From: Streptomyces sp. WMMC940
GTDB lineage: Bacteria > Actinomycetota > Actinomycetes > Streptomycetales > Streptomycetaceae
Direction of reading: 5' to 3'
NCBI RefSeq assembly: GCF_027460265.1
Contig: NZ_JAPZBC010000001.1
Location: forward strand, 4,347,501 to 4,411,500
DNA: 64,000 nucleotides
Positions within the stretch are counted from its first letter, which is position 1; each line of letters starts with the position of its first letter. Positions 1 through 64,000 of the stretch are shown one piece after another. Below the pieces are notes generated by a model that did not search any database, had not been told where the DNA came from, and saw only the letters and a list, made by a program, of their open reading frames with translations. The position numbers were made by a program, and so were the translations under genes.

Positions 1-122
1 GGCACTCGCCGCCCTGTAACGGCCGGCCCGTGCCCACCCGTTGGACGGACCCCGGATTGATACCGCGTTGATATGCCCGCACGTCTACCGGCCGGTATTC
101 CGCTCGCTGCATAGTGACCCGC

Positions 123-1070
123 ATGGTTTGCGAGAGATGCGGAGGGACGCACCGGGGCGCGCTGCCGGGGATGGTGCTCGACTCCTGCACCGTCGAGTCC
201 GTGCCGGCACACCGGACGCCCGGCGAGCCGGTCCTCGAGCGAAGGATGATGGCGGCGGGGGCGGCAGCCGTCCTCTCGCTGTGTCTGCTGGCGCTCGGAG
301 TCACGATCATCGCAACCGCCGGCGGCGACGGTGACGGCGAACGCACCGACGACGCGCGACCGGTCGTGGAGGACATCGCGCTGGGCGGGATGCCCCAGAG
401 GATCGGCCCGACGTTCTTCCCGGAGGACGTGCCGGAACCGAGCGCCACGTCCGCGAAACCGAAGCCCCGGCCCACGGTGAGGAAGCCGACACCGCCCGTG
501 TCCGCACCCGCCCCCGGGGCGGAGCCGTCCGTACCGGCCGACGCGTCGGCCGGGGACGCGGCCTGGTTCAGCGAGTGGGCCGGGCCGGGCTGCCCGAACG
601 GCGTCCGTACGCAGGGCCGTTACTCGGACGGCCGTGACGGCTGGTACGAGGTCGGCTCCGGCGGCCACCGCGGCAACGGGTGCGACGGCCGGTTCATCGC
701 CGTGCCGATGTCCGGTGCACGGGACCAGGACGGCGGCAACACGGTCACCTGGAGCTGGCACCCGGGCAGCGGCTACTCGACGTGCTCGGTCGCGGTACGT
801 GTGCCGTGGAGTCACCGTGAGGAGGACGTCGCCGGCGATCCGACGCGGTACCACGTCCTCGCTGACGCCCGGGACTCCGGATCCGTGCTCGCCGCGTTCG
901 AGATCGGCCAGCGGACGATGCGCGGCGGGTTGGTCGTCGTGAACGACCTGCCCGTCCGGGAGGGCGAGTTGGCGGTGCAGCTCGTGGACCGTGGCCGGAA
1001 CTGGGGGTACGGCGGGCGCGACGGGGCGCATCACGCGGCAGCGCAGATCCGAGCCGACTGCAGGTCATGA
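123..1070 (+). CDS. Zinc-ribbon-like membrane-anchored protein, unknown function (copy 1)
   Basis: The protein is about 315 residues. It starts MVCERCGG, so a CxxC pair sits at the N-terminus, but the second pair of a zinc ribbon is reduced to a single Cys (LDSC), unlike the downstream paralogue. One hydrophobic helix lies near residues 42-62, followed by a Pro/Ala/Lys-rich linker and a C-terminal domain of about 160 residues (EWAGPGC near its start, HHAAAQ near its end). A cytoplasmic ribbon and an exported C-terminal domain are inferred. The ATG at 123 is preferred over GTG at 114 because it aligns with the paralogue's start. TGCATAGTG lies 6 nt upstream, suggesting a leaderless transcript. 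Function is not recognised. Confidence 0.75.
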   Translation: MVCERCGGTHRGALPGMVLDSCTVESVPAHRTPGEPVLERRMMAAGAAAVLSLCLLALGVTIIATAGGDGDGERTDDARPVVEDIALGGMPQRIGPTFFPEDVPEPSATSAKPKPRPTVRKPTPPVSAPAPGAEPSVPADASAGDAAWFSEWAGPGCPNGVRTQGRYSDGRDGWYEVGSGGHRGNGCDGRFIAVPMSGARDQDGGNTVTWSWHPGSGYSTCSVAVRVPWSHREEDVAGDPTRYHVLADARDSGSVLAAFEIGQRTMRGGLVVVNDLPVREGELAVQLVDRGRNWGYGGRDGAHHAAAQIRADCRS

Positions 1071-1215
1071 GCCTTCACGCCCGGCTCGGCAGAGTGCAGG
1101 TCATGAGCCGGTGCACGGCGCGGCCCGGCTCCCGCTGAAATGCCGATCGCGGGGGAGGGCCGACTCCCGGTCATGGGTCGACTGCGGATCGTGAGTCGAC
1201 CGCGGATCACGGCGG
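1056..1215. repeat. Degenerate 18-bp direct repeats between the two paralogues
   Basis: Five imperfect copies of an 18-bp unit (first copy GACTGCAGGTCATGAGCC) begin at 1056, 1092, 1162, 1180 and 1198. The last three are exactly tandem. The first overlaps the 3' end of the upstream gene. The units share a GACT...GGTCATGAG-type core that decays downstream. They could be slippage products or protein-binding sites in front of the second paralogue. Confidence 0.6.
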
Positions 1216-1257
1216 TTCCCGCCCGTGACGCACGAGGTTCCTGCATAGTGGGCTGGT

Positions 1258-2106
1258 ATGGCGTGCGAACGGTGCGGCAGTGAAAGGCACACGCCTCTGC
1301 CCGGTATGAGTTGCCCCGACTGCGGATACGTTGCCCCGGTCGAGCGGCGTCCCGGGCCGTCATGGGTCGCCCGCGAGACGATCGCCGGCCGCATCTCCCT
1401 GCTCTCCCGTTTCCGCAGGGCTCTGTTGGCGGGCGGAACCGTCGTCGTTCTGGGCTGTTTCGTCGCGGCTGCCGCACTGCTCACCGGCTCCGACGGTGAC
1501 GGCGGGGGTGGTGCACAGGCCGCCGAGACCGACGTCCCGGGGCGCTCCATCCCGACTCGTGTGGGTCCGACGGAGCTGCCCGGAGGCGGGCAGTTCGAGG
1601 AGTGGGCGGGCCCGGGGTGCACCACGGGCACGTACCGTGAGGTGGGCCGTTTCGAGAACGGCGACGCCGCCTGGTACTCGGTCCGCCGCGGCGGCCGCAG
1701 CAATTCCGACTGCGACGGCAGCTTCACGGCCGTCCCCATGTCGGGCAGCACGGCCAAGGACACCCGGGCCACGGCCATCTGGAGCTGGAAGCTGGACGAC
1801 GACTACCGGACGTGCGCCCTCGAGGTGTTCGTCCCCAGGACCAACCGCGCCTCGGAGTCCGCCGGTGACCCCACCTTCTATCGCGTCCTCGCCGACCCGG
1901 ACGACGTACGGTCCGGCTACACCGGCTTCGGCGTCCGCCAGACCGTCCACCGCGGCGAGCTCGTGTCCGTCAAGAGCTACCCGGTCAAGGGGGACAAGGT
2001 CTTCGCGGTGCAACTCCTGGACCGCGGGCGGGACTGGGGCAGCGCCGAGCGCATCGGGGCGCACCATGCGGCGGCCCAGATGAAGCTGACCTGCGGGTCG
2101 GAGTAG
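1258..2106 (+). CDS. Zinc-ribbon membrane-anchored protein, unknown function (copy 2)
   Basis: This 282-residue protein is a clear paralogue of the preceding gene. The N-terminus has two Cys pairs (CERCG and CPDCG, residues 3-23), which form a plausible zinc ribbon. One transmembrane helix follows near residues 55-75, then a C-terminal domain of about 165 residues sharing EWAGPGC, CDG, AVPMSG, TWSW/IWSW, VQLLDRGR and GAHHAAAQ with copy 1. It lacks the long Pro-rich linker of copy 1. TGCATAGTG lies 7 nt before ATG 1258, the same arrangement as in copy 1. Both copies are probably separately promoted. Function is unknown; the paired Cys in the C-terminal part suggest an exported, disulphide-stabilised domain. 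Confidence 0.8.
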   Translation: MACERCGSERHTPLPGMSCPDCGYVAPVERRPGPSWVARETIAGRISLLSRFRRALLAGGTVVVLGCFVAAAALLTGSDGDGGGGAQAAETDVPGRSIPTRVGPTELPGGGQFEEWAGPGCTTGTYREVGRFENGDAAWYSVRRGGRSNSDCDGSFTAVPMSGSTAKDTRATAIWSWKLDDDYRTCALEVFVPRTNRASESAGDPTFYRVLADPDDVRSGYTGFGVRQTVHRGELVSVKSYPVKGDKVFAVQLLDRGRDWGSAERIGAHHAAAQMKLTCGSE

Positions 2107-2153
2107 AGCGGTCGGCCCGCCGTCCCGCCGCCTCGACGGATGACCACCCCCGT

Positions 2154-2181
2154 CCGTTCGTCATACCGGTACGACGAACGG
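2154..2181 (+). terminator. Hairpin terminator after copy 2
   Basis: A 9-bp stem (CCGTTCGTC 2154-2162 with GACGAACGG 2173-2181) encloses a loop that is itself palindromic (TACCGGTA). It lies about 50 bp after the stop at 2106. There is no U-run, as is usual for streptomycete hairpins. Confidence 0.55.
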
Positions 2182-2373
2182 GGTGCGGGCGCAGGGGGCA
2201 CGATCACGCCCGGACACACGACAGATGTGCGCCATTCGATGCGTTCGGTGCCGCCTTCAACGCGTTGAGTGACCGGCGGGGTTACTGTGGCGGCCGCTGT
2301 TGTTGTGATCAACGGGCCGCCCCGCCCGCTTCCGGCTCGCGGGGCGGCCCGCCACGACCGGACAGGTACGCCC

Positions 2374-3654
2374 ATGCGTCTCGCATCCCCCCGCCCCCGC
2401 CTCCTCAGGGCCGTCGCAGCGGCGTGTGTGCTGACGGCGCCCTTGGCCACCGCCGCCGCTGCGGGAACGCCCGCAGACGGGAACGACCCCCACCGTGCGG
2501 GTGAGGTCATCACCGTGACGACCACCAGGGTCGGTGCCCCCGGCAATCCCCCGGTGAGCGTCGTCCCCTTCACCGATGCCGTCTATGCCGACTGCTCCGC
2601 GGCTCCCGAGACAGCGCGCGGCTGCCTCACGGTCGGCGGGGTCGACTACCCGTACGAGATCGGCAAGCTCGAGGTCACCGTCGCGCAGTGGGTGGCGTTC
2701 CTGAACACCGCCGACCCCGACGGACACGATCCCTTCGACCTCTACGACGAGAGCGAGAGCGGCGCGACCTGGCCCAAGTACGGCCAGGTCGAGTTCTCCC
2801 AGGACGCCCGCAGGGGCCGCCACTACGCGATCGCCCGGCCGGAGTGGGCGGACAAGCCGTACGGCTTCGCGGACTTCCTCGACGCGGCCCGGCTCGTCAA
2901 CTCCCTCGTCAACGGCCGCGTCCTGGCCAAGGCCACCCGTACCGAGGGGGCGTTCACCTACGTCACCTACAAGGTGCGGCTCTCACCGCGGACCGAGCGC
3001 GGGATGTACGACCTGGACCGCCCGGACACGACACGGACCGAGCACACCGGCTTCGTGGTGCCGAGCCAGAACGAGTGGATCAAGGCGGCGTACTACGACC
3101 CGAACGGCGGGGGTACGAACTCGTACTGGAAGTACCCCACCAACCCTGGCGTCTTCGGCGACGGCGACGCGACCGCTCCCAGCCCCACGGTCCTCAACCC
3201 CACCACCGGCGACGTCACCAACGCCTCGACCCAGCCGCTGGCCTCGTACCACCCCTCCGGCGGCGCGGCCCCCACCTGGTGCCCGGCCCAGGTGCCGCCG
3301 GCCGACTGCGACACCGTCAATCCGCTCGGCCTGGACCCCGCGACCTACTCCGATCTCTACCAGGGCAGCCTCAGCACGGTCGGCCGGGCCCGCACCACCT
3401 CCCCGTGGGGGACCCGCGACCAGGGCGGCAACGCGGTCGAATGGACCGACACCATCACCCCGCCTCCGACCGGGCAGGACTTCGGCCGCGTCTGGCGCCG
3501 GCTGCACGGCGGTGTGTCGAACTCGGCGCCCTACCAGATGTGGCCCTCCGCGGTCGGACTGCAGCCGCAGGACAACTTCTTCTACCGGCACACCTATCCG
3601 TGGCTCGGCATCCGGATCGGGGTGGTCGGGGACGTGGGGCCGAAGGGGCCCTGA
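2374..3654 (+). CDS. Secreted SUMF1/FGE-sulfatase-domain protein
   Basis: The 426-residue protein begins with a Sec signal peptide (Arg-rich N-region, hydrophobic core, Ala-rich cleavage region near residues 25-30). It then shows the formylglycine-generating-enzyme fold signature: an early DYPYEIGKLEVTVAQW block, VPSQNEWIKAAYYDP in the middle, GGNAVEWTD and a late WRRLHGG...LGIRI block. The family contains Cys-to-formylglycine oxidases and non-catalytic relatives. The N-terminal strand motif resembles the exported, catalytically uncertain group. ATG 2374 is chosen because it begins the signal peptide. No sulfatase lies nearby, so the substrate is unknown. Confidence 0.8.
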   Translation: MRLASPRPRLLRAVAAACVLTAPLATAAAAGTPADGNDPHRAGEVITVTTTRVGAPGNPPVSVVPFTDAVYADCSAAPETARGCLTVGGVDYPYEIGKLEVTVAQWVAFLNTADPDGHDPFDLYDESESGATWPKYGQVEFSQDARRGRHYAIARPEWADKPYGFADFLDAARLVNSLVNGRVLAKATRTEGAFTYVTYKVRLSPRTERGMYDLDRPDTTRTEHTGFVVPSQNEWIKAAYYDPNGGGTNSYWKYPTNPGVFGDGDATAPSPTVLNPTTGDVTNASTQPLASYHPSGGAAPTWCPAQVPPADCDTVNPLGLDPATYSDLYQGSLSTVGRARTTSPWGTRDQGGNAVEWTDTITPPPTGQDFGRVWRRLHGGVSNSAPYQMWPSAVGLQPQDNFFYRHTYPWLGIRIGVVGDVGPKGP

Positions 3655-3819
3655 CGACCTGGCCCGGACCCCCGGCGGCGGGGCCACTTCGGCGAGCCGG
3701 GCGAACGGACGGACGGGACGCCTACCGCCGCCCGGGACGGCTCGAGTGCGGTCGCCGGGCCGGGGAGCCGACCTCCGCCAGTGGCGAGAGGCCGACACAG
3801 GACAGCGGGAGACGACGGC

Positions 3820-4452
3820 ATGAGTACCCTTGAGCTGACCATTCAGGCGACCATCGCGATGGTCCTGCTGGTCGACCCCTTCATCCGAGGCGTCTTCTTC
3901 CGTGTGCTCACCGACTACGAACCGGAGCGGCGGCGGGAGTACGTCGGCCGCATCATGGTGGTCATCGCGATCACCCTGGGCGGCGCGGCCCTGATCGGCA
4001 AGCCGGTGCTCGATGTGGTCGGCATCGATCTGTCAGCGTTCGGTTTCGCCGGTGGTCTGGTGCTCCTGCTGATGGGGTTCGAGATGCTCTTCGGCGGCGA
4101 GCCGACCCGGGCGCAAGGCGGTGCCGCGGCGCACGAGCAGCCGGCGCCGAGATCGGCCGAGGACTCGATCGTGGTGCCCTACGCCATCCCCTTCATGGCC
4201 GGTCCCGGGGCCATCACCACGGTCATCGGCATCGCCTCGACGGGGCGGGGCTGGTCGGGCACGGTCGCCGCGCTCATCGCCGTCGCCATCACCGTGGCCC
4301 TGATCCCGGTGGGACACCTGCTCCTGGTCGACAGGTTGAGGATGTCGGCACAGACCATCGCCATCGTCACGCGGTTCGGCGGACTGATCGTCGCCACGAT
4401 CGGGATCCAGCTCATGCTCAACGCGATCAGGACGTACTTCGGCCTCGGCTGA
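3820..4452 (+). CDS. MarC family integral membrane protein
   Basis: The protein is 210 residues with six predicted membrane helices. The first contains the family-typical VDPF motif, and a central loop (about residues 85-115) leads into VPYAIPFMAGPGAITTV, the hallmark second half of MarC/UPF0056 proteins. The family was named after the E. coli mar locus but has no proven transport function. ATG 3820 follows a GGGAG ribosome site. It stands alone, convergent with the regulator gene at 4733. Confidence 0.85.
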   Translation: MSTLELTIQATIAMVLLVDPFIRGVFFRVLTDYEPERRREYVGRIMVVIAITLGGAALIGKPVLDVVGIDLSAFGFAGGLVLLLMGFEMLFGGEPTRAQGGAAAHEQPAPRSAEDSIVVPYAIPFMAGPGAITTVIGIASTGRGWSGTVAALIAVAITVALIPVGHLLLVDRLRMSAQTIAIVTRFGGLIVATIGIQLMLNAIRTYFGLG

Positions 4453-4732
4453 GCCCCGCGGACCCCGCAGACCGGCACGCCGCAGCGGTCGGTCGGGCCG
4501 GCACCCGCGGCTGCGGCACGTACCGCCGCCAGGAGCACCTCGGAACCGGATCGGAAGCGGTTGACGGGTACCGGCGGAAGCGGCCGGGGTGGTCTCGTGG
4601 ACGGCGATGAGGCCGGGCGCAGCGGCCCGTGGCCCGGACGGCGGGGATCCGCGAAGGGGGAGCTGGGAGATGCGGAGCAGCCCGCCGATCCGGGGCACAC
4701 GTCGTGGCCCGCGCCCGGCCTCGCCTTCGCCG

Positions 4733-6115
4733 TCAGTCCGCCGCGCGGGGGCCGAGTACGAGGTCCTGGAAGCGCTGCTCCACCGGAGCCAGGTCGGTCC
4801 GGGCCAGTTCCTGGGGCCGGACGACGAGCCGGAGCTCGGGGGTCAGGGCGGGGTGGCGGCGGCAGGCGTCGATGAACGAATCCGCGATCAGGGCGACCAA
4901 CTGGCCCCGGTCCAGCTCCGTGACACGGGCCAGCCCGGAACCGATCAGCGGGATGGCGACCGGCTTGAACAGGCCGTGAACCGCCACCGAGGCCCACAGA
5001 CTCTCCAGGCTCAGCCGCAGATCACGGTCGCTGGACCTGGCTACCAGATCGTTGCCGAGCCGCGAATAGGCGATGGCGAACACCCGGCGGCCGTCGACCG
5101 GCACCACCACGGTGGTGCCCACCGGGTAGCGTACCCGTCGGCCCAGCGGCTTGGACCGTGCGCTCTCGGTGCCCACCGCCTTCGTCTTGCGCAGCCCCGC
5201 CCGCAGCTTGTCGTCCAGCAGGCGGCGCCGCCCGCCGAACAGCCGGTCGACGAGCTGGCTCTGCACGCTCTCACGGCTGATCACGAGATCCTCGGCGGTC
5301 TCGGTGTCGAAGGTGTCGGAGAACCCGATCACCAGGTTGCAGTCCTCTTGGTCGAACAAGTCGCCGCGCAACAGCACCACATCGGCCCGCTGCCCCGGCA
5401 ACGGCACCCGGTGCCGGAGCAGCTCCGCCCCGTGCCGGGCGCGGAGCTGCGCGCGGAGTGTGTCGAGGACCCGTGCGGCCTCGGCGTCGTCGGGGTGGTC
5501 GTGGGCGATCGTTTCGGCGACCGGCAGCGCGAGTTCCGGGCGCCCCAGGTCCGTCTGCACACGCACCAGTTCACGCCGGGCCGACTCCTGCAGGGCGGTC
5601 AGGCGGCGTACGAAGGGCACCGCGAACCCCTCGCCGCTCACCTCGGCCAGCGGTCGGCCGCGCACGAGGGACAGCGCCTCGGCAAGCCGGTGTGCGGCGG
5701 TTGCGGGCGGCGCGAGCAGGGCGTTGCTGACTATCGCGGTGAACCGCGCGCTGTCCAGTTCCTCGGGCCGCAGCACCAGACGGTAGGCGGTCTCCGGGCC
5801 CTGCACGGTGACCTGCTGCTCGGTGCGCAGCATGTTCGTTCCGACCCCGTCCAGGCCGGGTGCCAAGGCCCGCCGCAGCTCCAGGACCCGTTTCTGGACC
5901 TCGTTGCGGTTGCGCTGGTCCAGATGGCGGGGCTCGTCCGCGAGCCCCCACACGTCGCGACGCAGCTGCCGCACCGGCACAGCCTCGCCCTCGGCCGCCA
6001 CCAGACGGACCAGCAGCCTTACGGTCAGCGGCGTCAGCCGGACCGGAACCCCGTCGACTTCGAGCTGAACCGGGCCCAGGATCTTCACTTGGACACGTGC
6101 TCCCGCACCGGCCAT
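4733..6115 (-). CDS. SARP-type winged-helix/BTAD regulator fused to a macro domain
   Basis: This 460-residue protein has three parts. Residues about 7-100 form an OmpR/SARP-type winged helix (VQVKILGPVQLEVDGVPVRL). Residues about 115-235 form a helical BTAD-like region (FTAIVSNALL, ARRELVRVQTDLGRPELAL). Residues about 250-455 are a macro-like domain with GDLFDQ, VIGFSDTFDT, PLGRRVRYPVGTT, YSRLGNDL, PLIGSGLAR and LRLVVRPQEL. This macro subfamily matches what I know as the ThsA/Thoeris macro domain (formerly DUF6430), which binds NAD-derived nucleotides. ATG 6115 has a G-rich ribosome site; GTG 6145 is an alternative that would overlap the upstream region. It is divergent from a membrane protein carrying the same macro domain. 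A role as a nucleotide-sensing transcription factor is inferred. Confidence 0.75.
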   Translation of the reverse strand: MAGAGARVQVKILGPVQLEVDGVPVRLTPLTVRLLVRLVAAEGEAVPVRQLRRDVWGLADEPRHLDQRNRNEVQKRVLELRRALAPGLDGVGTNMLRTEQQVTVQGPETAYRLVLRPEELDSARFTAIVSNALLAPPATAAHRLAEALSLVRGRPLAEVSGEGFAVPFVRRLTALQESARRELVRVQTDLGRPELALPVAETIAHDHPDDAEAARVLDTLRAQLRARHGAELLRHRVPLPGQRADVVLLRGDLFDQEDCNLVIGFSDTFDTETAEDLVISRESVQSQLVDRLFGGRRRLLDDKLRAGLRKTKAVGTESARSKPLGRRVRYPVGTTVVVPVDGRRVFAIAYSRLGNDLVARSSDRDLRLSLESLWASVAVHGLFKPVAIPLIGSGLARVTELDRGQLVALIADSFIDACRRHPALTPELRLVVRPQELARTDLAPVEQRFQDLVLGPRAAD

Positions 6116-6197
6116 ACCCGTCGCCCCCCCACGGTTGAACGTCACTCTGCGTCAGGCATTGGTGACCGAAAGGCTATCATCGGGCCCTGGGGTAACC

Positions 6198-7184
6198 GTG
6201 AGTTCGGGTGATTCCGGCGGTCCGGACCCGAGAGACCCGATACGATCCCCCGACTCCTCCCGGCCGCGCGCCGAGCCGTGTCCGCGACGGCGGCCGGCTC
6301 GCCCCCGCTCCCTTCTCTTCCCGCGTCTGCCGCGTGGCGCGCGGCGCGCCCGGCAGGTCTTCGTACGCGACACGATGGTGGCGTTCGGCGGGCTGTCGGC
6401 CGTGCTGCAGGTCCTGGGGCCGTTCGTGCCGCACAGCGGTTCCGCCGCCGCCGTCGGGCTGTCGGTGGGGGCGTGCCTGGGCTGGGGGTTGATGCGGGCC
6501 CGTCCTGCGGCCCGGGTGCAGCAGGTGTTCCGGCGGCCCGACATGACGGTGGTCGTTGAGGCGGGCGACTTGTTCGACCAGTCGACCCACCTCGTCGTCG
6601 GCTTCTGCGACACCTTCGACACCCTGTCGGCCGGCGGCCGAGTCATCAACGGCGACAGCCTGCAGGCGCAACTGCTGGACCGCGGATACGGCGGCGACGT
6701 GGCCCGGCTGGACGCGGAGCTGAGCGCGGCGCTCGCCTCGGCCGAGCCCGTCGCACGCGAGGAGCGGGCCGACAAGCCGCTCGGCAAGCTCGACCGCTAC
6801 CCGATCGGCACGGTCGCGGTACTGGGCACTCGACCGCGGTTGGTGTTCGGCGTGGCCTACAGCCGGATCGGCAACGACTACGTGGCCGTCTCCGGGGTGG
6901 AGGACCTGTGGCGGGGCCTCGGCGGGCTGTGGGACGGGCTGCGCGCGCACGCCCAACTGGACCGGGTGGCCATGCCCTTGGTCGGCTCCGGGCTGGCGCG
7001 GATCGGCTATCTCGACCGGGACAGCCTCCTCCGGCTGATCCTGATGTCATTCGTGGCCCGCTCCCGGGAGAGCGCGATCTGCCGTGAACTGCGCGTGGTG
7101 GTACGGCCTGAGGAACTGGAGAGCGTCGACATGCGGGAGCTGGCGGCGTTCCTGGACGCCCTGGCGTCGGACCCGGACCGGTAG
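6198..7184 (+). CDS. Two-helix membrane protein with ThsA-like macro domain
   Basis: The protein has a basic, Pro/Arg-rich N-terminus, then two membrane helices separated by a short loop (TMVAFGGLSAVLQVLGPF and AAAVGLSVGACLGWG). A cytoplasmic macro domain of about 210 residues follows (AGDLFDQ, VVGFCDTFDT, PLGKLDRYPIGT, AYSRIGNDY, PLVGSGLARIGYLDRDSLL, LRVVVRPEEL). It is strongly similar to the macro domain of the divergent regulator. TM-TM-macro is the architecture reported for ThsA effectors of type II Thoeris, which damage the membrane after binding a TIR-made signal. The start is uncertain: GTG 6198 is preferred, TTG 6135 or ATG 6375 are possible. A TATCAT box lies upstream. The gene is convergent with a TIR-like gene. 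Confidence 0.75.
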   Translation: MSSGDSGGPDPRDPIRSPDSSRPRAEPCPRRRPARPRSLLFPRLPRGARRARQVFVRDTMVAFGGLSAVLQVLGPFVPHSGSAAAVGLSVGACLGWGLMRARPAARVQQVFRRPDMTVVVEAGDLFDQSTHLVVGFCDTFDTLSAGGRVINGDSLQAQLLDRGYGGDVARLDAELSAALASAEPVAREERADKPLGKLDRYPIGTVAVLGTRPRLVFGVAYSRIGNDYVAVSGVEDLWRGLGGLWDGLRAHAQLDRVAMPLVGSGLARIGYLDRDSLLRLILMSFVARSRESAICRELRVVVRPEELESVDMRELAAFLDALASDPDR

Positions 7185-7265
7185 CGTACGGACCGAACGG
7201 CGTGGGTACATCCGTTGGCGTACGAAGGGGCGGAACTCGGCGTCCCGCCCCTCTCGCACCGTCCG

Positions 7266-7958
7266 TCAGGCCAGTCGGCGGTATGCCGCGAGATTCCTGA
7301 AGTACGAGATGTCGCGCCAGTCCGGCCGGGTGTCGTCGAGATCGCACTCGGCGCCCTTGAGCCGTTCGACGATCTTCGAGACGGCGGCCTCGGAGCCGTC
7401 GAAGTGGACCACGTTGCGGCCCGCGAGGTCCGCGGCGGGCCGCACCTGGCCGACCTGCACGATGATCGTCCGCTCCGGATAGGCCATCAGCGCCATGCCG
7501 AGTTCGATCAGCACGTTCTGGCGGGGCTGGCCGGTCAACCGGTCCTCGTAGGGGGGCTCGTTGAAGCCCTGCAGGTGAGGATGGAGCATGGCGACGTCGT
7601 CCGGGGTGAGCAGCACGAGCGCCGCCTGCGCCTGCGACAGTGCCTTCTCGATGACCTCGCCGAGGAACGGAGCGGTCCCCCCGGTGGCCCGAACCAGCCG
7701 CTCCCACTCCAGCGGGCGCAGGTCGAGCCGGCGCAGCAGCCCGAACATCGCCGTGCGGACCTCCTCGTCACGGCCGTGCACGACGAAGACGCTGCGGCTG
7801 CGGCCGTAGTCCGCGCGCGCCCGGGCCGCGCGCTCAGCCTCCTGCTCGACGGACGGCTGTTGCTGCTGCGGAGTGTTGTGGACGTTGTAGCCGAAGTTGC
7901 TGTTCTGGCCACCGAATACGTTCTGGCTGTTGTCACCGAAGGTGTGGCCCTGGTTCAT
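7266..7958 (-). CDS. TIR-like (CAP12/Pycsar-type) protein with N-terminal Asn/Gln-rich motif
   Basis: The protein is 230 residues. Residues 8-25 are GDNSQNVFGGQNSNFGYN, followed by a Gln/Pro linker and a charged helix. From about residue 55 comes a TIR-like domain: SVFVVHGRDEEVR, LEWERLVRATGG, FLGEVIEKAL, AALVLLTPDDVA and RQNVLIELGMAL. The Glu of NVLIELG is the expected NAD-cleaving residue of this family (PF10137, linked to CBASS and Pycsar effectors). AGGGA precedes ATG 7958. An upstream ATG at 7979 overlaps the previous stop as ATGA, so translation is probably coupled. It is the last gene of a three-gene operon. Self-assembly through the motif is inferred. Confidence 0.8.
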   Translation of the reverse strand: MNQGHTFGDNSQNVFGGQNSNFGYNVHNTPQQQQPSVEQEAERAARARADYGRSRSVFVVHGRDEEVRTAMFGLLRRLDLRPLEWERLVRATGGTAPFLGEVIEKALSQAQAALVLLTPDDVAMLHPHLQGFNEPPYEDRLTGQPRQNVLIELGMALMAYPERTIIVQVGQVRPAADLAGRNVVHFDGSEAAVSKIVERLKGAECDLDDTRPDWRDISYFRNLAAYRRLA

Positions 7959-8059
7959 GGTCGTTTCCCTGTTCGTCATGATGATCGGCCGTCCTGCGGC
8001 TGGTAGTTGTAGCCGAAGTTGCTGTTCTGGCCGCCGAATACGTTCTGGCTGTTGTCGCC
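7884..8059. repeat. Near-identical 54-bp coding repeat in two adjacent genes
   Basis: Positions 7884-7937 and 8006-8059 match at 52 of 54 bases. The first copy encodes residues 8-25 of the TIR-like protein; the second encodes the last part of the preceding membrane protein. Both translate to GDNSQNVFGGQNSNFGYN plus flanks. Near identity at the DNA level suggests a recent duplication or gene conversion as well as protein-level selection. Confidence 0.9.
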
Positions 8060-9592
8060 CAGCAGGATGTTGGTCTGCGCGCGGTCGTGCTCGGCGAGGT
8101 CCACGTCGTGCTCGTCGAGGAACGCGCGGATGTTCTGGAGCAGACGGCGCTCGATGATCTCCATGTACTTGGTCGCGTCGGAGTGCTGGAAGAAGTGGTG
8201 GTAGTGCTCGCTGGTGGCCAGTTCCCTGACGCTGGCCACCGCGCCGCAGTTGAGCCACGGGTTGACGTAGCGGCCGAGCCCGAACTCGCTGGTGTCCGTC
8301 ATCTGGTCCGCCTGCAGCACCGCGGCCATCGCCCTCCTGGCCCTCCTGGCCCGCCAGGGCCGGATCCACGGGACCGCCCACGTCGGCAGGAACCGCTCCG
8401 GGACCAGCCACAGCGGCCAGAGCCACAGCACGGTGGACCAGCGCACCGTGGTCGTGAACATGTCCCACGCCAGCCGCACTGCCAGACGCCCGTCGATGGT
8501 GCGGGGCAACTGGTCCACGAGGTGGAAGTCCTTCACGAGCGGGCCGAGCACATAGGTGTAGAACTCGGTGTGCAGTGTGTTGCCCCGGATGTCGAACCCG
8601 ACGAAGATCGAGGTCACCAGTTCCTCGTCCCACGACCCGACGCGCACGCACAGGTATTCGCGGGCCGCGTCGTAGTCCTCGCGCCAGTGGACGCCGGGCA
8701 GGTCGTCCGTGCCGGGCAGTTCGGACCAGTCGGCACCGGTGGACCGGTCGTTGGTGCGGATCGCGGTGGTGTAGCGGCGCTGCTCGACGGTCAGCCCTTC
8801 GATCCGCTCGTCGGGGTGGGCCTCGTCGCGGAGATCGGCGGCCATCCGGGCGGCGACCTGGCCGGTGATGTCGCGCACGGTGAACGGGATGACCTGCCTG
8901 CGCTCGACGGTGTCGAGGTCGGGCGGCAGGCCGTTCTCGCCCTTGCGTGCCATGATCCGGGTCTTCGGGGCGCCCAGCAGCAACTGGGCGTTGGACCACT
9001 CGCGCATGGGCAGGCCCGCGCCGACGAAGGGCCGGTAGCCGCCGTAGAAGACCAGTCCGCTGCGGCTGGCCTGCTCTTGGTCGATCTTGCGGGCAAGCTC
9101 GGAGGTCAGCTTGTCGTGCGACGGGCAGGCGCCGCCGAAGCCGCCGTCCGGCCCGCTCTCCCGGAGCCGGGTCATCAGGATGTGCAGGGTGACGATCCGG
9201 CGCAGATAGGCCGCCGCCCACGGCACCCAGAGCAGCACGACGACACCGAGGGGCCCGCTGAGTACCCCGCTGCTCATCAGCAGCAGGACCGCGGCCGCCG
9301 TGCCGGCCGCGGCCGCCCACTGGGTGCGGTGCAGCCGGCGTGCGGCGAGGGCGTGTGCGAGCACCGACACGGCGTCGTAGCCGAAGGAGGGCGCGACGAC
9401 CCGGAAACGGCTGTCCAGCAGTTCCCGGATGACGGCACCCCGGTAACCGGGATCGAGGTAGGTGCCCGCTGACAGCAGCCGGGTGGCTCTGGTGCGCAGG
9501 TACTCGCGGTGTGCCGGCGGCCTCTGCGGCGGCGGGCCGGGTGGACGGGGGGAAAGTTCTTCTGTCGCCATGGTGGTTCGCGCTCCGCTCAT
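7976..9592 (-). CDS. Large membrane protein ending in the shared Asn/Gln-rich motif
   Basis: The protein is about 538 residues. After a Pro-rich N-terminus come two adjacent membrane helices near residues 95-140 (GTAAAVLLLMSSGVLSG, LGVVVLLWVPWAAAYL). A cytoplasmic region of about 230 residues follows (ELARKIDQEQ, FVGAGLPMREWS), then a third hydrophobic segment near residue 400 (TVLWLWPLWLVPERFLPTW). A helical tail with HYHHFFQHSDATKYMEIIERRLLQNIRAFLDEH leads to GDNSQNVFGGQNSNFGYN just before the stop. I do not recognise the family. ATG 9592 has GGAGAGG upstream; ATG 9571 is an alternative. It lies 34 bp after the previous gene and overlaps the next gene's upstream start by 4 nt. Signalling to the TIR protein through the shared tag is inferred. 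Confidence 0.75.
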   Translation of the reverse strand: MSGARTTMATEELSPRPPGPPPQRPPAHREYLRTRATRLLSAGTYLDPGYRGAVIRELLDSRFRVVAPSFGYDAVSVLAHALAARRLHRTQWAAAAGTAAAVLLLMSSGVLSGPLGVVVLLWVPWAAAYLRRIVTLHILMTRLRESGPDGGFGGACPSHDKLTSELARKIDQEQASRSGLVFYGGYRPFVGAGLPMREWSNAQLLLGAPKTRIMARKGENGLPPDLDTVERRQVIPFTVRDITGQVAARMAADLRDEAHPDERIEGLTVEQRRYTTAIRTNDRSTGADWSELPGTDDLPGVHWREDYDAAREYLCVRVGSWDEELVTSIFVGFDIRGNTLHTEFYTYVLGPLVKDFHLVDQLPRTIDGRLAVRLAWDMFTTTVRWSTVLWLWPLWLVPERFLPTWAVPWIRPWRARRARRAMAAVLQADQMTDTSEFGLGRYVNPWLNCGAVASVRELATSEHYHHFFQHSDATKYMEIIERRLLQNIRAFLDEHDVDLAEHDRAQTNILLGDNSQNVFGGQNSNFGYNYQPQDGRSS

Positions 9593-9626
9593 GTGGGCGC
9601 ACCTCTCCGGCACGCCCGGTGGGGTG

Positions 9627-10370
9627 TCAGTCGGTCCGGGTGGCCGTGCCGCTGGTGATGACACCGTCACGGACGGTGTAGGTGGCGTCGTACGAGTGCG
9701 TCGTGCCGTCGACCTGGAGGGCCTCGATGGTCAGCCGCACCTTGGTGCCTTCCACGGACACGATGCCGATGGCGTCCCGCTTGGTGGTGGCGTAGCCCGA
9801 GACGAAGCGGTCGTAGCTGGAGTCGAGGTTCTTGCCGCCGAGAGCCCAGGCGGTCTGGTAGTCGCGGGCGTTGATCGCCTCGAAGTAGGCGGTGACGACA
9901 TCGCTCGGTCCGCCGCTCGCGCTCGCGGCCGGGGTGCCGGTGGTGGTGTCCGTCGGGTAGGCGAACCCGCCGTCGCCGTACCCGTCGGTCGCGGTCGCCT
10001 CGGGGGTGCTGTACCGGTCCGGTGTACTGGTGCCGTCGTACGGCCATGCGGGTGCCGTCGTCGACGGCGTGTGGCTCGGCCGGCCGGCCGGGCTTCCGCC
10101 GTCCGTGCCGAAGGTGTCCGAACCGAACAAGCCCGACCCGGACGATCCGGACGGCCCGTAGGGCTCGGACGAGGCGGAGTCGTCGGCTGCGCCGCCCAGC
10201 AGGACCACCGTCATGGCGAGCAGCAGGGGCGTGGTGATGACCACGAGCCCCCAGGTGCGGGCGGGACCGCTCGGGGGTATCAGCCCCGGGGCGCGATAGG
10301 AGGGCGGCGCGCGGTGGGTGGACGGTGTGTCGGGGCGCCCGGCGTACGGTGTCAGCCCTGGGTCGGTCAT
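9627..10370 (-). CDS. Membrane-anchored exported protein, unknown function
   Basis: The 247-residue protein has a Pro-rich cytoplasmic N-terminus and one membrane helix (LVVITTPLLLAMTVVLLGG) near residues 45-65. A Ser/Thr/Pro/Gly-rich linker of about 90 residues follows, then a C-terminal domain of about 100 residues beginning DVVTAYFEAINARDYQTAWALGG. That opening resembles NTF2-like/DUF4878-type exported domains. ATG 10370 has TGGAGAA upstream. It is the first gene of the minus-strand operon with the motif-bearing membrane protein and the TIR-like protein, so it may be the cell-surface part of that system; this is inferred from position only. Confidence 0.65.
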   Translation of the reverse strand: MTDPGLTPYAGRPDTPSTHRAPPSYRAPGLIPPSGPARTWGLVVITTPLLLAMTVVLLGGAADDSASSEPYGPSGSSGSGLFGSDTFGTDGGSPAGRPSHTPSTTAPAWPYDGTSTPDRYSTPEATATDGYGDGGFAYPTDTTTGTPAASASGGPSDVVTAYFEAINARDYQTAWALGGKNLDSSYDRFVSGYATTKRDAIGIVSVEGTKVRLTIEALQVDGTTHSYDATYTVRDGVITSGTATRTD

Positions 10371-10796
10371 GGGGTTCTCCACAGGTCACTGCAGTGCAGC
10401 GCGCCCGCCCCGAATGGCCCATGGCGGTCCGTACGGTACGTGTGTACGCGATGGGTCCGCCGTGAGGCGACGATGGACAGCGGTGCGCGGAATGGCGGTT
10501 GACGCCTCCGATGCGACCAGCGCCCCCGCTTCCGTGCCCAGAACCGACCTGCTTCCGATCCGCTTCCGGCCCGCTCCGGGCCCTTGGGACGGCCGGTCCG
10601 TACCTCCCGTTGTGCCGCGCAGGCCGCCGACCGCGAGGGGCAGCACCTCCGGCCGGACCCGCTCGATCTGGCGCGGTTGTGGCCCGAGCCCGGGAGCGCG
10701 ACGCGTTCCCCCGTGCAGCCCGGCGAGTAGTCGAACATGTTCAATACTGCTGGCAGGATGACAAGCGCGTGATCGACGCCCGGTCGAACCGCGGTC
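10371..10796. other. Intergenic, no gene recognised
   Basis: The 426 bp upstream of the three-gene minus-strand operon presumably holds its promoter. Open frames here lack family motifs and ribosome sites. I see no convincing RNA, repeat or operator. Confidence 0.5.
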
Positions 10797-11108
10797 ATGT
10801 GGCAGGAGTTCGACTTCGATGACGGGTGGCGGCTGTCAGGGACCGGGCAGTGGGAGCTGACCGACGAGCGCACGGGGTGGAACGCCGGTCAGCATGTCCG
10901 GATGGCTCTCACCTCGCGCATGGCATCGGCCACACGTACTCCGGATTCCGCCGAGCTCGACCCGTCGTCCGAGCATGAGCCGGCACCCGAGACCTGCACG
11001 TGGACCTTCGAGTTGCAGCGCGACGACATGAAGCAGCTGCTGTTGTACTTCTCTTTCGGCGACCCTGACTCTCGCAGCTCCTACGTCCTGCAGCGAAAGC
11101 AGCCGTAG
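10797..11108 (+). CDS. Small hypothetical protein
   Basis: This 103-residue frame (starts MWQEFDFDDGWRL, contains TWTFELQRDDMKQLLLYF) has balanced composition unlike the Arg/Pro/Gly-rich shadow frames around it, so it may be real. No signal peptide, helix or known domain is seen. The ribosome site is weak. It lies directly before a decayed transposase tail and may itself be a leftover of transferred DNA. Confidence 0.4.
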   Translation: MWQEFDFDDGWRLSGTGQWELTDERTGWNAGQHVRMALTSRMASATRTPDSAELDPSSEHEPAPETCTWTFELQRDDMKQLLLYFSFGDPDSRSSYVLQRKQP

Positions 11109-11109
11109 C

Positions 11110-11199
11110 AAGTCCAACGGTGCTGGCCACCGCTTGAAGACCCTGTTGAACGCCTTCCAGATCGCCTTCGAAGGACGCCTCACCCCCACCAGCCACTGA
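11110..11199 (+). pseudogene. C-terminal remnant of an IS256-type transposase
   Basis: A 29-codon stretch ends in LLNAFQIAFEGRLTPTSH and a stop. This matches the characteristic end of Mutator/IS256 transposases (...LNQFAI.FEGR). No upstream transposase sequence is readable in any frame, so only the tail survives. It marks an old insertion site. Confidence 0.5.
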
Positions 11200-11424
11200 C
11201 ACCTCAACAACCAGGATCAGCCGTTGATTGGACAGAACGGGGGCCCGGCCGGTCTCCCGGCTCGAAGAACAACAGCGTGCCAAGCGCCACGACGTCGGCA
11301 AAACCGTCAAGCGCCCTGAATCGAGCAAGGAACAGCAACCCCAACGAGGTCAAACGCCAAGCTGAGACCGAGCCCGCGCATAACTCGGGTGACGGCGGGC
11401 TCCGGTCGGCGCTAGCGTGCGGCG

Positions 11425-12027
11425 GTGATCAGCAATGAGGGGGTGTGCCTGGGTGTCGAGGCCGCACGTCGCCTGGCAGAGACAGGTCTCCACGAGTTCG
11501 AACCAGGGTTGACAGACGCCGAGTTTGCGCGCATTGAGCGCGAGTATGGCTTCGAGTTCGCGGACGACCACCGGGCGTTCCTTGCGGCAGGCCTCCCCGG
11601 TCAACGTCCCTCCCGAGGAGGGACAGACCTGGTCCAGGCCGTGGCCGGAGTGGCGCGGTGGTGATCGGGACAGCTTGCGGCGACAGCTCGCCTGGCCGGT
11701 CGAGGGCCTTCTCCTCGACGTTGAGCACAACGGGATCTGGTGCGACGACTGGGGCGAGCGGCCGGCCGAAGGGACTGCGGCACTGAATTCGGCGTGGCGT
11801 CATCTGGCGGAGGTACGGTCCTGGTGCCCGTGTATGGCCACCGATACCTGCCCGCTGGCCAGGGAAGCTTCGGACATCCGGTGCTCTCGATGTGGCAGAC
11901 CGACATCATTTATTACGGGCTGGACCTGGTCGACTACATGCACCAGGAGTTCGCCGAGGCGCGGGGCGAGGTCGACGAGAGCTGGAACCCGCTGGCAACG
12001 GTCCCCTTCTGGCGGGACCTCCTCTGA
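11425..12027 (+). pseudogene. SMI1/KNR4 (SUKH) family protein, disrupted by two frameshifts
   Basis: The frame starting at GTG 11425 gives [20 protein letters not shown] and [13 protein letters not shown], typical of SMI1/KNR4 proteins. Near 11596 an extra C in CTCCCCGG shifts the reading, and the expected [19 protein letters not shown] continues in the next frame. Near 11816 a missing C (GTACGG for GTACCGG) shifts back, giving PVYGHRYLPAG, HPVLSMWQTDIIYYGLDL and WNPLATVPFWRDLL to the stop. The two changes compensate, but frame 1 hits a stop at 11664 between them, so the gene is broken unless one is a sequencing error. SUKH proteins are often immunity proteins of polymorphic toxins. Its 3' end overlaps the convergent kinase gene. 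Confidence 0.75.
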
Positions 12028-13001
12028 CTCCTCTGGACCATGGGGACGGCGGCCTTCGAGAGTTGGCAGAGGAATCTACGCGGGTTTGTCGCCCGGCCTG
12101 GTTCCGTTGTGGGCGGTGCGGGCCGGGCAGGAGCTACGTTCTCGGTGTCGTCGCGGCCGGACGGGTTCGCGGTGCGCATGCCGGAAGCCGCCGTGGGCGG
12201 CAGGCCGCGGAGGCGGTCGCAGACCTCGCTGGCGGAGACTGGACGGTCTTCGGGCTCTTTGGCGAGCAGTTCCATGACCAGGTCGTCCACCGAGGCGGGC
12301 ACCCCGGACCGGACCCGGCCCGGGGGCACGGGGGCCTTCGCCAGATGTGCGCTCATCATCGACGCCGGGCTGGTGGCGTGGAACGGGACCTGCCCGGTGA
12401 GGAGTTCGTGGAGGACGCAGCCGAGGGAGTACAGGTCGGAGCGGACGTCGCCGGGGTGCCCATCGAACCGCTCCGGCGGCATGTACGGGAACGTCCCCAT
12501 CACCCTGCTCGACGGCAGTGACTCAATGAACCGGGCGATGCCGAAATCGAGAATCTTGACCCGTCCGTCTGGGGTGAGCATCAGGTTCGCCGGCTTGAGA
12601 TCCCGGTGGACCACGTCCATCTCGTGCGCCCGAGCCAGTGCAGCCGCCGCCTGCGCTACCCAGTCGACAGCGGCCGCCACCGGTGGCGGCCCGTCCTCTT
12701 TCAGCACCGTGGCCAGGTCACGCCCCACGAGAAACTCCATGACCAGGAACAGCGAGCCGTCCTCCGTGTCCTGGCCGAAGTCGTGCACGGTCACCACGCC
12801 GGGATGATTCAGCGCCCCGGCTGTGCGGGCTTCGCGCTGGAACAACGCGGCGCCGGGGGTGTCGCGTCGGTCGTGCGGGAGCAGTTTGATCGCCACCTGC
12901 CGCCCGATCACCCGGTCCCGGCCCTCCCACACCTCGCCCATGCCGCCGCGGCCGACAAACCGCACGAGCTCGTATCGCCCGGCCAGAACCCGCGTCATCA
13001 T
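11934..13001 (-). CDS. Ser/Thr protein kinase with aberrant C-terminus
   Basis: The kinase domain is complete (residues about 10-265): GRGGMGEVW P-loop, VAIKLL lysine, HRDLKPANL catalytic loop, DFGIAR, MGTFPYMPPER and SDLYSLG. After it comes only a short Pro/Arg/Ser-rich tail with no membrane helix or sensor domain. The last 30 codons are read antisense across the end of the SMI1 pseudogene, so the original 3' part was probably lost by a junction and the frame runs on to a chance stop. ATG 13001 follows GGGGG. It is likely a soluble kinase, if expressed. Confidence 0.75.
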   Translation of the reverse strand: MMTRVLAGRYELVRFVGRGGMGEVWEGRDRVIGRQVAIKLLPHDRRDTPGAALFQREARTAGALNHPGVVTVHDFGQDTEDGSLFLVMEFLVGRDLATVLKEDGPPPVAAAVDWVAQAAAALARAHEMDVVHRDLKPANLMLTPDGRVKILDFGIARFIESLPSSRVMGTFPYMPPERFDGHPGDVRSDLYSLGCVLHELLTGQVPFHATSPASMMSAHLAKAPVPPGRVRSGVPASVDDLVMELLAKEPEDRPVSASEVCDRLRGLPPTAASGMRTANPSGRDDTENVAPARPAPPTTEPGRATNPRRFLCQLSKAAVPMVQRSQRRSRQKGTVASGFQLSSTSPRASANSWCM

Positions 13002-13162
13002 CGCACCCCCGAACACGACCGCCACACCTTCGGCACGAAGCCCGCCCGCCCTTTCCCATTCCTGAAAGCACCGCTGCCAAGCTGCCCAGTCCTACGGCAC
13101 GGAGCGTCGGATCCTTGAGCCCGGGTAGTCGTGGGCCCAGGAACACGTCCCTTGCTGTTGCG

Positions 13163-14530
13163 TCAGCCGACCTCGATCTCCAGGACGACGGCGGCTCGGA
13201 AGCCCGTAATGGTGACCTTCACGTCGAGGATGGCCGGTTCTCCGCGCGGCTCAACCGCGATACTGCACGTGCGGGAGCAACCAGAGGAGTGGGTGTCCTC
13301 CACTTCGCCCACGCTCGTGACGTAGGGCGAGTCCCTGAGCCACTCGCGGAGGGCATCGCGGTCACCGTCGGTCAGACACCAGTTGCATACCTCTCCACTC
13401 GTCTTCGTGTAGCGCGCGAGTACCTTTCCGCCCCCGGCCTGCTCCTCGGACTCGATGGCGAAGCCGTCCGGGTTCCCCAATTCCTTGAGCACACGGTGGC
13501 TGAGCTCGTGCGTCGCACGCTCCTGGTAATCCTGGTACTTCACGTACCCGGTGACCGACCCGCCCACAAGGAGGGCCGCCAGCATCGCGCCCGGAAACAC
13601 CGGGAAGCGTCTATGCCGCCGTCGTCTGCCTGCTGGGGGCGGCGGCTGATCCGGCATGGGGGGAAGAACCAGGGTGGGACGGCCCACGTCGAGGTCGGCA
13701 GGCGGCACGGCGGCGGCCACCTGCGCGAGGACCTGCTGGAGCTGGTCGGCACTCATCCGCTCGGCGGGGTCTTTGCGGAGAAGTCCGGTGAGTGCGGACT
13801 CCAGCGGGCCTGCGAGGGCCGTGGGTGCGGGGTCCTCCGTGGCGACGGCTACAAGGACCGCTCCGGGGTTGCCTTCCGGGAACGGAGGATGCCCTTCCAC
13901 CGCGGTGTAGAGCGTCGCGCCCAGCGACCACAGGTCCGAGGCGGCGGTGGCCGTGAGGCCACGCACCTGCTCGGGCGCCATGAACGCCGGGGTCCCTATG
14001 ATCACGCCAGACCCGGTGAGCGTTGCGTCACCGTCCACGGCCGCGATGCCGAAGTCAGTCAGGACGACGCGATCGCCCTCCAGGAGGATGTTCGCGGGCT
14101 TGATGTCGCGGTGCGTAATACCCGCCCGGTGCGCGGCCATCAGCGCCGACAGGACCTGCACACCTATGAGGGCGACCTGCGCGGGCGGCAGGGCGCCCCG
14201 CCGGGCGAGCAGGTCGGCCAGGGATCCGCCCTGCACCAACTCCATGACGATCCACGGGTGTCCGGTCTCAGGATCGACGACGCGATCATGAACCGTGACT
14301 ATGCCGTGATGCTTCAGGCTGGCCGCCGCCCGCGCCTCGCGCTCCAGGCGGGCGATCCAGTTCTCCCGCTCGGCGGCGGTCAGGTGATCCGGCAGGCGCA
14401 GTTCCTTGATCGCCACGTCCCGCCCCAACTGCTCATCCCGGGCTCGCCAGACGACACCCATGCCGCCCTGCCCCAATTTCCCCGTCAGCCCGTATCGGCC
14501 GAGCAGAACCCTCCCAAGATCCCCATCCAC
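13163..14530 (-). CDS. Transmembrane Ser/Thr protein kinase
   Basis: The protein is 455 residues. The N-terminal kinase domain (about 10-270) has GQGGMGVVW, VAIKEL, HRDIKPANILL, DFGIAAVDG, GTPAFMAPEQVRG and SDLWSLGATLY. A Pro-rich juxtamembrane stretch and basic cluster precede one helix (FPGAMLAALLVGGSVTGYV, about 325-345). The extracytoplasmic part of about 110 residues contains CNWC and SSGCSRTC Cys pairs, so it is probably disulphide-bonded. The start is GTG 14530 with a weak ribosome site. It shares orientation with two other kinase genes nearby. Substrate and ligand are unknown. Confidence 0.85.
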   Translation of the reverse strand: MDGDLGRVLLGRYGLTGKLGQGGMGVVWRARDEQLGRDVAIKELRLPDHLTAAERENWIARLEREARAAASLKHHGIVTVHDRVVDPETGHPWIVMELVQGGSLADLLARRGALPPAQVALIGVQVLSALMAAHRAGITHRDIKPANILLEGDRVVLTDFGIAAVDGDATLTGSGVIIGTPAFMAPEQVRGLTATAASDLWSLGATLYTAVEGHPPFPEGNPGAVLVAVATEDPAPTALAGPLESALTGLLRKDPAERMSADQLQQVLAQVAAAVPPADLDVGRPTLVLPPMPDQPPPPAGRRRRHRRFPVFPGAMLAALLVGGSVTGYVKYQDYQERATHELSHRVLKELGNPDGFAIESEEQAGGGKVLARYTKTSGEVCNWCLTDGDRDALREWLRDSPYVTSVGEVEDTHSSGCSRTCSIAVEPRGEPAILDVKVTITGFRAAVVLEIEVG

Positions 14531-14571
14531 AGCAGGAAATCTAGTCCACGCTCGTGACGCTCAGCGCGTTC

Positions 14572-14589
14572 TTCTAGAAATTTCTTCTA
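14572..14589 (+). promoter_or_regulatory. Operator-like inverted repeat upstream of tetR (14637)
   Basis: TTCTAGAAATTTCTTCTA contains TAGAA-N5-TTCTA and a TTCTAGAA core. It lies 47 bp before the TetR start. The same arrangement, in the same orientation relative to the gene, lies before the SDR gene at 18243-18260. Confidence 0.6.
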
Positions 14590-14636
14590 CTTCAGGTGCA
14601 TTAGGCTGTCTGCCATGACGTCAACGAGATCGAGCC

Positions 14637-15239
14637 ATGTCTCCTAAGCAGCAGCGCGGCGAGGCCACCGTCGACCGTCTCTTGACGGCCGCCCTCGAGG
14701 TGTACGCCTCATCGGGCCAGCAGGGGTTCACGGTGAACGCAGTCACCGAGGCCAGCGGCGTCAGCCTCGGCAGTCTCTACCACCATTTCGGCAGTTTCGA
14801 CGGCCTCGCAGCAGGCCTTTACACCAGGTGCATGCAGGAGCTGTTCGACGAGTTGACCGCTGCCGTGACCCGTACCCGCACCGCCCGCACCGGTGTCCGC
14901 GCGCTCGTAAGGGCCTACCTGCGCTTCACCGAGGAGCGGCCCGACGCCGCGCTCTTCATCCACGCCTCCGCGTACTCCGGCTATCTCGTGGCTCACGCCG
15001 ACCGCATCCGCGCCGCCAAGGCCGTCATGCTGGGAGGCATCGTGGACTGGATGCGGCCGCGGATCGAAGCCGGCGAGATCCTGCCCATCCCCGAGCCCCT
15101 GGTCGAGGCCCTGGTTATCGGACCGGTTGCCGAGACTGCGCGTCGCTGGCTGGCCAGCACGTACGACATCGACCTCGCCCAAGCGGCGCGGATCCTTCCC
15201 GACCGGATCTGGCGGTCCCTGCGACCGGACTGTGACTAG
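14637..15239 (+). CDS. TetR/AcrR family transcriptional regulator
   Basis: The protein is 200 residues. The N-terminal DNA-binding part shows RLLTAALEVYASSGQQGFTV, NAVTEASGVSLGSLYHHFGS (the recognition helix region) and FDGLAAGLY. The C-terminal ligand domain is helical (RALVRAYLRFTEERPDAALF). The operator-like sequence at 14572 suggests autoregulation, and its match before the SDR gene at 17396-18220 suggests that gene as a target. The start at ATG 14637 has no strong ribosome site. Confidence 0.85.
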   Translation: MSPKQQRGEATVDRLLTAALEVYASSGQQGFTVNAVTEASGVSLGSLYHHFGSFDGLAAGLYTRCMQELFDELTAAVTRTRTARTGVRALVRAYLRFTEERPDAALFIHASAYSGYLVAHADRIRAAKAVMLGGIVDWMRPRIEAGEILPIPEPLVEALVIGPVAETARRWLASTYDIDLAQAARILPDRIWRSLRPDCD

Positions 15240-15361
15240 GTGTGCTGTCCGGGGACGGGGACGCCGCTGGCCCGCAGGGTGCGGGCGGATGCCTGACCTT
15301 CGAGGGACCGCCTGGCACAGTCGAGCCCTGCACTGAACGGCCATTTTGCCCTCTCGGACGC

Positions 15362-17074
15362 TCATTCACCCCAGGCTTCGGCATCGCTCTTACCCTGCCC
15401 ATATCGAGTGAGGGCTTCTGTCACCGCGGCCCGCTGCTGGTCCGTCATCGGCCCGAGGACGCAGATGGGCACCATCCCGTTACGGCCGCGGGTTTTAGTC
15501 CCGTAGGGCCACCCTGGCGGGCGGTGCGGAGTCGAGGGCTTCTCACCCTGCGCGAACTTGACGTGGAGTCCGGCTCTGGCGCCGTGCAGAACCCGATCGG
15601 GCAACTCCTCGTGGTATCCGAAGACTTCTTCGACGGCGAACGTCCGCACCTGACTCCATCGGTATTGATGCCTGTCGAGTTGGGTGGTGGTTCTGATGCC
15701 CCGTGGCCCGATCTCCAGAGACCACGCGGACCTGCGGTTTGGCTCGAGAGATTTCACGATGGCAGCCAGGAGCAACATGGACAGGCAAAATACCCCGATG
15801 CAGCTGAAAACTATCGCTGTGACCGTCCATGCGGGCGGGTGTCCGGGTTCGAACTCAAACGGCTCGTCCGGCGCCAGTGCGAGCGAGATAAGGAAACCGG
15901 CCAGCGCCACCGCCGACGTGATCGTGAACCCAACGACCACGCCACGTCCTTGCCCAGTCATGTAGGCAGACAGTGGCTCTTTTCCCGTCCATGAGATGGT
16001 GACCGGGCCGTTGGCGCGGGACGGTGTTCCGTCCAGCGGGAGCGTACGCGGTGGAGGCGGCTGCATCGCCGTGGTCTGCTGGTCCGACGCCTCGCGATGC
16101 TGAGCGTCAGGGATACGGCTTGCGGCAACGTCGTGCGCAGCTCGCATGGCAGTGGCGAGCCGGGCGAGGAGGGCAGCGCGGGACTCCCGATGTGAGGGGA
16201 CCCTGATCGGCCCGGCGGTTGTGAGGATGTGCGTTCGGTCGAGTTGTTGCAGGGCCTGGGAGAGGTTGGCGGCGTTCGGGTACCGCTGGGTGGGGTCCTT
16301 GTGGAGCAGGGTCAGCACGAGGTCGTCCCAGGCGGATGGGATGTCCGTGGACACCGAGCTGGGGGTGGGGGGCTCCTGGGTGAGGTGTGCCGAGAGGTAG
16401 CCCACGGTGTCGGGGGCCTGGAAGGGCAGTTGGCCTGTGATCAGCTCGAAGAGCAGGCAGCCGAGCGCGTACAGGTCGCTGCTTGGTTCTGGGAAGCCGC
16501 GTGCTTGTTCGGGTGCCATGTACGGGGGTGTGCCCACGATGAGGCCGGTCTGGGTGAGTCGGTCGGCGGTCGCGTAGGGGTCGGCCGCCCGCGCGACGCC
16601 GAAATCGAGGACCTTCACGTTGCCGGAAGGCGTGATGAGGATGTTGGAGGGCTTGATGTCCCGGTGCATGATTCCGGCTTCGTGCGCGTCAGCAAGTGCG
16701 TCACATATCTGTGCGCCCCATCGGGCCGCGTCCGGCAGGGTGACGGCGCCTCGGCGAAGCATCGTGTCCAGGCCCTCGCCTCGGATCAGCTCCATCACCA
16801 GGAACGGGGCCCGGTTGTCCCCGGTGTCGGTCTCGCCGAGGTCGTGGATGGTGACGATGTGGGGGTGCTGCAGTCGGGCGGTGATCCGTGCCTCGCGCAG
16901 GAACCTGGTGCGTGCCTCGCCGCCGCGGCTTCCGCCACCGGCGAGCAGGGAGATCACCTTGACCGCGACGGGCCGGCCCAGCGTCTTGTCCTGTGCCTCC
17001 CACACCTGCCCCATACCGCCCTCGCCGAGCTGCCGCACCAACCGGTAACGGCCTCCGAGGAGCTGGTCTCGCAC
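15362..17074 (-). CDS. Transmembrane Ser/Thr protein kinase with two helices
   Basis: The protein is about 570 residues. GTG 17074 follows an excellent GGGAGG site and gives MRDQLLGGRYRLVRQLGEGG. The kinase domain covers about 12-280 (HRDIKPSNILI, DFGVARAAD, GTPPYMAPEQARG, SDLYALGCLLFEL). A linker leads to two hydrophobic helices (GVVVGFTITSAVALAGFLI and TVTAIVFSCIGVFCLSMLLL), then a C-terminal domain of about 130 residues beginning LEPNRRSAWSLEIGPRGI, which would return to the cytoplasm. That tail resembles PH-like regions but is not recognised. It sits between the TetR gene and its suspected SDR target. Confidence 0.85.
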   Translation of the reverse strand: MRDQLLGGRYRLVRQLGEGGMGQVWEAQDKTLGRPVAVKVISLLAGGGSRGGEARTRFLREARITARLQHPHIVTIHDLGETDTGDNRAPFLVMELIRGEGLDTMLRRGAVTLPDAARWGAQICDALADAHEAGIMHRDIKPSNILITPSGNVKVLDFGVARAADPYATADRLTQTGLIVGTPPYMAPEQARGFPEPSSDLYALGCLLFELITGQLPFQAPDTVGYLSAHLTQEPPTPSSVSTDIPSAWDDLVLTLLHKDPTQRYPNAANLSQALQQLDRTHILTTAGPIRVPSHRESRAALLARLATAMRAAHDVAASRIPDAQHREASDQQTTAMQPPPPRTLPLDGTPSRANGPVTISWTGKEPLSAYMTGQGRGVVVGFTITSAVALAGFLISLALAPDEPFEFEPGHPPAWTVTAIVFSCIGVFCLSMLLLAAIVKSLEPNRRSAWSLEIGPRGIRTTTQLDRHQYRWSQVRTFAVEEVFGYHEELPDRVLHGARAGLHVKFAQGEKPSTPHRPPGWPYGTKTRGRNGMVPICVLGPMTDQQRAAVTEALTRYGQGKSDAEAWGE

Positions 17075-17395
17075 CGCCGTGCCTCCCGTGATTCGATCAT
17101 TCCTGCCCTTCCGCCTGCGAGCCGGCGCCCTGGAATCATGACGCGACCGCGAAGGCAGCACGCCCGAAACGCCGGAACTTGCCACCAGCAGAGATGCTCG
17201 CCAAGAAGGCCACTCCGGTCCGGATCGGCCTTCCATCCCAGGTGTGCCGCCGACGGGCGATCCGGCTCAGTGAGCGTCGCTCACCTCGGCGTCGAGAACC
17301 CGGCGCAGATCGACGCATGCCCCGGTCGCACAGGACGGCAATGCGTCACCCGCTGCGGAGAACGTCCCGCCCAACCGGAACCTGGTGGCTGCTGT
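17075..17395. other. Intergenic, no gene recognised
   Basis: The 321 bp lie between the SDR stop and the kinase start, both on the minus strand. Open frames are shadow-like. They should hold the kinase promoter; no clear operator or hairpin was seen. Confidence 0.5.
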
Positions 17396-18220
17396 TCAGG
17401 CGACACCACGCACCCCTGTCAGCATCTTGGCCTGTTCCCAGACCCGTTGCGCCAGGGCCTGGTCTGCCGCGACGGGCTCGAGGGGGACCTGCCGGTCGGC
17501 ATCGAAGTAGCGACCGGAGGCGTCGCCGGGTTCGAGCGCGAGCCGGACCACGGGGGCGGCACCTTGCTCAGGGGCGGCCCAGGAACGCTTCATCGCCTTC
17601 AGGACAAGGCCCAGCACCCCGCCAGGGTCTCCAAGTCCGGTCCTGATCACGCCCGGGTGGATCGCGTCGATGGTCACGCCCGTGCCCTGCCAACGGCGGG
17701 CGAACAGCGGGACCATGAGGAGGTTGGCGAGTTTGGTGGTGCAGTAGGTGCGCATCCGGTGGAAGTCAGCACCTGTGGGTGTCCGGTCCACGTCGAGTCG
17801 CCCCTTGACATACAGGCCGGCACTGACCTGGACGACCCTGGTCCGGCCTTCCAGGAATCGCTTCTCCAGCAGGTGGTTGAGCAGGAACGGCGCCAGATGA
17901 TTCACGGCGAAAGCCTGCTCCAACCCGTCCGGGGTGCGTACCAACCGGGCAGGCCACACGCCGGCGTTGTGCACCAGCACGTCGATCTGCTCGGACCGCT
18001 CCATCAGCTCGTTTGCCACCGACCGCACCTCGGAGAGCACGGATAGATCGCCGACCACCAGGCCGACGGAGCCGCCCAGTGCCGCGGCCGCCCGCTCACC
18101 CCGTTCCCGGTCCCGGGCGACGAGCACAACCCGGCAGTCCCGCCGGACGAGTTCAGCGGCCACCGCGTAGCCGATGCCCCGGTTGCCGCCTGTGACCACC
18201 GCCGTGAAGTTGTCATCCAT
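17396..18220 (-). CDS. Short-chain dehydrogenase/reductase (SDR)
   Basis: The protein is 274 residues. It has the Rossmann motif TGGNRGIGYAVA, an NAG motif (LVHNAGVW), the catalytic Ser in VVQVSAGLYV and a YCTTK active-site Tyr/Lys. The retinol-dehydrogenase/protochlorophyllide-reductase-like subgroup, with an extended Ser-Tyr gap, fits best. It probably uses NADP(H), judged from the basic DRERGE region after strand 2. The substrate is unknown. ATG 18220 follows a TAAAGT box by about 10 nt, which suggests a short leader. The operator-like sequence at 18242-18260 links it to the TetR gene at 14637. Confidence 0.85.
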   Translation of the reverse strand: MDDNFTAVVTGGNRGIGYAVAAELVRRDCRVVLVARDRERGERAAAALGGSVGLVVGDLSVLSEVRSVANELMERSEQIDVLVHNAGVWPARLVRTPDGLEQAFAVNHLAPFLLNHLLEKRFLEGRTRVVQVSAGLYVKGRLDVDRTPTGADFHRMRTYCTTKLANLLMVPLFARRWQGTGVTIDAIHPGVIRTGLGDPGGVLGLVLKAMKRSWAAPEQGAAPVVRLALEPGDASGRYFDADRQVPLEPVAADQALAQRVWEQAKMLTGVRGVA

Positions 18221-18241
18221 GCCAGGTACTTTAGAGGCAAC

Positions 18242-18260
18242 CTAGAAGATCATTCTAGAA
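18242..18260 (-). promoter_or_regulatory. Operator-like inverted repeat upstream of the SDR gene
   Basis: CTAGAA-GATCA-TTCTAG is a perfect 6-bp inverted repeat with a 5-bp spacer, 22 bp before the SDR start. On the coding strand it reads TTCTAGAATGATCTTCTA, matching the element before tetR at 15 of 18 positions. Confidence 0.65.
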
Positions 18261-18372
18261 AAGTGCTTTAATCGCGACGTCCCGTCGCGCACACTGGACC
18301 GGGGACCATGAGGCTGCGCTCACGGCCGCCGCTCTCCTGCCTGTGCGGAGATGCCCACCATGAGGAGTGTCG

Positions 18373-18909
18373 ATGAAGTTCCGGGCCCCTGGTGCTGTCG
18401 CAGCTTGCGTCCTCGTGCTCGCCGGCTGCTCCGACTCCGGCGAACAGCTGACGTTCGGCGAGACGGCCACCGTCTCCGCCGAGAAGGGCGGCACGCTCGA
18501 TGTGACCGTGCTGCGGATCGACGAGGGCAGCAACTCGGATCTCAGCGCACTGGAGAATGCGTCGCAGTACACCGGAGACACGCCGTACTACGTGCACTAC
18601 AAGATCGCGAAGACCGAGGACAGTCGCGACACCCTCCGGGAGTCGTTCGTCGTGTCCGCCGGAGGCGAGCGATTGACGGAGCTGAACGTGATGGCGGCCG
18701 TGGACTTCAGCGACCCGTTCCGCCCGACCGTCCAGGAGTTCGACCGGTGCACGGCCGCCGACAGTACTGAATTCGAGAAGGCCGCGAAGGGGCAGAGTGT
18801 CAAGGGCTGCGCCATCTTCCTTGCCGACAAGGGCATCGGGGCACCGACAACCGTCCAGTGGGCCCCGGACGATGCGGACAAGCCGCTCGTCACTTGGAGG
18901 CGAAGCTGA
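18373..18909 (+). CDS. Lipoprotein, unknown function
   Basis: The protein is 178 residues. A short signal peptide ends in a lipobox (VLAGC, Cys about residue 19), so it is a membrane-anchored surface lipoprotein. The mature part starts with SDSGEQLTFGETATV, and has a beta-rich pattern ending in TVQWAPDDADKPLVTW, as in DUF4352-like exported domains. Two Cys in the mature domain may pair. ATG 18373 follows GAGGAG. Ligand or role is unknown. Confidence 0.8.
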   Translation: MKFRAPGAVAACVLVLAGCSDSGEQLTFGETATVSAEKGGTLDVTVLRIDEGSNSDLSALENASQYTGDTPYYVHYKIAKTEDSRDTLRESFVVSAGGERLTELNVMAAVDFSDPFRPTVQEFDRCTAADSTEFEKAAKGQSVKGCAIFLADKGIGAPTTVQWAPDDADKPLVTWRRS

Positions 18910-19088
18910 CGGGTTCTGGAATGAGTTCGAGCGATCACACAAGGGTACGAACGCTCACGGTGGGGGGAGATCATTTGGCCCTCCTGATGCTGTCACGTCA
19001 ATTCCGCTGTGACTGCTGGCTGTTCATCTCGATCGACGCGGCAACGCACGGACTTCACGGACTTACGGGGAAGCTACGGAGGAAGGCC

Positions 19089-19450
19089 ATGACACTCGAC
19101 GCGGGCGAGCCCGGTCCGGTCACCGAACCACCAGAGGATGCGGAAGCAGGCCCGCCCGGAGGGCCGGAACGCGGCCCCCGGCATCGGCCGTGGATACCGT
19201 CGCCGCGCGGTAGGTGGTGGCGGCTCGGTAGGGATGTCGCCCGGATCCAGAGGGGGCGGGGCATGACTGTCCTCATGTCGGCTCGTCGTCCGGTTCGTGT
19301 TCGCCACAAGGGTCTGGTTTTGGCCTTGGCGTTGGTGGCGATGGCGGCTGTGGGTGCGGTTCCGTCGGAGTCGGTGCGTTCGGCGGGGCCGGCGGCGGAT
19401 GCGGATGCGGCGGTGACGGTTCCCGAAGCCGTACCCGCACCAGCAACCTC
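19089..19450 (+). pseudogene. N-terminal fragment of a secreted RHS-type polymorphic toxin
   Basis: From ATG 19089 the frame reads through an acidic/Pro-rich N-terminus, then a basic region and the long signal-like helix KGLVLALALVAMAAVGAVPSE, typical of the start of streptomycete RHS-repeat exoproteins. No RHS repeats follow. Instead, the frame runs into transposase-like sequence after about 19450. Only the secretion leader remains. It may once have belonged to a toxin system like the one at 62911. Confidence 0.5.
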
Positions 19451-19479
19451 GAATGGCTCAACTACCGGCTCACCGCCTG

Positions 19480-19718
19480 AACATCAGGAACTGAGCAGCA
19501 GAGTCGAAGTCAAAGCCAAAGCCGAAGTGCTGCCGTTGCGGATGATCACGGACGTCCTCACTACCGACGCGACCGTCCCGGACGTGAAGGCCACCCGGCC
19601 GGTCCAGCAGAACCTCGCCGACTGCGGCCTCACCCCTGGTGAGCACTACCTCGACGCCGGCTACCCGTCCGCAGACCTGATCCATGACGCCACCCATCGG
19701 CGCACCTGCACCCTGTAG
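19480..19718 (+). pseudogene. Internal fragment of an IS1182-type transposase
   Basis: In the same open frame as the RHS leader, the sequence LITDV-like (MITDVLTTDATVPDVKATRP), NLADCGLTPGEHYLDAGYPS and ADLIHDATHRR matches the central region of IS1182-family transposases. The N- and C-terminal parts are missing. The result is an in-frame chimera ending at 19718 with no plausible function. Confidence 0.55.
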
Positions 19719-19798
19719 GCCAAGCAGGCGTCGTTGTCCCCGGCGGCACCGCTTGTACGGTCCGACCACCAATGACCGACTACTGAGAGGAACCACTC

Positions 19799-20821
19799 GT
19801 GGAAGTGTCGCCTCGACTGTTACGGCGAAAGGCCACCCTGTTCAAGGGCGTGGTCGTCGCCCTTGCCTCCCTCGCAGCCCTTACTGTTCAGGCATCCCCA
19901 GCGGCCGCGGACGACGTCTGCGGCAAGCAGGTCGGCGGAGCGATCCTCGTCAAGTACATCGAGCTGGACCGTGAGACAGGGCCACTCGGCTGTCCGATCA
20001 ACATCGAGCTGGACAACCCCGACGGGCACGGAAAGCGCCAGGAGTTCGCGGGCGGCACCATCTACTGGTCCGCCGCCAGCGGCGCGCACCCCGTATGGGG
20101 CGCGATCGGCGGCAAATGGGGGGCGCTCGGCTGGGAGGGCGGGAAGCTCGGCTATCCGGTCGACGATGAACGCACCAACCCCGACGGCGTCGGGAAACGG
20201 CAGCAGTTCCAGGGTGGCACCGTCTACTGGCATCCGACGCTGTCGAACGGGGCGCACCCTGTGTGGGGGCGTATCGGTGAACTGTGGGCCGCCTACGGAT
20301 GGGAGGGTGGTGCGTTCGGGTATCCGACGTCGGATGAGACGTGGGACGAGGCGTACGAGTCGATGACGCAACGCTTCTCCAACGACGGCCTGGCCCTGTT
20401 CTGGAGTCCGGGCGATCCGGACGACGAAACGGCCTGGTGCAAGCAGGAGTGCGTCGGCTACTCCGGCGCCGCCGGTACCGACTGGTTCAAGGAGACCCGG
20501 GTCGAGACCTATGTCGGCACGGACCATGTGAAGGTCCGCGCCATCCCCACCAGGAACGGGTTCGTCAACGCCCGCACCGACTTCCACGGCGCGTGGAACC
20601 AGGTCTGGTCCATGGCCCCGTACCCGAAGGGCATCGACCAGGAAGAGCACCAGTCGTTGTACGAGCAGTTCGCCTGTCACGCCGCGTGGGCGGAGGAGCG
20701 CCTGCCCGGCGACTGGAATACCGGCCCCACCTGGGACCTGGAGTCGTGGCTGCCGAGCATCGGCATGCAGAAGGCGATCGACCCGATCGAGGCCCTCGAG
20801 CACGAGTGCAACTGGAGCTGA
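19799..20821 (+). CDS. Secreted LGFP-repeat protein with DUF2599 domain
   Basis: The 340-residue protein begins with a signal peptide (cleavage near ASPAAADD). Three LGFP-type repeats follow (LGCPINIEL, LGYPVDDERT, FGYPTSDETW, each followed by a FxGGTIYW-like strand), a module that binds cell-wall polymer in mycolyltransferases and exoenzymes. The C-terminal third (DWFKETRVETYVGTDHVKVRAIPT, AWNQVWSM, QFACHAAWA) fits DUF2599. It is likely a cell-wall-associated protein. GTG 19799 has a GAGAGG site. The hairpin at 20848 probably ends its transcript. Confidence 0.8.
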   Translation: MEVSPRLLRRKATLFKGVVVALASLAALTVQASPAAADDVCGKQVGGAILVKYIELDRETGPLGCPINIELDNPDGHGKRQEFAGGTIYWSAASGAHPVWGAIGGKWGALGWEGGKLGYPVDDERTNPDGVGKRQQFQGGTVYWHPTLSNGAHPVWGRIGELWAAYGWEGGAFGYPTSDETWDEAYESMTQRFSNDGLALFWSPGDPDDETAWCKQECVGYSGAAGTDWFKETRVETYVGTDHVKVRAIPTRNGFVNARTDFHGAWNQVWSMAPYPKGIDQEEHQSLYEQFACHAAWAEERLPGDWNTGPTWDLESWLPSIGMQKAIDPIEALEHECNWS

Positions 20822-20847
20822 CGCTTCGCGTCCCGGCCTGAACGTAG

Positions 20848-20895
20848 ATACGCCTGCGTGCCCTGAGAGACTCTCTTCGGTGGGCGCAGGCGTAT
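20848..20895 (+). terminator. Hairpin after the LGFP gene
   Basis: An 11-bp perfect stem, ATACGCCTGCG (20848-20858) with CGCAGGCGTAT (20885-20895), encloses a second small hairpin (GAGAG/CTCTC). It starts 27 bp past the stop at 20821. Confidence 0.65.
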
Positions 20896-20966
20896 GACGC
20901 AATCAAGAAGGTGCCGCCAGGCTATCGGCAGCCAAAGAGAGAGGGCGGCTAGATAACAGGGTTGCG

Positions 20967-21055
20967 GAGTCCTCCCGCCGATGCGGGAGTGATCCACGGA
21001 GCACAAACACTCCGCACCCGCCGCCTGAGTGCTCCCGCCAACGCGGGAGTGAACC
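20967..21055. CRISPR. Two-repeat CRISPR-like relic (type I-E-like repeats)
   Basis: Two 29-bp units at 20967-20995 and 21027-21055 match at 25 of 29 bases. Each begins GAGT, has a CTCCCGC/GCGGGAG stem and ends GTGA-CC, the layout of type I-E repeats. The spacing of 31 bp between them fits an I-E spacer. No further repeats occur on either side and no cas genes are in the window. It is either a degenerate array or a pair of similar hairpins. Confidence 0.45.
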
Positions 21056-21247
21056 GATCAAGGGTGCGCCGGTCAACCATCGGACAGGCCCTTAATGCCG
21101 TCGCACATCGACGTACCGGGGCTTTCCCGAGGATGGGCCGTGGCCCTGGCGATCAAGACGTGGGTTGGCCGCCAGATCGTTAAAGAATGTCCAAAGTGCG
21201 AATAATGTGCACTTCGGTGTTCCCAGGGCGTTCCCATTGCGCACCTG

Positions 21248-21280
21248 AAGGCCTTCCAGGGAGGTTCCCTGGAAGGCCTT
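21248..21280. terminator. Strong bidirectional hairpin
   Basis: A perfect 15-bp stem (AAGGCCTTCCAGGGA with its complement, 21248-21262 and 21266-21280) has a 3-nt loop. It sits 25 bp before the tRNA-derived direct repeat and may insulate the inserted segment. Confidence 0.6.
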
Positions 21281-21305
21281 TAGCGTGCTGACCTGCAACT
21301 TTGTG

Positions 21306-21348
21306 GTGCCCCCGGCAGGATTCGAACCTGCGACACCCGCTTTAGGAG
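21306..21348 (-). repeat. Attachment-site copy: 3' part of tRNA-Arg(CCT)
   Basis: 43 bp are identical to 22859-22901, the 3' part of the tRNA-Arg gene from the anticodon loop to just past the discriminator base. After 21348 the identity stops abruptly. A second copy of a tRNA 3' end is the usual footprint of site-specific integration, so this is a candidate att site bounding a 1.55-kb insert. Confidence 0.75.
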
Positions 21349-21665
21349 TGTGATCGAGTCCTTGCCGGGGGGTGCTCGGCGCTGCCGCGCGGTGCGGCTT
21401 CCCCTGGTCAGCGAGATGCGGCTGCGTACTCGATCCGGCACATGACGCTTCGTGCCGGACAGTTCGCTCACGCATCGCGCACGCACGAAGCCCGCGTCCT
21501 GGAATGCGAAGGTGCGACTCTGGGCCAGGTCCCTCCGCGAGGCACCGTGGAGACAGTTCCTCCGCCCAGGTACACCCTGTTGGCCCTCACGGTTGTCCGC
21601 GCAGGACCTCTCGGTTACAGTTATTGCAGATGAGTTTTTGCCTGGATCGGCTACTGGAGGCGGCT

Positions 21666-22115
21666 ATGGCTCGTACGAGCGTTCTTGCCCGTGCTGAGAA
21701 GGTCGAACCGAATCCCTCGCATCGGTGCGCGCTCGCCGCGACTGCCCGAATGGTGCCAGAGCAGGTTCAGGTTCTGGTGCGCACCTCCGATGGCGGCGAG
21801 CTGGCGCTGCCACGGGAACTGGTCCGTATCCTCCTCGCCTCCGCCGGCGAGCTGGCCCGCGGGCATGCGGTCACTGTCCTGGCCTCCGAGGTTCAGCTGT
21901 CGCCGGCTGAGACTGCTGAGCTTCTGGGCTTGTCGCGACCGTTCGTCACCCGCCTGCTTGATGCCGGCGACATCCCGTCGATGAATCTGCCCGGAAGTAG
22001 TCACCGTGTGGTGCGCCTTGCCGATGTGCTGGCGTTCCAGCAGCGGCGTGAGCGCCGCAGTGAGGGGCGGCGTCAGATCGCCGATGTGTTGGGCGACGCC
22101 GAATCGGCCAGTTGA
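21666..22115 (+). CDS. Excisionase-fold DNA-binding protein, probable antitoxin
   Basis: The protein is 149 residues. The C-terminal half has a helix-turn-helix of the MerR/excisionase type (LSPAETAELLGLSRPFVTRL, then PGSSHRVVRLADVLAFQQ). The N-terminal half is helical. The next gene, 39 bp downstream, encodes a PIN-domain protein; this gene order is common for actinobacterial VapBC-like toxin-antitoxin pairs. The start is ATG 21666 behind GGAGG-like bases. It lies inside the tRNA-Arg-bounded segment and could also be the segment's excision factor. Confidence 0.75.
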   Translation: MARTSVLARAEKVEPNPSHRCALAATARMVPEQVQVLVRTSDGGELALPRELVRILLASAGELARGHAVTVLASEVQLSPAETAELLGLSRPFVTRLLDAGDIPSMNLPGSSHRVVRLADVLAFQQRRERRSEGRRQIADVLGDAESAS

Positions 22116-22154
22116 TTCGGTTCTCAGTGCCAGCGGCGAAGCAGAGGGGGAAGC

Positions 22155-22721
22155 GTGGCACCGCGGGTCTTTGTGGACACCAACGTCTTGTTTCCGTTCT
22201 CGGTGATGGACGTGATGCTGGCCCTCACGGAGGACTCCGTTCACGAGATCGTGTGGTCCGAGCGACTCCTCGCGGAGTGGGAGCGGGTCATCGTCCGGGA
22301 AGGTAGGCGTTCAGCGGAGTCGGCCGCCGCGGTTGGCAACGCCGTTCGACGCTTCTTCGCTGACTGTGAGATCGCGGCGGCGTCCTATGAGCATCTTGTG
22401 GATGAGATGCCTGGCGGTGATCCCGACGACCGGCACCATGCGGCGGCTGCGGTGGCTGCCGGTGTCGCCGCGCTGATTACCTGGAACCTTGCCGACTTCC
22501 CTGCGGGTGACTTGGCTGAGCGCGGAGTGCGGGTGATCGACCCGGATTCGTACTTGTGCGGGCTGTATGGCGAGTTGCCGGATGAGGTGGTGGACACGGT
22601 GGTCAGGCTTGCCGGAGAGAAGCGCAACCCGCCCGTCACGATCACTGATGCCATCGCCCGACTCGCGAAGGCCGGTCTACCAGGCTTCGCCGACCTCCTG
22701 ACGCAGCATCTCGGGCACTGA
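22155..22721 (+). CDS. PIN-domain toxin (VapC-like ribonuclease)
   Basis: The protein is 188 residues. The PIN core acidic residues are visible: VFVDTNVLF (first Asp), E of LLAEWERV, DPDDRHHAAAA and WNLADFP (C-terminal Asp). The last 60 residues form an extra helical region (DEVVDTVVRLAGE, ITDAIARLAKAGLPGF) typical of the longer PIN group paired with excisionase-like antitoxins. GTG 22155 follows GAGGGGGAA. It probably cleaves RNA when not bound by the upstream protein. Confidence 0.85.
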   Translation: MAPRVFVDTNVLFPFSVMDVMLALTEDSVHEIVWSERLLAEWERVIVREGRRSAESAAAVGNAVRRFFADCEIAAASYEHLVDEMPGGDPDDRHHAAAAVAAGVAALITWNLADFPAGDLAERGVRVIDPDSYLCGLYGELPDEVVDTVVRLAGEKRNPPVTITDAIARLAKAGLPGFADLLTQHLGH

Positions 22722-22858
22722 ACCCAGGTGCTGCGACGGCGGTTCGCGAGCGGAGGACGGAAGTCGAATGCTCACGCAAACGGCCCCGGACGAGGTGTCC
22801 GAGGCCGAATAAAGCGCCTCCCCGGGGAAGAAACCCCAGGTCAGCGATGTAACACGTT

Positions 22859-22901
22859 GTGCCCCCGGCAGGATTCGAACCTGCGACACCCGCTTTAGGA
22901 G
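22859..22901 (-). repeat. Attachment-site copy within tRNA-Arg(CCT)
   Basis: This is the second copy of the 43-bp direct repeat at 21306-21348, here forming the 3' part of the intact tRNA gene. The pair bounds about 1.5 kb holding the antitoxin/PIN genes. Confidence 0.75.
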
Positions 22902-22932
22902 AGCGGTGCTCTATCCCCTGAGCTACGAAGGC
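22860..22932 (-). tRNA. tRNA-Arg (anticodon CCT)
   Basis: The 73-nt minus-strand sequence folds as a cloverleaf: acceptor GCCTTCG/CGGGGGC, D-arm GCTC...GAGC, anticodon stem CCGCT/AGCGG around loop CTCCTAA (anticodon CCT), and T-arm GCAGG-TTCGAAT-CCTGC. CCA is not encoded. It reads AGG codons. Confidence 0.95.
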
Positions 22933-23137
22933 GCGTGGATCTCTGCGAGATCCGGCGTCTAGCCTAGCGGATACCTGCTGCCGCCCGGCAAGATTCACGT
23001 TTCGCCTGTTCGGGGTGTGTGCAGGATCGAGGTGGAGCGGGCCGAGGGGTGCAGCCGGGTGGCTGATTGGTCCGGTTTGTATGGTATGTGCCGTTTGTGT
23101 AGAGGTCGCAGGTGCGTTGCCGTCCGCATGGGCACCT

Positions 23138-23470
23138 TCAGGTTCGGCCCCACCCCCTGGTCTTCCGTCCCACCCCGCCGTACATCGCCACCTCGTCCGG
23201 TAGCGGCTCGTCGGCGGGGTCCGGACGCCAGCGGTTGCAGGGGGCGACGCCTGGGGTGAGGAGATCCAGACCGTCGAAGAAGCGGGTGTCGTCGGCCGGG
23301 GGGCGTCGGGTGGGTTTCGGGGCGCCGTGCTCGTTCCGGAAGGCGACCGCCGCGTCGACGTCCGGCATGGCGGGGCCGGCGATGGTGTGGGAGAGCGCCA
23401 GGTGGCTGCCGGGCGGGAGGGCGTCCATGAGGCGCCGGACGAGGCCGTGGGGGTTCTCGTGGTGCCGTCT
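23138..23470 (-). pseudogene. C-terminal fragment of a Methyltransf_19 SAM methyltransferase
   Basis: The frame gives MDALPPGSHLALSH, then RFFDGLDLLTPGV, NRWRPD and LPDEVAMYGGVGRK. This is the end of the S-adenosyl methyltransferase family (PF04672) common in Streptomyces. In frame upstream, HHENPHGLVRRL extends the match a little, but the SAM-binding half is missing, so it is a remnant. It is close to the tRNA-Arg insertion site. Confidence 0.6.
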
Positions 23471-23691
23471 CCGTCGGGGTTGTTGAGGGGGAGTTCTCGG
23501 TGCGCCTCATCGCCGTCGTCCCGCGCCTGGTCGTGGCCATGTCCGTTACCGCAGGTGGGCGGGGGCGCGGCGGGAGTCGGTCCGGGTTCCCGGGCTGGGG
23601 GCGGCAGCCCCCAGCCCCGGCCTTGACTGCTCGCGGGGCGCGGCATAGCGTCGGCCCGCGAGCTGAGCGAGCGCTTAGGGAGGGACCGTTC

Positions 23692-25428
23692 ATGCCGTTC
23701 TCCGGAGACCCTTCGGATCGCCTCACGGCCCCGGGCGCCCCGTTCGCGGTCGAGGACGGGGTGTACGCGTCGGGCCCGCGCACCCTGCGGGAGTTCGTCG
23801 AGGCCACGTGGGCGTTCGGGGGCCGGCCGTTCCTGGTCGCGGAGAGCGGGACGTACACGTACGGGGAGTTCTTCGCGGCCGCCTCCGCGCTGGCGAACCG
23901 GCTCGTGGAGGTGCACGGACTGCGGCCCGGGGACCGCGCCGTCGTCGGCATGCGCAACCACCCCGAGTGGCAGATCGCCTTCTGGGCCGCGCAGTTGGCG
24001 GGACTCGTGACGGTGCCGCTGAACGCGTGGTGGACCGAGGAGGAGTTCGCGTACGCGCTCGACGACTGTTCGCCCGGAGTGCTGCTCGTGGACGGTGAGC
24101 GGCTGCCGAGGGTGCGGGCGTGGGCGTCGCGCAGACAGGTCCCCGTGGTGCTCTTCCACGACGAGGGGCCGGCCGGCGGCGGTGCCGGGGTGCCGGCGGG
24201 CTGGGAGGGGATCGAGCGGTACGAGGACCTGCCCGTACCGGACCCTGGCACGGCCCCGCCGGATGTGGACGTACGTCCTGAGGACGACGCCACGATCATC
24301 TACACGTCCGGCACCACGGGCCGGCCCAAGGGGGCCGTCGCCACCCAGCTCGCTCAGGCGGGCGCGGCGATGAACCCGCGCTACACGGCCGCCGCCTCGG
24401 CTCTCGCCAGGGGAGTTCTCCCCGGACAGGGCCCGGCGCCCGTCACCCTCATGACCTTCCCGTTCTTCCATGTGGCCGCGTTCACCACGGTCTACTCGGT
24501 GATGGCCGTCGGCGGCACGCTCGTCCTCATGCACAAGTGGGACGCCGAGCGGGCGGCGGGGCTGATCGAGCGCCACGGGGTCACGCACTACTCGGGTGTG
24601 CCGACGACCGCGCTCCAGCTGCTCGACGCCGTCGAGCGCAATGGGAGCGCGCTGCCGAGCCTCACCCACCTCAACACCGGTGGCGCCGCAGCCCCACCCG
24701 GTCTCGTCGCGCGGCTCACCGCGCTCTTCGGCGAGCGTGTGGAGCCCCGCAACGGCTACGGGCTGACCGAGACCTGCGGGGGCGTGACGGCCAACTCCGG
24801 TGCCTCCTACAGGGAGTTCCCGGACAGCGTGGGCCGACCGACCCCGGCCACCGAGGTGCGGGTCGCCGGACCGGACGGCGAACCACTGCCGGAGGGGGCG
24901 GTGGGGGAGCTGTGGCTGCGCGGCCAGTCCCTGGTCCGGGGCTACTGGCGGGACGAGGACGCCACGGCCGGGGCCTTCACGGCGGACGGCTGGTTCATGA
25001 CCGGAGACCTCGCGACCCTTCGGGACGGCCGGGTCTCGATCGTCGACCGGCTGAAGGACATGGTCGTCCGCGGCGGTGAGAACGTCTACTGCGTGGAGGT
25101 CGAGGCCGCTCTGCACGAGCACCCGGCGGTCGTGGACGCCGCCGTGCTGGGCGTTCCGCATCCCGTCCTCGGGGAGGAGGTGGCGGCCGTCGTCCAGCCG
25201 GCGCCGGGCGCCGTCGTCAAGGCCGACGAACTCCGGACGCACGTCGGGCGGACGCTCGCCGCGTTCAAGGTCCCGGCGCACGTCCTCGTGCGGGACGAAC
25301 CACTGCCCCGCAACCCCACGGGGAAGATCCTCAAACGGGAGCTGCGCGAGGCGCTGGCGCGGCAGGTCGTGGGCGGGGGCCATGAGCGGCGGGCTCGCGC
25401 CGACGGAAGGGGCGCGGCGGCCGGTTGA
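23692..25428 (+). CDS. Class I AMP-forming acyl-CoA synthetase/ligase
   Basis: The protein is 578 residues. It has all adenylate-forming signatures: IIYTSGTTGRPKGAV (P-loop, about residues 200-215), NTGGAAAPP, NGYGLTETCGG, WFMTGDLATL, IVDRLKDMVVRGGENVY, and the C-terminal catalytic Lys in NPTGKILKREL. It activates a carboxylic acid, probably a fatty or aromatic acid, with ATP and CoA in the cytoplasm. The start is ATG 23692, with GGGAGGGA about 8 nt upstream. No pathway neighbours are seen, so the substrate is open. Confidence 0.9.
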   Translation: MPFSGDPSDRLTAPGAPFAVEDGVYASGPRTLREFVEATWAFGGRPFLVAESGTYTYGEFFAAASALANRLVEVHGLRPGDRAVVGMRNHPEWQIAFWAAQLAGLVTVPLNAWWTEEEFAYALDDCSPGVLLVDGERLPRVRAWASRRQVPVVLFHDEGPAGGGAGVPAGWEGIERYEDLPVPDPGTAPPDVDVRPEDDATIIYTSGTTGRPKGAVATQLAQAGAAMNPRYTAAASALARGVLPGQGPAPVTLMTFPFFHVAAFTTVYSVMAVGGTLVLMHKWDAERAAGLIERHGVTHYSGVPTTALQLLDAVERNGSALPSLTHLNTGGAAAPPGLVARLTALFGERVEPRNGYGLTETCGGVTANSGASYREFPDSVGRPTPATEVRVAGPDGEPLPEGAVGELWLRGQSLVRGYWRDEDATAGAFTADGWFMTGDLATLRDGRVSIVDRLKDMVVRGGENVYCVEVEAALHEHPAVVDAAVLGVPHPVLGEEVAAVVQPAPGAVVKADELRTHVGRTLAAFKVPAHVLVRDEPLPRNPTGKILKRELREALARQVVGGGHERRARADGRGAAAG

Positions 25429-25455
25429 GGCTCGCGCCCGAGGCCGTACCCCTCC

Positions 25456-25634
25456 ATGCGAGGCCGCAGAGGTGGTGCATGCGAGGCCGCAGAAGTGGTG
25501 CGCGTGAGGCGAGGGCGGCGTCCGCGTCCTCGTGGGGTTGCGGGGTGGTGAGTCCGCGCGGGGAGGCCACCGGGCCCGTCCGCGTCCTCGTGGGGTTGCG
25601 GGGTGGTGTCGTCCGCGGGAGGCCACCGGGCCGT
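25456..25634. repeat. Tandem duplications between ligase and protease genes
   Basis: A 23-bp unit (ATGCGAGGCCGCAGAGGTGG start) is tandemly repeated at 25456 and 25479 with one mismatch. A second unit of about 58 bp beginning GTCCGCGTCCTCGTGGGG occurs at 25520 and 25578. The 273-bp gap otherwise holds no gene. Confidence 0.7.
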
Positions 25635-25701
25635 GCGGTGCTGTCGCGGGACCGTCGGGGTGTGCCCGCAGCCGCCGGGCCGCCGTGCGGTCGCGCCGAG
25701 G

Positions 25702-27084
25702 TCAGGAGCGGGTGACCCGCACCCGGTAGGTCCCGTTCGCGTTCTCCGAGAGGACCGTGATCCGGAGCCTGTTCCCCTCGTCGGTGAACGTCTCGCCCGG
25801 CCGGTACGGGGCGTCCGACAGCTCCGCGTGCACATTGGGCCGACGGGTGCAGCCCCCGCTGTTCTTGTCGCTGTCGGCGACGGCGACCGGCCCGTGGCCC
25901 GTGTCGACGTCCGTCTTGACGTGGTAGACGAGGACGCCCGGTTTGCAGACCGCCTCGTCGTTGCCGGCCCGGGTGCGGACCTCCAAGGCGTACCCGGACT
26001 CCGAGTCGAGGGGGACGACGACCAGCTTGCGGCCACCCTTGAGGGCGAGGGGGGTGAGATCGTACTCGCTGCTGCCGGTGGCGGCGGCGCACTGGATCTG
26101 GTCGTTGTCGAGCCAGCCCAGTTTCCACTTGTGCCAGCCGAGGAGATCGTTGTTCGCGCCCCAGTCCTCGGACATGATGTCCCAGTGGCCGACCGCGCCG
26201 CCGCCCTCCGCCGTGTAGAGGTCGGGCAGGCCGAAGACATGGCCGTTCTCGTGCGGCAGCACCCGGAACCCCGTTTCGGAGTAGCTGCCCGAGCCGTCGT
26301 CCTGGCGGCTGTAGACGAAGCTCGTGTTCGCGAGCGGCACCCCGTCCGCGTACGGCGCCTCATGGTTGCCCGAGAACGTCACGGACAGCACGGTGTCCAG
26401 CGCCGACGGTCCCGCGTTGGGCGTGACCAGCACGTTGACCAGGTCGTACGAGCTGAAGTCCACCTTGTGGTCGGTCGCGGTCACGATGTCCTGCACAAGC
26501 TGGCGGTAGCCCGGCTCGTACGGCGAACCGCGGTCGATCCCGTACGCGCTGAACGCCATGGGCATCCGCAGCCAGCTCGGCAGCGGCGTCTCGGGACGGT
26601 AGTCGAGCCTTCCGTAGGAGCTGGTGGCGAACCACTGCTCGGTCTGCGGGAAGAACTCCGCGAACCGGTCCAGCGCAGAGCCCGCCCCCTCGGCGTCCGG
26701 GAAGTCGATCATCAGGTTCAGGGCGCGGATCTCGCCCGTGGAGCGCACGTAGCCGGACGGGGTCGGGATCCCCTCGGACATCTGGACGCCGGTGGTGGAG
26801 GTGAGGCGGCACGGTTCGAGCGCCGATTCCTCCGCCGTGGCGATGGGGCCCGCCGTGGTCCGAGACCCGCCGTGGAGCATCGAGCTCGCCGAGGTGAGGG
26901 TGGCGAGCGTGATGACGGCGAGGGCGCCGAGCGTGCCGGGTCTGCGTATCCGTCGGCGGGTCTGCTGCATGCGGTCGTCCGCCTTCGGCTCGGCGGCAGC
27001 CGGCCGGGCCCGGGCTGCGCTCGTGCGTTCAGCCTGTTCGGAGGTGTGGCGGGGCGCGCGCCGGGAGGGCCGATCGTGGGACAC
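25702..27084 (-). CDS. Secreted M6-family metalloprotease
   Basis: The protein is about 460 residues. A hydrophobic signal region (GTLGALAVITLATLTSASS) lies near residues 50-70. The protease part shows LNLMIDFPD, WFATSSYGRLDY, the zinc motif HENGH in FRVLPHENGHVFGLPDLY, and WDIMSEDWG, the Met-turn region; these match M6 (immune inhibitor A-like) peptidases. The C-terminus (about 90 residues) is beta-rich. GTG 27084 has no ribosome site and may be leaderless; ATG 26970 just before the signal helix is an alternative. Expected substrates are extracellular proteins. It is divergent from tetR 27271. Confidence 0.85.
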   Translation of the reverse strand: MSHDRPSRRAPRHTSEQAERTSAARARPAAAEPKADDRMQQTRRRIRRPGTLGALAVITLATLTSASSMLHGGSRTTAGPIATAEESALEPCRLTSTTGVQMSEGIPTPSGYVRSTGEIRALNLMIDFPDAEGAGSALDRFAEFFPQTEQWFATSSYGRLDYRPETPLPSWLRMPMAFSAYGIDRGSPYEPGYRQLVQDIVTATDHKVDFSSYDLVNVLVTPNAGPSALDTVLSVTFSGNHEAPYADGVPLANTSFVYSRQDDGSGSYSETGFRVLPHENGHVFGLPDLYTAEGGGAVGHWDIMSEDWGANNDLLGWHKWKLGWLDNDQIQCAAATGSSEYDLTPLALKGGRKLVVVPLDSESGYALEVRTRAGNDEAVCKPGVLVYHVKTDVDTGHGPVAVADSDKNSGGCTRRPNVHAELSDAPYRPGETFTDEGNRLRITVLSENANGTYRVRVTRS

Positions 27085-27138
27085 GCCGGAATAGTGACGT
27101 GATTCAGATCACATCGATTGATTCGACGGCGGGGAAAT

Positions 27139-27201
27139 AACCGGGGACCCCTTCCCCGTTTGCCTTCATGTCCGCAGGAACCGGGGAGCCCTTCCCCGGT
27201 T
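27139..27201. promoter_or_regulatory. Two operator-like inverted repeats before tetR (27271)
   Basis: AACCGGGGA-N5-TCCCCGGTT at 27179-27201 is a perfect 9-bp inverted repeat. A near copy (AACCGGGGA-N5-TCCCCGTTT) lies exactly 40 bp upstream at 27139-27161, on the same helix face. They lie between the protease and tetR genes and are likely TetR-binding sites. Confidence 0.65.
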
Positions 27202-27270
27202 CTGCGCGGGCGCCGGACGCGGTCGCAGCCAGGGGCCGTGTCACCCAGTCGATCGAGAGGACGTGGAGCC

Positions 27271-27921
27271 GTGAGCCCCGCCACCGACACCGCGGCGCGG
27301 CGCGCCACCCGGCCGCGGGCGGACGCCCTGCGCAACCGGGAGCGGATCGTGACGGCGGCCCGGGAGATGTTCGTCGAGTTCGGCGCCGAGGTGCCGCTCG
27401 ACGAGATCGCCCGACGCGCCGGCGTCGGCAACGCGACCCTGTACCGGAACTTCCCGGACCGTTCCTCCCTCGTGCACGAGGTGGTCCTGTCCGTCCTGCG
27501 CCGCACCGCCGAGCGCGCCGAGGAGGCGGCCGCGACGGAGGAAGATCCCTTCGCCGGGCTCAGCCGCTTCACCCACGCGGCGGCGGACGAACGGGTCGCA
27601 GCCCTCTGCCCGCTGCTCAGCGGCGACTTCGACAGGGACCATCCCGACCTGGTCGCCCAGCGCGACCGGCTCGAAGGGGCCGTCCAGGCGCTCGTCGACC
27701 GCGCTCACGAGGCGGGCCGGCTGCGCGCCGACGTCGCGGTGGGGGATCTGATGGTCATGCTGTCCCAGCTCACCCGGCCGCTCCCGGGCACCGCCTGCCT
27801 GGACATCGACCGGTTCACCCACCGCCATCTGCAGCTGTTCCTGGACGGGCTCGAAGCGCCGGCGCGCTCCGAACTGCCGGGTTCGGCCGTGACCCTGGAG
27901 GACCTGAGGCGCTCGCGGTGA
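27271..27921 (+). CDS. TetR/AcrR family regulator
   Basis: The protein is 216 residues. The DNA-binding part has RIVTAAREMFVEFGAEVPLD, EIARRAGVGNATLYRNFPDR and LVHEVVLSV. The ligand domain ends with an SBP-like TetR_C pattern (QLTRPLPGT). GTG 27271 follows GAGAGGACGTGGAG. The two palindromes upstream suggest autoregulation and possibly control of the MFS gene downstream, a classical repressor/exporter arrangement. The divergent M6 protease could also be affected. Confidence 0.85.
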   Translation: MSPATDTAARRATRPRADALRNRERIVTAAREMFVEFGAEVPLDEIARRAGVGNATLYRNFPDRSSLVHEVVLSVLRRTAERAEEAAATEEDPFAGLSRFTHAAADERVAALCPLLSGDFDRDHPDLVAQRDRLEGAVQALVDRAHEAGRLRADVAVGDLMVMLSQLTRPLPGTACLDIDRFTHRHLQLFLDGLEAPARSELPGSAVTLEDLRRSR

Positions 27922-28116
27922 AACACACGACCTCGTGACCTGCCGGCCGTACGGCCGTAGTCACCGGGCCACCCGGTTACTCGGCCACACCCGGCCGCAC
28001 GGCCCGTGGCCACCCGATCAACGTCGACTCCCTCCGTCCTTTCCATTCCCTTTACTCCTCTTCCTTCGTCTTCCTTCGTTCTCTTCTCCGCTCCGCACAC
28101 CTAGGTGGCTACCTCC

Positions 28117-29685
28117 ATGTCAAAAGCGGTCGACACGCGCCTTTCCGACGGCTCCGACGGCTCCGACGGCTCTGCCGGTCCCGATCCGAGCCGGTGGAAA
28201 GCGCTCGTCTTCATCGCCCTCGCCCAGCTGATGGTCGTGCTCGACGCGACGATCGTGAACATCGCCCTGCCCTCCGCCCAGCAGGACCTGGGCATCTCCG
28301 ACGGCAACCGGCAGTGGGTCATCACCGCCTACGCCCTGGCCTTCGGCGGACTGCTGCTCTTCGGCGGCCGCATAGCCGACCTGTGGGGGCGCAAGCGCAC
28401 CTTCGTCGTCGGCCTGGTGGGCTTCGCCGCCGCGTCCGCGCTCGGTGGCGCGGCGACCGGTGAGGCCATGCTGCTGGGATCGCGAGCCCTGCAGGGCGCC
28501 TTCGGCGCGCTGCTCGCACCCGCGGCCTTGTCACTGCTCGCCGTGATGTTCACCGACGCCAAGGAGCGGGCCAAGGCGTTCGGTGTCTACGGTGCGATCG
28601 CCGGCGGCGGTGGAGCGGTCGGTCTCATCCTCGGCGGATTCCTCACCGAATACCTGGACTGGCGCTGGACGTTCTACGTCAACATCCCCTTCGCCGTGGT
28701 CGCCGCCGTGGGTGCCTGGCTCGTCATCCGTGAGCCGGCAGGCGGACGCAACCGCTCGCCGCTCGACGTCCCCGGCGTCCTCCTGTCCACCCTCGGCCTG
28801 GTGACCCTGGTCTACGGATTCACCCGCGCCGAGTCGCACGGTTGGTCCGACGCGACGACCCTCGGCCTGTTCGTCGCCTCCGCCGCGCTGCTCGCAGCCT
28901 TCGTCGCGGTCGAGGCACGGGTGGCGTCGCCGCTGTTGCCGTTGCGCGTGCTGACCGAGCGCAACCGCGGTGGGGTCTACCTCTCGCTGGGGCTGGCCAT
29001 CATCGCGATGTTCGGCCTGTTCCTCTTCCTGACCTACTACCTGCAGATCGTGAAGGGCTACTCGCCGGTTCGGACCGGGTTCGCCTTCCTGCCGATGATC
29101 GCCGGCATGATCACGGGCTCCACGCAGATCGGCGCCCGGCTGATGACCCGGGTGCCGCCCAGGCTGCTCATGGGCCCCGGCTTCCTGGTCGCCGCGACGG
29201 GCATGCTGCTGCTGACGCAGCTGGAAGTCGACTCCTCTTACGTCGGCCTCATCCTCCCGGCGCAGTTGCTGCTCGGACTCGGCATGGGTACGGCCTTCAT
29301 GCCGGCGATGTCGCTGTCGACGTACGGCGTCGAGGCGCGCGACGCCGGTGTCGCCTCCGCGATGGTGAACACCTCGCAGCAGGTCGGCGGGGCGATCGGC
29401 ACTGCCTTGCTCAACACCGTCGCCGCCTCCGCAACCACCTCGTACCTCGCCGCGCACGCGGCCGGTGCGACGGGGGCCGAGGCGCAGCGGCTCCTCCAGC
29501 TGGACGGCATGGTGCACGGCTACGCGAGCGCCATCTGGTGGGCGGTCGGCATCCTGGCGGCCTCGGCCGTCATCGCCTTCACGCTGATCAACTCCGGGCG
29601 GCCCGGCGCCACGACCGTCGTGTCCGCTGCCGCTTCCGAGGACGAGGACGAGGACGAGGTGAAGATCCCGGTCGTCGCGCACTGA
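28117..29685 (+). CDS. DHA2-type MFS drug exporter (14 helices)
   Basis: The protein is 522 residues with 14 expected helices. Motif C/A regions are clear: LDATIVNIALPSAQQDLG (helix 1, DHA2 mark), GGRIADLWGRKRTF (motif A), GAIAGGGGAVGLILGG (antiporter motif C). A Ser/Asp/Gly-rich N-terminus and an acidic C-terminal tail flank the core. It is a proton-driven exporter of unknown drug. ATG 28117 is preferred; GTG 28105 also fits. The tetR gene upstream is the probable regulator. Confidence 0.9.
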   Translation: MSKAVDTRLSDGSDGSDGSAGPDPSRWKALVFIALAQLMVVLDATIVNIALPSAQQDLGISDGNRQWVITAYALAFGGLLLFGGRIADLWGRKRTFVVGLVGFAAASALGGAATGEAMLLGSRALQGAFGALLAPAALSLLAVMFTDAKERAKAFGVYGAIAGGGGAVGLILGGFLTEYLDWRWTFYVNIPFAVVAAVGAWLVIREPAGGRNRSPLDVPGVLLSTLGLVTLVYGFTRAESHGWSDATTLGLFVASAALLAAFVAVEARVASPLLPLRVLTERNRGGVYLSLGLAIIAMFGLFLFLTYYLQIVKGYSPVRTGFAFLPMIAGMITGSTQIGARLMTRVPPRLLMGPGFLVAATGMLLLTQLEVDSSYVGLILPAQLLLGLGMGTAFMPAMSLSTYGVEARDAGVASAMVNTSQQVGGAIGTALLNTVAASATTSYLAAHAAGATGAEAQRLLQLDGMVHGYASAIWWAVGILAASAVIAFTLINSGRPGATTVVSAAASEDEDEDEVKIPVVAH

Positions 29686-29802
29686 CGCCGTACGGGACGA
29701 GCGAGCGGTGACAAGAGCGGGCGGCAAAGAGTGAGCAGTAACAGCCGCAAGAGTCAGCGGTAACAAGAGAGAGCAGCAGTAGCAAGAGAAGCGAGCGGTA
29801 AC

Positions 29803-29845
29803 AGCGGGTCCTCGTCGGTGCGTACGGCACCGACGAGGACCCGCT
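29803..29845. terminator. Strong bidirectional terminator hairpin
   Basis: A perfect 19-bp stem (29803-29821 with 29827-29845, beginning AGCGGGTCCTCGTC) has a 5-nt loop. It sits between the plus-strand MFS gene and the minus-strand marR gene. Purine-rich short repeats (GAGCGGTAACA-like) precede it at 29700-29800. Confidence 0.8.
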
Positions 29846-29995
29846 CATGCCCGGGGCCGGGGGCCGTGCGCGCCCCGGGCGGTGCGGCCGCCCGTGCCCG
29901 GCCCGGTGAGGCTGCGGCGGCCGGCGGTCAGCGCGCCGGGAGAGTCGGCGCGCCGGGAGGCCAGGGAGATCAGCTCGGCCGGGTGGCGGTGGCGG

Positions 29996-30502
29996 TCAGC
30001 GCAGCCAGGGGAGGTCGGCGTCGGTGCCGTCCGGCTGGAGGCTCTCCGCCATGATCCGGGTGATCTCGCCCAGCTGGCGCACCTGCTCGGGGCTCAGCCG
30101 GTCGAAGACCGCCTGCCGTACGGCCGTGACATGGCCCGGCGCGGCCTTCTCCAGCACCTCGAAGCCCTGGTCCGTAAGGCAGGCGTTCTGGCCGCGTCGG
30201 TCGTTCGGGCAGTCCTCGCGCCGCACCCAGCCGTTCCTCTCCAGCCGGGCGATCGCATGGGAGAGCCGGGATCGGGTGATCTTGGCGTGCTTGGCGAGTT
30301 CGGTCATGCGCAGACGGCGGCGCGGAGCCTCGGCGAGTTGGACGAGCAGGCCGTAGTAGACGTGTGGCATGCCCGCGTCCCGCTGGAGCTGCCGGTCGAG
30401 ACTGTCCTCGAGGAGCGTGGTGGCGTGCAGGTATGAGCGCCACACATGCTGCTCCTCGGCGGTGAGCCAACGGGGTTCGCCCGAGTTCGGTGCCGTGGTC
30501 AT
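29996..30502 (-). CDS. MarR family transcriptional regulator
   Basis: The protein is 168 residues. The winged-helix core is clear: YYGLLVQLAEAPRRRLRMTE, LAKHAKITRSRLSHAIARLE and NGWVRREDCPNDRRGQNACL, flanked by dimerisation helices. It is divergent from a DODA-type dioxygenase gene 106 bp away. That gap holds a perfect 20-bp palindrome, so it likely represses both genes. The ligand may be an aromatic compound. Confidence 0.9.
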   Translation of the reverse strand: MTTAPNSGEPRWLTAEEQHVWRSYLHATTLLEDSLDRQLQRDAGMPHVYYGLLVQLAEAPRRRLRMTELAKHAKITRSRLSHAIARLERNGWVRREDCPNDRRGQNACLTDQGFEVLEKAAPGHVTAVRQAVFDRLSPEQVRQLGEITRIMAESLQPDGTDADLPWLR

Positions 30503-30562
30503 GCATCTATCCTACGAGCAATTCTTGAAGATTGAACTAGATTGGCGTACGGTGTCCTCTCG

Positions 30563-30582
30563 GAACTTGAAATTTCAAGTTC
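30563..30582. promoter_or_regulatory. Perfect 20-bp palindrome, probable MarR operator
   Basis: GAACTTGAAATTTCAAGTTC lies between marR and the dioxygenase gene, 27 bp before the GTG at 30609. A looser TTGAA-rich site occurs at about 30521-30540. TTGAA-type inverted repeats are usual for MarR proteins of this group. Confidence 0.75.
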
Positions 30583-30608
30583 GTGGCTCGGGCCTGGGAG
30601 GATCTCGC

Positions 30609-31430
30609 GTGAACGCCGCTGATGGGCCACGCGCCACTGGTGCTGCGACTCCCGCGGTGCGGATGCCCGCCCGGATGCCCGCCCTCTATCTCTCGCACGG
30701 CGCCCCGCCCCTCGCCGACGACCCGGTGTGGCCCGGCGAACTCGCCGACTGGTCTGCGTCACTGCCCAGGCCCACGGCGATTCTCGTGATCTCCGCCCAC
30801 TGGGAGGAGGCCCCCCTGGCGATCGGCGCGACGCGGAGCGTGCCGCTCGTGTACGACTTCTGGGGCTTCCCCGAGCGCTACTACCGGGTGCGGTACGAGG
30901 CGCCCGGCGCCCCCGGGCTCGCCGAGTCCGTGCGCCGACTGCTGCGCACCCCTGGCACTCCCGTGCAGGACATCCCGGACCGCGGCCTCGACCACGGGGC
31001 CTACGTCCCGCTCGTCGAGATGTTCCCCGAGGCCGACGTCCCCGTGCTCCAGGTCTCCATGCCGACGCTCGATCCGCGGCGTCTCCTCGAAGTCGGGCGC
31101 AGGCTGGCGCCGCTGCGCGGCGAGGGCGTCCTGATCATCGGCAGTGGGTTCTTCACCCACAACCTCGCGGCACTGCGGCACACGGAAGTGCCCGGCTGGT
31201 CGGCGGAGTTCGACGACTGGGGGTGGCGGGCGCTGGCCGCCGGGGACGTGGACGCACTGCTGGACTTCGAGCGCAAGGCGCCGGCGGGCAAGCTCGCCCA
31301 TCCGCGCACGGAGCACTTCGCGCCGCTGTTCGTGACGATGGGGGCCTCTGAGGGTGATCTTTCGAGCGGGCGCAGCGTCATCGACGGCTTCTGGAGGGGA
31401 CTGGCGAAGCGCTCGATCCAGTTCGGCTGA
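30609..31430 (+). CDS. DODA/LigB-type extradiol ring-opening dioxygenase
   Basis: The protein is 273 residues. Motifs include ALYLSHGAPPL (metal-binding His), ISAHWEEAPLAIG (second His), GLDHGAYVPL and SGFFTHNL, which match the class III dioxygenase family of 4,5-DOPA dioxygenases. It probably uses a metal ion and cleaves a catechol. GTG 30609 follows GGGAGGAT. It is divergent from marR. Confidence 0.9.
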   Translation: MNAADGPRATGAATPAVRMPARMPALYLSHGAPPLADDPVWPGELADWSASLPRPTAILVISAHWEEAPLAIGATRSVPLVYDFWGFPERYYRVRYEAPGAPGLAESVRRLLRTPGTPVQDIPDRGLDHGAYVPLVEMFPEADVPVLQVSMPTLDPRRLLEVGRRLAPLRGEGVLIIGSGFFTHNLAALRHTEVPGWSAEFDDWGWRALAAGDVDALLDFERKAPAGKLAHPRTEHFAPLFVTMGASEGDLSSGRSVIDGFWRGLAKRSIQFG

Positions 31431-31951
31431 GCCGAACGGCCGTCGATGCGCGGCGGCCGGGGCGGGGCCCGGAAGTGGCTGCGAGTCGGACCGTGGGCAC
31501 GGACGGGTGGCACGAGGGACAGGCGATTGGTGGCCGGGCGATGGGTGAGGGTGCCTGAGGCGGGCGCCGTTGTCCGGGGTGGACGGCGGAGGTCCGGGGC
31601 TGCCCGGGATCCCGGCGGCACGGGCCGCCCTCGCGGGGTGGATCGCTCGCTGCCGATGGGGTCGCGGGGGTGGTGTCCGGCGGGCCGATGGGGTCACGGC
31701 GGTCGTGCCACGGGCCAGCCCCGGTGGGTCGGCCGAGTGGCGGAATGATCCGGGCCTTCTGGGTATCGGGCCTTCTGGGTATACGGAGCAACCAGGAGTG
31801 CGGCCCGCGTCGTCCTGACGGGTGGGGGATGCGGCGGCTGGAGGGGTCTCCCGACCTGCGCTTCGAGATGGCCTCGCGGGGGCCGGCTGCGCGGATCAGC
31901 CCCAGATCGGGGGCAGGGTACTGCAAGATCACAAAAATCTATGCACCCGTG
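31431..31951. other. Long leader/intergenic region before hrdD
   Basis: Of the 608 bp between the dioxygenase and hrdD, this part holds no convincing gene. A 16-bp unit CGGGCCTTCTGGGTAT is repeated in tandem at 31751-31766 and 31767-31782. The SigR-type promoter begins right after. Confidence 0.5.
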
Positions 31952-31977
31952 GGAATTCTGTCCGGATTCCAGTCGTT
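31952..31977 (+). promoter_or_regulatory. SigR-type promoter of hrdD
   Basis: GGAAT (31952-31956), 18 bp, GTT (31975-31977) matches the SigR consensus GGAAT-N18/19-GTT exactly. It would start transcription about 50 bp before the ATG at 32039. From prior knowledge, hrdD of S. coelicolor is a SigR target. Confidence 0.75.
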
Positions 31978-32038
31978 GTTTCCGTCGGATGCAGGGCACC
32001 CGGAAGGGTGTCGCGACCTACTCAGCAAGGGAGCACGC

Positions 32039-33040
32039 ATGGCAACCCGTGCCGTCGCCCGTCGTAAGTCCGCCAAGGGGACCGGGGCCGATGGAGCAGA
32101 GAGCGTTCGTTCCACGAGTGGGGAGATCGCCGACCGCGATCTGGTCGGCATGTACCTCGACGAGATCGCGCGTACGCCGCTGCTGGATGCCGCCAAGGAG
32201 GTCGAGCTCTCGCAGACGATCGAGGCGGGCGTCTACGCCCGGCAGATCCTCGAAGGCGAGGTGGAGAGCGACGCGGCCGGGGCCACACGCGAGGAGCTCG
32301 AGGCGCTGGTCGCAGCGGGCGAGCGCGCGAAGGACGTCTTCATCAAGTCGAACCTCCGCTTGGTGGTGGCCGTCGCGCGGCGCTATCCGCGCAGTGGTCT
32401 GCCGCTGCTCGACCTGATCCAGGAGGGCAACGCCGGCCTGGTCCGCGCGGTCGAGAAGTTCGACTACACGAAGGGCTTCAAGTTCTCCACGTACGCCACG
32501 TGGTGGATCCGTCAGGCCATCACCCGCTCGATCGCCGACCAGTCGCGTACGATCCGGCTTCCCGTCCATCTGGTCGAGGAGCTGGGCCGGATCCGGCGGG
32601 TGCAGCGCGAGTTCAACCGGGAGCACGGCCGCGAGCCCGAGCCGGCCGAGGTGGCCCAGGAACTGGGCTCCACCCCGGAGCGGGTCACGGACGTGCTGGA
32701 CTGGGCCCGCGACCCGGTCTCGCTCAACATGTCCGTGGACGACGAAGGCGAGACGCAGTTCGGCGATCTGCTGGAGGACACCTCCGCGGTCTCCCCGGAG
32801 CAGTCCGTGCTGACGCTGCTGCGCAGCGAGGAGCTCGACGACCTCATCGACCGGCTCGACCACCGCACCGCATCGATCATCCGGATGCGGTACGGCATCG
32901 AGGACGGCCGGGAGCGCACGCTCACCGAAGTCGGCAAGGAGCACGGCCTCACACGTGAGCGCATCCGGCAGATCGAGAAGCACGCGCTGCTGGAGCTGAA
33001 GCGGATGGCCCGTAGCACGGGCTTCGACGAAGCGGCATGA
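32039..33040 (+). CDS. hrdD: RNA polymerase principal-like sigma factor HrdD
   Basis: The protein is 333 residues, a group 2 sigma-70. Region 1.2 is DRDLVGMYLDEIARTPLLD. Region 2 has NLRLVVAVARRYPRSGLPLL and FKFSTYATWWIRQAI. Region 3 starts HLVEELGRI, and region 4 has RMRYGIEDGRERTLTEVG and LTRERIRQIEKHALLELK. The short N-terminus (no long region 1.1) and overall sequence fit HrdD rather than HrdB. It is likely nonessential and stress-linked, given the SigR-type promoter. ATG 32039 follows AAGGGAG. The hairpin at 33079 ends the transcript. Confidence 0.9.
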   Translation: MATRAVARRKSAKGTGADGAESVRSTSGEIADRDLVGMYLDEIARTPLLDAAKEVELSQTIEAGVYARQILEGEVESDAAGATREELEALVAAGERAKDVFIKSNLRLVVAVARRYPRSGLPLLDLIQEGNAGLVRAVEKFDYTKGFKFSTYATWWIRQAITRSIADQSRTIRLPVHLVEELGRIRRVQREFNREHGREPEPAEVAQELGSTPERVTDVLDWARDPVSLNMSVDDEGETQFGDLLEDTSAVSPEQSVLTLLRSEELDDLIDRLDHRTASIIRMRYGIEDGRERTLTEVGKEHGLTRERIRQIEKHALLELKRMARSTGFDEAA

Positions 33041-33078
33041 CGCCGGCGGGGCCCGCGCCCCCGCCGCGCCCCCTGAAC

Positions 33079-33113
33079 GACCCCGGCACCCTTCCCCCCC
33101 CGGTGCCGGGGTC
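33079..33113 (+). terminator. hrdD terminator
   Basis: A perfect 12-bp stem GACCCCGGCACC (33079-33090) with GGTGCCGGGGTC (33102-33113) has an 11-nt C-rich loop, 38 bp after the hrdD stop. Confidence 0.8.
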
Positions 33114-33251
33114 TTCCGCTGTCCGTGCGCGGTCGGTGGACCGCGAACCGCTCGGTGGACGGCCCCACCGCCCCCCGGAACGTGCCCCGTTCCCGGTGAA
33201 TCCGCGGATCGCGAACGGCCCTCTTGGGCTCCGCGTGCCTCGCGGTTCCCC

Positions 33252-33323
33252 GCCTCGTGACCGCGTGACCTCGTGACCTCGTGCCCGCGTGACCTCGTGC
33301 CCGCGTGACCTCGTGCCCGCGTG
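33252..33323. repeat. Short tandem repeats, CGTGACCTCGTGCCCG unit
   Basis: A 16-bp unit is repeated about three times with shorter partial copies before it. The 347-bp gap between hrdD and the WYL gene otherwise shows only the terminator. A second short duplication (CTCGTCCGCCTCAGCCG, two copies) lies near 33360-33393, at the end of the WYL gene. Confidence 0.7.
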
Positions 33324-33387
33324 CCGTTCGCCCAGCCGCGTCCCACCTCGGCGAGGCGTGCTCGTCCGCCTCAGCCGCTCGTCCGCC

Positions 33388-34350
33388 TCAGCCGCCCGCC
33401 CGTGTGAGACGCGCGCCCATCTCCCTCAGATGCTCGGAGAGAGCCGGCGGGCCGTGGACGGTGAACTCGCAGTCGACCAGGGCGAGCCGCAGCGCGATCC
33501 ACTCCAGTGAGTCCTGGGAGCGGCTGCGCAGCCGACAGGTCTCCGGTCCCGTCGGCTCCGGTGTGCCGAGATGGCCGGGCAGCCGGGAGGAGACGCGTTC
33601 CGCCGGTGCCGCGAAACTGACGTCCAGTGCCAGTTCCGGCTGGTTCCGGGTCATGGAGGCCGAGAAGAACTCGGCGGCGTCGCCGCCCGTCGGCAGCTCG
33701 CGCGGGGTGAAGCGGGCACCGGTCGCGAACGGTTCGCGGACCCGGTCGACCCGGAACGTTCGCCAGTCCTCGCGCCCGAGGTCGTAGGCCACCAGGTACC
33801 ACCGCCGACCGGTCGAGACCAGTCGATACGGCTCCACCAGGCGTTTCGACTCCGCGCCGTCGCCGGAACGGTAGCCGAATCGCAGCCGCTCCCGCCCGGT
33901 CACGGCCGCCGCGAGGGCGGTGAGGGTGTGCGGGGCGACGGTGGCGCCGTCGCCGCGGGTGAGCGGGATCGTCGCGTTCTGGAGGGTGGACACCCGTCGG
34001 CGCAGCCGGGCGGGCAGCACCTGTTCCAGCTTGGCCAGGGCCCGTACGGCAGCCTCCTCCACCCCTTCGATGGCATGGCCGGCGCCCGCGCGTAGTCCGA
34101 CGGCGATCGCCACGGCCTCCTCGTCGTCGAGGACCAGCGGAGGCATCGCGGCGCCCGCGACGAGCCGGTACCCGCCCACCGCGCCCTTCGTCGCCTCGAC
34201 GGGATAACCGAGCTCGCGCAGCCGGTCGATGTCCCGGCGGATGGTGCGCGGGCTGACCTGGAGTCGTTCGGCGAGTTCGCTGCCCGGCCACTCCCGCGGC
34301 GTCTGGAGCAGAGACAGCAGATTCAGCAGTCGTGCCGGCGTGTCCGTCAT
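33388..34350 (-). CDS. YafY-type HTH/WYL-domain transcriptional regulator
   Basis: The protein is 320 residues. The N-terminal winged helix has LNLLSLLQTPREWPGSELAE and VSPRTIRRDIDRLRELGYPV. A central WYL domain follows (LRFGYRSGD, LVEPYRLVSTGRRWYLVAYD, WRTFRVDRV), then a WCX-type C-terminus. WYL domains bind nucleic acids or other ligands. It is divergent from an MFS exporter 62 bp away with an inverted repeat between them, so it probably controls that gene. Confidence 0.9.
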   Translation of the reverse strand: MTDTPARLLNLLSLLQTPREWPGSELAERLQVSPRTIRRDIDRLRELGYPVEATKGAVGGYRLVAGAAMPPLVLDDEEAVAIAVGLRAGAGHAIEGVEEAAVRALAKLEQVLPARLRRRVSTLQNATIPLTRGDGATVAPHTLTALAAAVTGRERLRFGYRSGDGAESKRLVEPYRLVSTGRRWYLVAYDLGREDWRTFRVDRVREPFATGARFTPRELPTGGDAAEFFSASMTRNQPELALDVSFAAPAERVSSRLPGHLGTPEPTGPETCRLRSRSQDSLEWIALRLALVDCEFTVHGPPALSEHLREMGARLTRAGG

Positions 34351-34371
34351 GGGGGCAGACTGCCAGGTTTT

Positions 34372-34390
34372 TAGGACGTGATCTGTCCTA
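34372..34390. promoter_or_regulatory. Inverted repeat between WYL regulator and MFS gene
   Basis: TAGGAC-N7-GTCCTA occurs in the 62-bp divergent promoter region, 21 bp from the regulator start and 22 bp from the exporter start. It is well placed to block both promoters. Confidence 0.6.
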
Positions 34391-34412
34391 TATCCGCCCT
34401 AGCTTCTCCCGC

Positions 34413-36080
34413 ATGAGCTCCCACGCCGCCGTACCGGATACGGCTCCCGATCAGCCCGCAGCCCCCGACCGGCGACGTTGGACCGCCCTCGCCATCGTCA
34501 TGACCGCGGCCTTCATGGACCTGGTCGACGTGACCATCGTCAACATCGCCATCCCGTCGATCGAGCACGACCTCGGTGCCTCGTTCGGCGCGATCCAGTG
34601 GATCACCGCCGGTTACGCCCTGGCTTTCGCCGCCGGCCTGATCACCGGTGGCCGGCTCGGTGACATCTACGGCCGCAGGCGGCTCTTCCTGGTCGGCATC
34701 AGCGGATTCACGGTCGCTTCGGCGCTCTGCGGGCTGGCAGTAGGGCCCGAGATGCTGGTCGCCTCGCGGCTTCTGCAGGGCGCGATGGCCGCGATGATGG
34801 TGCCCCAGGTCCTCGCGATCGTCCATGTGACCTTCCCCGCCCACGAGCGGGGCAAGGTCTTCGGGATGTTCGGCGCGGTCGTCGGTCTCGGGGCCGTCTC
34901 CGGTCCGCTGCTCGGCGCCCTGCTGACCCAGTGGAACCTGTTCGGTCTGGAGTGGCGGCCGATCTTCCTGATCAACCTTCCCGTCGGTATCGCGGGTCTC
35001 GTACTCGGCCGGAAGTACATCAGCGAGTCGCGTGCGGAGAAGGCGCTCCGGCTCGACCTCGTCGGTGTCGCACTCGTGACCGCCGGACTGCTGATGCTGA
35101 TCTACCCGCTCACACGCGGACGCGAGCTGGACTGGCCGCTGTGGGGACACCTGTGCATGGCGGCGAGTCCGCTCGTGTTCGCCGCGTTCCTGGCCTATGA
35201 GCGCCACAAGACGCGCAAGGACGGGTCACCGCTCGTGGAGCTGTCGCTGTTCCGGGTGAAGAGCTTCGCCGCCGGCATCGCCGTCCAGCTCACCTTCGGC
35301 GTGGTCCTGGGCATCTTCTTCCTGGTCTGGACGCTGTACATGCAGATCGGCCTGGGCTGGAGCCCGCTCAAGGCCGGTCTGACCGGCGTGCCCTTCTCCG
35401 TGGCGGTCTCGCTCGCCGCGGGTGTCTCGGTGCAGAAGCTGGTGCCGCGCTTCGGGCGGAAGGTGCTGCAGGCGGGGGCGCTGACGATGGCGTCGGGGCT
35501 GCTGCTCTACATCTGGGAGGCCGACCGCTTCGGCACGGGAATCGAGCCGTGGCAGATGACGGCACCGCTGGTGATCATGGGGCTCGGGATGGGGCTGATC
35601 GTGGCGCCGCTGACGGACGCGGTGCTGTCCGAGGTGCCGCGCGAGCACGCGGGCTCGGCGTCCGGGCTGATCAACACCACCGGGCAGATGGGCAACGCAC
35701 TGGGCCTCGGGCTGGTGTCGGTCGTGTTCTTCACGGTGGTCGACGAGACGCCGCTGACCTCGCAGGCCGCGGTGGGCCGGGCGTTCGCGGATGCCTTCCG
35801 GGGCTCGCTCTGGTGGGTCGTGGCCGTGCTCGCCGTGATCTTCCTGATGATGTTCGCCCTGCCCGCACGCCCCAGGCGGCATCCGGAAGGTGGCGCGGGC
35901 GGCGCCGGTGCCGCGGACGCGGCCGCCGGGGCGGGCGAGACCGGCGACGAGGCGGACGGTGCGGGGCCGGACTCCGCCGTCCCGTCGCAGGAGAACCCGG
36001 ACGCGGGCGAGCACCCGGACGCGGGTGAGCACCCGGACTCGGGGGCGGAGGGGGAGCGGCAGCCGGTGCTGTCGTACTGA
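34413..36080 (+). CDS. DHA2-type MFS drug exporter
   Basis: The protein is 555 residues with 14 expected helices (FMDLVDVTIVNIAIPSIEHD, GGRLGDIYGRRRLFLVG motif A, GMFGAVVGLGAVSGPLLGA motif C). The extended C-terminal tail of about 70 residues is Gly/Ala/Asp/Pro-rich and includes a short repeat (DAGEHPDAGEHPDSG). It exports an unknown drug by proton antiport. ATG 34413 is close to the operator. The WYL gene opposite is the likely regulator. Confidence 0.9.
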   Translation: MSSHAAVPDTAPDQPAAPDRRRWTALAIVMTAAFMDLVDVTIVNIAIPSIEHDLGASFGAIQWITAGYALAFAAGLITGGRLGDIYGRRRLFLVGISGFTVASALCGLAVGPEMLVASRLLQGAMAAMMVPQVLAIVHVTFPAHERGKVFGMFGAVVGLGAVSGPLLGALLTQWNLFGLEWRPIFLINLPVGIAGLVLGRKYISESRAEKALRLDLVGVALVTAGLLMLIYPLTRGRELDWPLWGHLCMAASPLVFAAFLAYERHKTRKDGSPLVELSLFRVKSFAAGIAVQLTFGVVLGIFFLVWTLYMQIGLGWSPLKAGLTGVPFSVAVSLAAGVSVQKLVPRFGRKVLQAGALTMASGLLLYIWEADRFGTGIEPWQMTAPLVIMGLGMGLIVAPLTDAVLSEVPREHAGSASGLINTTGQMGNALGLGLVSVVFFTVVDETPLTSQAAVGRAFADAFRGSLWWVVAVLAVIFLMMFALPARPRRHPEGGAGGAGAADAAAGAGETGDEADGAGPDSAVPSQENPDAGEHPDAGEHPDSGAEGERQPVLSY

Positions 36081-36511
36081 CCCGGGCGGAAGGGCACGGC
36101 AAGGGTTTCGGGGGCCCGCGGTCTGCGGCCACGGTCCGCGGGCGTGCTTCACGGGCCGTGGCCGCAGGGCTGTGATTCCGCGATTCCGCGGAGCGGCTGG
36201 ACCGCTGCCGCGTGGGGTCGTCGATGGGGATGGGGATGGGTGTGTACGGGACCGTGCGGCAGGCGAGCCGGTCGGTGATGTGTCCCCCGCCTCGTCGCCC
36301 GTGCACGCCGTCCGCTCGACGGAGTCGGTCGTTGCCTTCCCCGCGAGGCCGGGCACCGGGGAGCCCCCGGTGCCCGGCCTTCGCCGATACCGCCCGCACA
36401 CCACGGCTGCCTGCCCCGGGCTGCCGCGGCTCCGGGAATGCGTGAGGTGTGTGCCCGGCCTGCTGCCACCCCCGGCGAGCGTCCTTCCGGCCGGGTCCGG
36501 CCGTACCCCTT
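36081..36511. other. Intergenic before the fructose operon, no gene recognised
   Basis: About 430 bp. It contains a GC-rich hairpin-like stretch (GCCCGCGG...CCGCGGGC near 36113-36140) that may end the MFS transcript and a G-rich run GGGGATGGGGATGGGTG near 36226. No coding frame has family features. Confidence 0.4.
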
Positions 36512-36595
36512 CATGCCCGAATCTGTTTACTTTGCGAGTATCAAGGCGTAGCCTGACGGTGAAACCACAGGTTCGGGCATGGAATGGAAGTAAAC
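36512..36595 (+). promoter_or_regulatory. fruR-fruKA promoter/operator region with nested inverted repeats
   Basis: CATGCCCGAA (36512-36521) is mirrored by TTCGGGCATG (36572-36581), and GTTTACTT (36525-36532) by AAGTAAAC (36588-36595). The last arm ends 4 bp before the fruR ATG. The pair of inverted repeats around the presumed promoter fits autoregulation by a DeoR-type protein with DNA looping. Confidence 0.6.
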
Positions 36596-36599
36596 CCAC

Positions 36600-37361
36600 A
36601 TGTACGCACCGGAGCGCCAGCAGGAGATCCTCCGTCTCGCACGTGAAGGCGGACGGGTCGAGGTGCTCTCGCTCGCCGACGAGTTCCAGGTCACCGCCGA
36701 GACCATCCGGCGCGACCTGAAGGCGCTCGACCGGGCCGGACTGGTGCGCAGGGTGCACGGCGGTGCCATCCCGGCCGGCCGGCTCGACTTCGAGCCCGAC
36801 CTCGCCGAGCGCGAGTCCACCGCGGCAGACGAGAAGGACCGCATAGCCCGGGCGGCGCTCTCCGAGCTTCCCGAGGACGGCAGCGTCATCCTCGACGCCG
36901 GCTCCACGGTGGCGCGACTGGCTGCCGCGTTCCCGCTGGAGTGCTCGCTGACCGTCGTCACCCACGCCCTGCCCGCCGCCGCCCGGCTCGCCGACCACCC
37001 GGGCATCGATCTGCATCTCGTCGGCGGTCGCGTCCGGCACCGCACCCGTGCCGCCGTCGATGCCTGGGCGCTGCGGGCGTACGGGGAGATCCGCGCCGAC
37101 GTGGTCTTCCTCGGGACGAACGGCTTCTCCGAAGTCGGCGGGCTCACCACGCCCGACCTCGCCGAGGCCGCGGTCAAGCGGGCCCTCGTCGCGGCGGCGC
37201 GCCGCGTCGTGCTTCTCGCGGACTCCGCGAAGTACGGCGAGGAGCACTTCGCCCGCTTCGCCGACCTCGCCGACGTCGATCTGCTCATCACGGACAGCGG
37301 GCTCAGCCCCGAGGAAGCCGCGGCCGTCGGGGCCGCGGGCACGGAAGTAGTGCGTACATGA
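36600..37361 (+). CDS. fruR: DeoR-family regulator of the fructose operon
   Basis: The protein is 253 residues. The DeoR HTH (RQQEILRLAREGGRVEVLSL, VTAETIRRDLKALDRAGLVRRVHGGA) is followed by the sugar-phosphate-sensing DeoRC domain (ILDAGSTVARLA, VVFLGTNGFS, LADSAKYGEEHFARFA). It is the first gene of a three-gene operon and its stop overlaps the fruK start by 4 nt (ATGA). It probably represses the operon until fructose-1-phosphate is made. Confidence 0.9.
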   Translation: MYAPERQQEILRLAREGGRVEVLSLADEFQVTAETIRRDLKALDRAGLVRRVHGGAIPAGRLDFEPDLAERESTAADEKDRIARAALSELPEDGSVILDAGSTVARLAAAFPLECSLTVVTHALPAAARLADHPGIDLHLVGGRVRHRTRAAVDAWALRAYGEIRADVVFLGTNGFSEVGGLTTPDLAEAAVKRALVAAARRVVLLADSAKYGEEHFARFADLADVDLLITDSGLSPEEAAAVGAAGTEVVRT

Positions 37362-38311
37362 TTCTCACCGTCACCCCGAATCCCTCGCTGGACCGGACGT
37401 ACGAGATCCCGGGACTGGAGCGCGGCAGCGTGCTGCGGGCCACCGGTGAACGCATGGATCCCGGCGGCAAGGGCGTCAACGTGTCACGGGCGGTTGCGGC
37501 GGCCGGACACCGCACCGTCGCCGTCCTGCCGCTCGGCGGCGCCCCTGGAGCACTCGTCGCGGAACTGCTGGCCGGGCAGGGCATCGAGACCGCGCCCGTC
37601 CCCATAGCCGGAGTGACCCGCTCGAACGTCGCGCTCGCCGAGTCCGACGGCACTCTGACGAAGATCAACGCTCCCGGCCCCGAGCTCACGCCGGACGAGG
37701 CGCAGGCGCTGCTCACGGCGGTCGCCGCGCAGTCCCGCACCGCCGACTGGATCGCCTGCTGCGGCAGCCTGCCGCGTGGACTGACGCCGTCCTGGTACGC
37801 CGAACTCGTCACTCGTGCGCATGCGTCGGGGGCCCGTGTCGCACTGGACACGTCCGGGCCCTCGCTGACGGCCGCCCTCTCCGCGCGGCCCGATGTCGTC
37901 AAGCCGAACGCCGCGGAGCTCGCCGAGGCGGTCGGCCGTCCGCTGGCCACCGTCGGCGACGCAGTGAAGGCGGCGGAGGAACTGCGCGCGCTCGGCGCGG
38001 GTGTGGTGCTGGCCAGCCTCGGAGCCGACGGGCAACTGCTCGTCTCCGACGCCGGAACCTTCTACGGAGCCGCATCCGTCGCCGACGTTCGCAGCGACGT
38101 CGGGGCCGGCGACGCATCCCTGGCCGGATTCCTGGCCGCGGGCGGCGACGGCGAGGACGCCCTCACCGCCGCCGTCGCCCATGGCGCGGCAGCTGTCCGG
38201 CTTCCGGGCAGCGTGATGCCCACGCCGTCCGATCTCGATCCCGCCGCGGTCCTGGTGACCGCGGACGTCCCCCTGGACCGCGCACTCACCCAGCAAGGGA
38301 GCCCGCGATGA
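37358..38311 (+). CDS. fruK: 1-phosphofructokinase (PfkB family)
   Basis: The protein is 317 residues. It starts MILTVTPNPSLDRTYEI and has GGKGVNVSRAVAAAG, PNAAELAEAVG and the C-terminal DVGAGDASLAGFLAA catalytic motif (GAGD). In most PfkB kinases this reads GAGDSxxAGF; here it is GAGDASLAGF, a conservative change. It converts fructose-1-phosphate to fructose-1,6-bisphosphate with ATP in the cytoplasm. It is translationally coupled on both sides by ATGA overlaps. Confidence 0.9.
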   Translation: MILTVTPNPSLDRTYEIPGLERGSVLRATGERMDPGGKGVNVSRAVAAAGHRTVAVLPLGGAPGALVAELLAGQGIETAPVPIAGVTRSNVALAESDGTLTKINAPGPELTPDEAQALLTAVAAQSRTADWIACCGSLPRGLTPSWYAELVTRAHASGARVALDTSGPSLTAALSARPDVVKPNAAELAEAVGRPLATVGDAVKAAEELRALGAGVVLASLGADGQLLVSDAGTFYGAASVADVRSDVGAGDASLAGFLAAGGDGEDALTAAVAHGAAAVRLPGSVMPTPSDLDPAAVLVTADVPLDRALTQQGSPR

Positions 38312-40593
38312 GCGACATGATCACCGCGGACCTGGTCGACCTCGACCTGGCCGCCGCTACGAAGGAGGAGGCGGCCCGCTCGCTCGCTCGGCGCATGGTC
38401 GCGCTCGGGCGCGTCACCGACCTCGACGGCTTCCTGGCCGATGTGGCCGCACGCGAGGCCCAGATGCCCACGGGGCTGGACGGCGGTATCGGCATTCCGC
38501 ACTGCCGCAGCACGCATGTCACCGAGCCCACCCTGGCCTTCGGGCGGGCTTCCGCGGGCATCGACTTCGGCGCGCCGGACGGCCCCGCGGACCTCGTCTT
38601 CCTCATAGCCGCCCCGGCGGGTGCCGACGACGCGCATCTGACCATTCTCTCGGCCCTCGCCCGACGGCTGATGGACACGGGGTTCACCACCGCCCTCCGC
38701 GGTACCGCTTCGGCGACGACCGCGGCGGCGTTGGTCCGCGGGGACATCGAACCGTCCGCGGCGGCGTCGACCGGGACCGGGACCGGGACCGCGACCGGGA
38801 CCGGGACCGCGACTGAGGAGAAGACGACCGAGGAGAAGACGACCGAGGCGAGGGGGACCGAGGAGAAGACGACCGAGGAGAAGACGACCGAGGGTGAGGC
38901 GTCGGGCGGAGATGCGGCGGCGACCGCCGCCGCGACGGTACCCGCCGGCGCGGAGGCGCCGGTGCCGGGGGAGAGCTCCGAACGCGACGCCACCCGGGCC
39001 GTACCTGCCGACGCACTGAGTACCGAACCCGCCGACGCCGGGGCGGAGAGGGGTGAGGCGGCGAGTGCCGAACCCCCGGACGCCGGGGCCGGGCCGGACG
39101 GGGCCGGTGCCTCGCCGCCGCCCTTCCGGATCGTCGCCGTCACCTCCTGCCCGACCGGCATCGCGCACACCTACATGGCCGCGGAGGCCATCGAACGGGC
39201 CGGTCGGGAGGCGGGGGTCGAGGTCTCCGTCGAGACCCAGGGCTCCGCCGGGTTCGCCAGGCTGGACCCCGACGTCGTCACCGCGGCCGATGCCGTGATC
39301 TTCGCGCACGACGTGCCCGTACGCGAGAAGGAGCGCTTCGACGGCAAGCCCGTCGTGGACGTCGGAGTGAAGGCCGGGATCAGCCGCGCCGCCGAACTCG
39401 TCGCCGAGGCGCGGGACAAGGCCGCCCGCGGCGTGGTGACGACCGTGACCCGGCCGACCCCCGTTGAGGGAGCCGGGGAGCCCGGTGAGGGCTACGGAAC
39501 CAAGCTCCGCAAGTGGCTGATGTCCGGCGTCAGCTACATGATCCCGTTCGTTGCCGCCGGCGGTCTTCTGATCGCGCTCGGCTTCGCCATCGGCGGCTAC
39601 GAGATCGCCGACGCGAAGTCCGTCGCCGACTCCTTCGTCTGGAGCGACCAGTCCAGCTGGGCCGCACTCCTCTTCCAGATCGGCGGACTGGCGTTCAGCT
39701 TCCTGATCCCGGTCCTCGCCGGATACATCGCCTACGGCATGGCCGACCGACCCGGACTCGTCCCCGGCTTCGTCGGTGGGGCGATCGCCATCACCATCAA
39801 GGCGGGCTTCCTCGGCGGTCTGGTGGCGGGACTCCTCGCCGGTGCCGTGGTGCTCGCGATCCAGAAGGTCCGAGTGCCCGCGGTGCTGCGCGGCATCATG
39901 CCCGTCGTGGTGATCCCGCTGCTCTCCTCGGCGATCGTCGGCTTCCTGATGTTCCTGGTGATCGGCAAGCCGCTCGCCTCGCTCCAGAAGGCACTCACCG
40001 ACTGGCTGAACGGCCTCAGCGGGGCGAATGCCGTCATCCTCGGCGCGATCCTCGGCCTGATGATGTGCTTCGACCTCGGCGGCCCGCTCAACAAGGTCGC
40101 GTACACCTTCGCGGTCGGCGGCCTCGCCAGTCCGACCGAGGGCTCGCTGAAGGTCATGGCGGCCGTGATGGCGGCCGGCATGGTGCCTCCGCTCGCGATG
40201 GCACTGGCCACGACGGTCCGCGGCCGGCTCTTCACCAAGGCCGAGCGGGAGAACGGCAAGGCGGCCTGGGTGCTGGGCGCTTCGTTCATCACGGAGGGCG
40301 CGATCCCGTTCGCCGCGGCTGATCCGCTGCGGGTGATTCCGTCGGTCATGGTGGGCGGCGCCGTCACCGGAGCCCTGTCGATGGCCTTCGAGTGCACGCT
40401 ACGGGCCCCGCACGGCGGCATCTTCGTCGTACCGTTGATCGGCAACGCGGTCCTCTATCTGCTCGCCATCCTGGCCGGCACGGTGATCAGCGCGGCCCTG
40501 GTCGTCCTGCTGAAAGGTCTGCGGAAGAACTCCGAGGCATCGGTCCGGCCGACGACCGCACCCGACAAGGCCAAGGTCGTCGCGGCGGTCTGA
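38308..40593 (+). CDS. fruA: Fructose-specific PTS enzyme IIABC
   Basis: The protein is 761 residues. IIA (about 1-150) has the phosphorylated His in IGIPHCRSTHV. An unusual low-complexity linker (about 150-270) of Thr/Gly then TEEKTTEEK repeats and Ala/Glu-rich sequence follows. IIB (about 272-370) has the active Cys in AVTSCPTGIAHTYMAAEAIE. IIC (about 395-745) has eight or more helices (GVSYMIPFVAAGGLLIALGF, GGPLNKVAYTF). It imports fructose as fructose-1-phosphate. The linker is encoded by DNA tandem repeats at about 38768-38892. Confidence 0.9.
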   Translation: MSDMITADLVDLDLAAATKEEAARSLARRMVALGRVTDLDGFLADVAAREAQMPTGLDGGIGIPHCRSTHVTEPTLAFGRASAGIDFGAPDGPADLVFLIAAPAGADDAHLTILSALARRLMDTGFTTALRGTASATTAAALVRGDIEPSAAASTGTGTGTATGTGTATEEKTTEEKTTEARGTEEKTTEEKTTEGEASGGDAAATAAATVPAGAEAPVPGESSERDATRAVPADALSTEPADAGAERGEAASAEPPDAGAGPDGAGASPPPFRIVAVTSCPTGIAHTYMAAEAIERAGREAGVEVSVETQGSAGFARLDPDVVTAADAVIFAHDVPVREKERFDGKPVVDVGVKAGISRAAELVAEARDKAARGVVTTVTRPTPVEGAGEPGEGYGTKLRKWLMSGVSYMIPFVAAGGLLIALGFAIGGYEIADAKSVADSFVWSDQSSWAALLFQIGGLAFSFLIPVLAGYIAYGMADRPGLVPGFVGGAIAITIKAGFLGGLVAGLLAGAVVLAIQKVRVPAVLRGIMPVVVIPLLSSAIVGFLMFLVIGKPLASLQKALTDWLNGLSGANAVILGAILGLMMCFDLGGPLNKVAYTFAVGGLASPTEGSLKVMAAVMAAGMVPPLAMALATTVRGRLFTKAERENGKAAWVLGASFITEGAIPFAAADPLRVIPSVMVGGAVTGALSMAFECTLRAPHGGIFVVPLIGNAVLYLLAILAGTVISAALVVLLKGLRKNSEASVRPTTAPDKAKVVAAV

Positions 40594-40784
40594 GCACCGC
40601 GCCGTGGTCTCCCGACCTCCGGCCCCGGGCCCGCGGTCCACGATGTCAGGCCTGCTGCCCCGTGTTCGCGGGCCGCCGGAGGGGCCGAACGGGCCTTGCG
40701 GCGGCACGACCTGCCGTACGGGGCCCTGTGGCGGCACCCCGTGGGCGCCGCCCGCCGATCCGGCGTCACCCGCAGGGGCCCGCG

Positions 40785-41618
40785 TCAGCGCACCCTGGCG
40801 CGGAGCTCCATGGCCTCGCGTGCGGTGCGCTCGTCCGCGTACACCTCGCACATGTGGCGACCGTCGGGTGTGGCCGTGTGCTCGACCTCCCACAGACTCA
40901 GCTCCGTGCCGTCGAGCAGCAGGAAAGCGTGCTCGTAGAGCGTGAAGACGGCGTCCCGCACATCGGCGGCCGGGCACTGCCGGCCGAACGCCTGCCCGAT
41001 GTGGTGCGCGAAAGCGGCGCGCAGCAGCCCGGCCGTCTCTTCGCCCGGCCGGTCCGGGTTCTCGGCCCGGCGCAGCAGTCGCCGGGCATGGTCCGCGGAG
41101 TCGTCGGGGACGTAGGTGCGTGCCAGGGGCATCGGCGGAGTGGCCAGCAGGCGGCCCAGCAGCTCCAGATCGGCGTCGAGGTCGTCGACGGGCCTCCCGT
41201 CCGGGCCGTCGTGGCCGGTGCCCTCGGGCGCCGCGCCGAATATCGCGGCGAGTTCGTCGGTCTGTCCGTCGTCCGTACCGTCCGCGCCGGGCCGCCGCCC
41301 GCGGTCCGGACGCAGCCGGGACGCCGCGAGTCGGGCCTCTCCCTCGTCCGCGTACAGCTCGTGCCGCGTGGCGCCGTCACGGCCGGTGTTGTGCACCAGC
41401 TCCCACAACGTGAGGGAGGAGCCGTCCGCCAGGAGATACGCGTGCCGGTAGGTCGAACGGTCCAGGGCCGCGCTGTGGTGCGATGAGTGCAGCGAACTGT
41501 CATGGGCCAGAGCCGAGTCGAGCCGCTCCACCACGCTGTCGGGAAGGTCGAAGGAATTGAGAGCCCGACCCAGGAGCCGCTCGAGGTGCGTCTCGGTTGT
41601 CTCATACGGATCGTTCAA
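40785..41618 (-). CDS. DUF6227 family protein
   Basis: The protein is 277 residues. It has two related halves, each with a LWEL/LWEV strand and a YADE motif (SSLTLWELVHNT...ELYADEGEAR and TELSLWEVEHTA...EVYADERTAR), an internal duplication separated by an acidic linker. This matches a conserved streptomycete family (DUF6227) of unknown function. TTG 41618 is preferred because GGAGAT lies 7 nt upstream and the family starts with NDPYETTE. It is likely cytoplasmic. Confidence 0.7.
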   Translation of the reverse strand: MNDPYETTETHLERLLGRALNSFDLPDSVVERLDSALAHDSSLHSSHHSAALDRSTYRHAYLLADGSSLTLWELVHNTGRDGATRHELYADEGEARLAASRLRPDRGRRPGADGTDDGQTDELAAIFGAAPEGTGHDGPDGRPVDDLDADLELLGRLLATPPMPLARTYVPDDSADHARRLLRRAENPDRPGEETAGLLRAAFAHHIGQAFGRQCPAADVRDAVFTLYEHAFLLLDGTELSLWEVEHTATPDGRHMCEVYADERTAREAMELRARVR

Positions 41619-41813
41619 GGTGGATCTCCCGGATCTCCAGGCCGTTGCCACACGTCACTTGATGACTGCTTAACGTAGTCCCTGGGTCTGACATCGCGTC
41701 CCGGGTTCGGGAAAACGAACGGCGCACCCGCCGAAGTTCCGCCGCATCCACGCGCCCCCTCAACTCCCGTGCGCCGCACGTCAGTCCGCGCTCCCGGAGC
41801 TGAACCCTGCGCC

Positions 41814-42857
41814 CTACCGGCCCTCGTGACGCCCCCCGTACAGCTCGGTGTACGAAGGGAAGTCCCCTCCCGGTCCGTGCACGCTCTCGGCGGCCAGCAC
41901 CGCCCGGACGACCGCACGGGTGACGACGTCCGCACCGGCGGCGAGCACCGCGTTGAGGGCGAGCGGATGGCCGTCGAGCGGGCGGGTGCCGGTGGCGAGG
42001 GCGAAGACGGTGTCCCCGTCGTTGAGGAGATGGACGGGCCGCACGGCGCGCGCGATGCCGTCGTGCGCGGTGCCGGCGAGCTTGTGCGCCTGGGCACGGG
42101 ATAGGTCGGCGTCGGTGGCGACGACGGCGAGGGTCGTGTTCAGCGGAGGCGCCCCATTGCGCTCGGACGCCTGGGCCAGCCGGTGCAGCGCCGCCGCATG
42201 GACCTCCGGAGCGGGTGCCACCGGCTTCGCGCCGAAGAAGTGCCGCCCGTAGAGCACACCTGTGTCCGGGTCGAGCGCGGAGCCCGCCGCGTTGGCCACC
42301 ACCAGTGCGGCGACCGTCGTACCGTCCCCCAGCACCGTGCCGGCGGTGCCCACACCTCCCTTGATCCGGCCCACCACCGCGCCGGTGCCCGCGCCGACAG
42401 AGCCCTCCTGGACCGGCGCGCCGGACTCCGTGCGCGCCGCCGCCTCCACCGCGGCGCGTCCCGTCGACGCGTCCGGCCTCGCCCGCCAGTCGCCGCCGCG
42501 TCCGAGGTCGAAGACGCACGCCGCGGGAACGACCGGCACGACCTGTCCGGGCTCCCGGCCTGCCGGCACCCCGCGCCCCCGCTCTTCCAGCCACGCCATC
42601 ACGCCTGATGCCGAGTCCAGGCCGAAGGCGCTGCCTCCGGTCAGCACGATCGCCTCGATGCGCTGGACGAGATTGCGGGGGTCGAGGGCGTCGGTCTCCC
42701 GGGTGCCGGGACCCCCTCCTCGGACGTCCACCGCAGCCACGGCGCCGCCCTCGGGCGCGAGGACGACCGTGGTGCCGCTGAGCGCGCCCTCACCGCCGAG
42801 CCGGGCGTGGCCGACCCGAATGCCGCTCACATCGGTCAATGCGTCGTTGAGTCCCAT
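41814..42857 (-). CDS. P1/S58 family peptidase (DmpA-like Ntn hydrolase)
   Basis: The protein is 347 residues. Motifs include VGHARL, GGGPGTRETDAL, LTGGSAFGLDSASGVMAWLEE, GRIKGGVGTAG and the self-cleavage region PPLNTTLAVVATDA, where a Thr or Ser after Asn becomes the N-terminal nucleophile. The family cleaves beta-aminopeptide or D-amino-acid bonds; the true substrate here is unknown. No signal peptide is seen. Confidence 0.85.
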   Translation of the reverse strand: MGLNDALTDVSGIRVGHARLGGEGALSGTTVVLAPEGGAVAAVDVRGGGPGTRETDALDPRNLVQRIEAIVLTGGSAFGLDSASGVMAWLEERGRGVPAGREPGQVVPVVPAACVFDLGRGGDWRARPDASTGRAAVEAAARTESGAPVQEGSVGAGTGAVVGRIKGGVGTAGTVLGDGTTVAALVVANAAGSALDPDTGVLYGRHFFGAKPVAPAPEVHAAALHRLAQASERNGAPPLNTTLAVVATDADLSRAQAHKLAGTAHDGIARAVRPVHLLNDGDTVFALATGTRPLDGHPLALNAVLAAGADVVTRAVVRAVLAAESVHGPGGDFPSYTELYGGRHEGR

Positions 42858-43002
42858 GACTTCTGGGTATCACGCGGTCGCCTACGGTGAGACGGCCTCG
42901 GCGCTGACGTGGTCCCACTCGTCGCCCTGGCGTCACTGCCCGGGCGTCGTCGCCGTGGCGTCCGCGCAGTGGTGTCACCGGGCTCCGATCGGTGAAGACT
43001 CG

Positions 43003-44238
43003 TCACACCTCCGAGGGGGGAGTACCGGAGGCCCGTTTCGCCTCGGGGGTGCGGCTCGCCAGGGCGACGCCCGTCGCGACGGTGGCCGCGGCCACCAGCC
43101 CCGCCGCCAGGACGGCCCAGTGGCCGGCGAGAGTGCAGAGGAGGACCGCGGGGACGGCGACCGGGAGGACCAGTTGCTGAGCCAGTGTCTCCTTGAAGTG
43201 CCGGGCGTGGAGGAACCACACCGTCAACAGGTAGATCGCCGTCGGCACGGTCACTGCGGCCGAGGCGGTCGAGGTGGGGATGTGCGCCTTGCCGACGGAC
43301 TGCTCGACCGCGACCTCCAGGCCCGCCCCGATCGCGGCGGCCGAGGCGAAGATCAGGAAATGGCCGTAACCCCATGGAATGGATTCCCGGTTGCTCTTGA
43401 GGCGTTCGTGGGCGGGTACCGCGAAGTAGATCCACCAGGCCGAGAAGATGATCAGGATGCCGCCCCCCGCGATGGGCGCCAGTTCGGAGAACTCCTTGAC
43501 GTCGCCCAGGGCCGACTGGACCGCCACCGTGGTCGCGAACATCGTCTCGCCGAGCACGATGATCGTGAACAGGCCGTAGCGCTCGGCGATGTGGTGCGGA
43601 TGCCAGGGCGTCTGGTGGCGACGCTCGGCCACGACCGGCACCAGCAACTCGGCCGCCACGAGGATCAGGAAGAGCCAGCGTCTTGAGTCCGCGGGTGCGA
43701 GGAGCAGGCTGATCCAGCCGAGCTGGCACAGGGCCACACCACAGGCGTAGATGAGCGCGGTTCTGCGTGCGGGCCCCCGGTCCTCGGACGCGGCGGCGCG
43801 GAGCCACTGCGCGGTCAGCGCGATTCGCATCACGACGTAGCCGATGACGGTGATCGTCCAGTCGTTGTCGGCGAACGCCCTCGGCACTCCCGCCGCGTAG
43901 ATCAGCACTCCGCAGATCGCGAGCAGTGTCGCGATCCGGTACGGGACGTCGTCGCAGTCGTAGGCGGAGGCGAACCAGGTGAAGTTCATCCAGGCCCACC
44001 AGATGCCGAAGAAGACGTACAGATAGCCGACGACGCCGTCGGCGACGTGGTTCTCCGCGACCGCGTGCACCAGTTGAAGCCCGGCCTGCCCCACCGCGAC
44101 GACGAAACAGAGGTCGAAGAAGAGCTCCAGCGGAGTCGCCGTGCGATGCGCCTCGTCCCGGCGCCGGGCGTGCATGTGGCGCAGCGCCCCGAAGCCGACG
44201 TGCCCGCGGGAAGCGGATGGAGAGGTCGAGGAGGTCAT
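43003..44238 (-). CDS. Low temperature requirement protein A (LtrA) family membrane protein
   Basis: The protein is 411 residues with about ten helices. The family start ATPLELFFDLCFVVAVGQ is clear, as is ERYGLFTIIVLGETMFATT. LtrA proteins were linked to growth in the cold in Listeria, but their activity is unknown. The C-terminal helices are followed by a short Glu/Ala/Arg tail. The start is ATG 44238 with a weak ribosome site. Confidence 0.9.
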   Translation of the reverse strand: MTSSTSPSASRGHVGFGALRHMHARRRDEAHRTATPLELFFDLCFVVAVGQAGLQLVHAVAENHVADGVVGYLYVFFGIWWAWMNFTWFASAYDCDDVPYRIATLLAICGVLIYAAGVPRAFADNDWTITVIGYVVMRIALTAQWLRAAASEDRGPARRTALIYACGVALCQLGWISLLLAPADSRRWLFLILVAAELLVPVVAERRHQTPWHPHHIAERYGLFTIIVLGETMFATTVAVQSALGDVKEFSELAPIAGGGILIIFSAWWIYFAVPAHERLKSNRESIPWGYGHFLIFASAAAIGAGLEVAVEQSVGKAHIPTSTASAAVTVPTAIYLLTVWFLHARHFKETLAQQLVLPVAVPAVLLCTLAGHWAVLAAGLVAAATVATGVALASRTPEAKRASGTPPSEV

Positions 44239-44429
44239 GGATCCAGCACAGCAGAAGGCACCGGATCCGCATCCCGCAGGACACCGCCGGCCGGTCCGGC
44301 TCGTCGGCGGACCCGGCCCGTTTCTCGGGCCGGGGCGAGGTGTCCGCCGGTCGGGCCCGCCCCTCCGCCGGCCGGGCGGCGCGGTCCGGGGCAGTGAGGT
44401 GCCGGCCCGCGCCCGCGTACGCTGGTTCC

Positions 44430-44639
44430 ATGAGCACCGCCCCCGCCACCGGACCGCGCGATGCGGAGGAGCCCCGGCCGCAGCCCCTTCCCAAGCCGGG
44501 ACTGATCTTCGACGACCCGCTGGACCAGCAGTCCTCGGACGACACGGACCGCGGGTGGGGAGAGCGGTCTCCGGCGAGCGGTGACAGCGCCGCGGACCTC
44601 GCTCGCTTCCTCGACGAGAAGCCCCCGCACCACCTCTGA
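44430..44639 (+). CDS. Small conserved acidic protein, unknown function
   Basis: The protein is 69 residues. It has no Cys, membrane helix or known motif. It reads as an intrinsically disordered acidic protein with FDDPLDQQSSDDTDRGWGE and a C-terminal ARFLDEKPPHHL helix. The composition and a defined C-terminal motif suggest a real gene. A TACGCT box 7 nt before ATG 44430 suggests a leaderless mRNA. Confidence 0.55.
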   Translation: MSTAPATGPRDAEEPRPQPLPKPGLIFDDPLDQQSSDDTDRGWGERSPASGDSAADLARFLDEKPPHHL

Positions 44640-44691
44640 CGGCGGGGCCGTGCCGGCGCGCGAACGGCCCTCCCGTGCACACGGGCTCGGC

Positions 44692-45513
44692 TCAGCACAG
44701 TGTCACCGCCAGCCGTGAGGTGGCGCCCGCGCCGGCCAGCGCCGTGGCGACGGGGCGCGGCACGGCCAGGACGATCAGCGCGCCGCCGTCCCGGACCCCT
44801 GCCGCCGCCCGAGGCACCTCCGCCACACGGGCGCCCGTCACGATGACGCGTGCGTCGGGACCGGTGCGCGACGCGCCGCCGATGCCCGTCCCGCGGCCCG
44901 GAGCCGTGCCCGCCGACACCTCGGGGGCCGCGATCACATCCACGCGGTCGCCCGGCTGCAGCAGCCGCACGGTCTCTGCGTCCGCGATGCGCACCGGAGC
45001 GGACACGATCTCCGTCGACCGAGCCGAAGCGCCCCCCGACAACGCGTCGCCCTGCGCGGTGTCGTCGGGTGAAGCGCCTCCCGCCGAAGCGTCCTGCTGC
45101 GGGCCCGCCGCAGTCGAGGGCGGTGTCGGCGGTCCCTGGGAGGTCGGGGAGTGCCGCGGTAGTGCGGCCGGCTCGCGCGGTGTGTCCGGACCGGGCTGCA
45201 CCCGCGGCAGCCAGGCCGCCAGCGCGGCGGCGGTGACGGCCAGACCCGCGGCCAGTGCCCGTCGCCTCCGCCGTAGCACCCTTCTCAACCGGGGCCTTTG
45301 CCACGGGCGTCCGTCCGGCACCCTCAGGGGGGCGAAGGCGGGCACCCCGCAGGGCTCCGGCGCGGGAGCCGGGGGCAGCCCCGGCGCCCAGGTCGCCGAG
45401 GAGCCACCGGCACCTGCCGAGCGGGGAGGCCCCCAGGAGCCCGGGGAGCCCGAAGGGCCGAAGGGGGCGGAGGGCACGTGGCCGTGGGAGGAGGGCGCGG
45501 AGAGCAGCGTCAT
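44692..45513 (-). CDS. SAF-domain (RcpC/CpaB-like) protein
   Basis: The protein is 273 residues. After a Pro/Gly/Ala-rich cytoplasmic region, a basic cluster (RRRRR) precedes one helix (ALAAGLAVTAAALAAWL). The C-terminal half carries a SAF-like fold (VSAPVRIADAETVRLLQPGDRVDVIAAP, then a second part ending LIVLAVPRPVATALAG), as in Flp pilus assembly protein CpaB/RcpC. No pilus genes lie nearby, so its role is uncertain. ATG 45513 follows AGGTGG. Confidence 0.75.
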   Translation of the reverse strand: MTLLSAPSSHGHVPSAPFGPSGSPGSWGPPRSAGAGGSSATWAPGLPPAPAPEPCGVPAFAPLRVPDGRPWQRPRLRRVLRRRRRALAAGLAVTAAALAAWLPRVQPGPDTPREPAALPRHSPTSQGPPTPPSTAAGPQQDASAGGASPDDTAQGDALSGGASARSTEIVSAPVRIADAETVRLLQPGDRVDVIAAPEVSAGTAPGRGTGIGGASRTGPDARVIVTGARVAEVPRAAAGVRDGGALIVLAVPRPVATALAGAGATSRLAVTLC

Positions 45514-45727
45514 GGTGGTGACCACCTGTCGTGTGCGGGGACGGTGACGCGGGCGAGGTACGCCCGACGCCCCTCACGATCCCCGTTCACGCTGCGGCCC
45601 GCTCCGGCCTGTGGACGACTTGAGGAGTGTGGAAAAGGCCCTCACCCTCTCAGGTGACAGTGGCTCGGGCACCACCCCGAACCCGCCCGCACTCCATGGC
45701 GCCCGTCCCGCACTACGGCAGGGCGCA

Positions 45728-46579
45728 CTACGGCAGCGTTATGCCCGTCTTCAGGCCGTTCAGCGCGCTCTTGCAGAGGCAGTCGCGTTCCCCGTTCGCC
45801 GGCAGTCCGGCCACCGCGTCGAACAGGACGTCCCTCAGCCGGTCGACGTTGGCGGCGAATACCTCCAGGACTTCCTCGTGCGAGACGCCCTCGCCGCTCT
45901 CGGCCCCGGCGTCGAGGTCCGTCACCAGGTTCATGGACGTGTAGCAGAGCTCCAGCTCACGGGCGAGCGCGGCCTCGGGGTGCCCGGTCATGCCGACCAC
46001 CGACCAGCCCATGGCCGCGTGCCATCGGGACTCGGCGCGGGTGCCGAAGCGCGGCCCCTCGACCACGACGAGCGTTCCGCCGTCGACCGGCTCCCAGTCG
46101 CGGCCGCGCGCCGCGGCCAGCGCCGCCGCCCGGCCCGCAGGGCAGTAGGGGTCGGCGAGCGACACATGGACGACGTTGGGCACCTCGCCGTTCGTCAGCG
46201 GCTCGCCGTCGAAGTAGGTGTCGGCCCGGGACTTGGTCCGGTCCACCAACTGGTCGGGGACCAGCAGCGTCCCGGGCCCGTACTCCGGCCGCAGGCCGCC
46301 GACGGCGCACGGCCCCAGGACCTGGCGAACGCCCACGGACCGCAGGGCCCACAGATTGGCCCGGTAGTTGATGCGGTGCGGCGGGAGGCGGTGGCTGCGG
46401 CCGTGCCGGGGCAGGAAGGCGACCTTCCTCCCCGCGATCTCGCCGAAGAACAGGGAATCACTCGGGCTGCCGTACGGCGTCGCGATCTCCGCCTCGGTCA
46501 CGTTCTCCAGGAACGAGTAGAAACCCGAGCCGCCGATGACGCCGATCTCCGCGCGCTGTGCGCTCTCTGCGTTGGCCAT
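45728..46579 (-). CDS. mtnP: S-methyl-5'-thioadenosine phosphorylase
   Basis: The protein is 283 residues. It has GVIGGSGFYSFL at the N-terminus, LPRHGRSHRLPPHRINYRAN, GPRFGTRAESRWHA and GMTGHPEAALARELELCY, the signature of methylthioadenosine/purine nucleoside phosphorylase family 2. It splits methylthioadenosine with phosphate into adenine and methylthioribose-1-phosphate. A close relative uses inosine or adenosine instead, and the motif alone does not settle this. The start is ATG 46579. Confidence 0.8.
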   Translation of the reverse strand: MANAESAQRAEIGVIGGSGFYSFLENVTEAEIATPYGSPSDSLFFGEIAGRKVAFLPRHGRSHRLPPHRINYRANLWALRSVGVRQVLGPCAVGGLRPEYGPGTLLVPDQLVDRTKSRADTYFDGEPLTNGEVPNVVHVSLADPYCPAGRAAALAAARGRDWEPVDGGTLVVVEGPRFGTRAESRWHAAMGWSVVGMTGHPEAALARELELCYTSMNLVTDLDAGAESGEGVSHEEVLEVFAANVDRLRDVLFDAVAGLPANGERDCLCKSALNGLKTGITLP

Positions 46580-46769
46580 GGCCGTCACAGTAGCCGCGCT
46601 CGAACACGGGCCGGTATCCGCCCATCGGCCGCCCGCCACCGCCCGGTGGATCCGTCGACCGGGCCACGCCCACCGCCCGGAGAACCCGCCCACTCCACGA
46701 CTCCCATGACCGCCACGACTCCCCCGCCCGCCGAACCCATCGGGCACGACGTCCGTCGCACATGCGAAA

Positions 46770-46799
46770 GGTCCCCGCCGCCCGAAGGCGGTGGGGACC
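46770..46799 (-). terminator. Terminator of the FmdB-type gene
   Basis: A 13-bp stem (GGTCCCCGCCGCC with GGCGGTGGGGACC, one G-U pair) and a CGAA loop lies 15 bp after the stop at 46815 on the minus strand. Confidence 0.8.
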
Positions 46800-46814
46800 C
46801 TGCGAGCTCTGGAG

Positions 46815-47156
46815 TCAGGCGGCCGTCGTGCTGCCGGACGAAGCCGACGATCCGGACGAGCTGGAGGAGCTCGCGGACGCCTTGGAGTCCGACGACGAGG
46901 AGGAACCCGGGGAAGAAGAGGACGCCGAAGACGCCGAGGACTTCGCCGACGAGGACGACGGAGTGCTGCTCGACGAGGAGCCGCGGCTGTCGTTGCGGTA
47001 GAAGCCGGAGCCCTTGAAGACGATGCCGACGGCCGAGAACACCTTCTTGAGGCGCCCCTGGCAGCCTGGGCACTCGGTCAGGGCGTCGTCGGTGAACTTC
47101 TGCACCGCCTCGAGGCCCTTGCCGCACTCGGTGCACTGGTACTGGTACGTCGGCAC
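46815..47156 (-). CDS. FmdB-type zinc-ribbon protein, probable Ruc-like chaperone
   Basis: The protein is 113 residues. The first 50 residues form a zinc ribbon with two Cys pairs (YQCTECGKG and TECPGCQG) and the FmdB continuation LKKVFSAVGIVFKGSGFYRND. The last 60 residues are a disordered Ser-rich tail. FmdB-type proteins with such tails include M. tuberculosis Rv0991c (Ruc), described as a redox-regulated chaperone. GTG 47156 follows AGGAGGAAG. A CIRCE element just upstream points to HrcA control. Confidence 0.8.
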   Translation of the reverse strand: MPTYQYQCTECGKGLEAVQKFTDDALTECPGCQGRLKKVFSAVGIVFKGSGFYRNDSRGSSSSSTPSSSSAKSSASSASSSSPGSSSSSDSKASASSSSSSGSSASSGSTTAA

Positions 47157-47167
47157 TTGTCTTCCTC

Positions 47168-47194
47168 CTGGCACTCTCACTCGATGAGTGCTAA
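47168..47194 (-). promoter_or_regulatory. CIRCE element (HrcA operator)
   Basis: On the coding strand the sequence is TTAGCACTC-N9-GAGTGCCAG. The left arm is perfect and the right arm matches 7 of 9 bases of the CIRCE consensus TTAGCACTC-N9-GAGTGCTAA. It ends 12 bp before GTG 47156 and partly overlaps the ribosome site. Confidence 0.8.
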
Positions 47195-47224
47195 CGACGG
47201 TCCATAGTGACGCATTCCCTCGTC

Positions 47225-48646
47225 TCAGTCCACCGTCACGGGCACTCGGTGACCGACACCACGTGCGACCGTACGGCTGTGCGGGCGCGGCGCGAGGCGC
47301 GCCCGCAGTGCCACCAGGGTGGCCAGGGCCAGCACGGTGCCCACCAGCGGCACGAGGAATCCCGCGGTCGCGCCGTGGGCGTCGGCGAGTCGGCCGGCGA
47401 CCGTCACCGCGGCCGCCTGGCCGAGCGCCACGGACCCGGTCAGCCAGGTGAAGGCCTCCGTCCGGGCCGACGCCGGAACCAGCGGTTCGACGAGTGTGAA
47501 GCCGCTGATCAGCGCGGGTGCGATGAACACTCCGACGAGCAGTCCCAGCCCGCCGAGCAGCACGGCGGAGTGGGCCGTCCAGAGCAGCGACGCGGCGAGC
47601 GCCAGACCCGCGTAGCCCACCAGCATGCGGCGCCGCGGACCGGACTTCCAGGCGATCGCGCCGACGGCGATGCCCGCGAGCATGTTGCCCGCGGCGAAGA
47701 GTCCGTAGAGCAGACCGTTCATACCGGGCTGCCCGATCTCCTCGGTGAACGCGGTGAGCGAGACCTGCATGCCGCCGAACACCGAACCGATGCCGAGGAA
47801 GGCGATCGCGAGGACCCGCACACCGGGCACCGACAGGGCCGAAGTCCGGACGGCCGGCCCACCGGACACGGGGCTGCCGAAGGGCGGCTGCGTACGGCGC
47901 TGGGCGGCGAACAGCAGACCGCCGGCCAGGGTCAGTCCGGCCTCGGCGACGAGACCGGCGGCCGGGTGGACGCCGGTGCACAGGGCGGTGGCCAGCACCG
48001 GTCCGACCACGAAGGTGAACTCGTCGGTGACGGACTCGAACGCCGCGGCCGTCGGCATCAGCCGGGACCCGCCGAGCTTCGCCGCCCAGCGGGCCCGCAC
48101 CATCGGGCCGACCTGCGGCACCGAGGCGCCGGTCGGCACCGCGGCGGCGAAGAGCGCCCACAGGGGGGCGCCCGCGAGCGCGAGCGCGGTCAGTGCGCCG
48201 CCGGCCGCGGCGTGCACCAGCACACCCGGGACCAGGACGGCCCGCTGGCCGAAGCGGTCGGCGAGCTTGCCGCTCTGCGGGGCGAAGAGCGCCATGGAGA
48301 CGCCGGTGACGGCGGCGACCGCGCCCGCGCTTCCGTAGGAACCGGTGGTGTGCTGGACGAGGAGGACGATGCCGATCGTCAGCATCGCGAACGGCTGCCG
48401 GGCGGCGAACCCGGGCAGCAGGAACGTCCACGCGCCGGGAGTGCGGAGCAACTGTCCGTAGCCGGGACGCCGGCCGCCGGACGGTGCGCCGGAGGGCGGC
48501 TGCTTGTGCGAGGACGAGGAGGTGCCCACGGACGGGGCCGTGTCCGACGCGACCGGGCTCGTGGACGAAGCCGTGCCGGAAGACGGCGTGGGGGGAGTGC
48601 TCGCAGGGGTGCCGGTGGACGTGTCAGAAGCGACCGTGGACTCCAC
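47225..48646 (-). CDS. MFS transporter (12 helices)
   Basis: The protein is 473 residues. A 65-residue Ser/Thr/Pro-rich N-terminus precedes the core, with motif A variant GKLADRFGQRAVL and 12 expected helices (PGAWTFLLPGFAARQPFAML, LGLLVGVFIAPALISGFTL). The family resembles uncharacterised exporters in actinobacteria. GTG 48646 begins the frame. Substrate is unknown. It ends 31 bp before the CIRCE element of the next gene. Confidence 0.85.
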   Translation of the reverse strand: MESTVASDTSTGTPASTPPTPSSGTASSTSPVASDTAPSVGTSSSSHKQPPSGAPSGGRRPGYGQLLRTPGAWTFLLPGFAARQPFAMLTIGIVLLVQHTTGSYGSAGAVAAVTGVSMALFAPQSGKLADRFGQRAVLVPGVLVHAAAGGALTALALAGAPLWALFAAAVPTGASVPQVGPMVRARWAAKLGGSRLMPTAAAFESVTDEFTFVVGPVLATALCTGVHPAAGLVAEAGLTLAGGLLFAAQRRTQPPFGSPVSGGPAVRTSALSVPGVRVLAIAFLGIGSVFGGMQVSLTAFTEEIGQPGMNGLLYGLFAAGNMLAGIAVGAIAWKSGPRRRMLVGYAGLALAASLLWTAHSAVLLGGLGLLVGVFIAPALISGFTLVEPLVPASARTEAFTWLTGSVALGQAAAVTVAGRLADAHGATAGFLVPLVGTVLALATLVALRARLAPRPHSRTVARGVGHRVPVTVD

Positions 48647-48987
48647 GGCCCTTGCCTTTCTGCCGCCTGGTAGCGCTCTCCCGGGGTGCCGGGGATCGCC
48701 GAGAGCTGTCCTCTTGCGCGGAACTGCGGTAGATACCGGGCCCCACTGCAGGGAGTCGCTCGGCCGCCATACGGTCGCGCCAGCTCTGCGTCAGGCAGAG
48801 TTGGTCGATCAGTGTGCCTTCATGCTACAGGGACCGGAGGCGTCCCGGCCTCGGAATGCGCCGACTCAATGGGATCGTCACCTGGGATTGGCCGGCCGAC
48901 GCCTCCACGTCCGCACCGCCGTCCCCGCCGGCATCGGTCCGCCGCCCGTCCCGCGTCCCCGAGCCCCGTCCCCGGCCTCCCGGCCGG

Positions 48988-50526
48988 CTAGCCGCCCGTG
49001 CCCAGCCAGCCGGCCAGCTTGCCGCCCTGTCCCACGGCCCGCAGGCGTGCCTCCGCCGCGTCCCGCACCGGATCGGTCGCCACCACCAGCAGTTCGTCGC
49101 CGCGCCGCAGCACCGTCGTCGGGCTCGGTACGAAGCTCTTGCTCTCGCGGACGACGAGCGTGACGGCGGCGCCGGCGGGCAGCCGCAGTTCGCCGACCTC
49201 GACGCCGTGCATCCGGGACTTCTCCGGGATCGCGACCGACAGCAGATGGCCGCGCAGCCGCTCCAGCGGCGCCGACTCGATGCCCAGGTCCGCGGCCTCC
49301 GCGCCGTTCCCGAGCTTCAGTGCCTTCGCCACCCAGGGCAGCGTCGGGCCCTGGACCAGGGTGTAGACGACGACCAGAACGAAGACGATGTTGAAGATCC
49401 GCTCGCTGCCCTCGATCCCGGACACCAGCGGGATGGTCGCCAGGATGATGGGCACGGCGCCACGCAGACCGGCCCACGACATCAGGGCCCGCTCGCGCCA
49501 CGGGATGCGGAACGGCAGCAGGCTGACGACGACCGACAGCGGCCGTGCCGCCATCGTCAGCACCAGTCCGATGACCACCGCGGGCCAGAAGTCCCGCACG
49601 AGCTCGTGCGGGGTGACGAGCAGTCCGAGGAGGACGAACATACCGATCTGGGCGATCCAGCCGAGCCCGTCGGCGAATCCGCGGGTGGCCGGCCAGTGGG
49701 GGAGCTTGGAGTTCCCGAGCACCATCGCCGCGAGGTAGACGGCCAGGAAGCCGCTGCCGTGGGCGAGGGCGCCGACGGCGTACGCCGTCACCGCGATGGC
49801 CATGACGGCGATCGGGTACAGGCCGGAGGCGGGCAGGGCGACGTGGCGCAGCCCGTACGCGCCGAGCCAGCCGACCGCGAGGCCGATGGCGGCGCCGATC
49901 GCCAGTTCCAGCAGGATGGTTCCGACGAGGATGTACCACTCCTCGATCGGTTCCGTGGTGGAGAGCGCGATGACGAGGATGACGACGGGGGCGTCGTTGA
50001 AGCCGGACTCGGCCTCCAGGACACCGGTGATGCGGGAGGGGAGGGGGACCCTGCGCAGCACGGAGAAGACGGCGGCGGCGTCCGTCGAGGAGACGACCGC
50101 TCCGATGATGACGGCCTGCTGCCATTCCAGTCCGACCAGGTAGTGCGCTCCGGCCGCGGTGACTCCCACGCTCACGGCGATGCCGACGGTCGACAGCATG
50201 GCCGCCGCGGGCAGGGCCGGTTTGATCTCCTTCCACTTGGTGCCCAGGCCGCCCTCGGCCAGGATCACCACGAGTGCGGCATAGCCGATCACCTGCGTGA
50301 GTCCGGCATTGTCGAACTCGACGTTGAAGATGCCGTCCTGTCCTATCGCGACCCCGATGCCCAGATACAGCAGCAGGCTGGGGAGCCCGCTCCGGGAGGA
50401 GACGCGCACCGCCGCGACGGCGATGAGCAGAACGAGCGAGCAGATGAGCAGGAGTGCATTGAGCTGGTGGACAGTCAGCGGCCGATCCTTCCCCTCGCGC
50501 TTGTCGCCGGACAGTTCCCCCGGCAA
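48988..50526 (-). CDS. K+/H+ (CPA1-type) antiporter with TrkA-C domain
   Basis: The protein is about 500 residues with 12-13 helices (LLLICSLVLLIAVAAVRVSS, IIGAVVSSTDAAAVFSVLRR, ESGFNDAPVVILV with the ion-binding Asn-Asp, SWAGLRGAVPIILATIPLV). The C-terminal cytoplasmic RCK_C/TrkA-C domain (GVEVGELRLPAGAAVTLVVR, LRRGDELLVVATDP) fits NhaP2/CvrA-like potassium/proton antiporters. The start is uncertain: TTG 50526 or CTG 50478, the latter with a stronger ribosome site (GAGGGGAAGGA). It probably helps potassium and pH balance. Confidence 0.9.
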   Translation of the reverse strand: MPGELSGDKREGKDRPLTVHQLNALLLICSLVLLIAVAAVRVSSRSGLPSLLLYLGIGVAIGQDGIFNVEFDNAGLTQVIGYAALVVILAEGGLGTKWKEIKPALPAAAMLSTVGIAVSVGVTAAGAHYLVGLEWQQAVIIGAVVSSTDAAAVFSVLRRVPLPSRITGVLEAESGFNDAPVVILVIALSTTEPIEEWYILVGTILLELAIGAAIGLAVGWLGAYGLRHVALPASGLYPIAVMAIAVTAYAVGALAHGSGFLAVYLAAMVLGNSKLPHWPATRGFADGLGWIAQIGMFVLLGLLVTPHELVRDFWPAVVIGLVLTMAARPLSVVVSLLPFRIPWRERALMSWAGLRGAVPIILATIPLVSGIEGSERIFNIVFVLVVVYTLVQGPTLPWVAKALKLGNGAEAADLGIESAPLERLRGHLLSVAIPEKSRMHGVEVGELRLPAGAAVTLVVRESKSFVPSPTTVLRRGDELLVVATDPVRDAAEARLRAVGQGGKLAGWLGTGG

Positions 50527-50721
50527 GCGACACTTCGTTACCTTACCTAATCTTTAACGTTTTCTTGACGCTCCCATGACGGCTTCCTTCCGGTAATCGC
50601 CAGTGCGTTCGAATGACTGCTGGTTGGCGTCGCGTTACTGATACCGCGTCCGGGCCCGTCGATCGCTGCGCCTATGGTTGCTCCAGCACTCCCAGGACCA
50701 CACTGCCCTCGAAGGACAGCG

Positions 50722-53499
50722 ATGCCCTCCAACACAACCGCCTCCCCCGCCCAGAAGCCGGCAAGGAGGAGGGGCCGCCGCGGCCGTCTCATCGTGCTCG
50801 CCCTGGCCCTGGCGCTGGTCGCGGGTGTCGGCGGCGGTGCGTACTGGGGCGTCAGTACCGTGCGTGCCTCCTTCCCGCAGACCACCGGGACGATCAAGCT
50901 CAAGGGTCTGACCGCCCCGGTCGACGTCAAGCGGGACGCGAACGGCATCCCGCAGCTCTACGCGAGCACCGACGAGGACCTGTTCCGCGCGCAGGGCTAC
51001 GTGCACGCGCAGGACCGCTTCTGGGAGATGGATGTACGCCGCCACGTCACCGCGGGCCGGCTGTCCGAGATGTTCGGCGCGGGGCAGGTCGAGACCGACG
51101 CCTTCCTGCGCACCCTCGGCTGGCACCGGGTGGCACAGCAGGAGTTCGACGAGAAGCTCTCGCCCGCGACCAAGAAGTACCTCCAGGCGTACGCCGACGG
51201 CGTCAACGCCTATCTGGCGGGCCGTGACAACGGCGACCTCTCCCTCGAGTACGTCGCCCTGGGGCTCACCAACGACTACAAGCCGGAGAAGTGGACGCCG
51301 GTCGACTCGGTGGCCTGGCTGAAGGCGATGGCCTGGGACCTGCGCGGCAACATGCAGGACGAGATCGACCGCTCGCTGATGACCAGCCGGCTGAGCGAGC
51401 AGCAGATCAAGCAGCTGTACCCGGAGTACCCGTACGACCTGCACCAGCCCGTCGTCACGGCGGGTGCCGTGGACGACGACGCCGAGAAGTGGGACCCGAA
51501 GGGCAAGCCCTCCCCGGACTCCCCGGGCTCGTCGGGTTCCGCCGGCTCCCCCGGCTCCGCCGGCAGCGGCCCGGGTGCCGGCTCCGGCGCGGGGCAGGGC
51601 GCGCAGACGCAGCTCTCCGGCCTCTCCGATGTGCTCGACCGCGTCCCGGCGCTGCTCGGTCCGAACGGCAACGGCATCGGATCCAACTCCTGGGTCGTCT
51701 CGGGCGAGTACACGACGACCGAGAAGCCGCTGCTCGCCAACGACCCGCACCTCGCGCCGCAGCTGCCGTCCCTGTGGGCGCAGATGGGCCTGCACTGCCG
51801 TGCCGTCTCGGAGAAGTGCTCCTTCGACGTCGCCGGGTACACCTTCTCCGGTATGCCGGGGGTGGTCATCGGCCACAACCAGGACATCGCCTGGGGCTTC
51901 ACCAACCTCGGGGCGGACGTCACCGACCTCTACCTGGAGAAGGTCTCCCAGGCGGGCTGGACGTCCGGCAGCCGGATCAAGCCGTTCAAGGTCCGTGAGG
52001 AGACCATCAGGGTCGCCGGCGGCGGCAGCAAGAAGATCACCGTCCGGGAGACCGACCACGGACCGCTGATCTCCGACCGCAGCGCCGAGCTGGAGCGCGT
52101 GGGAGAGCGGGCGCCGGTCAGGACCCCCGCACCCGACCGCGGCAACGGCTTCGGGGTGGCGCTGCGCTGGACCGCGCTGGACCCGGGCAACTCACTGGAC
52201 GCCGTCTTCAAGCTCAACCGGGCGAAGGACTTCCAGGGCTTCCGCGCCGCGGCGAAGGACTTCGACGTCCCCTCGCAGAACCTGATCTACGCGGACGCCA
52301 AGGGCAACATCGGATACCAGGCGCCGGGGCGCATCCCGGTCCGCGCCGAGGGCTTCGACGGCTCGATGCCGGCCCCGGGCTGGAACCCGACCTCCGGCTG
52401 GGAGGGGTACATCCCCTTCGACGAGCTCCCGTACGAGTACAACCCGAAGCGCGGCTACATCGTCACCGCCAACCAGGCCGTCGTGGACGCCGAGAAGTAC
52501 CCGTACCTGATCACCAAGGACTACGGCTACGGCTCCCGCAGCCAGCGGATCAACGACCTGATCGAGCTGAAGATCAAGGACGGCGGGAAGATCTCGACGG
52601 ACGACATGCGCACCATGCAGACGGACAACCAGAGCGAGATCGCCAAGCTGCTGACGCCCCATCTGCTGAAGATCGACGTCTCCGACCCGTATGTGCGCGA
52701 GGCGCAGAAGCTGCTGGAGGGCTGGGACTACACCCAGGAGCCGGACTCGGGGGCCGCGGCCTACTTCAACGCCGTCTGGCGCCATGTGCTCAAGCTGGCC
52801 TTCGGCAACAAGCTCCCCAAGGAGCTGCGGATGCGGGGCGAGTGCCTCAACGTCCGTCCGGCCGACAGCACCGGACCGGTCGACGACCTGAACTCCCTGG
52901 TGCGCGAGTGCGGCCAGCGCGACGCGGACTCGGCCCAGCCGGACGGCGGCGACCGCTGGTACGAGGTGGTCCGCGGGCTGATCGACGACGAGGACAGCGA
53001 GTGGTGGCAGGCGCCGAAGACCCGCAAGGACGACGCGACGACCACCCGTGACGAACTCCTCGCCCGGGCCATGAAGGACGCCCGTTGGGAGCTGACGGCC
53101 GAGCTCGGCAAGGACGTCGGCGGCTGGAGCTGGGGCAGGCTGCACCAGCTGACGCTGAAGAACCAGACGCTCGGTACCGAGGGCCCCGGCATACTGCGGC
53201 GGATGCTCAACCGCGGCCCGTGGAACCTTGGCGGCGGCGAGGCGGCGGTCAACGCGACCGGCTGGAACGCGGCCGGCGGCTACGACGTGATCTGGGTCCC
53301 GTCGATGCGGATGGTCGTCAACGTGGGCGACTGGGACAAGTCCCGCTGGATCAATCTGACGGGTGCCTCGGGCCACGCCTACAGCGAGCACTACACCGAC
53401 CAGACCGACAAGTGGGCCAAGGGCGAACTGCTGGACTGGGCCTACAGCGACAAGGCGGTCGAAGCGGCGACGGAGGACACGCTGGCGCTCAGGCCGTAG
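50722..53499 (+). CDS. Penicillin acylase family protein (Ntn hydrolase)
   Basis: The protein is 925 residues. One N-terminal helix (RLIVLALALALVAGVGGGAY) acts as signal or anchor. The alpha-subunit region has DANGIPQLYASTDEDLFRAQGYVHAQDRFW. A Ser/Pro/Gly-rich spacer of about 45 residues, unusually long, precedes the maturation site GSNSWVV, whose Ser becomes the nucleophile. The beta subunit has ANDPHLAPQLPSLW, MPGVVIGHNQDIAWGFTN and the Asn/Arg catalytic regions (NLIYADAKGNIGYQ). It is likely exported and hydrolyses amide bonds, such as acyl-homoserine lactones or penicillins; the true substrate is unknown. It ends 11 bp inside the convergent next gene. Confidence 0.9.
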   Translation: MPSNTTASPAQKPARRRGRRGRLIVLALALALVAGVGGGAYWGVSTVRASFPQTTGTIKLKGLTAPVDVKRDANGIPQLYASTDEDLFRAQGYVHAQDRFWEMDVRRHVTAGRLSEMFGAGQVETDAFLRTLGWHRVAQQEFDEKLSPATKKYLQAYADGVNAYLAGRDNGDLSLEYVALGLTNDYKPEKWTPVDSVAWLKAMAWDLRGNMQDEIDRSLMTSRLSEQQIKQLYPEYPYDLHQPVVTAGAVDDDAEKWDPKGKPSPDSPGSSGSAGSPGSAGSGPGAGSGAGQGAQTQLSGLSDVLDRVPALLGPNGNGIGSNSWVVSGEYTTTEKPLLANDPHLAPQLPSLWAQMGLHCRAVSEKCSFDVAGYTFSGMPGVVIGHNQDIAWGFTNLGADVTDLYLEKVSQAGWTSGSRIKPFKVREETIRVAGGGSKKITVRETDHGPLISDRSAELERVGERAPVRTPAPDRGNGFGVALRWTALDPGNSLDAVFKLNRAKDFQGFRAAAKDFDVPSQNLIYADAKGNIGYQAPGRIPVRAEGFDGSMPAPGWNPTSGWEGYIPFDELPYEYNPKRGYIVTANQAVVDAEKYPYLITKDYGYGSRSQRINDLIELKIKDGGKISTDDMRTMQTDNQSEIAKLLTPHLLKIDVSDPYVREAQKLLEGWDYTQEPDSGAAAYFNAVWRHVLKLAFGNKLPKELRMRGECLNVRPADSTGPVDDLNSLVRECGQRDADSAQPDGGDRWYEVVRGLIDDEDSEWWQAPKTRKDDATTTRDELLARAMKDARWELTAELGKDVGGWSWGRLHQLTLKNQTLGTEGPGILRRMLNRGPWNLGGGEAAVNATGWNAAGGYDVIWVPSMRMVVNVGDWDKSRWINLTGASGHAYSEHYTDQTDKWAKGELLDWAYSDKAVEAATEDTLALRP

Positions 53500-54082
53500 G
53501 CCGGGCCGCGAAGCGGCGGACGCCCTCCGGGGTCACCACGGCATGGACGGGGTGGTCGTGCGGTTCCTCCGGGACCCGCGCGACCACCTCGTTCGCGTAC
53601 AGGAGCACGACGAGCGCGGGCCGGGTCGCGGCCGCCTCCAGCCGGGCGAGGACCCGGTCGTACGAGCCTCCGCCGCGGCCGAGCCGCATGCCCCGCTCGT
53701 CCACCGCGAGCCCCGGCAGCAGGACGGTGTCCGCCTCCAGTACGGCCTTGTGACCCAGTAGTGGGCCGTCCGGTTCCATCAGCCCGCGACGGGCCGGCAC
53801 CAGCCGGTCGGACCCCTCGTACACCGCCCACTCGAGGTCGTTGTCGTCCAGCAGCACCGGCAGGAGCACCCGCACGCCCCGTGTGCGCAGCGCGTCGAGC
53901 AGCGCGCGGGTACCGGGTTCGCGCCCCACGGAGACATAGGCGGCCACGGTACGGGCGGTGGCCAGCTCGGGGAGCTCCAGTGCGTGCCGGGCGAGAACCA
54001 GCGAGGCCTCACGGACGTCTTCAGGGGACAGCAGGCGTCGCGCGTCGAGCAGTTCACGTCGAACCGTGCTCTTTACGGACAT
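53489..54082 (-). CDS. 5-formyltetrahydrofolate cyclo-ligase
   Basis: The protein is 197 residues. It starts near STVRRELLDARRLLSPEDV and has the ATP-binding LGRGGGSYDR motif (family GxGxGYYDR) and LLYANEVVARVPEEPHDHPV. It makes 5,10-methenyl-THF from 5-formyl-THF with ATP. ATG 54082 is chosen; an in-frame GTG at 54094 has a better ribosome site (GAGG). It overlaps the convergent acylase by 11 bp. Confidence 0.9.
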   Translation of the reverse strand: MSVKSTVRRELLDARRLLSPEDVREASLVLARHALELPELATARTVAAYVSVGREPGTRALLDALRTRGVRVLLPVLLDDNDLEWAVYEGSDRLVPARRGLMEPDGPLLGHKAVLEADTVLLPGLAVDERGMRLGRGGGSYDRVLARLEAAATRPALVVLLYANEVVARVPEEPHDHPVHAVVTPEGVRRFAARPTA

Positions 54083-54188
54083 CTCGGGGTCCACCGCAAC
54101 CTCACAATCCACTGTCAATATGCCTGTATGAGGAGAAAGTTAACCGGAGGCTAATCTTCCGCCCATAGGTACCGGATATGGTGCCCGC

Positions 54189-55091
54189 ATGAGCGAGTCG
54201 CACCCCCGGATCAGCAAGGCTGTCATCCCCGCCGCAGGCCTCGGCACCCGGTTCCTGCCGGCCACGAAGGCCACTCCCAAGGAGATGCTGCCTGTCGTCG
54301 ACAAGCCGGCGATCCAGTACGTGGTCGAGGAGGCGGTCGGCGCCGGCCTCTCGGATGTTCTCATGGTCACCGGGCGCAACAAGCGCCCCCTCGAGGACCA
54401 CTTCGACCGCAACTACGAGCTGGAGGAGGCGCTGAGCCGCAAGGGCGACGCGGAGCGCCTCGCCAAGGTCCAGGAGTCCAGCGACCTCGCCACCATGCAC
54501 TACGTGCGCCAGGGTGACCCCAAGGGCCTCGGCCACGCCGTCCTGTGCGCCGCCCCGCACGTCGGCGAGCAGCCCTTCGCGGTGCTCCTCGGCGACGACC
54601 TGATCGACCCGCGCGACCCGCTGCTGTCCCGGATGGTCGACGTCCAGGAGCGCGAGGGCGGCAGCGTCATCGCCCTGATGGAGGTCGAGCCCTCCCAGAT
54701 CCACATGTACGGCTGCGCGGCCGTGGAGGCCACCGGCGAGGACGGCGTCGTCCGGGTCACGGGGCTGGTCGAGAAGCCCGACCCGGCCGAGGCGCCCAGC
54801 AACTACGCGATCATCGGCCGCTACGTCCTGGACCCGGCCGTCTTCGAGATACTCCGCAAGACCGAGCCGGGCCGCGGTGGCGAGATCCAGCTCACCGACG
54901 CCCTGCAGATACTCGCCGCCGACGAGAAGATCGGCGGGCCCGTGCACGGCGTCGTCTTCAAGGGCCGCCGCTACGACACCGGCGACCGAGGCGACTACCT
55001 GCGTGCCATTGTCAGACTCGCGTGCGAACGTGAAGACCTGGGCCCGGACTTCCGAGCCTGGCTTCGCCGTTACGTCACCGAGGAGATGTAG
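54189..55091 (+). CDS. galU: UTP-glucose-1-phosphate uridylyltransferase
   Basis: The protein is 300 residues. The nucleotidyltransferase signature PAAGLGTRFLPATKATPKEM and LPVVDKPAIQYVVEEA is at the N-terminus, and LLGDDLID, LVEKPDPAEAPSNYAIIGRY and GGEIQLTDALQIL follow. It makes UDP-glucose for glycan and cell-envelope synthesis. It is 97 bp from the divergent cyclo-ligase and 3 bp from the next gene. Confidence 0.95.
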   Translation: MSESHPRISKAVIPAAGLGTRFLPATKATPKEMLPVVDKPAIQYVVEEAVGAGLSDVLMVTGRNKRPLEDHFDRNYELEEALSRKGDAERLAKVQESSDLATMHYVRQGDPKGLGHAVLCAAPHVGEQPFAVLLGDDLIDPRDPLLSRMVDVQEREGGSVIALMEVEPSQIHMYGCAAVEATGEDGVVRVTGLVEKPDPAEAPSNYAIIGRYVLDPAVFEILRKTEPGRGGEIQLTDALQILAADEKIGGPVHGVVFKGRRYDTGDRGDYLRAIVRLACEREDLGPDFRAWLRRYVTEEM

Positions 55092-55094
55092 CAC

Positions 55095-56471
55095 GTGAGC
55101 AGCACGGCAACACCCGGCACCGGCTCCGGCACCCCGGCCGCCGACGGCCCGGCCGCCGACGGCCCCGGCGGCGGACAGGCCCTGTGGTCGGTGGACGCCC
55201 ATCTGGAGGACATCCTCGGCGCGCTCCACCCGCTGGATCCGATCGACCTCCCGCTGTCCGACGCCCAGGGCTGTCTGCTCGTCGAGGACGTCACCGTCCC
55301 CGTGGCCCTGCCCCCGTTCGACAACAGCTCGATGGACGGGTACGCGGTCCGTGTCGCCGACGTCGCGGGTGCGAGCGAGGACTTCCCCGCCGTGCTGACC
55401 GTCATCGGGGACGTGGCCGCGGGCGGCGACGAGGCCCGCACCGTCGGCCCCGGGCAGGCCGCCCGGATCATGACGGGCGCCCCGCTCCCGCCCGGTGCCG
55501 AGGCCGTCGTCCCCGTCGAGTGGACCGACGGCGGCACGGGAGGCGGGGCCGCCACGGCCATGCGGCCGGCCGGCGCCGCCCCCGAGGGCGCGACCGGCGA
55601 GGTGCGGGTCCACCGGCCGGTGGAGCCCCGCGCCCATGTGCGCGAGCGCGGCAGTGACGTCCGGGCCGGGGACCTCGCCCTGACCGAGGGCACGGTCCTC
55701 GGACCTCCGCAGATCGGTCTGCTGGCCGCGATCGGCCGCGGCACTGTCCGGGTGCGCCCGCGCCCGCGTGTCGTCGTCCTGTCCACCGGCAGCGAACTCG
55801 TCCAGCCCGGTGAGGAGTTGGGCGAAGGCAGGATCTACGACTCGAACAGCTTCGCGCTCACCGCCGCCGCCCGTGACGCCGGGGCGATCGCCTACCGTGT
55901 GGGCGCGGTCACCGACGACGCCGACGAACTGCGCGCCACCATCGAGGACCAGCTCATCCGCGCCGATCTGATCGTCACCACGGGCGGGGTCAGCGTCGGC
56001 GCGTACGACGTGGTCAAGGAGGCGCTCTCCTCCGTGGGCGACGAGGACGAGCCCGGCGGCGGGGTCGACTTCCGCAAGCTGGCCATGCAGCCGGGCAAGC
56101 CCCAGGGCTTCGGCTCCATCGGCCCCGACCACACGCCGCTGCTCGCCCTGCCGGGCAATCCCGTCTCCTCCTATGTGTCTTTCGAGCTGTTCGTCCGTCC
56201 CGCGATCCGCACCCTGATGGGGCTGCGGGACGTGCGGCGGCCCCGGGCGTGCGCGGAGCTCCGCACGGACAAGGCGCTGACGTCGCCCGAGGGGAAGCGG
56301 CAGTTCCTGCGAGGTGCCTACGATGCGGAGAAGGGCACCGTCACCCCCGTCGGAGGCAGCGGGTCACACCTGATCGCGGCCCTCGCCCAGGCGAACGCGC
56401 TCATCGTCGTCCCCGAGGACACGACCTCCGTCGAGCCGGGCACGGAGACGGAGGTGGTCCTGCTCGGATGA
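55095..56471 (+). CDS. glp: Gephyrin-like molybdotransferase Glp (MoeA family)
   Basis: The protein is 458 residues. The MoeA domains are complete: DNSSMDGYAVR, IMTGAPLPPGAEAVVPVEW, STGSELVQPGEELGEGRIYD, TTGGVSVGAYDVVK and LPGNPVSSYVSFELF. It is predicted to load molybdenum on molybdopterin. In Corynebacterium, the MoeA-like Glp also binds FtsZ and works with a membrane receptor GlpR; a GlpR-like gene lies 1.9 kb downstream here. The N-terminus is a 35-residue Gly/Pro/Ala extension. GTG 55095 starts 3 bp after the galU stop. Confidence 0.85.
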   Translation: MSSTATPGTGSGTPAADGPAADGPGGGQALWSVDAHLEDILGALHPLDPIDLPLSDAQGCLLVEDVTVPVALPPFDNSSMDGYAVRVADVAGASEDFPAVLTVIGDVAAGGDEARTVGPGQAARIMTGAPLPPGAEAVVPVEWTDGGTGGGAATAMRPAGAAPEGATGEVRVHRPVEPRAHVRERGSDVRAGDLALTEGTVLGPPQIGLLAAIGRGTVRVRPRPRVVVLSTGSELVQPGEELGEGRIYDSNSFALTAAARDAGAIAYRVGAVTDDADELRATIEDQLIRADLIVTTGGVSVGAYDVVKEALSSVGDEDEPGGGVDFRKLAMQPGKPQGFGSIGPDHTPLLALPGNPVSSYVSFELFVRPAIRTLMGLRDVRRPRACAELRTDKALTSPEGKRQFLRGAYDAEKGTVTPVGGSGSHLIAALAQANALIVVPEDTTSVEPGTETEVVLLG

Positions 56472-56526
56472 GCGCGTGGCCGTGGCGGTAGCGTGTCTCA
56501 CCACACAGTGACCGGGAGCCACAGCC

Positions 56527-57018
56527 ATGAGCGCGCAGCAAGGACTCACACACATCGACGAGGCCGGCGCGGCCCGTATGGTCGACGTCTCGGAGAAGGA
56601 CGTCACCGCGCGCACCGCCCGCGCGAGCGGCCGGGTCCTCGTCTCACCGCGTGTCGTGGAGTTGCTGCGTGGCGAGGGGGTACCGAAGGGCGACGCCCTC
56701 GCCACCGCCCGGATCGCGGGAATCATGGGCGCGAAGCGCACACCGGACCTGATCCCGCTGTGCCATCCGCTTGCGGTGTCGGGGGTGAAGCTGGAGCTGT
56801 CCGTGGCCGACGACGCCGTCGAGATCCTCGCCACCGTGAGGACGACCGACCGCACGGGCGTCGAGATGGAGGCCCTGACCGCGGTGTCCGTGGCCGCGCT
56901 GACCGTCGTCGACATGGTCAAGGCGGTCGACAAGGCCGCGGTGATCACCGAGGTCCGGGTCGAGGAGAAGACCGGCGGGAAGTCCGGCGACTGGGTCCGC
57001 GAGGAGGCCCGGCGATGA
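56527..57018 (+). CDS. moaC: Cyclic pyranopterin monophosphate synthase MoaC
   Basis: The protein is 163 residues. It has [56 protein letters not shown] and [20 protein letters not shown], with the catalytic Lys/Asp in the last helix region. It acts in molybdopterin synthesis. The stop overlaps the mogA ATG by 4 nt. Confidence 0.95.
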
Positions 57019-57617
57019 CCCCCCGCGCCGGTGAGGTCCACAGCCACGCCCACGCCGGGAAGCCAGGGCCCGGGGGAGCCGGACCAGGGCACCGTCCGCG
57101 CCGCGCGCTCGTCGTGACCGCCTCCAACCGGGCCGCCGCGGGGGTCTACGAGGACAAGGGCGGCCCGCTGCTCGCCGAAGGACTCGCCGGGATGGGCTTC
57201 CAGGTCGACGGCCCCCGGGTCGTCCCGGACGGGGACCCGGTCGAAGGGGCCCTGCGCGACGGCGTGGCCTCGGCGTACGACGTCATCCTCACCACCGGTG
57301 GCACCGGGATCTCGCCCACCGACCGCACCCCCGACGCCACGGCCCGGGTCCTCGACTACGAGATCCCCGGCATCCCCGAGGCGATCCGCGCGCACGGTCT
57401 CGCGAAGGTGCCCACCGCGGCGCTGTCCCGGGGCCTCGCCGGGGTCGCGGACCGCACCCTGATCGTGAATCTCCCCGGGTCCGCAGGCGGTGTGCGCGAC
57501 GGGCTCGCCGTGCTGTCGCGAGTGCTGCCGCACGCGGTGGACCAGCTGCGCGGCGGCGACCACCCGCGGCCGGCCGAAGTCGCGGGCCCCCCGGGCTCCC
57601 CAGGGAGTCCCCGCTGA
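57015..57617 (+). CDS. mogA: MogA/MoaB-family molybdenum cofactor protein
   Basis: The protein is 200 residues. A His/Gly/Pro-rich N-terminal extension of about 30 residues precedes the core [42 protein letters not shown] and [17 protein letters not shown]. It adenylylates molybdopterin or a related step. It is coupled to moaC by an ATGA overlap and to the next gene by close spacing. Confidence 0.9.
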
Positions 57618-57634
57618 ACACTCACTCGTGGCCG

Positions 57635-58240
57635 GTGGTCCTGGCGGACGGTGATGTCACCCTCCGCCCGATAAAGCTGCGTGACCAGCGGGCGTGGCGG
57701 GAGGTGAACCGACGCAACCGGGACTGGCTGCGCCCCTGGGAGGCGACGATCCCGCCGCCGGCGCCCGGCGGCCCGGTCGCGCAGCGCCCCACGTACCGCC
57801 AGATGGTGCGCCATCTGCGTGCCGAGGCCCACGCCGGGCGGATGCTGCCGTTCGTGGTCGAGTTCCGGGGCGAGCTGGTCGGTCAGCTGACCGTCGCCGG
57901 CATCACCTGGGGCTCGATGTGCTCGGGTCATGTCGGCTACTGGGTCGACCGCGAGGTCGCGGGCCGAGGGGTGATGCCCACGGCCGTGGCGCTGGCCGTC
58001 GACCACTGCTTCGGAAGCGTCGGGCTGCACCGCATCGAGGTCTGCATTCGCCCCGAGAACGGGCCGAGCCGCAGGGTCGTGGAGAAACTCGGATTCCGCG
58101 AGGAGGGGCTCCGCCCGCGCTATCTCCACATCGACGGCGCTTGGCGGGACCATCTGGTGTTCGCGCTCACGGCGGAGGAGGTGCCCGGGGGACTGCTGCG
58201 CCGCTGGCACCAGGCACGACCCGCGCGACACGAGAAATAA
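57635..58240 (+). CDS. RimJ/RimL-type GNAT N-acetyltransferase
   Basis: The protein is about 201 residues. It has the ribosomal-protein Ser/Ala acetyltransferase layout: VTLRPIKLRDQRAWREVNRRN, VEFRGELVGQLTVAGITWG, GYWVDREVAGRGVMPTAVAL (acetyl-CoA site) and GLHRIEVCIRPENGPSRRVVEKLGFREEGL. GTG 57635 has no ribosome site; an in-frame CTG at 57614, overlapping the mogA stop as CTGA and preceded by GGGAG, would add MNTHSWP-like residues and looks likelier. Substrate is uncertain. Confidence 0.85.
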   Translation: MVLADGDVTLRPIKLRDQRAWREVNRRNRDWLRPWEATIPPPAPGGPVAQRPTYRQMVRHLRAEAHAGRMLPFVVEFRGELVGQLTVAGITWGSMCSGHVGYWVDREVAGRGVMPTAVALAVDHCFGSVGLHRIEVCIRPENGPSRRVVEKLGFREEGLRPRYLHIDGAWRDHLVFALTAEEVPGGLLRRWHQARPARHEK

Positions 58241-58276
58241 AATAATTGTTCGAATTTCATCCCCGCTCGATCGCTC

Positions 58277-58295
58277 TGTGATCTGAAGAATCACA
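58277..58295. promoter_or_regulatory. TGTGAT/ATCACA inverted repeat upstream of glpR
   Basis: TGTGAT-N7-ATCACA lies 87 bp before GTG 58383 in an AT-rich gap. An A-run follows on the plus strand, so it does not fit a terminator. A regulator-binding site is possible but unproven. Confidence 0.4.
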
Positions 58296-58382
58296 AAAAA
58301 AGTCAGTGGTATCAGCCAGATCGTGCGACACACCGGGCCAATTGGCCGATGCCCTCGTGCGAATCCCTCTACGGTGTGTTGC

Positions 58383-59438
58383 GTGAGCAGCAGCGGCCTC
58401 ATCTACGCAGTCATCGTCGGGGCCTGGGCCGCCTACTTGGTGCCGATGTGGCTCCGCAGGCAGGACGAGCTCAACGAGGCCCGTCCGACGGAACGCTTCA
58501 GCACCGCCATCCGGCTGCTGTCCGGACGGGCGGGAATGGAGCGCCGGTACGCCAAGGAGCTGCGTGAACGCCCCACCGAGGACGGCCCCGCCCCCGACGC
58601 CGACCCGGAATCCGAGACGGACCGACTGAGTTCCGTCGACGTCCGGGCCTTCGCCGTGCCCCCGGCCAGGACCGAGGCGCGGCTGGACGTGTCGGCCGCC
58701 CCGGTCGGGGCGCGCAAGGAGCGGGCGCCCAAGCCGCACGGCGCGGCCGCCTCGGAACGCGCACGGCGCACCAAGGCCCTGGCCCGGCGCCGGCGCACCA
58801 CCGTTCTCCTCTTCATGGCCTTCACCCTCGGCGCGATCGTCGCGGCCGTCGGCGGTCTGGGCCTCCTGTGGGCACCGGCGGTTCCGGCCGTCCTCCTCAG
58901 CACCTACATCGCCTACCTGCGCGCCCAGGAGCGGCGCCGCTTCGTGTACGTGATGGACCGGCGCCGTGCGGAGGCCGCGGCGCAGCGGCTGCGCGAGACC
59001 CGTGTACGGCGCCGGCCGGCCGTCGCCGAGGAGCCGGACCAGGTTGCCCCGGCAGGGCCCGAGCCCGAGCCGGCGCCCGCCGTCTCGCCGCAGGAGGCGG
59101 GCCGCCGGGCCCTGGTCGAGCAGACCGACCACGCGGAGTGGGTGGACCAGCAGCGCGACCCGGGCCCCGGGCGCGGCGACAGCTGGGACCCGGTCCCGGT
59201 GCCGCTCCCCACGTACGTCACCGCGCCGGTCGCCCCGCGCGCCACGAGCGGCATCGACGTCACGGACCCGGAGACCTGGAGTTCGGCCCGCTCCTCCACG
59301 GCCGATCCGGCCTCGCCCGCGGCCCCGCAACCCCCGCGGCAGCGGACCACTCCGCCGCGCCGTACCCGCGAGCACGGCCGCACCCCGCTCTTCGACCAGT
59401 ACGAGGACGAGGACCGGCCCCGCGCCGCCAACGAGTGA
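58383..59438 (+). CDS. glpR: GlpR/SepX-type membrane divisome protein
   Basis: The protein is 351 residues. An N-terminal helix (SSGLIYAVIVGAWAAYLVPMW) is followed by RRQDELNEARPTERF, a cytoplasmic stretch, a double-helix segment (TVLLFMAFTLGAIVAAVGGL, LWAPAVPAVLLSTYIAYL), and a long Pro/Ala/Glu-rich tail. This matches SepX of Streptomyces and GlpR of Corynebacterium, the membrane partner of gephyrin-like Glp at the divisome. A TACGGT box 7 nt before GTG 58383 suggests a leaderless message. It is downstream of glp in the same cluster. Confidence 0.8.
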   Translation: MSSSGLIYAVIVGAWAAYLVPMWLRRQDELNEARPTERFSTAIRLLSGRAGMERRYAKELRERPTEDGPAPDADPESETDRLSSVDVRAFAVPPARTEARLDVSAAPVGARKERAPKPHGAAASERARRTKALARRRRTTVLLFMAFTLGAIVAAVGGLGLLWAPAVPAVLLSTYIAYLRAQERRRFVYVMDRRRAEAAAQRLRETRVRRRPAVAEEPDQVAPAGPEPEPAPAVSPQEAGRRALVEQTDHAEWVDQQRDPGPGRGDSWDPVPVPLPTYVTAPVAPRATSGIDVTDPETWSSARSSTADPASPAAPQPPRQRTTPPRRTREHGRTPLFDQYEDEDRPRAANE

Positions 59439-59545
59439 GACCGGGCCGGGCAGGCGCCCGACCTTCGGAACCCTGCCCGGCCCGACCAGCGAGGAACGGA
59501 TTTCCAAGCACCCCGATCGGGGTGCTAAGGTTTCACTCGTTGCAA

Positions 59546-59619
59546 GGGCCTGTGGCGCAGACTGGTAGCGCACCTCGTTCGCATCGAGGGGGTCAGGGGT
59601 TCAAATCCCCTCAGGTCCA
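59546..59619 (+). tRNA. tRNA-Ala (anticodon CGC)
   Basis: The 74-nt cloverleaf has acceptor GGGCCTG/CAGGTCC with one G-U pair, anticodon stem CCTCG/CGAGG around loop TTCGCAT (anticodon CGC, Ala codon GCG) and T-arm AGGGG-TTCAAAT-CCCCT. CCA is not encoded. The adjacent decayed integrase suggests its 3' end is an integration site. Confidence 0.9.
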
Positions 59620-59630
59620 CAACAGGTCAG

Positions 59631-59660
59631 AGCCCCTGTCGGAGAGATCCAGCAGGGGCT
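59631..59660 (+). terminator. Hairpin after tRNA-Ala
   Basis: AGCCCCTG (59631-59638) pairs with CAGGGGCT (59653-59660), followed by TTGT. It lies between the tRNA and the convergent integrase pseudogene. Confidence 0.6.
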
Positions 59661-59692
59661 TTGTCGTGCCGTACAGCAGCGAAGTACAGCAA

Positions 59693-60798
59693 CTACTTCC
59701 GATCCGGCCCGTCCAGGTGCTTGCCGAGCTTCCGCAGCACCTTGCGCGTCGCCTCGGACGGGATGTGTGTGTAGACCTCCATGGTCACCGCGATCTTGCT
59801 GTGCCGGAGAATCTGCATCGCGATGCGCGGGTGCACGTCGAGGGCCGCCAAGAGCGAGCCGCATGTGTGGCGAGTGTCGTACAGCCGGATCCGGCGCACG
59901 CCGGCAGAGGCCGACCGGGCGGCGAACGACCGGTTGAAGTTTCGCGGCTCGATCGGGCTGCCGAACCTCGTGGTGAACACGAAGTCGGACTCGACCCACC
60001 CTGCACCCGCAGCCTGCCGCGCCACAGCCTGAGCCTTCTGCCTGAGCTGGACTGCGGTGACACAGATCTGCGGGAGAGGAAGGGCCGCCGTCGAGGCCTC
60101 GGTCTTGGTCTCGTCGTGCACCAGCTGACGGTTGATCCGCTGCAGCTGGTGTTCCACCGTGATCTCTCCCGCGTCGAGATTCACGTTCTTCCAGGTGAGT
60201 GCCAGCGCCTCGCCGCGACGCAAGCCGAGAACGAGCACCAGGACGTCCGGGTACAGCGGGTCGACAGCCGTCCGGGCGGCTTCCAGAAACGTCCGCGCTT
60301 CCTCGACGGACCAGGGTTCCCGCCGGCGCTTCCGTCCGGAGCGAACCTTGACCCATGCAGCGACGTTCTTGTTGATCAATTCCTCTGACATGGCGTAGCT
60401 GAGCGCCGAGCGGAGAACAGCCCGAGCATCCTGCACCGTCCGACGCGACGGGACCTGATCGCAGCACTGACGAGGCGCTTCTCGCCGAGTCCCGGAGCGA
60501 TGTACAGGCGGACGTGCATCGCATAGGTCTCGGCAGTCTTGGGCTTGAGGTCCTGGAGCACGAAGTTCTTGAGTCAGTACGCAAGATGCTGGGCCAGCGT
60601 GGGCGAGCTGGTGGCCACGGGCCCCTTGGACGCCTCACCGTGGAGCTTGACCCACTTCTCATGCACGACCGCCCTGGTGGGACCGTAGTCGTACGTGCGC
60701 TTGCGGTCGCCCTCGGGAGTATCCACCCAGACGTAGGCGGCGTATCCGTTCTTGTAGGGGTAGATCGAGCCTTCGCCGTTGCCGCGCTTGCCACTCAT
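59693..60798 (-). pseudogene. Tyrosine-recombinase integrase, inactivated
   Basis: The N-terminal part (from ATG 60798) reads GEGSIYPYKNGYAAYVWVD and ends at a TGA at 60574-60576 in AY*LKNFVLQDLKPKT, where a Trp codon is expected. The same frame then continues to VRLYIAPGLGEKRL. About 60460 it breaks off; the family's core-binding segment is missing and the frame changes to QCCDQVPSRRTVQDARAVL. The catalytic domain is whole: LVLGLRRGEALAL (Arg), YDTRHTCGSLL (HxxR-like), ILRHSKIAVTMEVYTHI (His and Tyr). A nonsense change plus a deletion with frameshift make it nonfunctional as a full protein. It overlaps xis by ATGA. Confidence 0.8.
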
Positions 60799-61004
60799 GC
60801 TGTCAATCCTTCCTGGGCCTCACGGGCCCGACGTTCGACGTACTCGTCGACCCAGCGAGGAAGGATGCGGCGGCTACGGCCCTCCTTCAGGGAACGGATC
60901 TCGCCGGTGAGGACGAGCATTTTGGTCTTGGACAGGCCGAAGCCGAGCATTTCGGCGACCTCGGCGGTGGTGTACCACTTGCCCTCGATGACGGTCGTGG
61001 TCAT
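60795..61004 (-). CDS. xis: Excisionase-like DNA-binding protein
   Basis: The protein is 69 residues. It has a winged helix/MerR-like motif: WYTTAEVAEMLGFGLSKTKM, LTGEIRSLKEGRSRRILPRW and VDEYVERRAREAQ. GGAGA precedes ATG 61004. It overlaps the integrase start and the stop of the preceding fragment by 4 nt each, the rep-xis-int order of actinomycete integrative elements. It seems intact although the integrase is not. Confidence 0.85.
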   Translation of the reverse strand: MTTTVIEGKWYTTAEVAEMLGFGLSKTKMLVLTGEIRSLKEGRSRRILPRWVDEYVERRAREAQEGLTA

Positions 61005-61190
61005 GCGGGGGTGTCTCCTTCCTGCGGGTCGTGTGTGAGTGAGGCGGCGAGCCATTCCTCGCTGCGGGTGAGTCCGGTGCCGGCGAAGGCCCGGTGGGCG
61101 AGGACGAGGGTGGTGTCGTCGTCGGCGGGGTCGGCCGTGGCTTCCTGGTCGCAGCGGGCGATGGCGGCTTCAACTGCGAAAGCGCCGGAT
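61001..61190 (-). pseudogene. C-terminal fragment of a mobile-element gene (replication/transfer)
   Basis: The minus frame ending at 61001 reads ARCDQEATADPADDDTTLVL, AHRAFAGTGLTRSEEWLA and LTHDPQEGDTPA, then TGA overlapping the xis ATG. In integrative elements of the pSAM2 type, the gene here is a replication initiator. Its upstream part is gone at the border with the IS fragment. Confidence 0.5.
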
Positions 61191-61398
61191 CCTGCCGGTC
61201 ATCTCCCGCAGAGGCGCACCAAACATCGAGGGCTTTGGCAAGCTCCGTTACGTCGTCGAGCAGACCTTCGCGCTGCTCCACCACTTCAAACGACTCGCCG
61301 TCCGATGGGAACGCCGCACCGAACTCCACGATGCCTTCGCCTCCCTCGCCTGCAGCCTCATCCGCTACCGACGGCTCAAGAGGGCTGCCGCTCCATGA
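61186..61398 (+). pseudogene. C-terminal fragment of an IS5-type transposase
   Basis: The plus frame gives RILPVISRRGAPNIEGFGKL, RYVVEQTFALLHHFKRLAVR, WERRTELHDAFASLACSLIR and YRRLKRAAAP before the stop at 61398. This is the end of an IS5-family DDE transposase (ARRG..., E in VVEQTFA as the catalytic Glu). Nothing upstream continues it, so the insertion truncated both itself and the mobile gene beside it. Confidence 0.7.
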
Positions 61399-61475
61399 TC
61401 GAAAAGGCTCTCATGGCGGCAATGTCCATCGGAAGGGCGACGGTTGCCCGGGGACACTCGCCACGCGCTCGTTCG

Positions 61476-62312
61476 CTACTCACCCGTCTCGTGCTTCGGA
61501 CGGTCCTGGGCGAGAGGCTCGTTGTAGGTGATCACGACCGGCGCGTTCGCCTCTGCCCGTGCGCGGTCGGAAGCCGCTGCGATCTCCTCGTAGGTCCATT
61601 CCTGGTACAGACGCTCTCCGTGGGCATCGGTGATGTCGATGACCAGGCGTGTCCACTCCTCGGCGTGCTGTTCGGGGACGAGTCCCAGTTCGTACGTGGC
61701 GTCCTGAAGGAGGGATTCGGTGACGCGTATGCCGGTGAGTCTCTCGGCCAAAGCGAGGACTGCCGCCTTTCCGTCAACGGCCGGGGCGTTCTCGTCGTGC
61801 TCTCCCTCTGGAGTCAGCGGGAAGCCGACTTCCCGCAGCAGGGGAACCAGTTCATCGGGGCTGCTGCCATCGCGCGCCGAGGGGCCCTCAAACGTCGTAC
61901 GGAGCTCACCGTCCTCAAACCAGTGGAAGAGGTGGATGGGCTTGCCTCTGTTATTCGAGTGCGCCACGACCCGGCCGCCCTCCGACAGCGTCTCCGCACA
62001 CGGCATTCCAAGGCCACCGTCAAAGCCGAGGACAACTGTCCAGTCGCCCTTCTCTCCTGGGACCTTGAAGGCGCCCGCGACGTAGGACTCGTCCCAGTCG
62101 GCGTAATCCACCTCGGCACGGTGAGCGTCATCCGCCTCGATCAGCCCAACCGTACCCTCCCCGGTGCCGCGCGGTTCCGCCTCCATCGCACGCAGCACCG
62201 CCCGGGGGCTCCGCCCTCGTATCAGTGTCAGGGTGTATCCGCTCTCCATCATGTGGCGGAAGAGCGGCGAGGTGCGGATCCAGGCGTAGTCGTGTGCGGT
62301 CACCAAGTTCAT
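61476..62312 (-). CDS. DUF6461-type protein, unknown function
   Basis: The protein is 278 residues. It begins MNLVTAHDYAWIRTSPLFRHMMESGYTLTL-like sequence and has WTVVLGFDGGLGMPCAETLS, SNNRGKPIHLFHWFEDGELR and LERLTGIRVTESLL-like blocks, matching streptomycete DUF6461 proteins. They often sit near polymorphic toxins and may act as immunity proteins, which is inferred. No signal peptide or helix is seen. It begins about 250 bp from the toxin-immunity genes. Confidence 0.65.
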   Translation of the reverse strand: MNLVTAHDYAWIRTSPLFRHMMESGYTLTLIRGRSPRAVLRAMEAEPRGTGEGTVGLIEADDAHRAEVDYADWDESYVAGAFKVPGEKGDWTVVLGFDGGLGMPCAETLSEGGRVVAHSNNRGKPIHLFHWFEDGELRTTFEGPSARDGSSPDELVPLLREVGFPLTPEGEHDENAPAVDGKAAVLALAERLTGIRVTESLLQDATYELGLVPEQHAEEWTRLVIDITDAHGERLYQEWTYEEIAAASDRARAEANAPVVITYNEPLAQDRPKHETGE

Positions 62313-62468
62313 ACGGCGCAGTGTGCCTGACGCCTCTGACAGTGCCCGAAACGCCGGTTCTCACAGCTGGAGCCGGTGTTGAGCTCCAAGGCCCTCATGA
62401 AGCCGACCGGCCAGCTCAGCAGACCTCAGCGACCGCTCACGCTTTGAAGGTCAGTAGTTGGGGGTTGT

Positions 62469-62503
62469 CTGGTTAGGGGTCCGCTTGGAGGGTCCCCAAC
62501 CAG
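62469..62503 (-). terminator. Possible terminator of the toxin-immunity operon
   Basis: CTGGTT-A-GGGG pairs with CCCC-AACCAG (62469-62503) across a short loop, with one bulge. It lies about 60 bp after the immunity gene stop on the minus strand. Confidence 0.4.
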
Positions 62504-62564
62504 AATCAAACGGGCGTCGCGCCCGATCAGCCCGCCCCGATCACTCCGACCGGAAAGTGCCCTG

Positions 62565-62894
62565 CTATTGAAGCGGACGGCCCACTTCAAGGAACTGCCG
62601 ATAAACGAGATCGAGCAGCGCCGCGTATGCATGTTGCGAGTGAGCGACGGCTTGGTCGCCACCCGATGTCATCTCACCGAGCCGATCGATTCGCTGCATC
62701 AGTGCTTGAAGCGTCGAGAGGACATCAACCGGAGCCGGCTTAAAGATCCCACGTTCCACATATCGGATCACCGTAGTCACGTACTCGTCGGCTTCCGCCA
62801 GATCGCTGTGCGCCAGAATGAGGTCCTTGCTCGATCCGCTCCGAGGGAACGGCAGGTTGCGCCACAGGGTGTAGGCGTCCATGAAACTGAGCAT
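62565..62894 (-). CDS. Probable immunity protein for the adjacent toxin
   Basis: The protein is 109 residues and all-helical by pattern (SFMDAYTLWRNLPFPRSGSS, DLAEADEYVTTVIRYVE, LSTLQALMQRIDRLGEM, YAALLDLVYRQFLEV). It starts 16 bp after the toxin stop, with AAGGAA upstream of ATG 62894, and has no helix or signal peptide, the usual layout of polymorphic toxin immunity genes. The base composition is less GC-rich than its surroundings, which suggests transfer. The family is not recognised. Confidence 0.6.
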   Translation of the reverse strand: MLSFMDAYTLWRNLPFPRSGSSKDLILAHSDLAEADEYVTTVIRYVERGIFKPAPVDVLSTLQALMQRIDRLGEMTSGGDQAVAHSQHAYAALLDLVYRQFLEVGRPLQ

Positions 62895-62910
62895 CACGTT
62901 TTCCTTGCTC

Positions 62911-64000
62911 CTAGTGGGTCTCGTCGTACCAGAAGGAAACGACTCGTCCGTCCGGCCCGATGATCCCACCCATACCTCCGTTGGGATCCGAATACTTCAC
63001 GCCCCATTTACCGTCGTCGAATGGCATCCTCTTTGCGTTGTAGCCCTTTTTGCCCCCTGGCTCAGCCAGACGCTGAGCCCAGTCAATCGAATCTTGCAAG
63101 TACTTCTCGCGCGTAACGTTCAATGGGCTGCCATGCTTTCCCCAATGGTATTCGAAACTGCCTCCGGGGTTGTCGAACGTGCCCTCGTGCCAGGCATCTG
63201 CAACCCCCTTAGGGCATGGCCCCGAATTGTGCACCAAGACCGGCGTGGCGCCCGCCAGCACATAGTACGTGTGGAGGTCGTTGACCGTGAGGTTGTAGGC
63301 AGGTTGAAGCGACTTCCATTGACGGACAGTGGAGATCGCTACGGTCTTGCCGTCGGCCTTGAGGAGTGTGTCGCCGGGGTTGAGGTCGGCGGCGTCGGTC
63401 CACTTCTGGGTCTTCTCGGACCGGAAGGGGTGGTGGTCGGTTGCCGTGACGGTGCCGCCTCCGGCCGCCGCGTCGAGCGTAAGGTCGGTGAAGTCACGGT
63501 CGTCAGGCGTGTATATGGTCGCCTCTACCCGGCGAGCTCCACCGGACCCGGTGAGCGGATCGGTAGCTTCGACGTAGTCGCCGGTTCGGATCTGTTCGAT
63601 TGGCTTGGTGGAGCCGTCACCCATGAGGACGTGCGTGCCGGCGGGGAAGCTGTTTTTTCCGCAGGAGGGTGTCTTCTTGAGTAGTTTGGAGAGTGCTTCG
63701 AAGACAGGGCTGAGGTCGACTCCGAACTTATCAAGCCAGCCGAGTCCCTTTGCCCCGGAAGCGGCCCATCCGGCGATCGGCGTAGCGGCAAGACATGCCA
63801 GGCCGGCATCCTTGTATGCCTGTTCGCTGTTTCCCCATTGAGGAACGTACTTGTAGAGCCAGCCTTCGGCGCCGTAAATGATGCAGTTGCCGATGTCGAG
63901 GGGTTCTCCCACGCCGGGAATGAGCCCGAGGGCGTCCAGGGTCGTGTGGATCTGGTCCATCGTGCTCATGTCCGGGAGTTCGTTGTTCCCTCCCGGCATC
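62911..64000 (-). CDS. Polymorphic toxin, HINT domain plus C-terminal toxin (5' part outside window)
   Basis: The gene continues past 64000. The visible 363 residues start with a membrane-interacting region (GLIPGVGEPLDIGNCIIYGA). The HINT domain follows (FPAGTHVLMGDGSTKPIEQI, TDHHPFRSEKTQKW, YYVLAGATPVLVHN), which releases the toxin by autocleavage at VLVHN. The toxin tip of about 105 residues has FEYHWGKHGSPLN, KYLQDSIDWAQRL and GRVVSFWYDE, a pattern like BECR-fold RNases with a His-Lys pair; this is tentative. It is probably secreted in contact-dependent competition. Confidence 0.8.
   Translation of the reverse strand, partial: MPGGNNELPDMSTMDQIHTTLDALGLIPGVGEPLDIGNCIIYGAEGWLYKYVPQWGNSEQAYKDAGLACLAATPIAGWAASGAKGLGWLDKFGVDLSPVFEALSKLLKKTPSCGKNSFPAGTHVLMGDGSTKPIEQIRTGDYVEATDPLTGSGGARRVEATIYTPDDRDFTDLTLDAAAGGGTVTATDHHPFRSEKTQKWTDAADLNPGDTLLKADGKTVAISTVRQWKSLQPAYNLTVNDLHTYYVLAGATPVLVHNSGPCPKGVADAWHEGTFDNPGGSFEYHWGKHGSPLNVTREKYLQDSIDWAQRLAEPGGKKGYNAKRMPFDDGKWGVKYSDPNGGMGGIIGPDGRVVSFWYDETH

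What the first reader, a model, noticed from the sequence alone, without database searches (positions are those of the whole stretch)
4733..10370. TIR, two macro-domain proteins and a motif-tagged membrane protein form a possible undescribed immune locus
Within 5.7 kb lie a TIR-like protein (7266-7958) of the CAP12/Pycsar class, a TM-TM-macro protein (6198-7184) with type II Thoeris ThsA architecture, a SARP-type regulator carrying the same macro domain (4733-6115), a large membrane protein (7976-9592) and a small exported protein (9627-10370). Thoeris pairs a TIR signal maker with a macro sensor. Here the TIR is of another class and the sensor appears both as membrane effector and as transcription factor. 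The gene order (divergent regulator/effector facing an operon) does not match a Thoeris or CBASS layout that I know.
Basis: partly seen in the sequence, partly recalled or inferred. Interest (0 to 1): 0.9.

Follow-up and report, generated by a model that had tools for sequence, protein, structure and literature searches.

The report
Motif-paired membrane receptor and TIR cassette
Streptomyces carries a conserved five-gene cassette in which a membrane protein and a signal-making TIR enzyme wear the same short prion-like tag, and the enzyme's product is probably read both by a membrane-attacking protein and by a gene switch whose likely binding sites bracket the cassette.

Summary
In 199 Streptomyces genomes, close relatives of the membrane protein (MEM) occur in 12 and close SARP-macro relatives in the same 12. 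Of 21 distinct loci, all have SMALL-MEM-TIR plus SARP-macro; 19 also have TM-macro.

(1) The tag on the MEM C-terminus and TIR N-terminus matches in 21 of 21 loci (and 42 of 42 partly overlapping database pairs), yet is replaced in concert: it differs between classes whose protein bodies stay homologous. Nine of nine distant MEM relatives examined share other tags with a different neighbour. (2) Heptamer direct repeats with 4-bp spacers (CGGAAGC), the published form of SARP operators, bracket the cassette; the exact pattern occurs in 13 of 199 genomes, always within 0.8 kb of SARP-macro or its remnant. (3) SARP-macro accompanies the same TIR class in three loci lacking the cassette, there fused to CATRA.

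Best reading: membrane receptor, templated TIR assembly, ADP-ribose-type signal, membrane effector plus self-amplifying transcription factor. Amyloid formation, ligand, DNA binding and phage defence are untested.

The parts
4541..4581 (+). operator-like element (CGGAACC-N4-CGGAAGC-N16-CGGAAGC), 151 bp beyond the SARP-macro stop, pointing into the cassette
   Evidence: present beyond SARP-macro with <=2 mismatches in 21 of 21 loci
4733..6115 (-). SARP-type regulator (wHTH + BTAD) with C-terminal ThsA-type macro domain
6139..6200 (.). conserved intergenic block between divergent SARP-macro and TM-macro (CGTCACTCTGCGTCAG ... in relatives AGTGAC), probable promoter region
6198..7184 (+). TM-macro protein with ThsA-like architecture
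7266..7979 (-). TIR protein of the CAP12/PCTIR class (ATG 7979 overlapping the MEM stop, or ATG 7958); residue E152 (numbered from 7958) aligned with a glutamate of the SfSTING TIR
7879..7937 (-). tag in the TIR N-terminus (GDNSQNVFGGQNSNFGYN)
7976..9592 (-). MEM: large membrane protein, hydrophobic stretch at residues 93-128, conserved further part, N/G-rich C-terminal tail
8001..8059 (-). tag in the MEM C-terminal tail, same 18-residue sequence as in TIR
9627..10370 (-). SMALL: single-TM protein with Thr/Ser/Gly-rich linker and a conserved C-terminal domain, probably outside the cell (inferred)
10528..10568 (-). operator-like element CGGAAGC-N4-CGGAAGC-N16-CGGAAGC, 157 bp upstream of the SMALL start, pointing into the cassette

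Best explanation
The cassette is a self-amplifying TIR signalling system. SMALL (domain probably outside) and MEM (membrane plus probably cytoplasmic domain) form the receptor side. On activation the C-terminal tails of MEM cluster and, by homotypic amyloid-like templating, nucleate the matching motif at the TIR N-terminus, so that TIR assembles and becomes active. TIR turns NAD+ into an ADP-ribose-type signal. Two ThsA-type macro domains read it. TM-macro oligomerises in the membrane and damages it. SARP-macro activates transcription at the CGGAAGC repeats upstream of SMALL and so raises more receptor and TIR; the copy beyond the SARP stop may feed TM-macro or an antisense transcript over SARP. 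Most likely purpose: defence against phage or another envelope-borne attack. Shown here by sequence: the unit, the matched tags and their concerted change, the TIR, macro and SARP domains, the repeats and their close link to SARP-macro. Inferred: every physical step (topology, templating, chemistry, ligand, DNA binding, membrane damage) and the immune role.
For: Unit: 10 of 10 loci from one scan hold all five genes in one order; strong MEM and close SARP-macro relatives are in the same 12 of 199 genomes (in G118 the SARP gene lies in two frames). MEM and TIR overlap by 4 bases in 15 of 20 loci, by my own gene caller, and in the window. Coupling: tail versus own TIR N-terminus beats all 500 shuffles in 21 of 21 loci and none of 20,000 permutations reaches the observed sum; 42 of 42 contig-matched database pairs beat all 200 shuffles; between classes A, B and C the tags score at or a little above shuffle level though MEM bodies are 53-56% and TIR bodies 68-76% identical; 9 of 9 distant MEM relatives examined share another tag with a different downstream protein. 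Signal: E152 invariant in 48 of 48 TIRs and aligned with a glutamate of SfSTING in a weak match, E=0.016; the model matches TIR-STING and SfSTING. Readout: both macros keep D83, D100, S175 and G218 of EcThsA where read; SARP-macro next to CATRA-TIR in 3 of 3 further loci. Operator: <=2 mismatches beyond SARP in 21 of 21 loci, exactly 32 bp beyond the stop in 8 of 8 class B/C loci; two or three boxes upstream of SMALL in 20 of 20 loci holding that region; exact pattern in 13 of 199 genomes, reversed control 0; published SARP sites are heptameric direct repeats, often with 4-bp spacers.
Against: The two tag copies are closer in codons than independent draws would give (67 of 377 identical residues use different codons, 110 expected), so DNA-level copying explains part of the match. 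A MEM tail's own TIR is the best match in only 9 of 21 loci, and a TIR's own MEM in 12 of 21, because near relatives carry near-identical tags. No amyloid predictor was run and the tags were not compared with BASS profiles. In the macro pocket N114 is Q wherever read, T220 is A or S, H259 is R and K262 is D/E where read, so the ligand may not be plain ADPR. Two of 21 cassettes (class C) lack TM-macro. The SARP-side repeat has no gene in the expected promoter position, and in class B/C the SMALL side has two boxes, not three in the same spacing. A general test for 11-bp periodicity upstream of SMALL did not stand out from shuffles in 16 of 18 loci scored. MEM has no confident fold match. No test of phage defence.
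Confidence: 0.55

Rival explanations
1. The tag is a co-recruitment motif, not an amyloid: both copies bind a third partner or pair as a non-amyloid short beta interaction, so that MEM and TIR sit in one complex from the start.
For: The match is equally expected; no fibre data exist; AlphaFold gives both tags low confidence.
Against: N/G/Q/S/Y-rich composition (61-64% in the two termini against 19% in the MEM body), and wholesale replacement of the tag sequence in both partners together, which fits self-templating better than a fixed third partner.
Confidence: 0.25
2. The matched tags are a by-product of DNA repeat homogenisation (gene conversion between neighbouring repeats) without a function.
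For: Codons at identical residues are more alike than independent draws (18% different, 29% expected); the copies start 122 nt apart in the window.
Against: The copies stay in frame at the MEM C-terminus and TIR N-terminus in 21 of 21 loci; in the window the DNA repeat is confined to the motif; some loci keep the match with many synonymous differences (L009 8 of 24, L044 9 of 24). Distant MEM relatives do the same with another partner in 9 of 9 loci examined.
Confidence: 0.07
3. A developmental or envelope-stress signalling system rather than immunity: SARP-macro mainly switches genes in response to NAD-derived signals, and TM-macro is a membrane modulator.
For: SARP regulators are known for secondary metabolism; class C has no TM-macro; two SARP-macro/CATRA-TIR loci lie beside what looks like a radical-SAM gene group with a small possible precursor peptide.
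Against: PF10137 TIR, ThsA-type macro and CATRA are families named for or described in conflict systems; patchy distribution (12 of 199) and variable surroundings; decayed remnant in G092.
Confidence: 0.25
4. The inward-facing repeats are ends of a mobile cassette (terminal inverted repeats), not operators.
For: They bracket the cassette in inverted orientation in 12 of 12 class A loci where both ends are held.
Against: In the three CATRA loci the repeat was found in one place, just upstream of SARP-macro; heptamer plus 4-bp spacer is the published SARP site form; the cassette holds five genes in a fixed order and none is a transposase. No empty-site comparison was made.
Confidence: 0.1

Closest known systems
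Type II (macro) Thoeris
   Same: TIR protein next to a TM-macro ThsA-like protein; same macro family with some shared pocket residues; proposed logic TIR signal to macro reader.
   Different: TIR is PF10137, not the TIR_2 class found beside the TM-macro in L099; extra receptor pair with matched tags; second macro in a transcription factor; operator-like repeats; two of 21 cassettes have no TM-macro.
NLR-associated bacterial amyloid signalosomes (BASS motifs with BELL, CHAT or TIR)
   Same: Two neighbouring genes share a short motif at the C-terminus of one product and the N-terminus of the other; many mutually unlike motif families; TIR among known partners (review PMC7889193, passages).
   Different: The partner is a membrane protein with no Pfam match instead of an NLR; no BELL match; the TIR is accompanied by macro readers.
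CAP12/PCTIR TIR effectors of CBASS and Pycsar; PADLOC candidate PDC-S35
   Same: TIR family (PF10137 7e-27; PDC-S35 7.9e-20).
   Different: No other Pfam domain in the protein and no cyclase among the five cassette genes; the N-terminus is a tag.
CATRA conflict systems
   Same: A PF10137 TIR beside SARP-macro in three loci is fused to CATRA-N/CATRA-C; the small neighbour tested in L094 is CATASP.
   Different: In the window the TIR is not fused; the tag seems to take the place of the covalent link to the sensor.
SARP regulators (EmbR, AfsR, ActII-ORF4 type)
   Same: wHTH plus BTAD; heptameric direct repeats with 4-bp spacers nearby.
   Different: C-terminal ThsA macro domain as probable ligand sensor; sits in a TIR cassette rather than an antibiotic cluster.

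Membership tests
Type II Thoeris | TM-macro ThsA effector | tested here: met
   PF20016 2e-57 and PADLOC ThsA 5.3e-77 over nearly the whole model
Type II Thoeris | ThsB-type TIR gene next to ThsA | tested here: not met
   TIR is PF10137; its PADLOC matches are PDC-S35, Effector and PycTIR models, no ThsB; a TIR_2 protein sits next to the TM-macro of L099
Type II Thoeris | ADPR pocket residues of EcThsA macro | tested here: inconclusive
   D83, D100, S175, G218 kept where read; S217 S or A; N114 to Q, T220 to A/S, H259 to R, K262 to D/E where read; 18 TM-macros and 20 SARP-macros, window not counted, up to 9 of 20 unread at a position
Type II Thoeris | anti-phage abortive infection | not testable with these tools
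   needs phage assays
CAP12/PCTIR TIR | PF10137 above curated cut-off, conserved Glu | tested here: met
   94.2 bits against 24.7; E152 invariant in 48 of 48
NLR amyloid signalosome (BASS) | adjacent genes sharing a motif at opposite termini | tested here: met
   21 of 21 loci
NLR amyloid signalosome (BASS) | receptor is an NLR | tested here: not met
   MEM has no Pfam match at E<=1
NLR amyloid signalosome (BASS) | motif matches BASS1-10 profiles | not tested
NLR amyloid signalosome (BASS) | motif forms amyloid and cross-seeds | not testable with these tools
   needs peptides and fibre assays
SARP regulators | wHTH plus BTAD | tested here: met
   BTAD 2e-7 above cut-off; Trans_reg_C 5e-4 below cut-off; EmbR chain E=0.0063 over residues 10-218
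SARP regulators | heptameric direct repeats with 4-bp spacers near target promoters | tested here: met
   20 of 20 loci upstream of SMALL; 13 of 199 genomes, all with SARP-macro or remnant within 0.8 kb; binding itself untested
CATRA systems | CATRA domains in the cassette | tested here: not met
   none in the window's five proteins; found in L093-L095

The most novel reading that the evidence does not exclude
A bacterial innate-immune relay in which a non-NLR membrane receptor passes its state to a TIR enzyme by prion-like templating of a matched tag, and the TIR product is sensed by a macro-domain transcription factor that re-induces the whole cassette: a nucleotide second messenger made by a TIR that acts on transcription, with receptor-effector pairs insulated by swapping tags. 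The same receptor superfamily, with other tags and a DUF5955-type partner, would be a widespread actinobacterial amyloid-signalling toolbox independent of NLRs.
Probability: 0.45. Interest if true: 0.93.

Novelty: new variant of a known kind. Interest (0 to 1): 0.86.

Why it matters
A 2021 review of amyloid signalling asks, as an open question, whether signalling amyloids exist in bacterial pathways that do not depend on NLRs (PMC7889193, passage seen). This cassette, with its second family of distant membrane proteins paired to other partners, is a concrete candidate with naturally swapped, locus-specific tags, so specificity can be tested by exchange. A TIR system whose signal is read by a transcription factor did not appear in the listings of my searches (one search found 0 papers holding SARP, macro domain, TIR and Streptomyces together). 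The operator-like repeats give a direct in vitro assay for the unknown ligand.
Full report
Observation. Pfam gives ThsA_Macro for SARP-macro (3.2e-49) and TM-macro (2e-57), BTAD for the regulator and CAP12-PCTIR_TIR for the TIR (7e-27); MEM and SMALL match no family at E<=1. PADLOC scores TM-macro as ThsA (5.3e-77) and the TIR as the candidate PDC-S35 (7.9e-20). TIR probably starts at the ATG at 7979, which overlaps the MEM stop (ATGA); by my own simple gene caller 15 of 20 related loci show the same 4-base overlap.

One unit. A scan with MEM gave 10 loci; all 10 carry SMALL, MEM, TIR, TM-macro and SARP-macro in the same order, and none has the window's MarC, FGE or first kinase gene within the fetched flanks. 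In 199 Streptomyces genomes, the MEM homologue P0040 gave 121 genomes with any match, but only 12 strong ones (bits 266 and above). SARP-macro relatives of 376 bits or more are in exactly those 12 (in G118 the gene lies in two overlapping frames); three more at 45-46% identity lie elsewhere, G092 has an N-terminal piece, and seven genomes gave macro-only matches. The 12 all have SMALL, MEM and TIR; 10 of 12 have TM-macro. L041 and L042 (class C) have none in 14 kb; there SARP-macro follows TIR on the same strand. With the 10 loci and one overlap (L005 and G014/L051 are the same contig) this makes 21 distinct loci. Flanking genes vary, though groups of related species share a site. The search with TM-macro itself failed, so TM-macro outside the cassette was seen only among the SARP query's macro matches: of seven such loci fetched, L099 and L101 have a TM-macro-like gene; next to that of L099 Pfam finds TIR_2 proteins, L101 looks alike by eye.

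The tag. MEM ends and TIR begins with GDNSQNVFGGQNSNFGYN. The back-translated core occurs twice in the whole genome, in these genes. Across the 21 loci the tail-to-own-TIR local score averages 95.9 against 47.2 between loci, and none of 20,000 permutations reaches the observed sum. Each locus beats all 500 shuffles of its own TIR N-terminus. The loci fall into class A (13), B (6, NNFVNGNNNTTNSGTQN type) and C (2, NSTNNFGGNQSVGNTNTTQTFGNNS type). Between classes the tags score 30-42 on average; shuffle means are 21-36; TIR bodies are 68-76% and MEM bodies 53-56% identical. These partly overlap the 21, and adjacency was not checked for them. Against over-reading: own partner is top-ranked in only 9 of 21 (MEM to TIR) and 12 of 21 (TIR to MEM), because close relatives share tags; and codons of the two copies are more alike than chance (67 of 377 identical residues differ in codon, 110 expected), so DNA copying contributes.

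A wider receptor family. 109 of the 199 genomes have only weak MEM matches. Of these I fetched nine regions, from among the highest-scoring. In all nine the next gene on the same strand is a different small protein (114-142 aa) whose N-terminus shares a locus-specific motif with the MEM tail, for example GNMTVGNNNNVTQ with GNVTIGDHNKVTQ (scores 66-83, largest shuffle 37-52). For the two partners scanned, DUF5955 is matched at 1.6e-6, above the cut-off (L052), and at 0.0079, below it (L055). This separate pairing is the best evidence that a matched tag is how this membrane family speaks to its partners.

TIR and macros. E152 is invariant in 48 TIRs. The A3 profile aligns it with the Glu of KPRDNVVFEFG in SfSTING (CD-NTase-associated protein 12), E=0.016, a weak match; that this is the known catalytic residue is recalled. 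The TIR model (pLDDT 73, pTM 0.68; the first 30 residues below 50) matches TIR-STING (2.7e-4) and SfSTING (6.6e-4), then TIR-APAZ, SARM1 and MyD88 filaments. By the phmmer alignment to 8v6q and the residues in PMC11204291 (section 7 read in full; passages), both macros keep D83, D100, S175 and G218 where read; N114 is Q wherever read, T220 is A/S, H259 is R and K262 is D/E where read (18 TM-macros, 20 SARP-macros, window not counted; several positions unread in some). At the S217 position TM-macro and SARP-macro of a locus agree in 16 of 18, partly a class effect. [quoted passage not shown] That type II Thoeris uses a histidine-ADPR adduct is recalled, not checked.

TIR and SARP-macro as the core. 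The three SARP-macro relatives outside the cassette (G121, G162, G178) all stand beside a PF10137 TIR fused to CATRA-N and CATRA-C; the small neighbour tested in L094 is CATASP. CATRA is called a caspase-dependent ternary conflict system in PMC8195603 (passage). So the TIR is joined to a sensor either covalently (CATRA) or by a tag (MEM), while SARP-macro stays.

Operator. Alignment of 11 class A regions upstream of SMALL showed nearly invariant CGGAAGC repeats. The element CGGAAGC-N4-CGGAAGC-N16-CGGAAGC lies upstream of SMALL and again beyond the SARP-macro stop, both pointing inward: SARP side in 21 of 21 loci with <=2 mismatches, 129-768 bp beyond the stop in class A and exactly 32 bp in the 8 class B/C loci; SMALL side with three boxes and <=1 mismatch in 12 of 12 class A loci that hold the region (L049 ends in SMALL), and an exact two-box form in 8 of 8 class B/C loci. 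The exact pattern occurs in 13 of 199 genomes, reversed control 0: 11 of the 12 cassette genomes (G125's copies have mismatches), G162, and G092, which keeps only a SARP fragment. In L093-L095 it lies just upstream of SARP-macro with <=1 mismatch. SARP sites are described as heptameric direct repeats with 4-bp or, in the other paper, 4-15-nt spacers (passages in PMC7040171, and PMC10972967). I conclude that this is very probably the SARP-macro operator; what the SARP-side copy does is open.

Mechanism and confidence by step (my estimates): one functional unit 0.98; MEM-TIR coupling by the tag 0.8, by amyloid in particular 0.55; TIR makes an NAD-derived signal 0.65; both macros read it 0.7; SARP-macro acts at the repeats 0.85; immune purpose 0.6.

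Prior art. The listings (titles, starts of abstracts; capped lists in several) of searches showed no description of such a cassette. The review PMC7889193 (passages) says that bacterial amyloid motifs pair NLRs with BELL, less often CHAT or TIR, and asks whether NLR-independent cases exist. PMC8086366 and PMC12261475 (passages) describe the BASS models; PMC7159879 (passages) gave nothing on this arrangement. Dyrka 2020, the source of BASS, is not held, so a match to one of its motif families or to its TIR cases cannot be excluded.

Noticed in passing
L052-L060: Distant MEM relatives (550-767 aa) are followed by a 114-142 aa protein (DUF5955-like in the two scanned, one of them below cut-off) with a locus-specific motif matching the MEM tail, 9 of 9 examined; the role of these pairs is unknown.
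   Followed up: partly
L096 (G092) 1295-1345 and 6085-6647: Decayed cassette: a SARP N-terminal fragment with its element, and an array of CGGAAGC repeats like the class C SMALL promoter, now separated by other genes (glycerol-uptake-like by eye); tblastn found no significant SMALL, MEM or TIR.
   Followed up: partly
L041-L048: In the eight class B/C loci the element lies exactly 32 bp beyond the SARP-macro stop, against 129-768 bp in class A.
   Followed up: no
L093 2096-5856 and L095 1839-5893: Divergent from SARP-macro/CATRA-TIR lies a similar gene group (radical SAM by Pfam in L093, by eye in L095) with a 65-66 aa possible precursor peptide ending in a GSRGSC- or ASRGSC-containing tail.
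   Followed up: no
L097 1030-2751: A 573-aa protein fuses effector-associated domain EAD1 (3.6e-12) to a ThsA_Macro domain (2.1e-56).
   Followed up: no
G118 (L042) 4864-6320: The SARP-macro gene lies in two overlapping frames (frameshift or sequencing error) while its neighbours look whole.
   Followed up: no
window 171-1070 and 1306-2106: Two tandem, similar-looking membrane or exported proteins with Cys-containing N-termini, by eye.
   Followed up: no
window 11934-17236: Three Ser/Thr kinase-like genes next to the cassette; the first has no match in the 10 loci.
   Followed up: partly
window 59546-61004: tRNA-Ala (cgc) followed by short ORFs resembling an integrase N-terminus and an excisionase-like helix-turn-helix (by eye): possible remnant of an integrated element.
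   Followed up: no
window 6139-6200: Conserved block between SARP-macro and TM-macro with GTCAC/GTGAC half-sites, distinct from the CGGAAGC repeats.
   Followed up: partly
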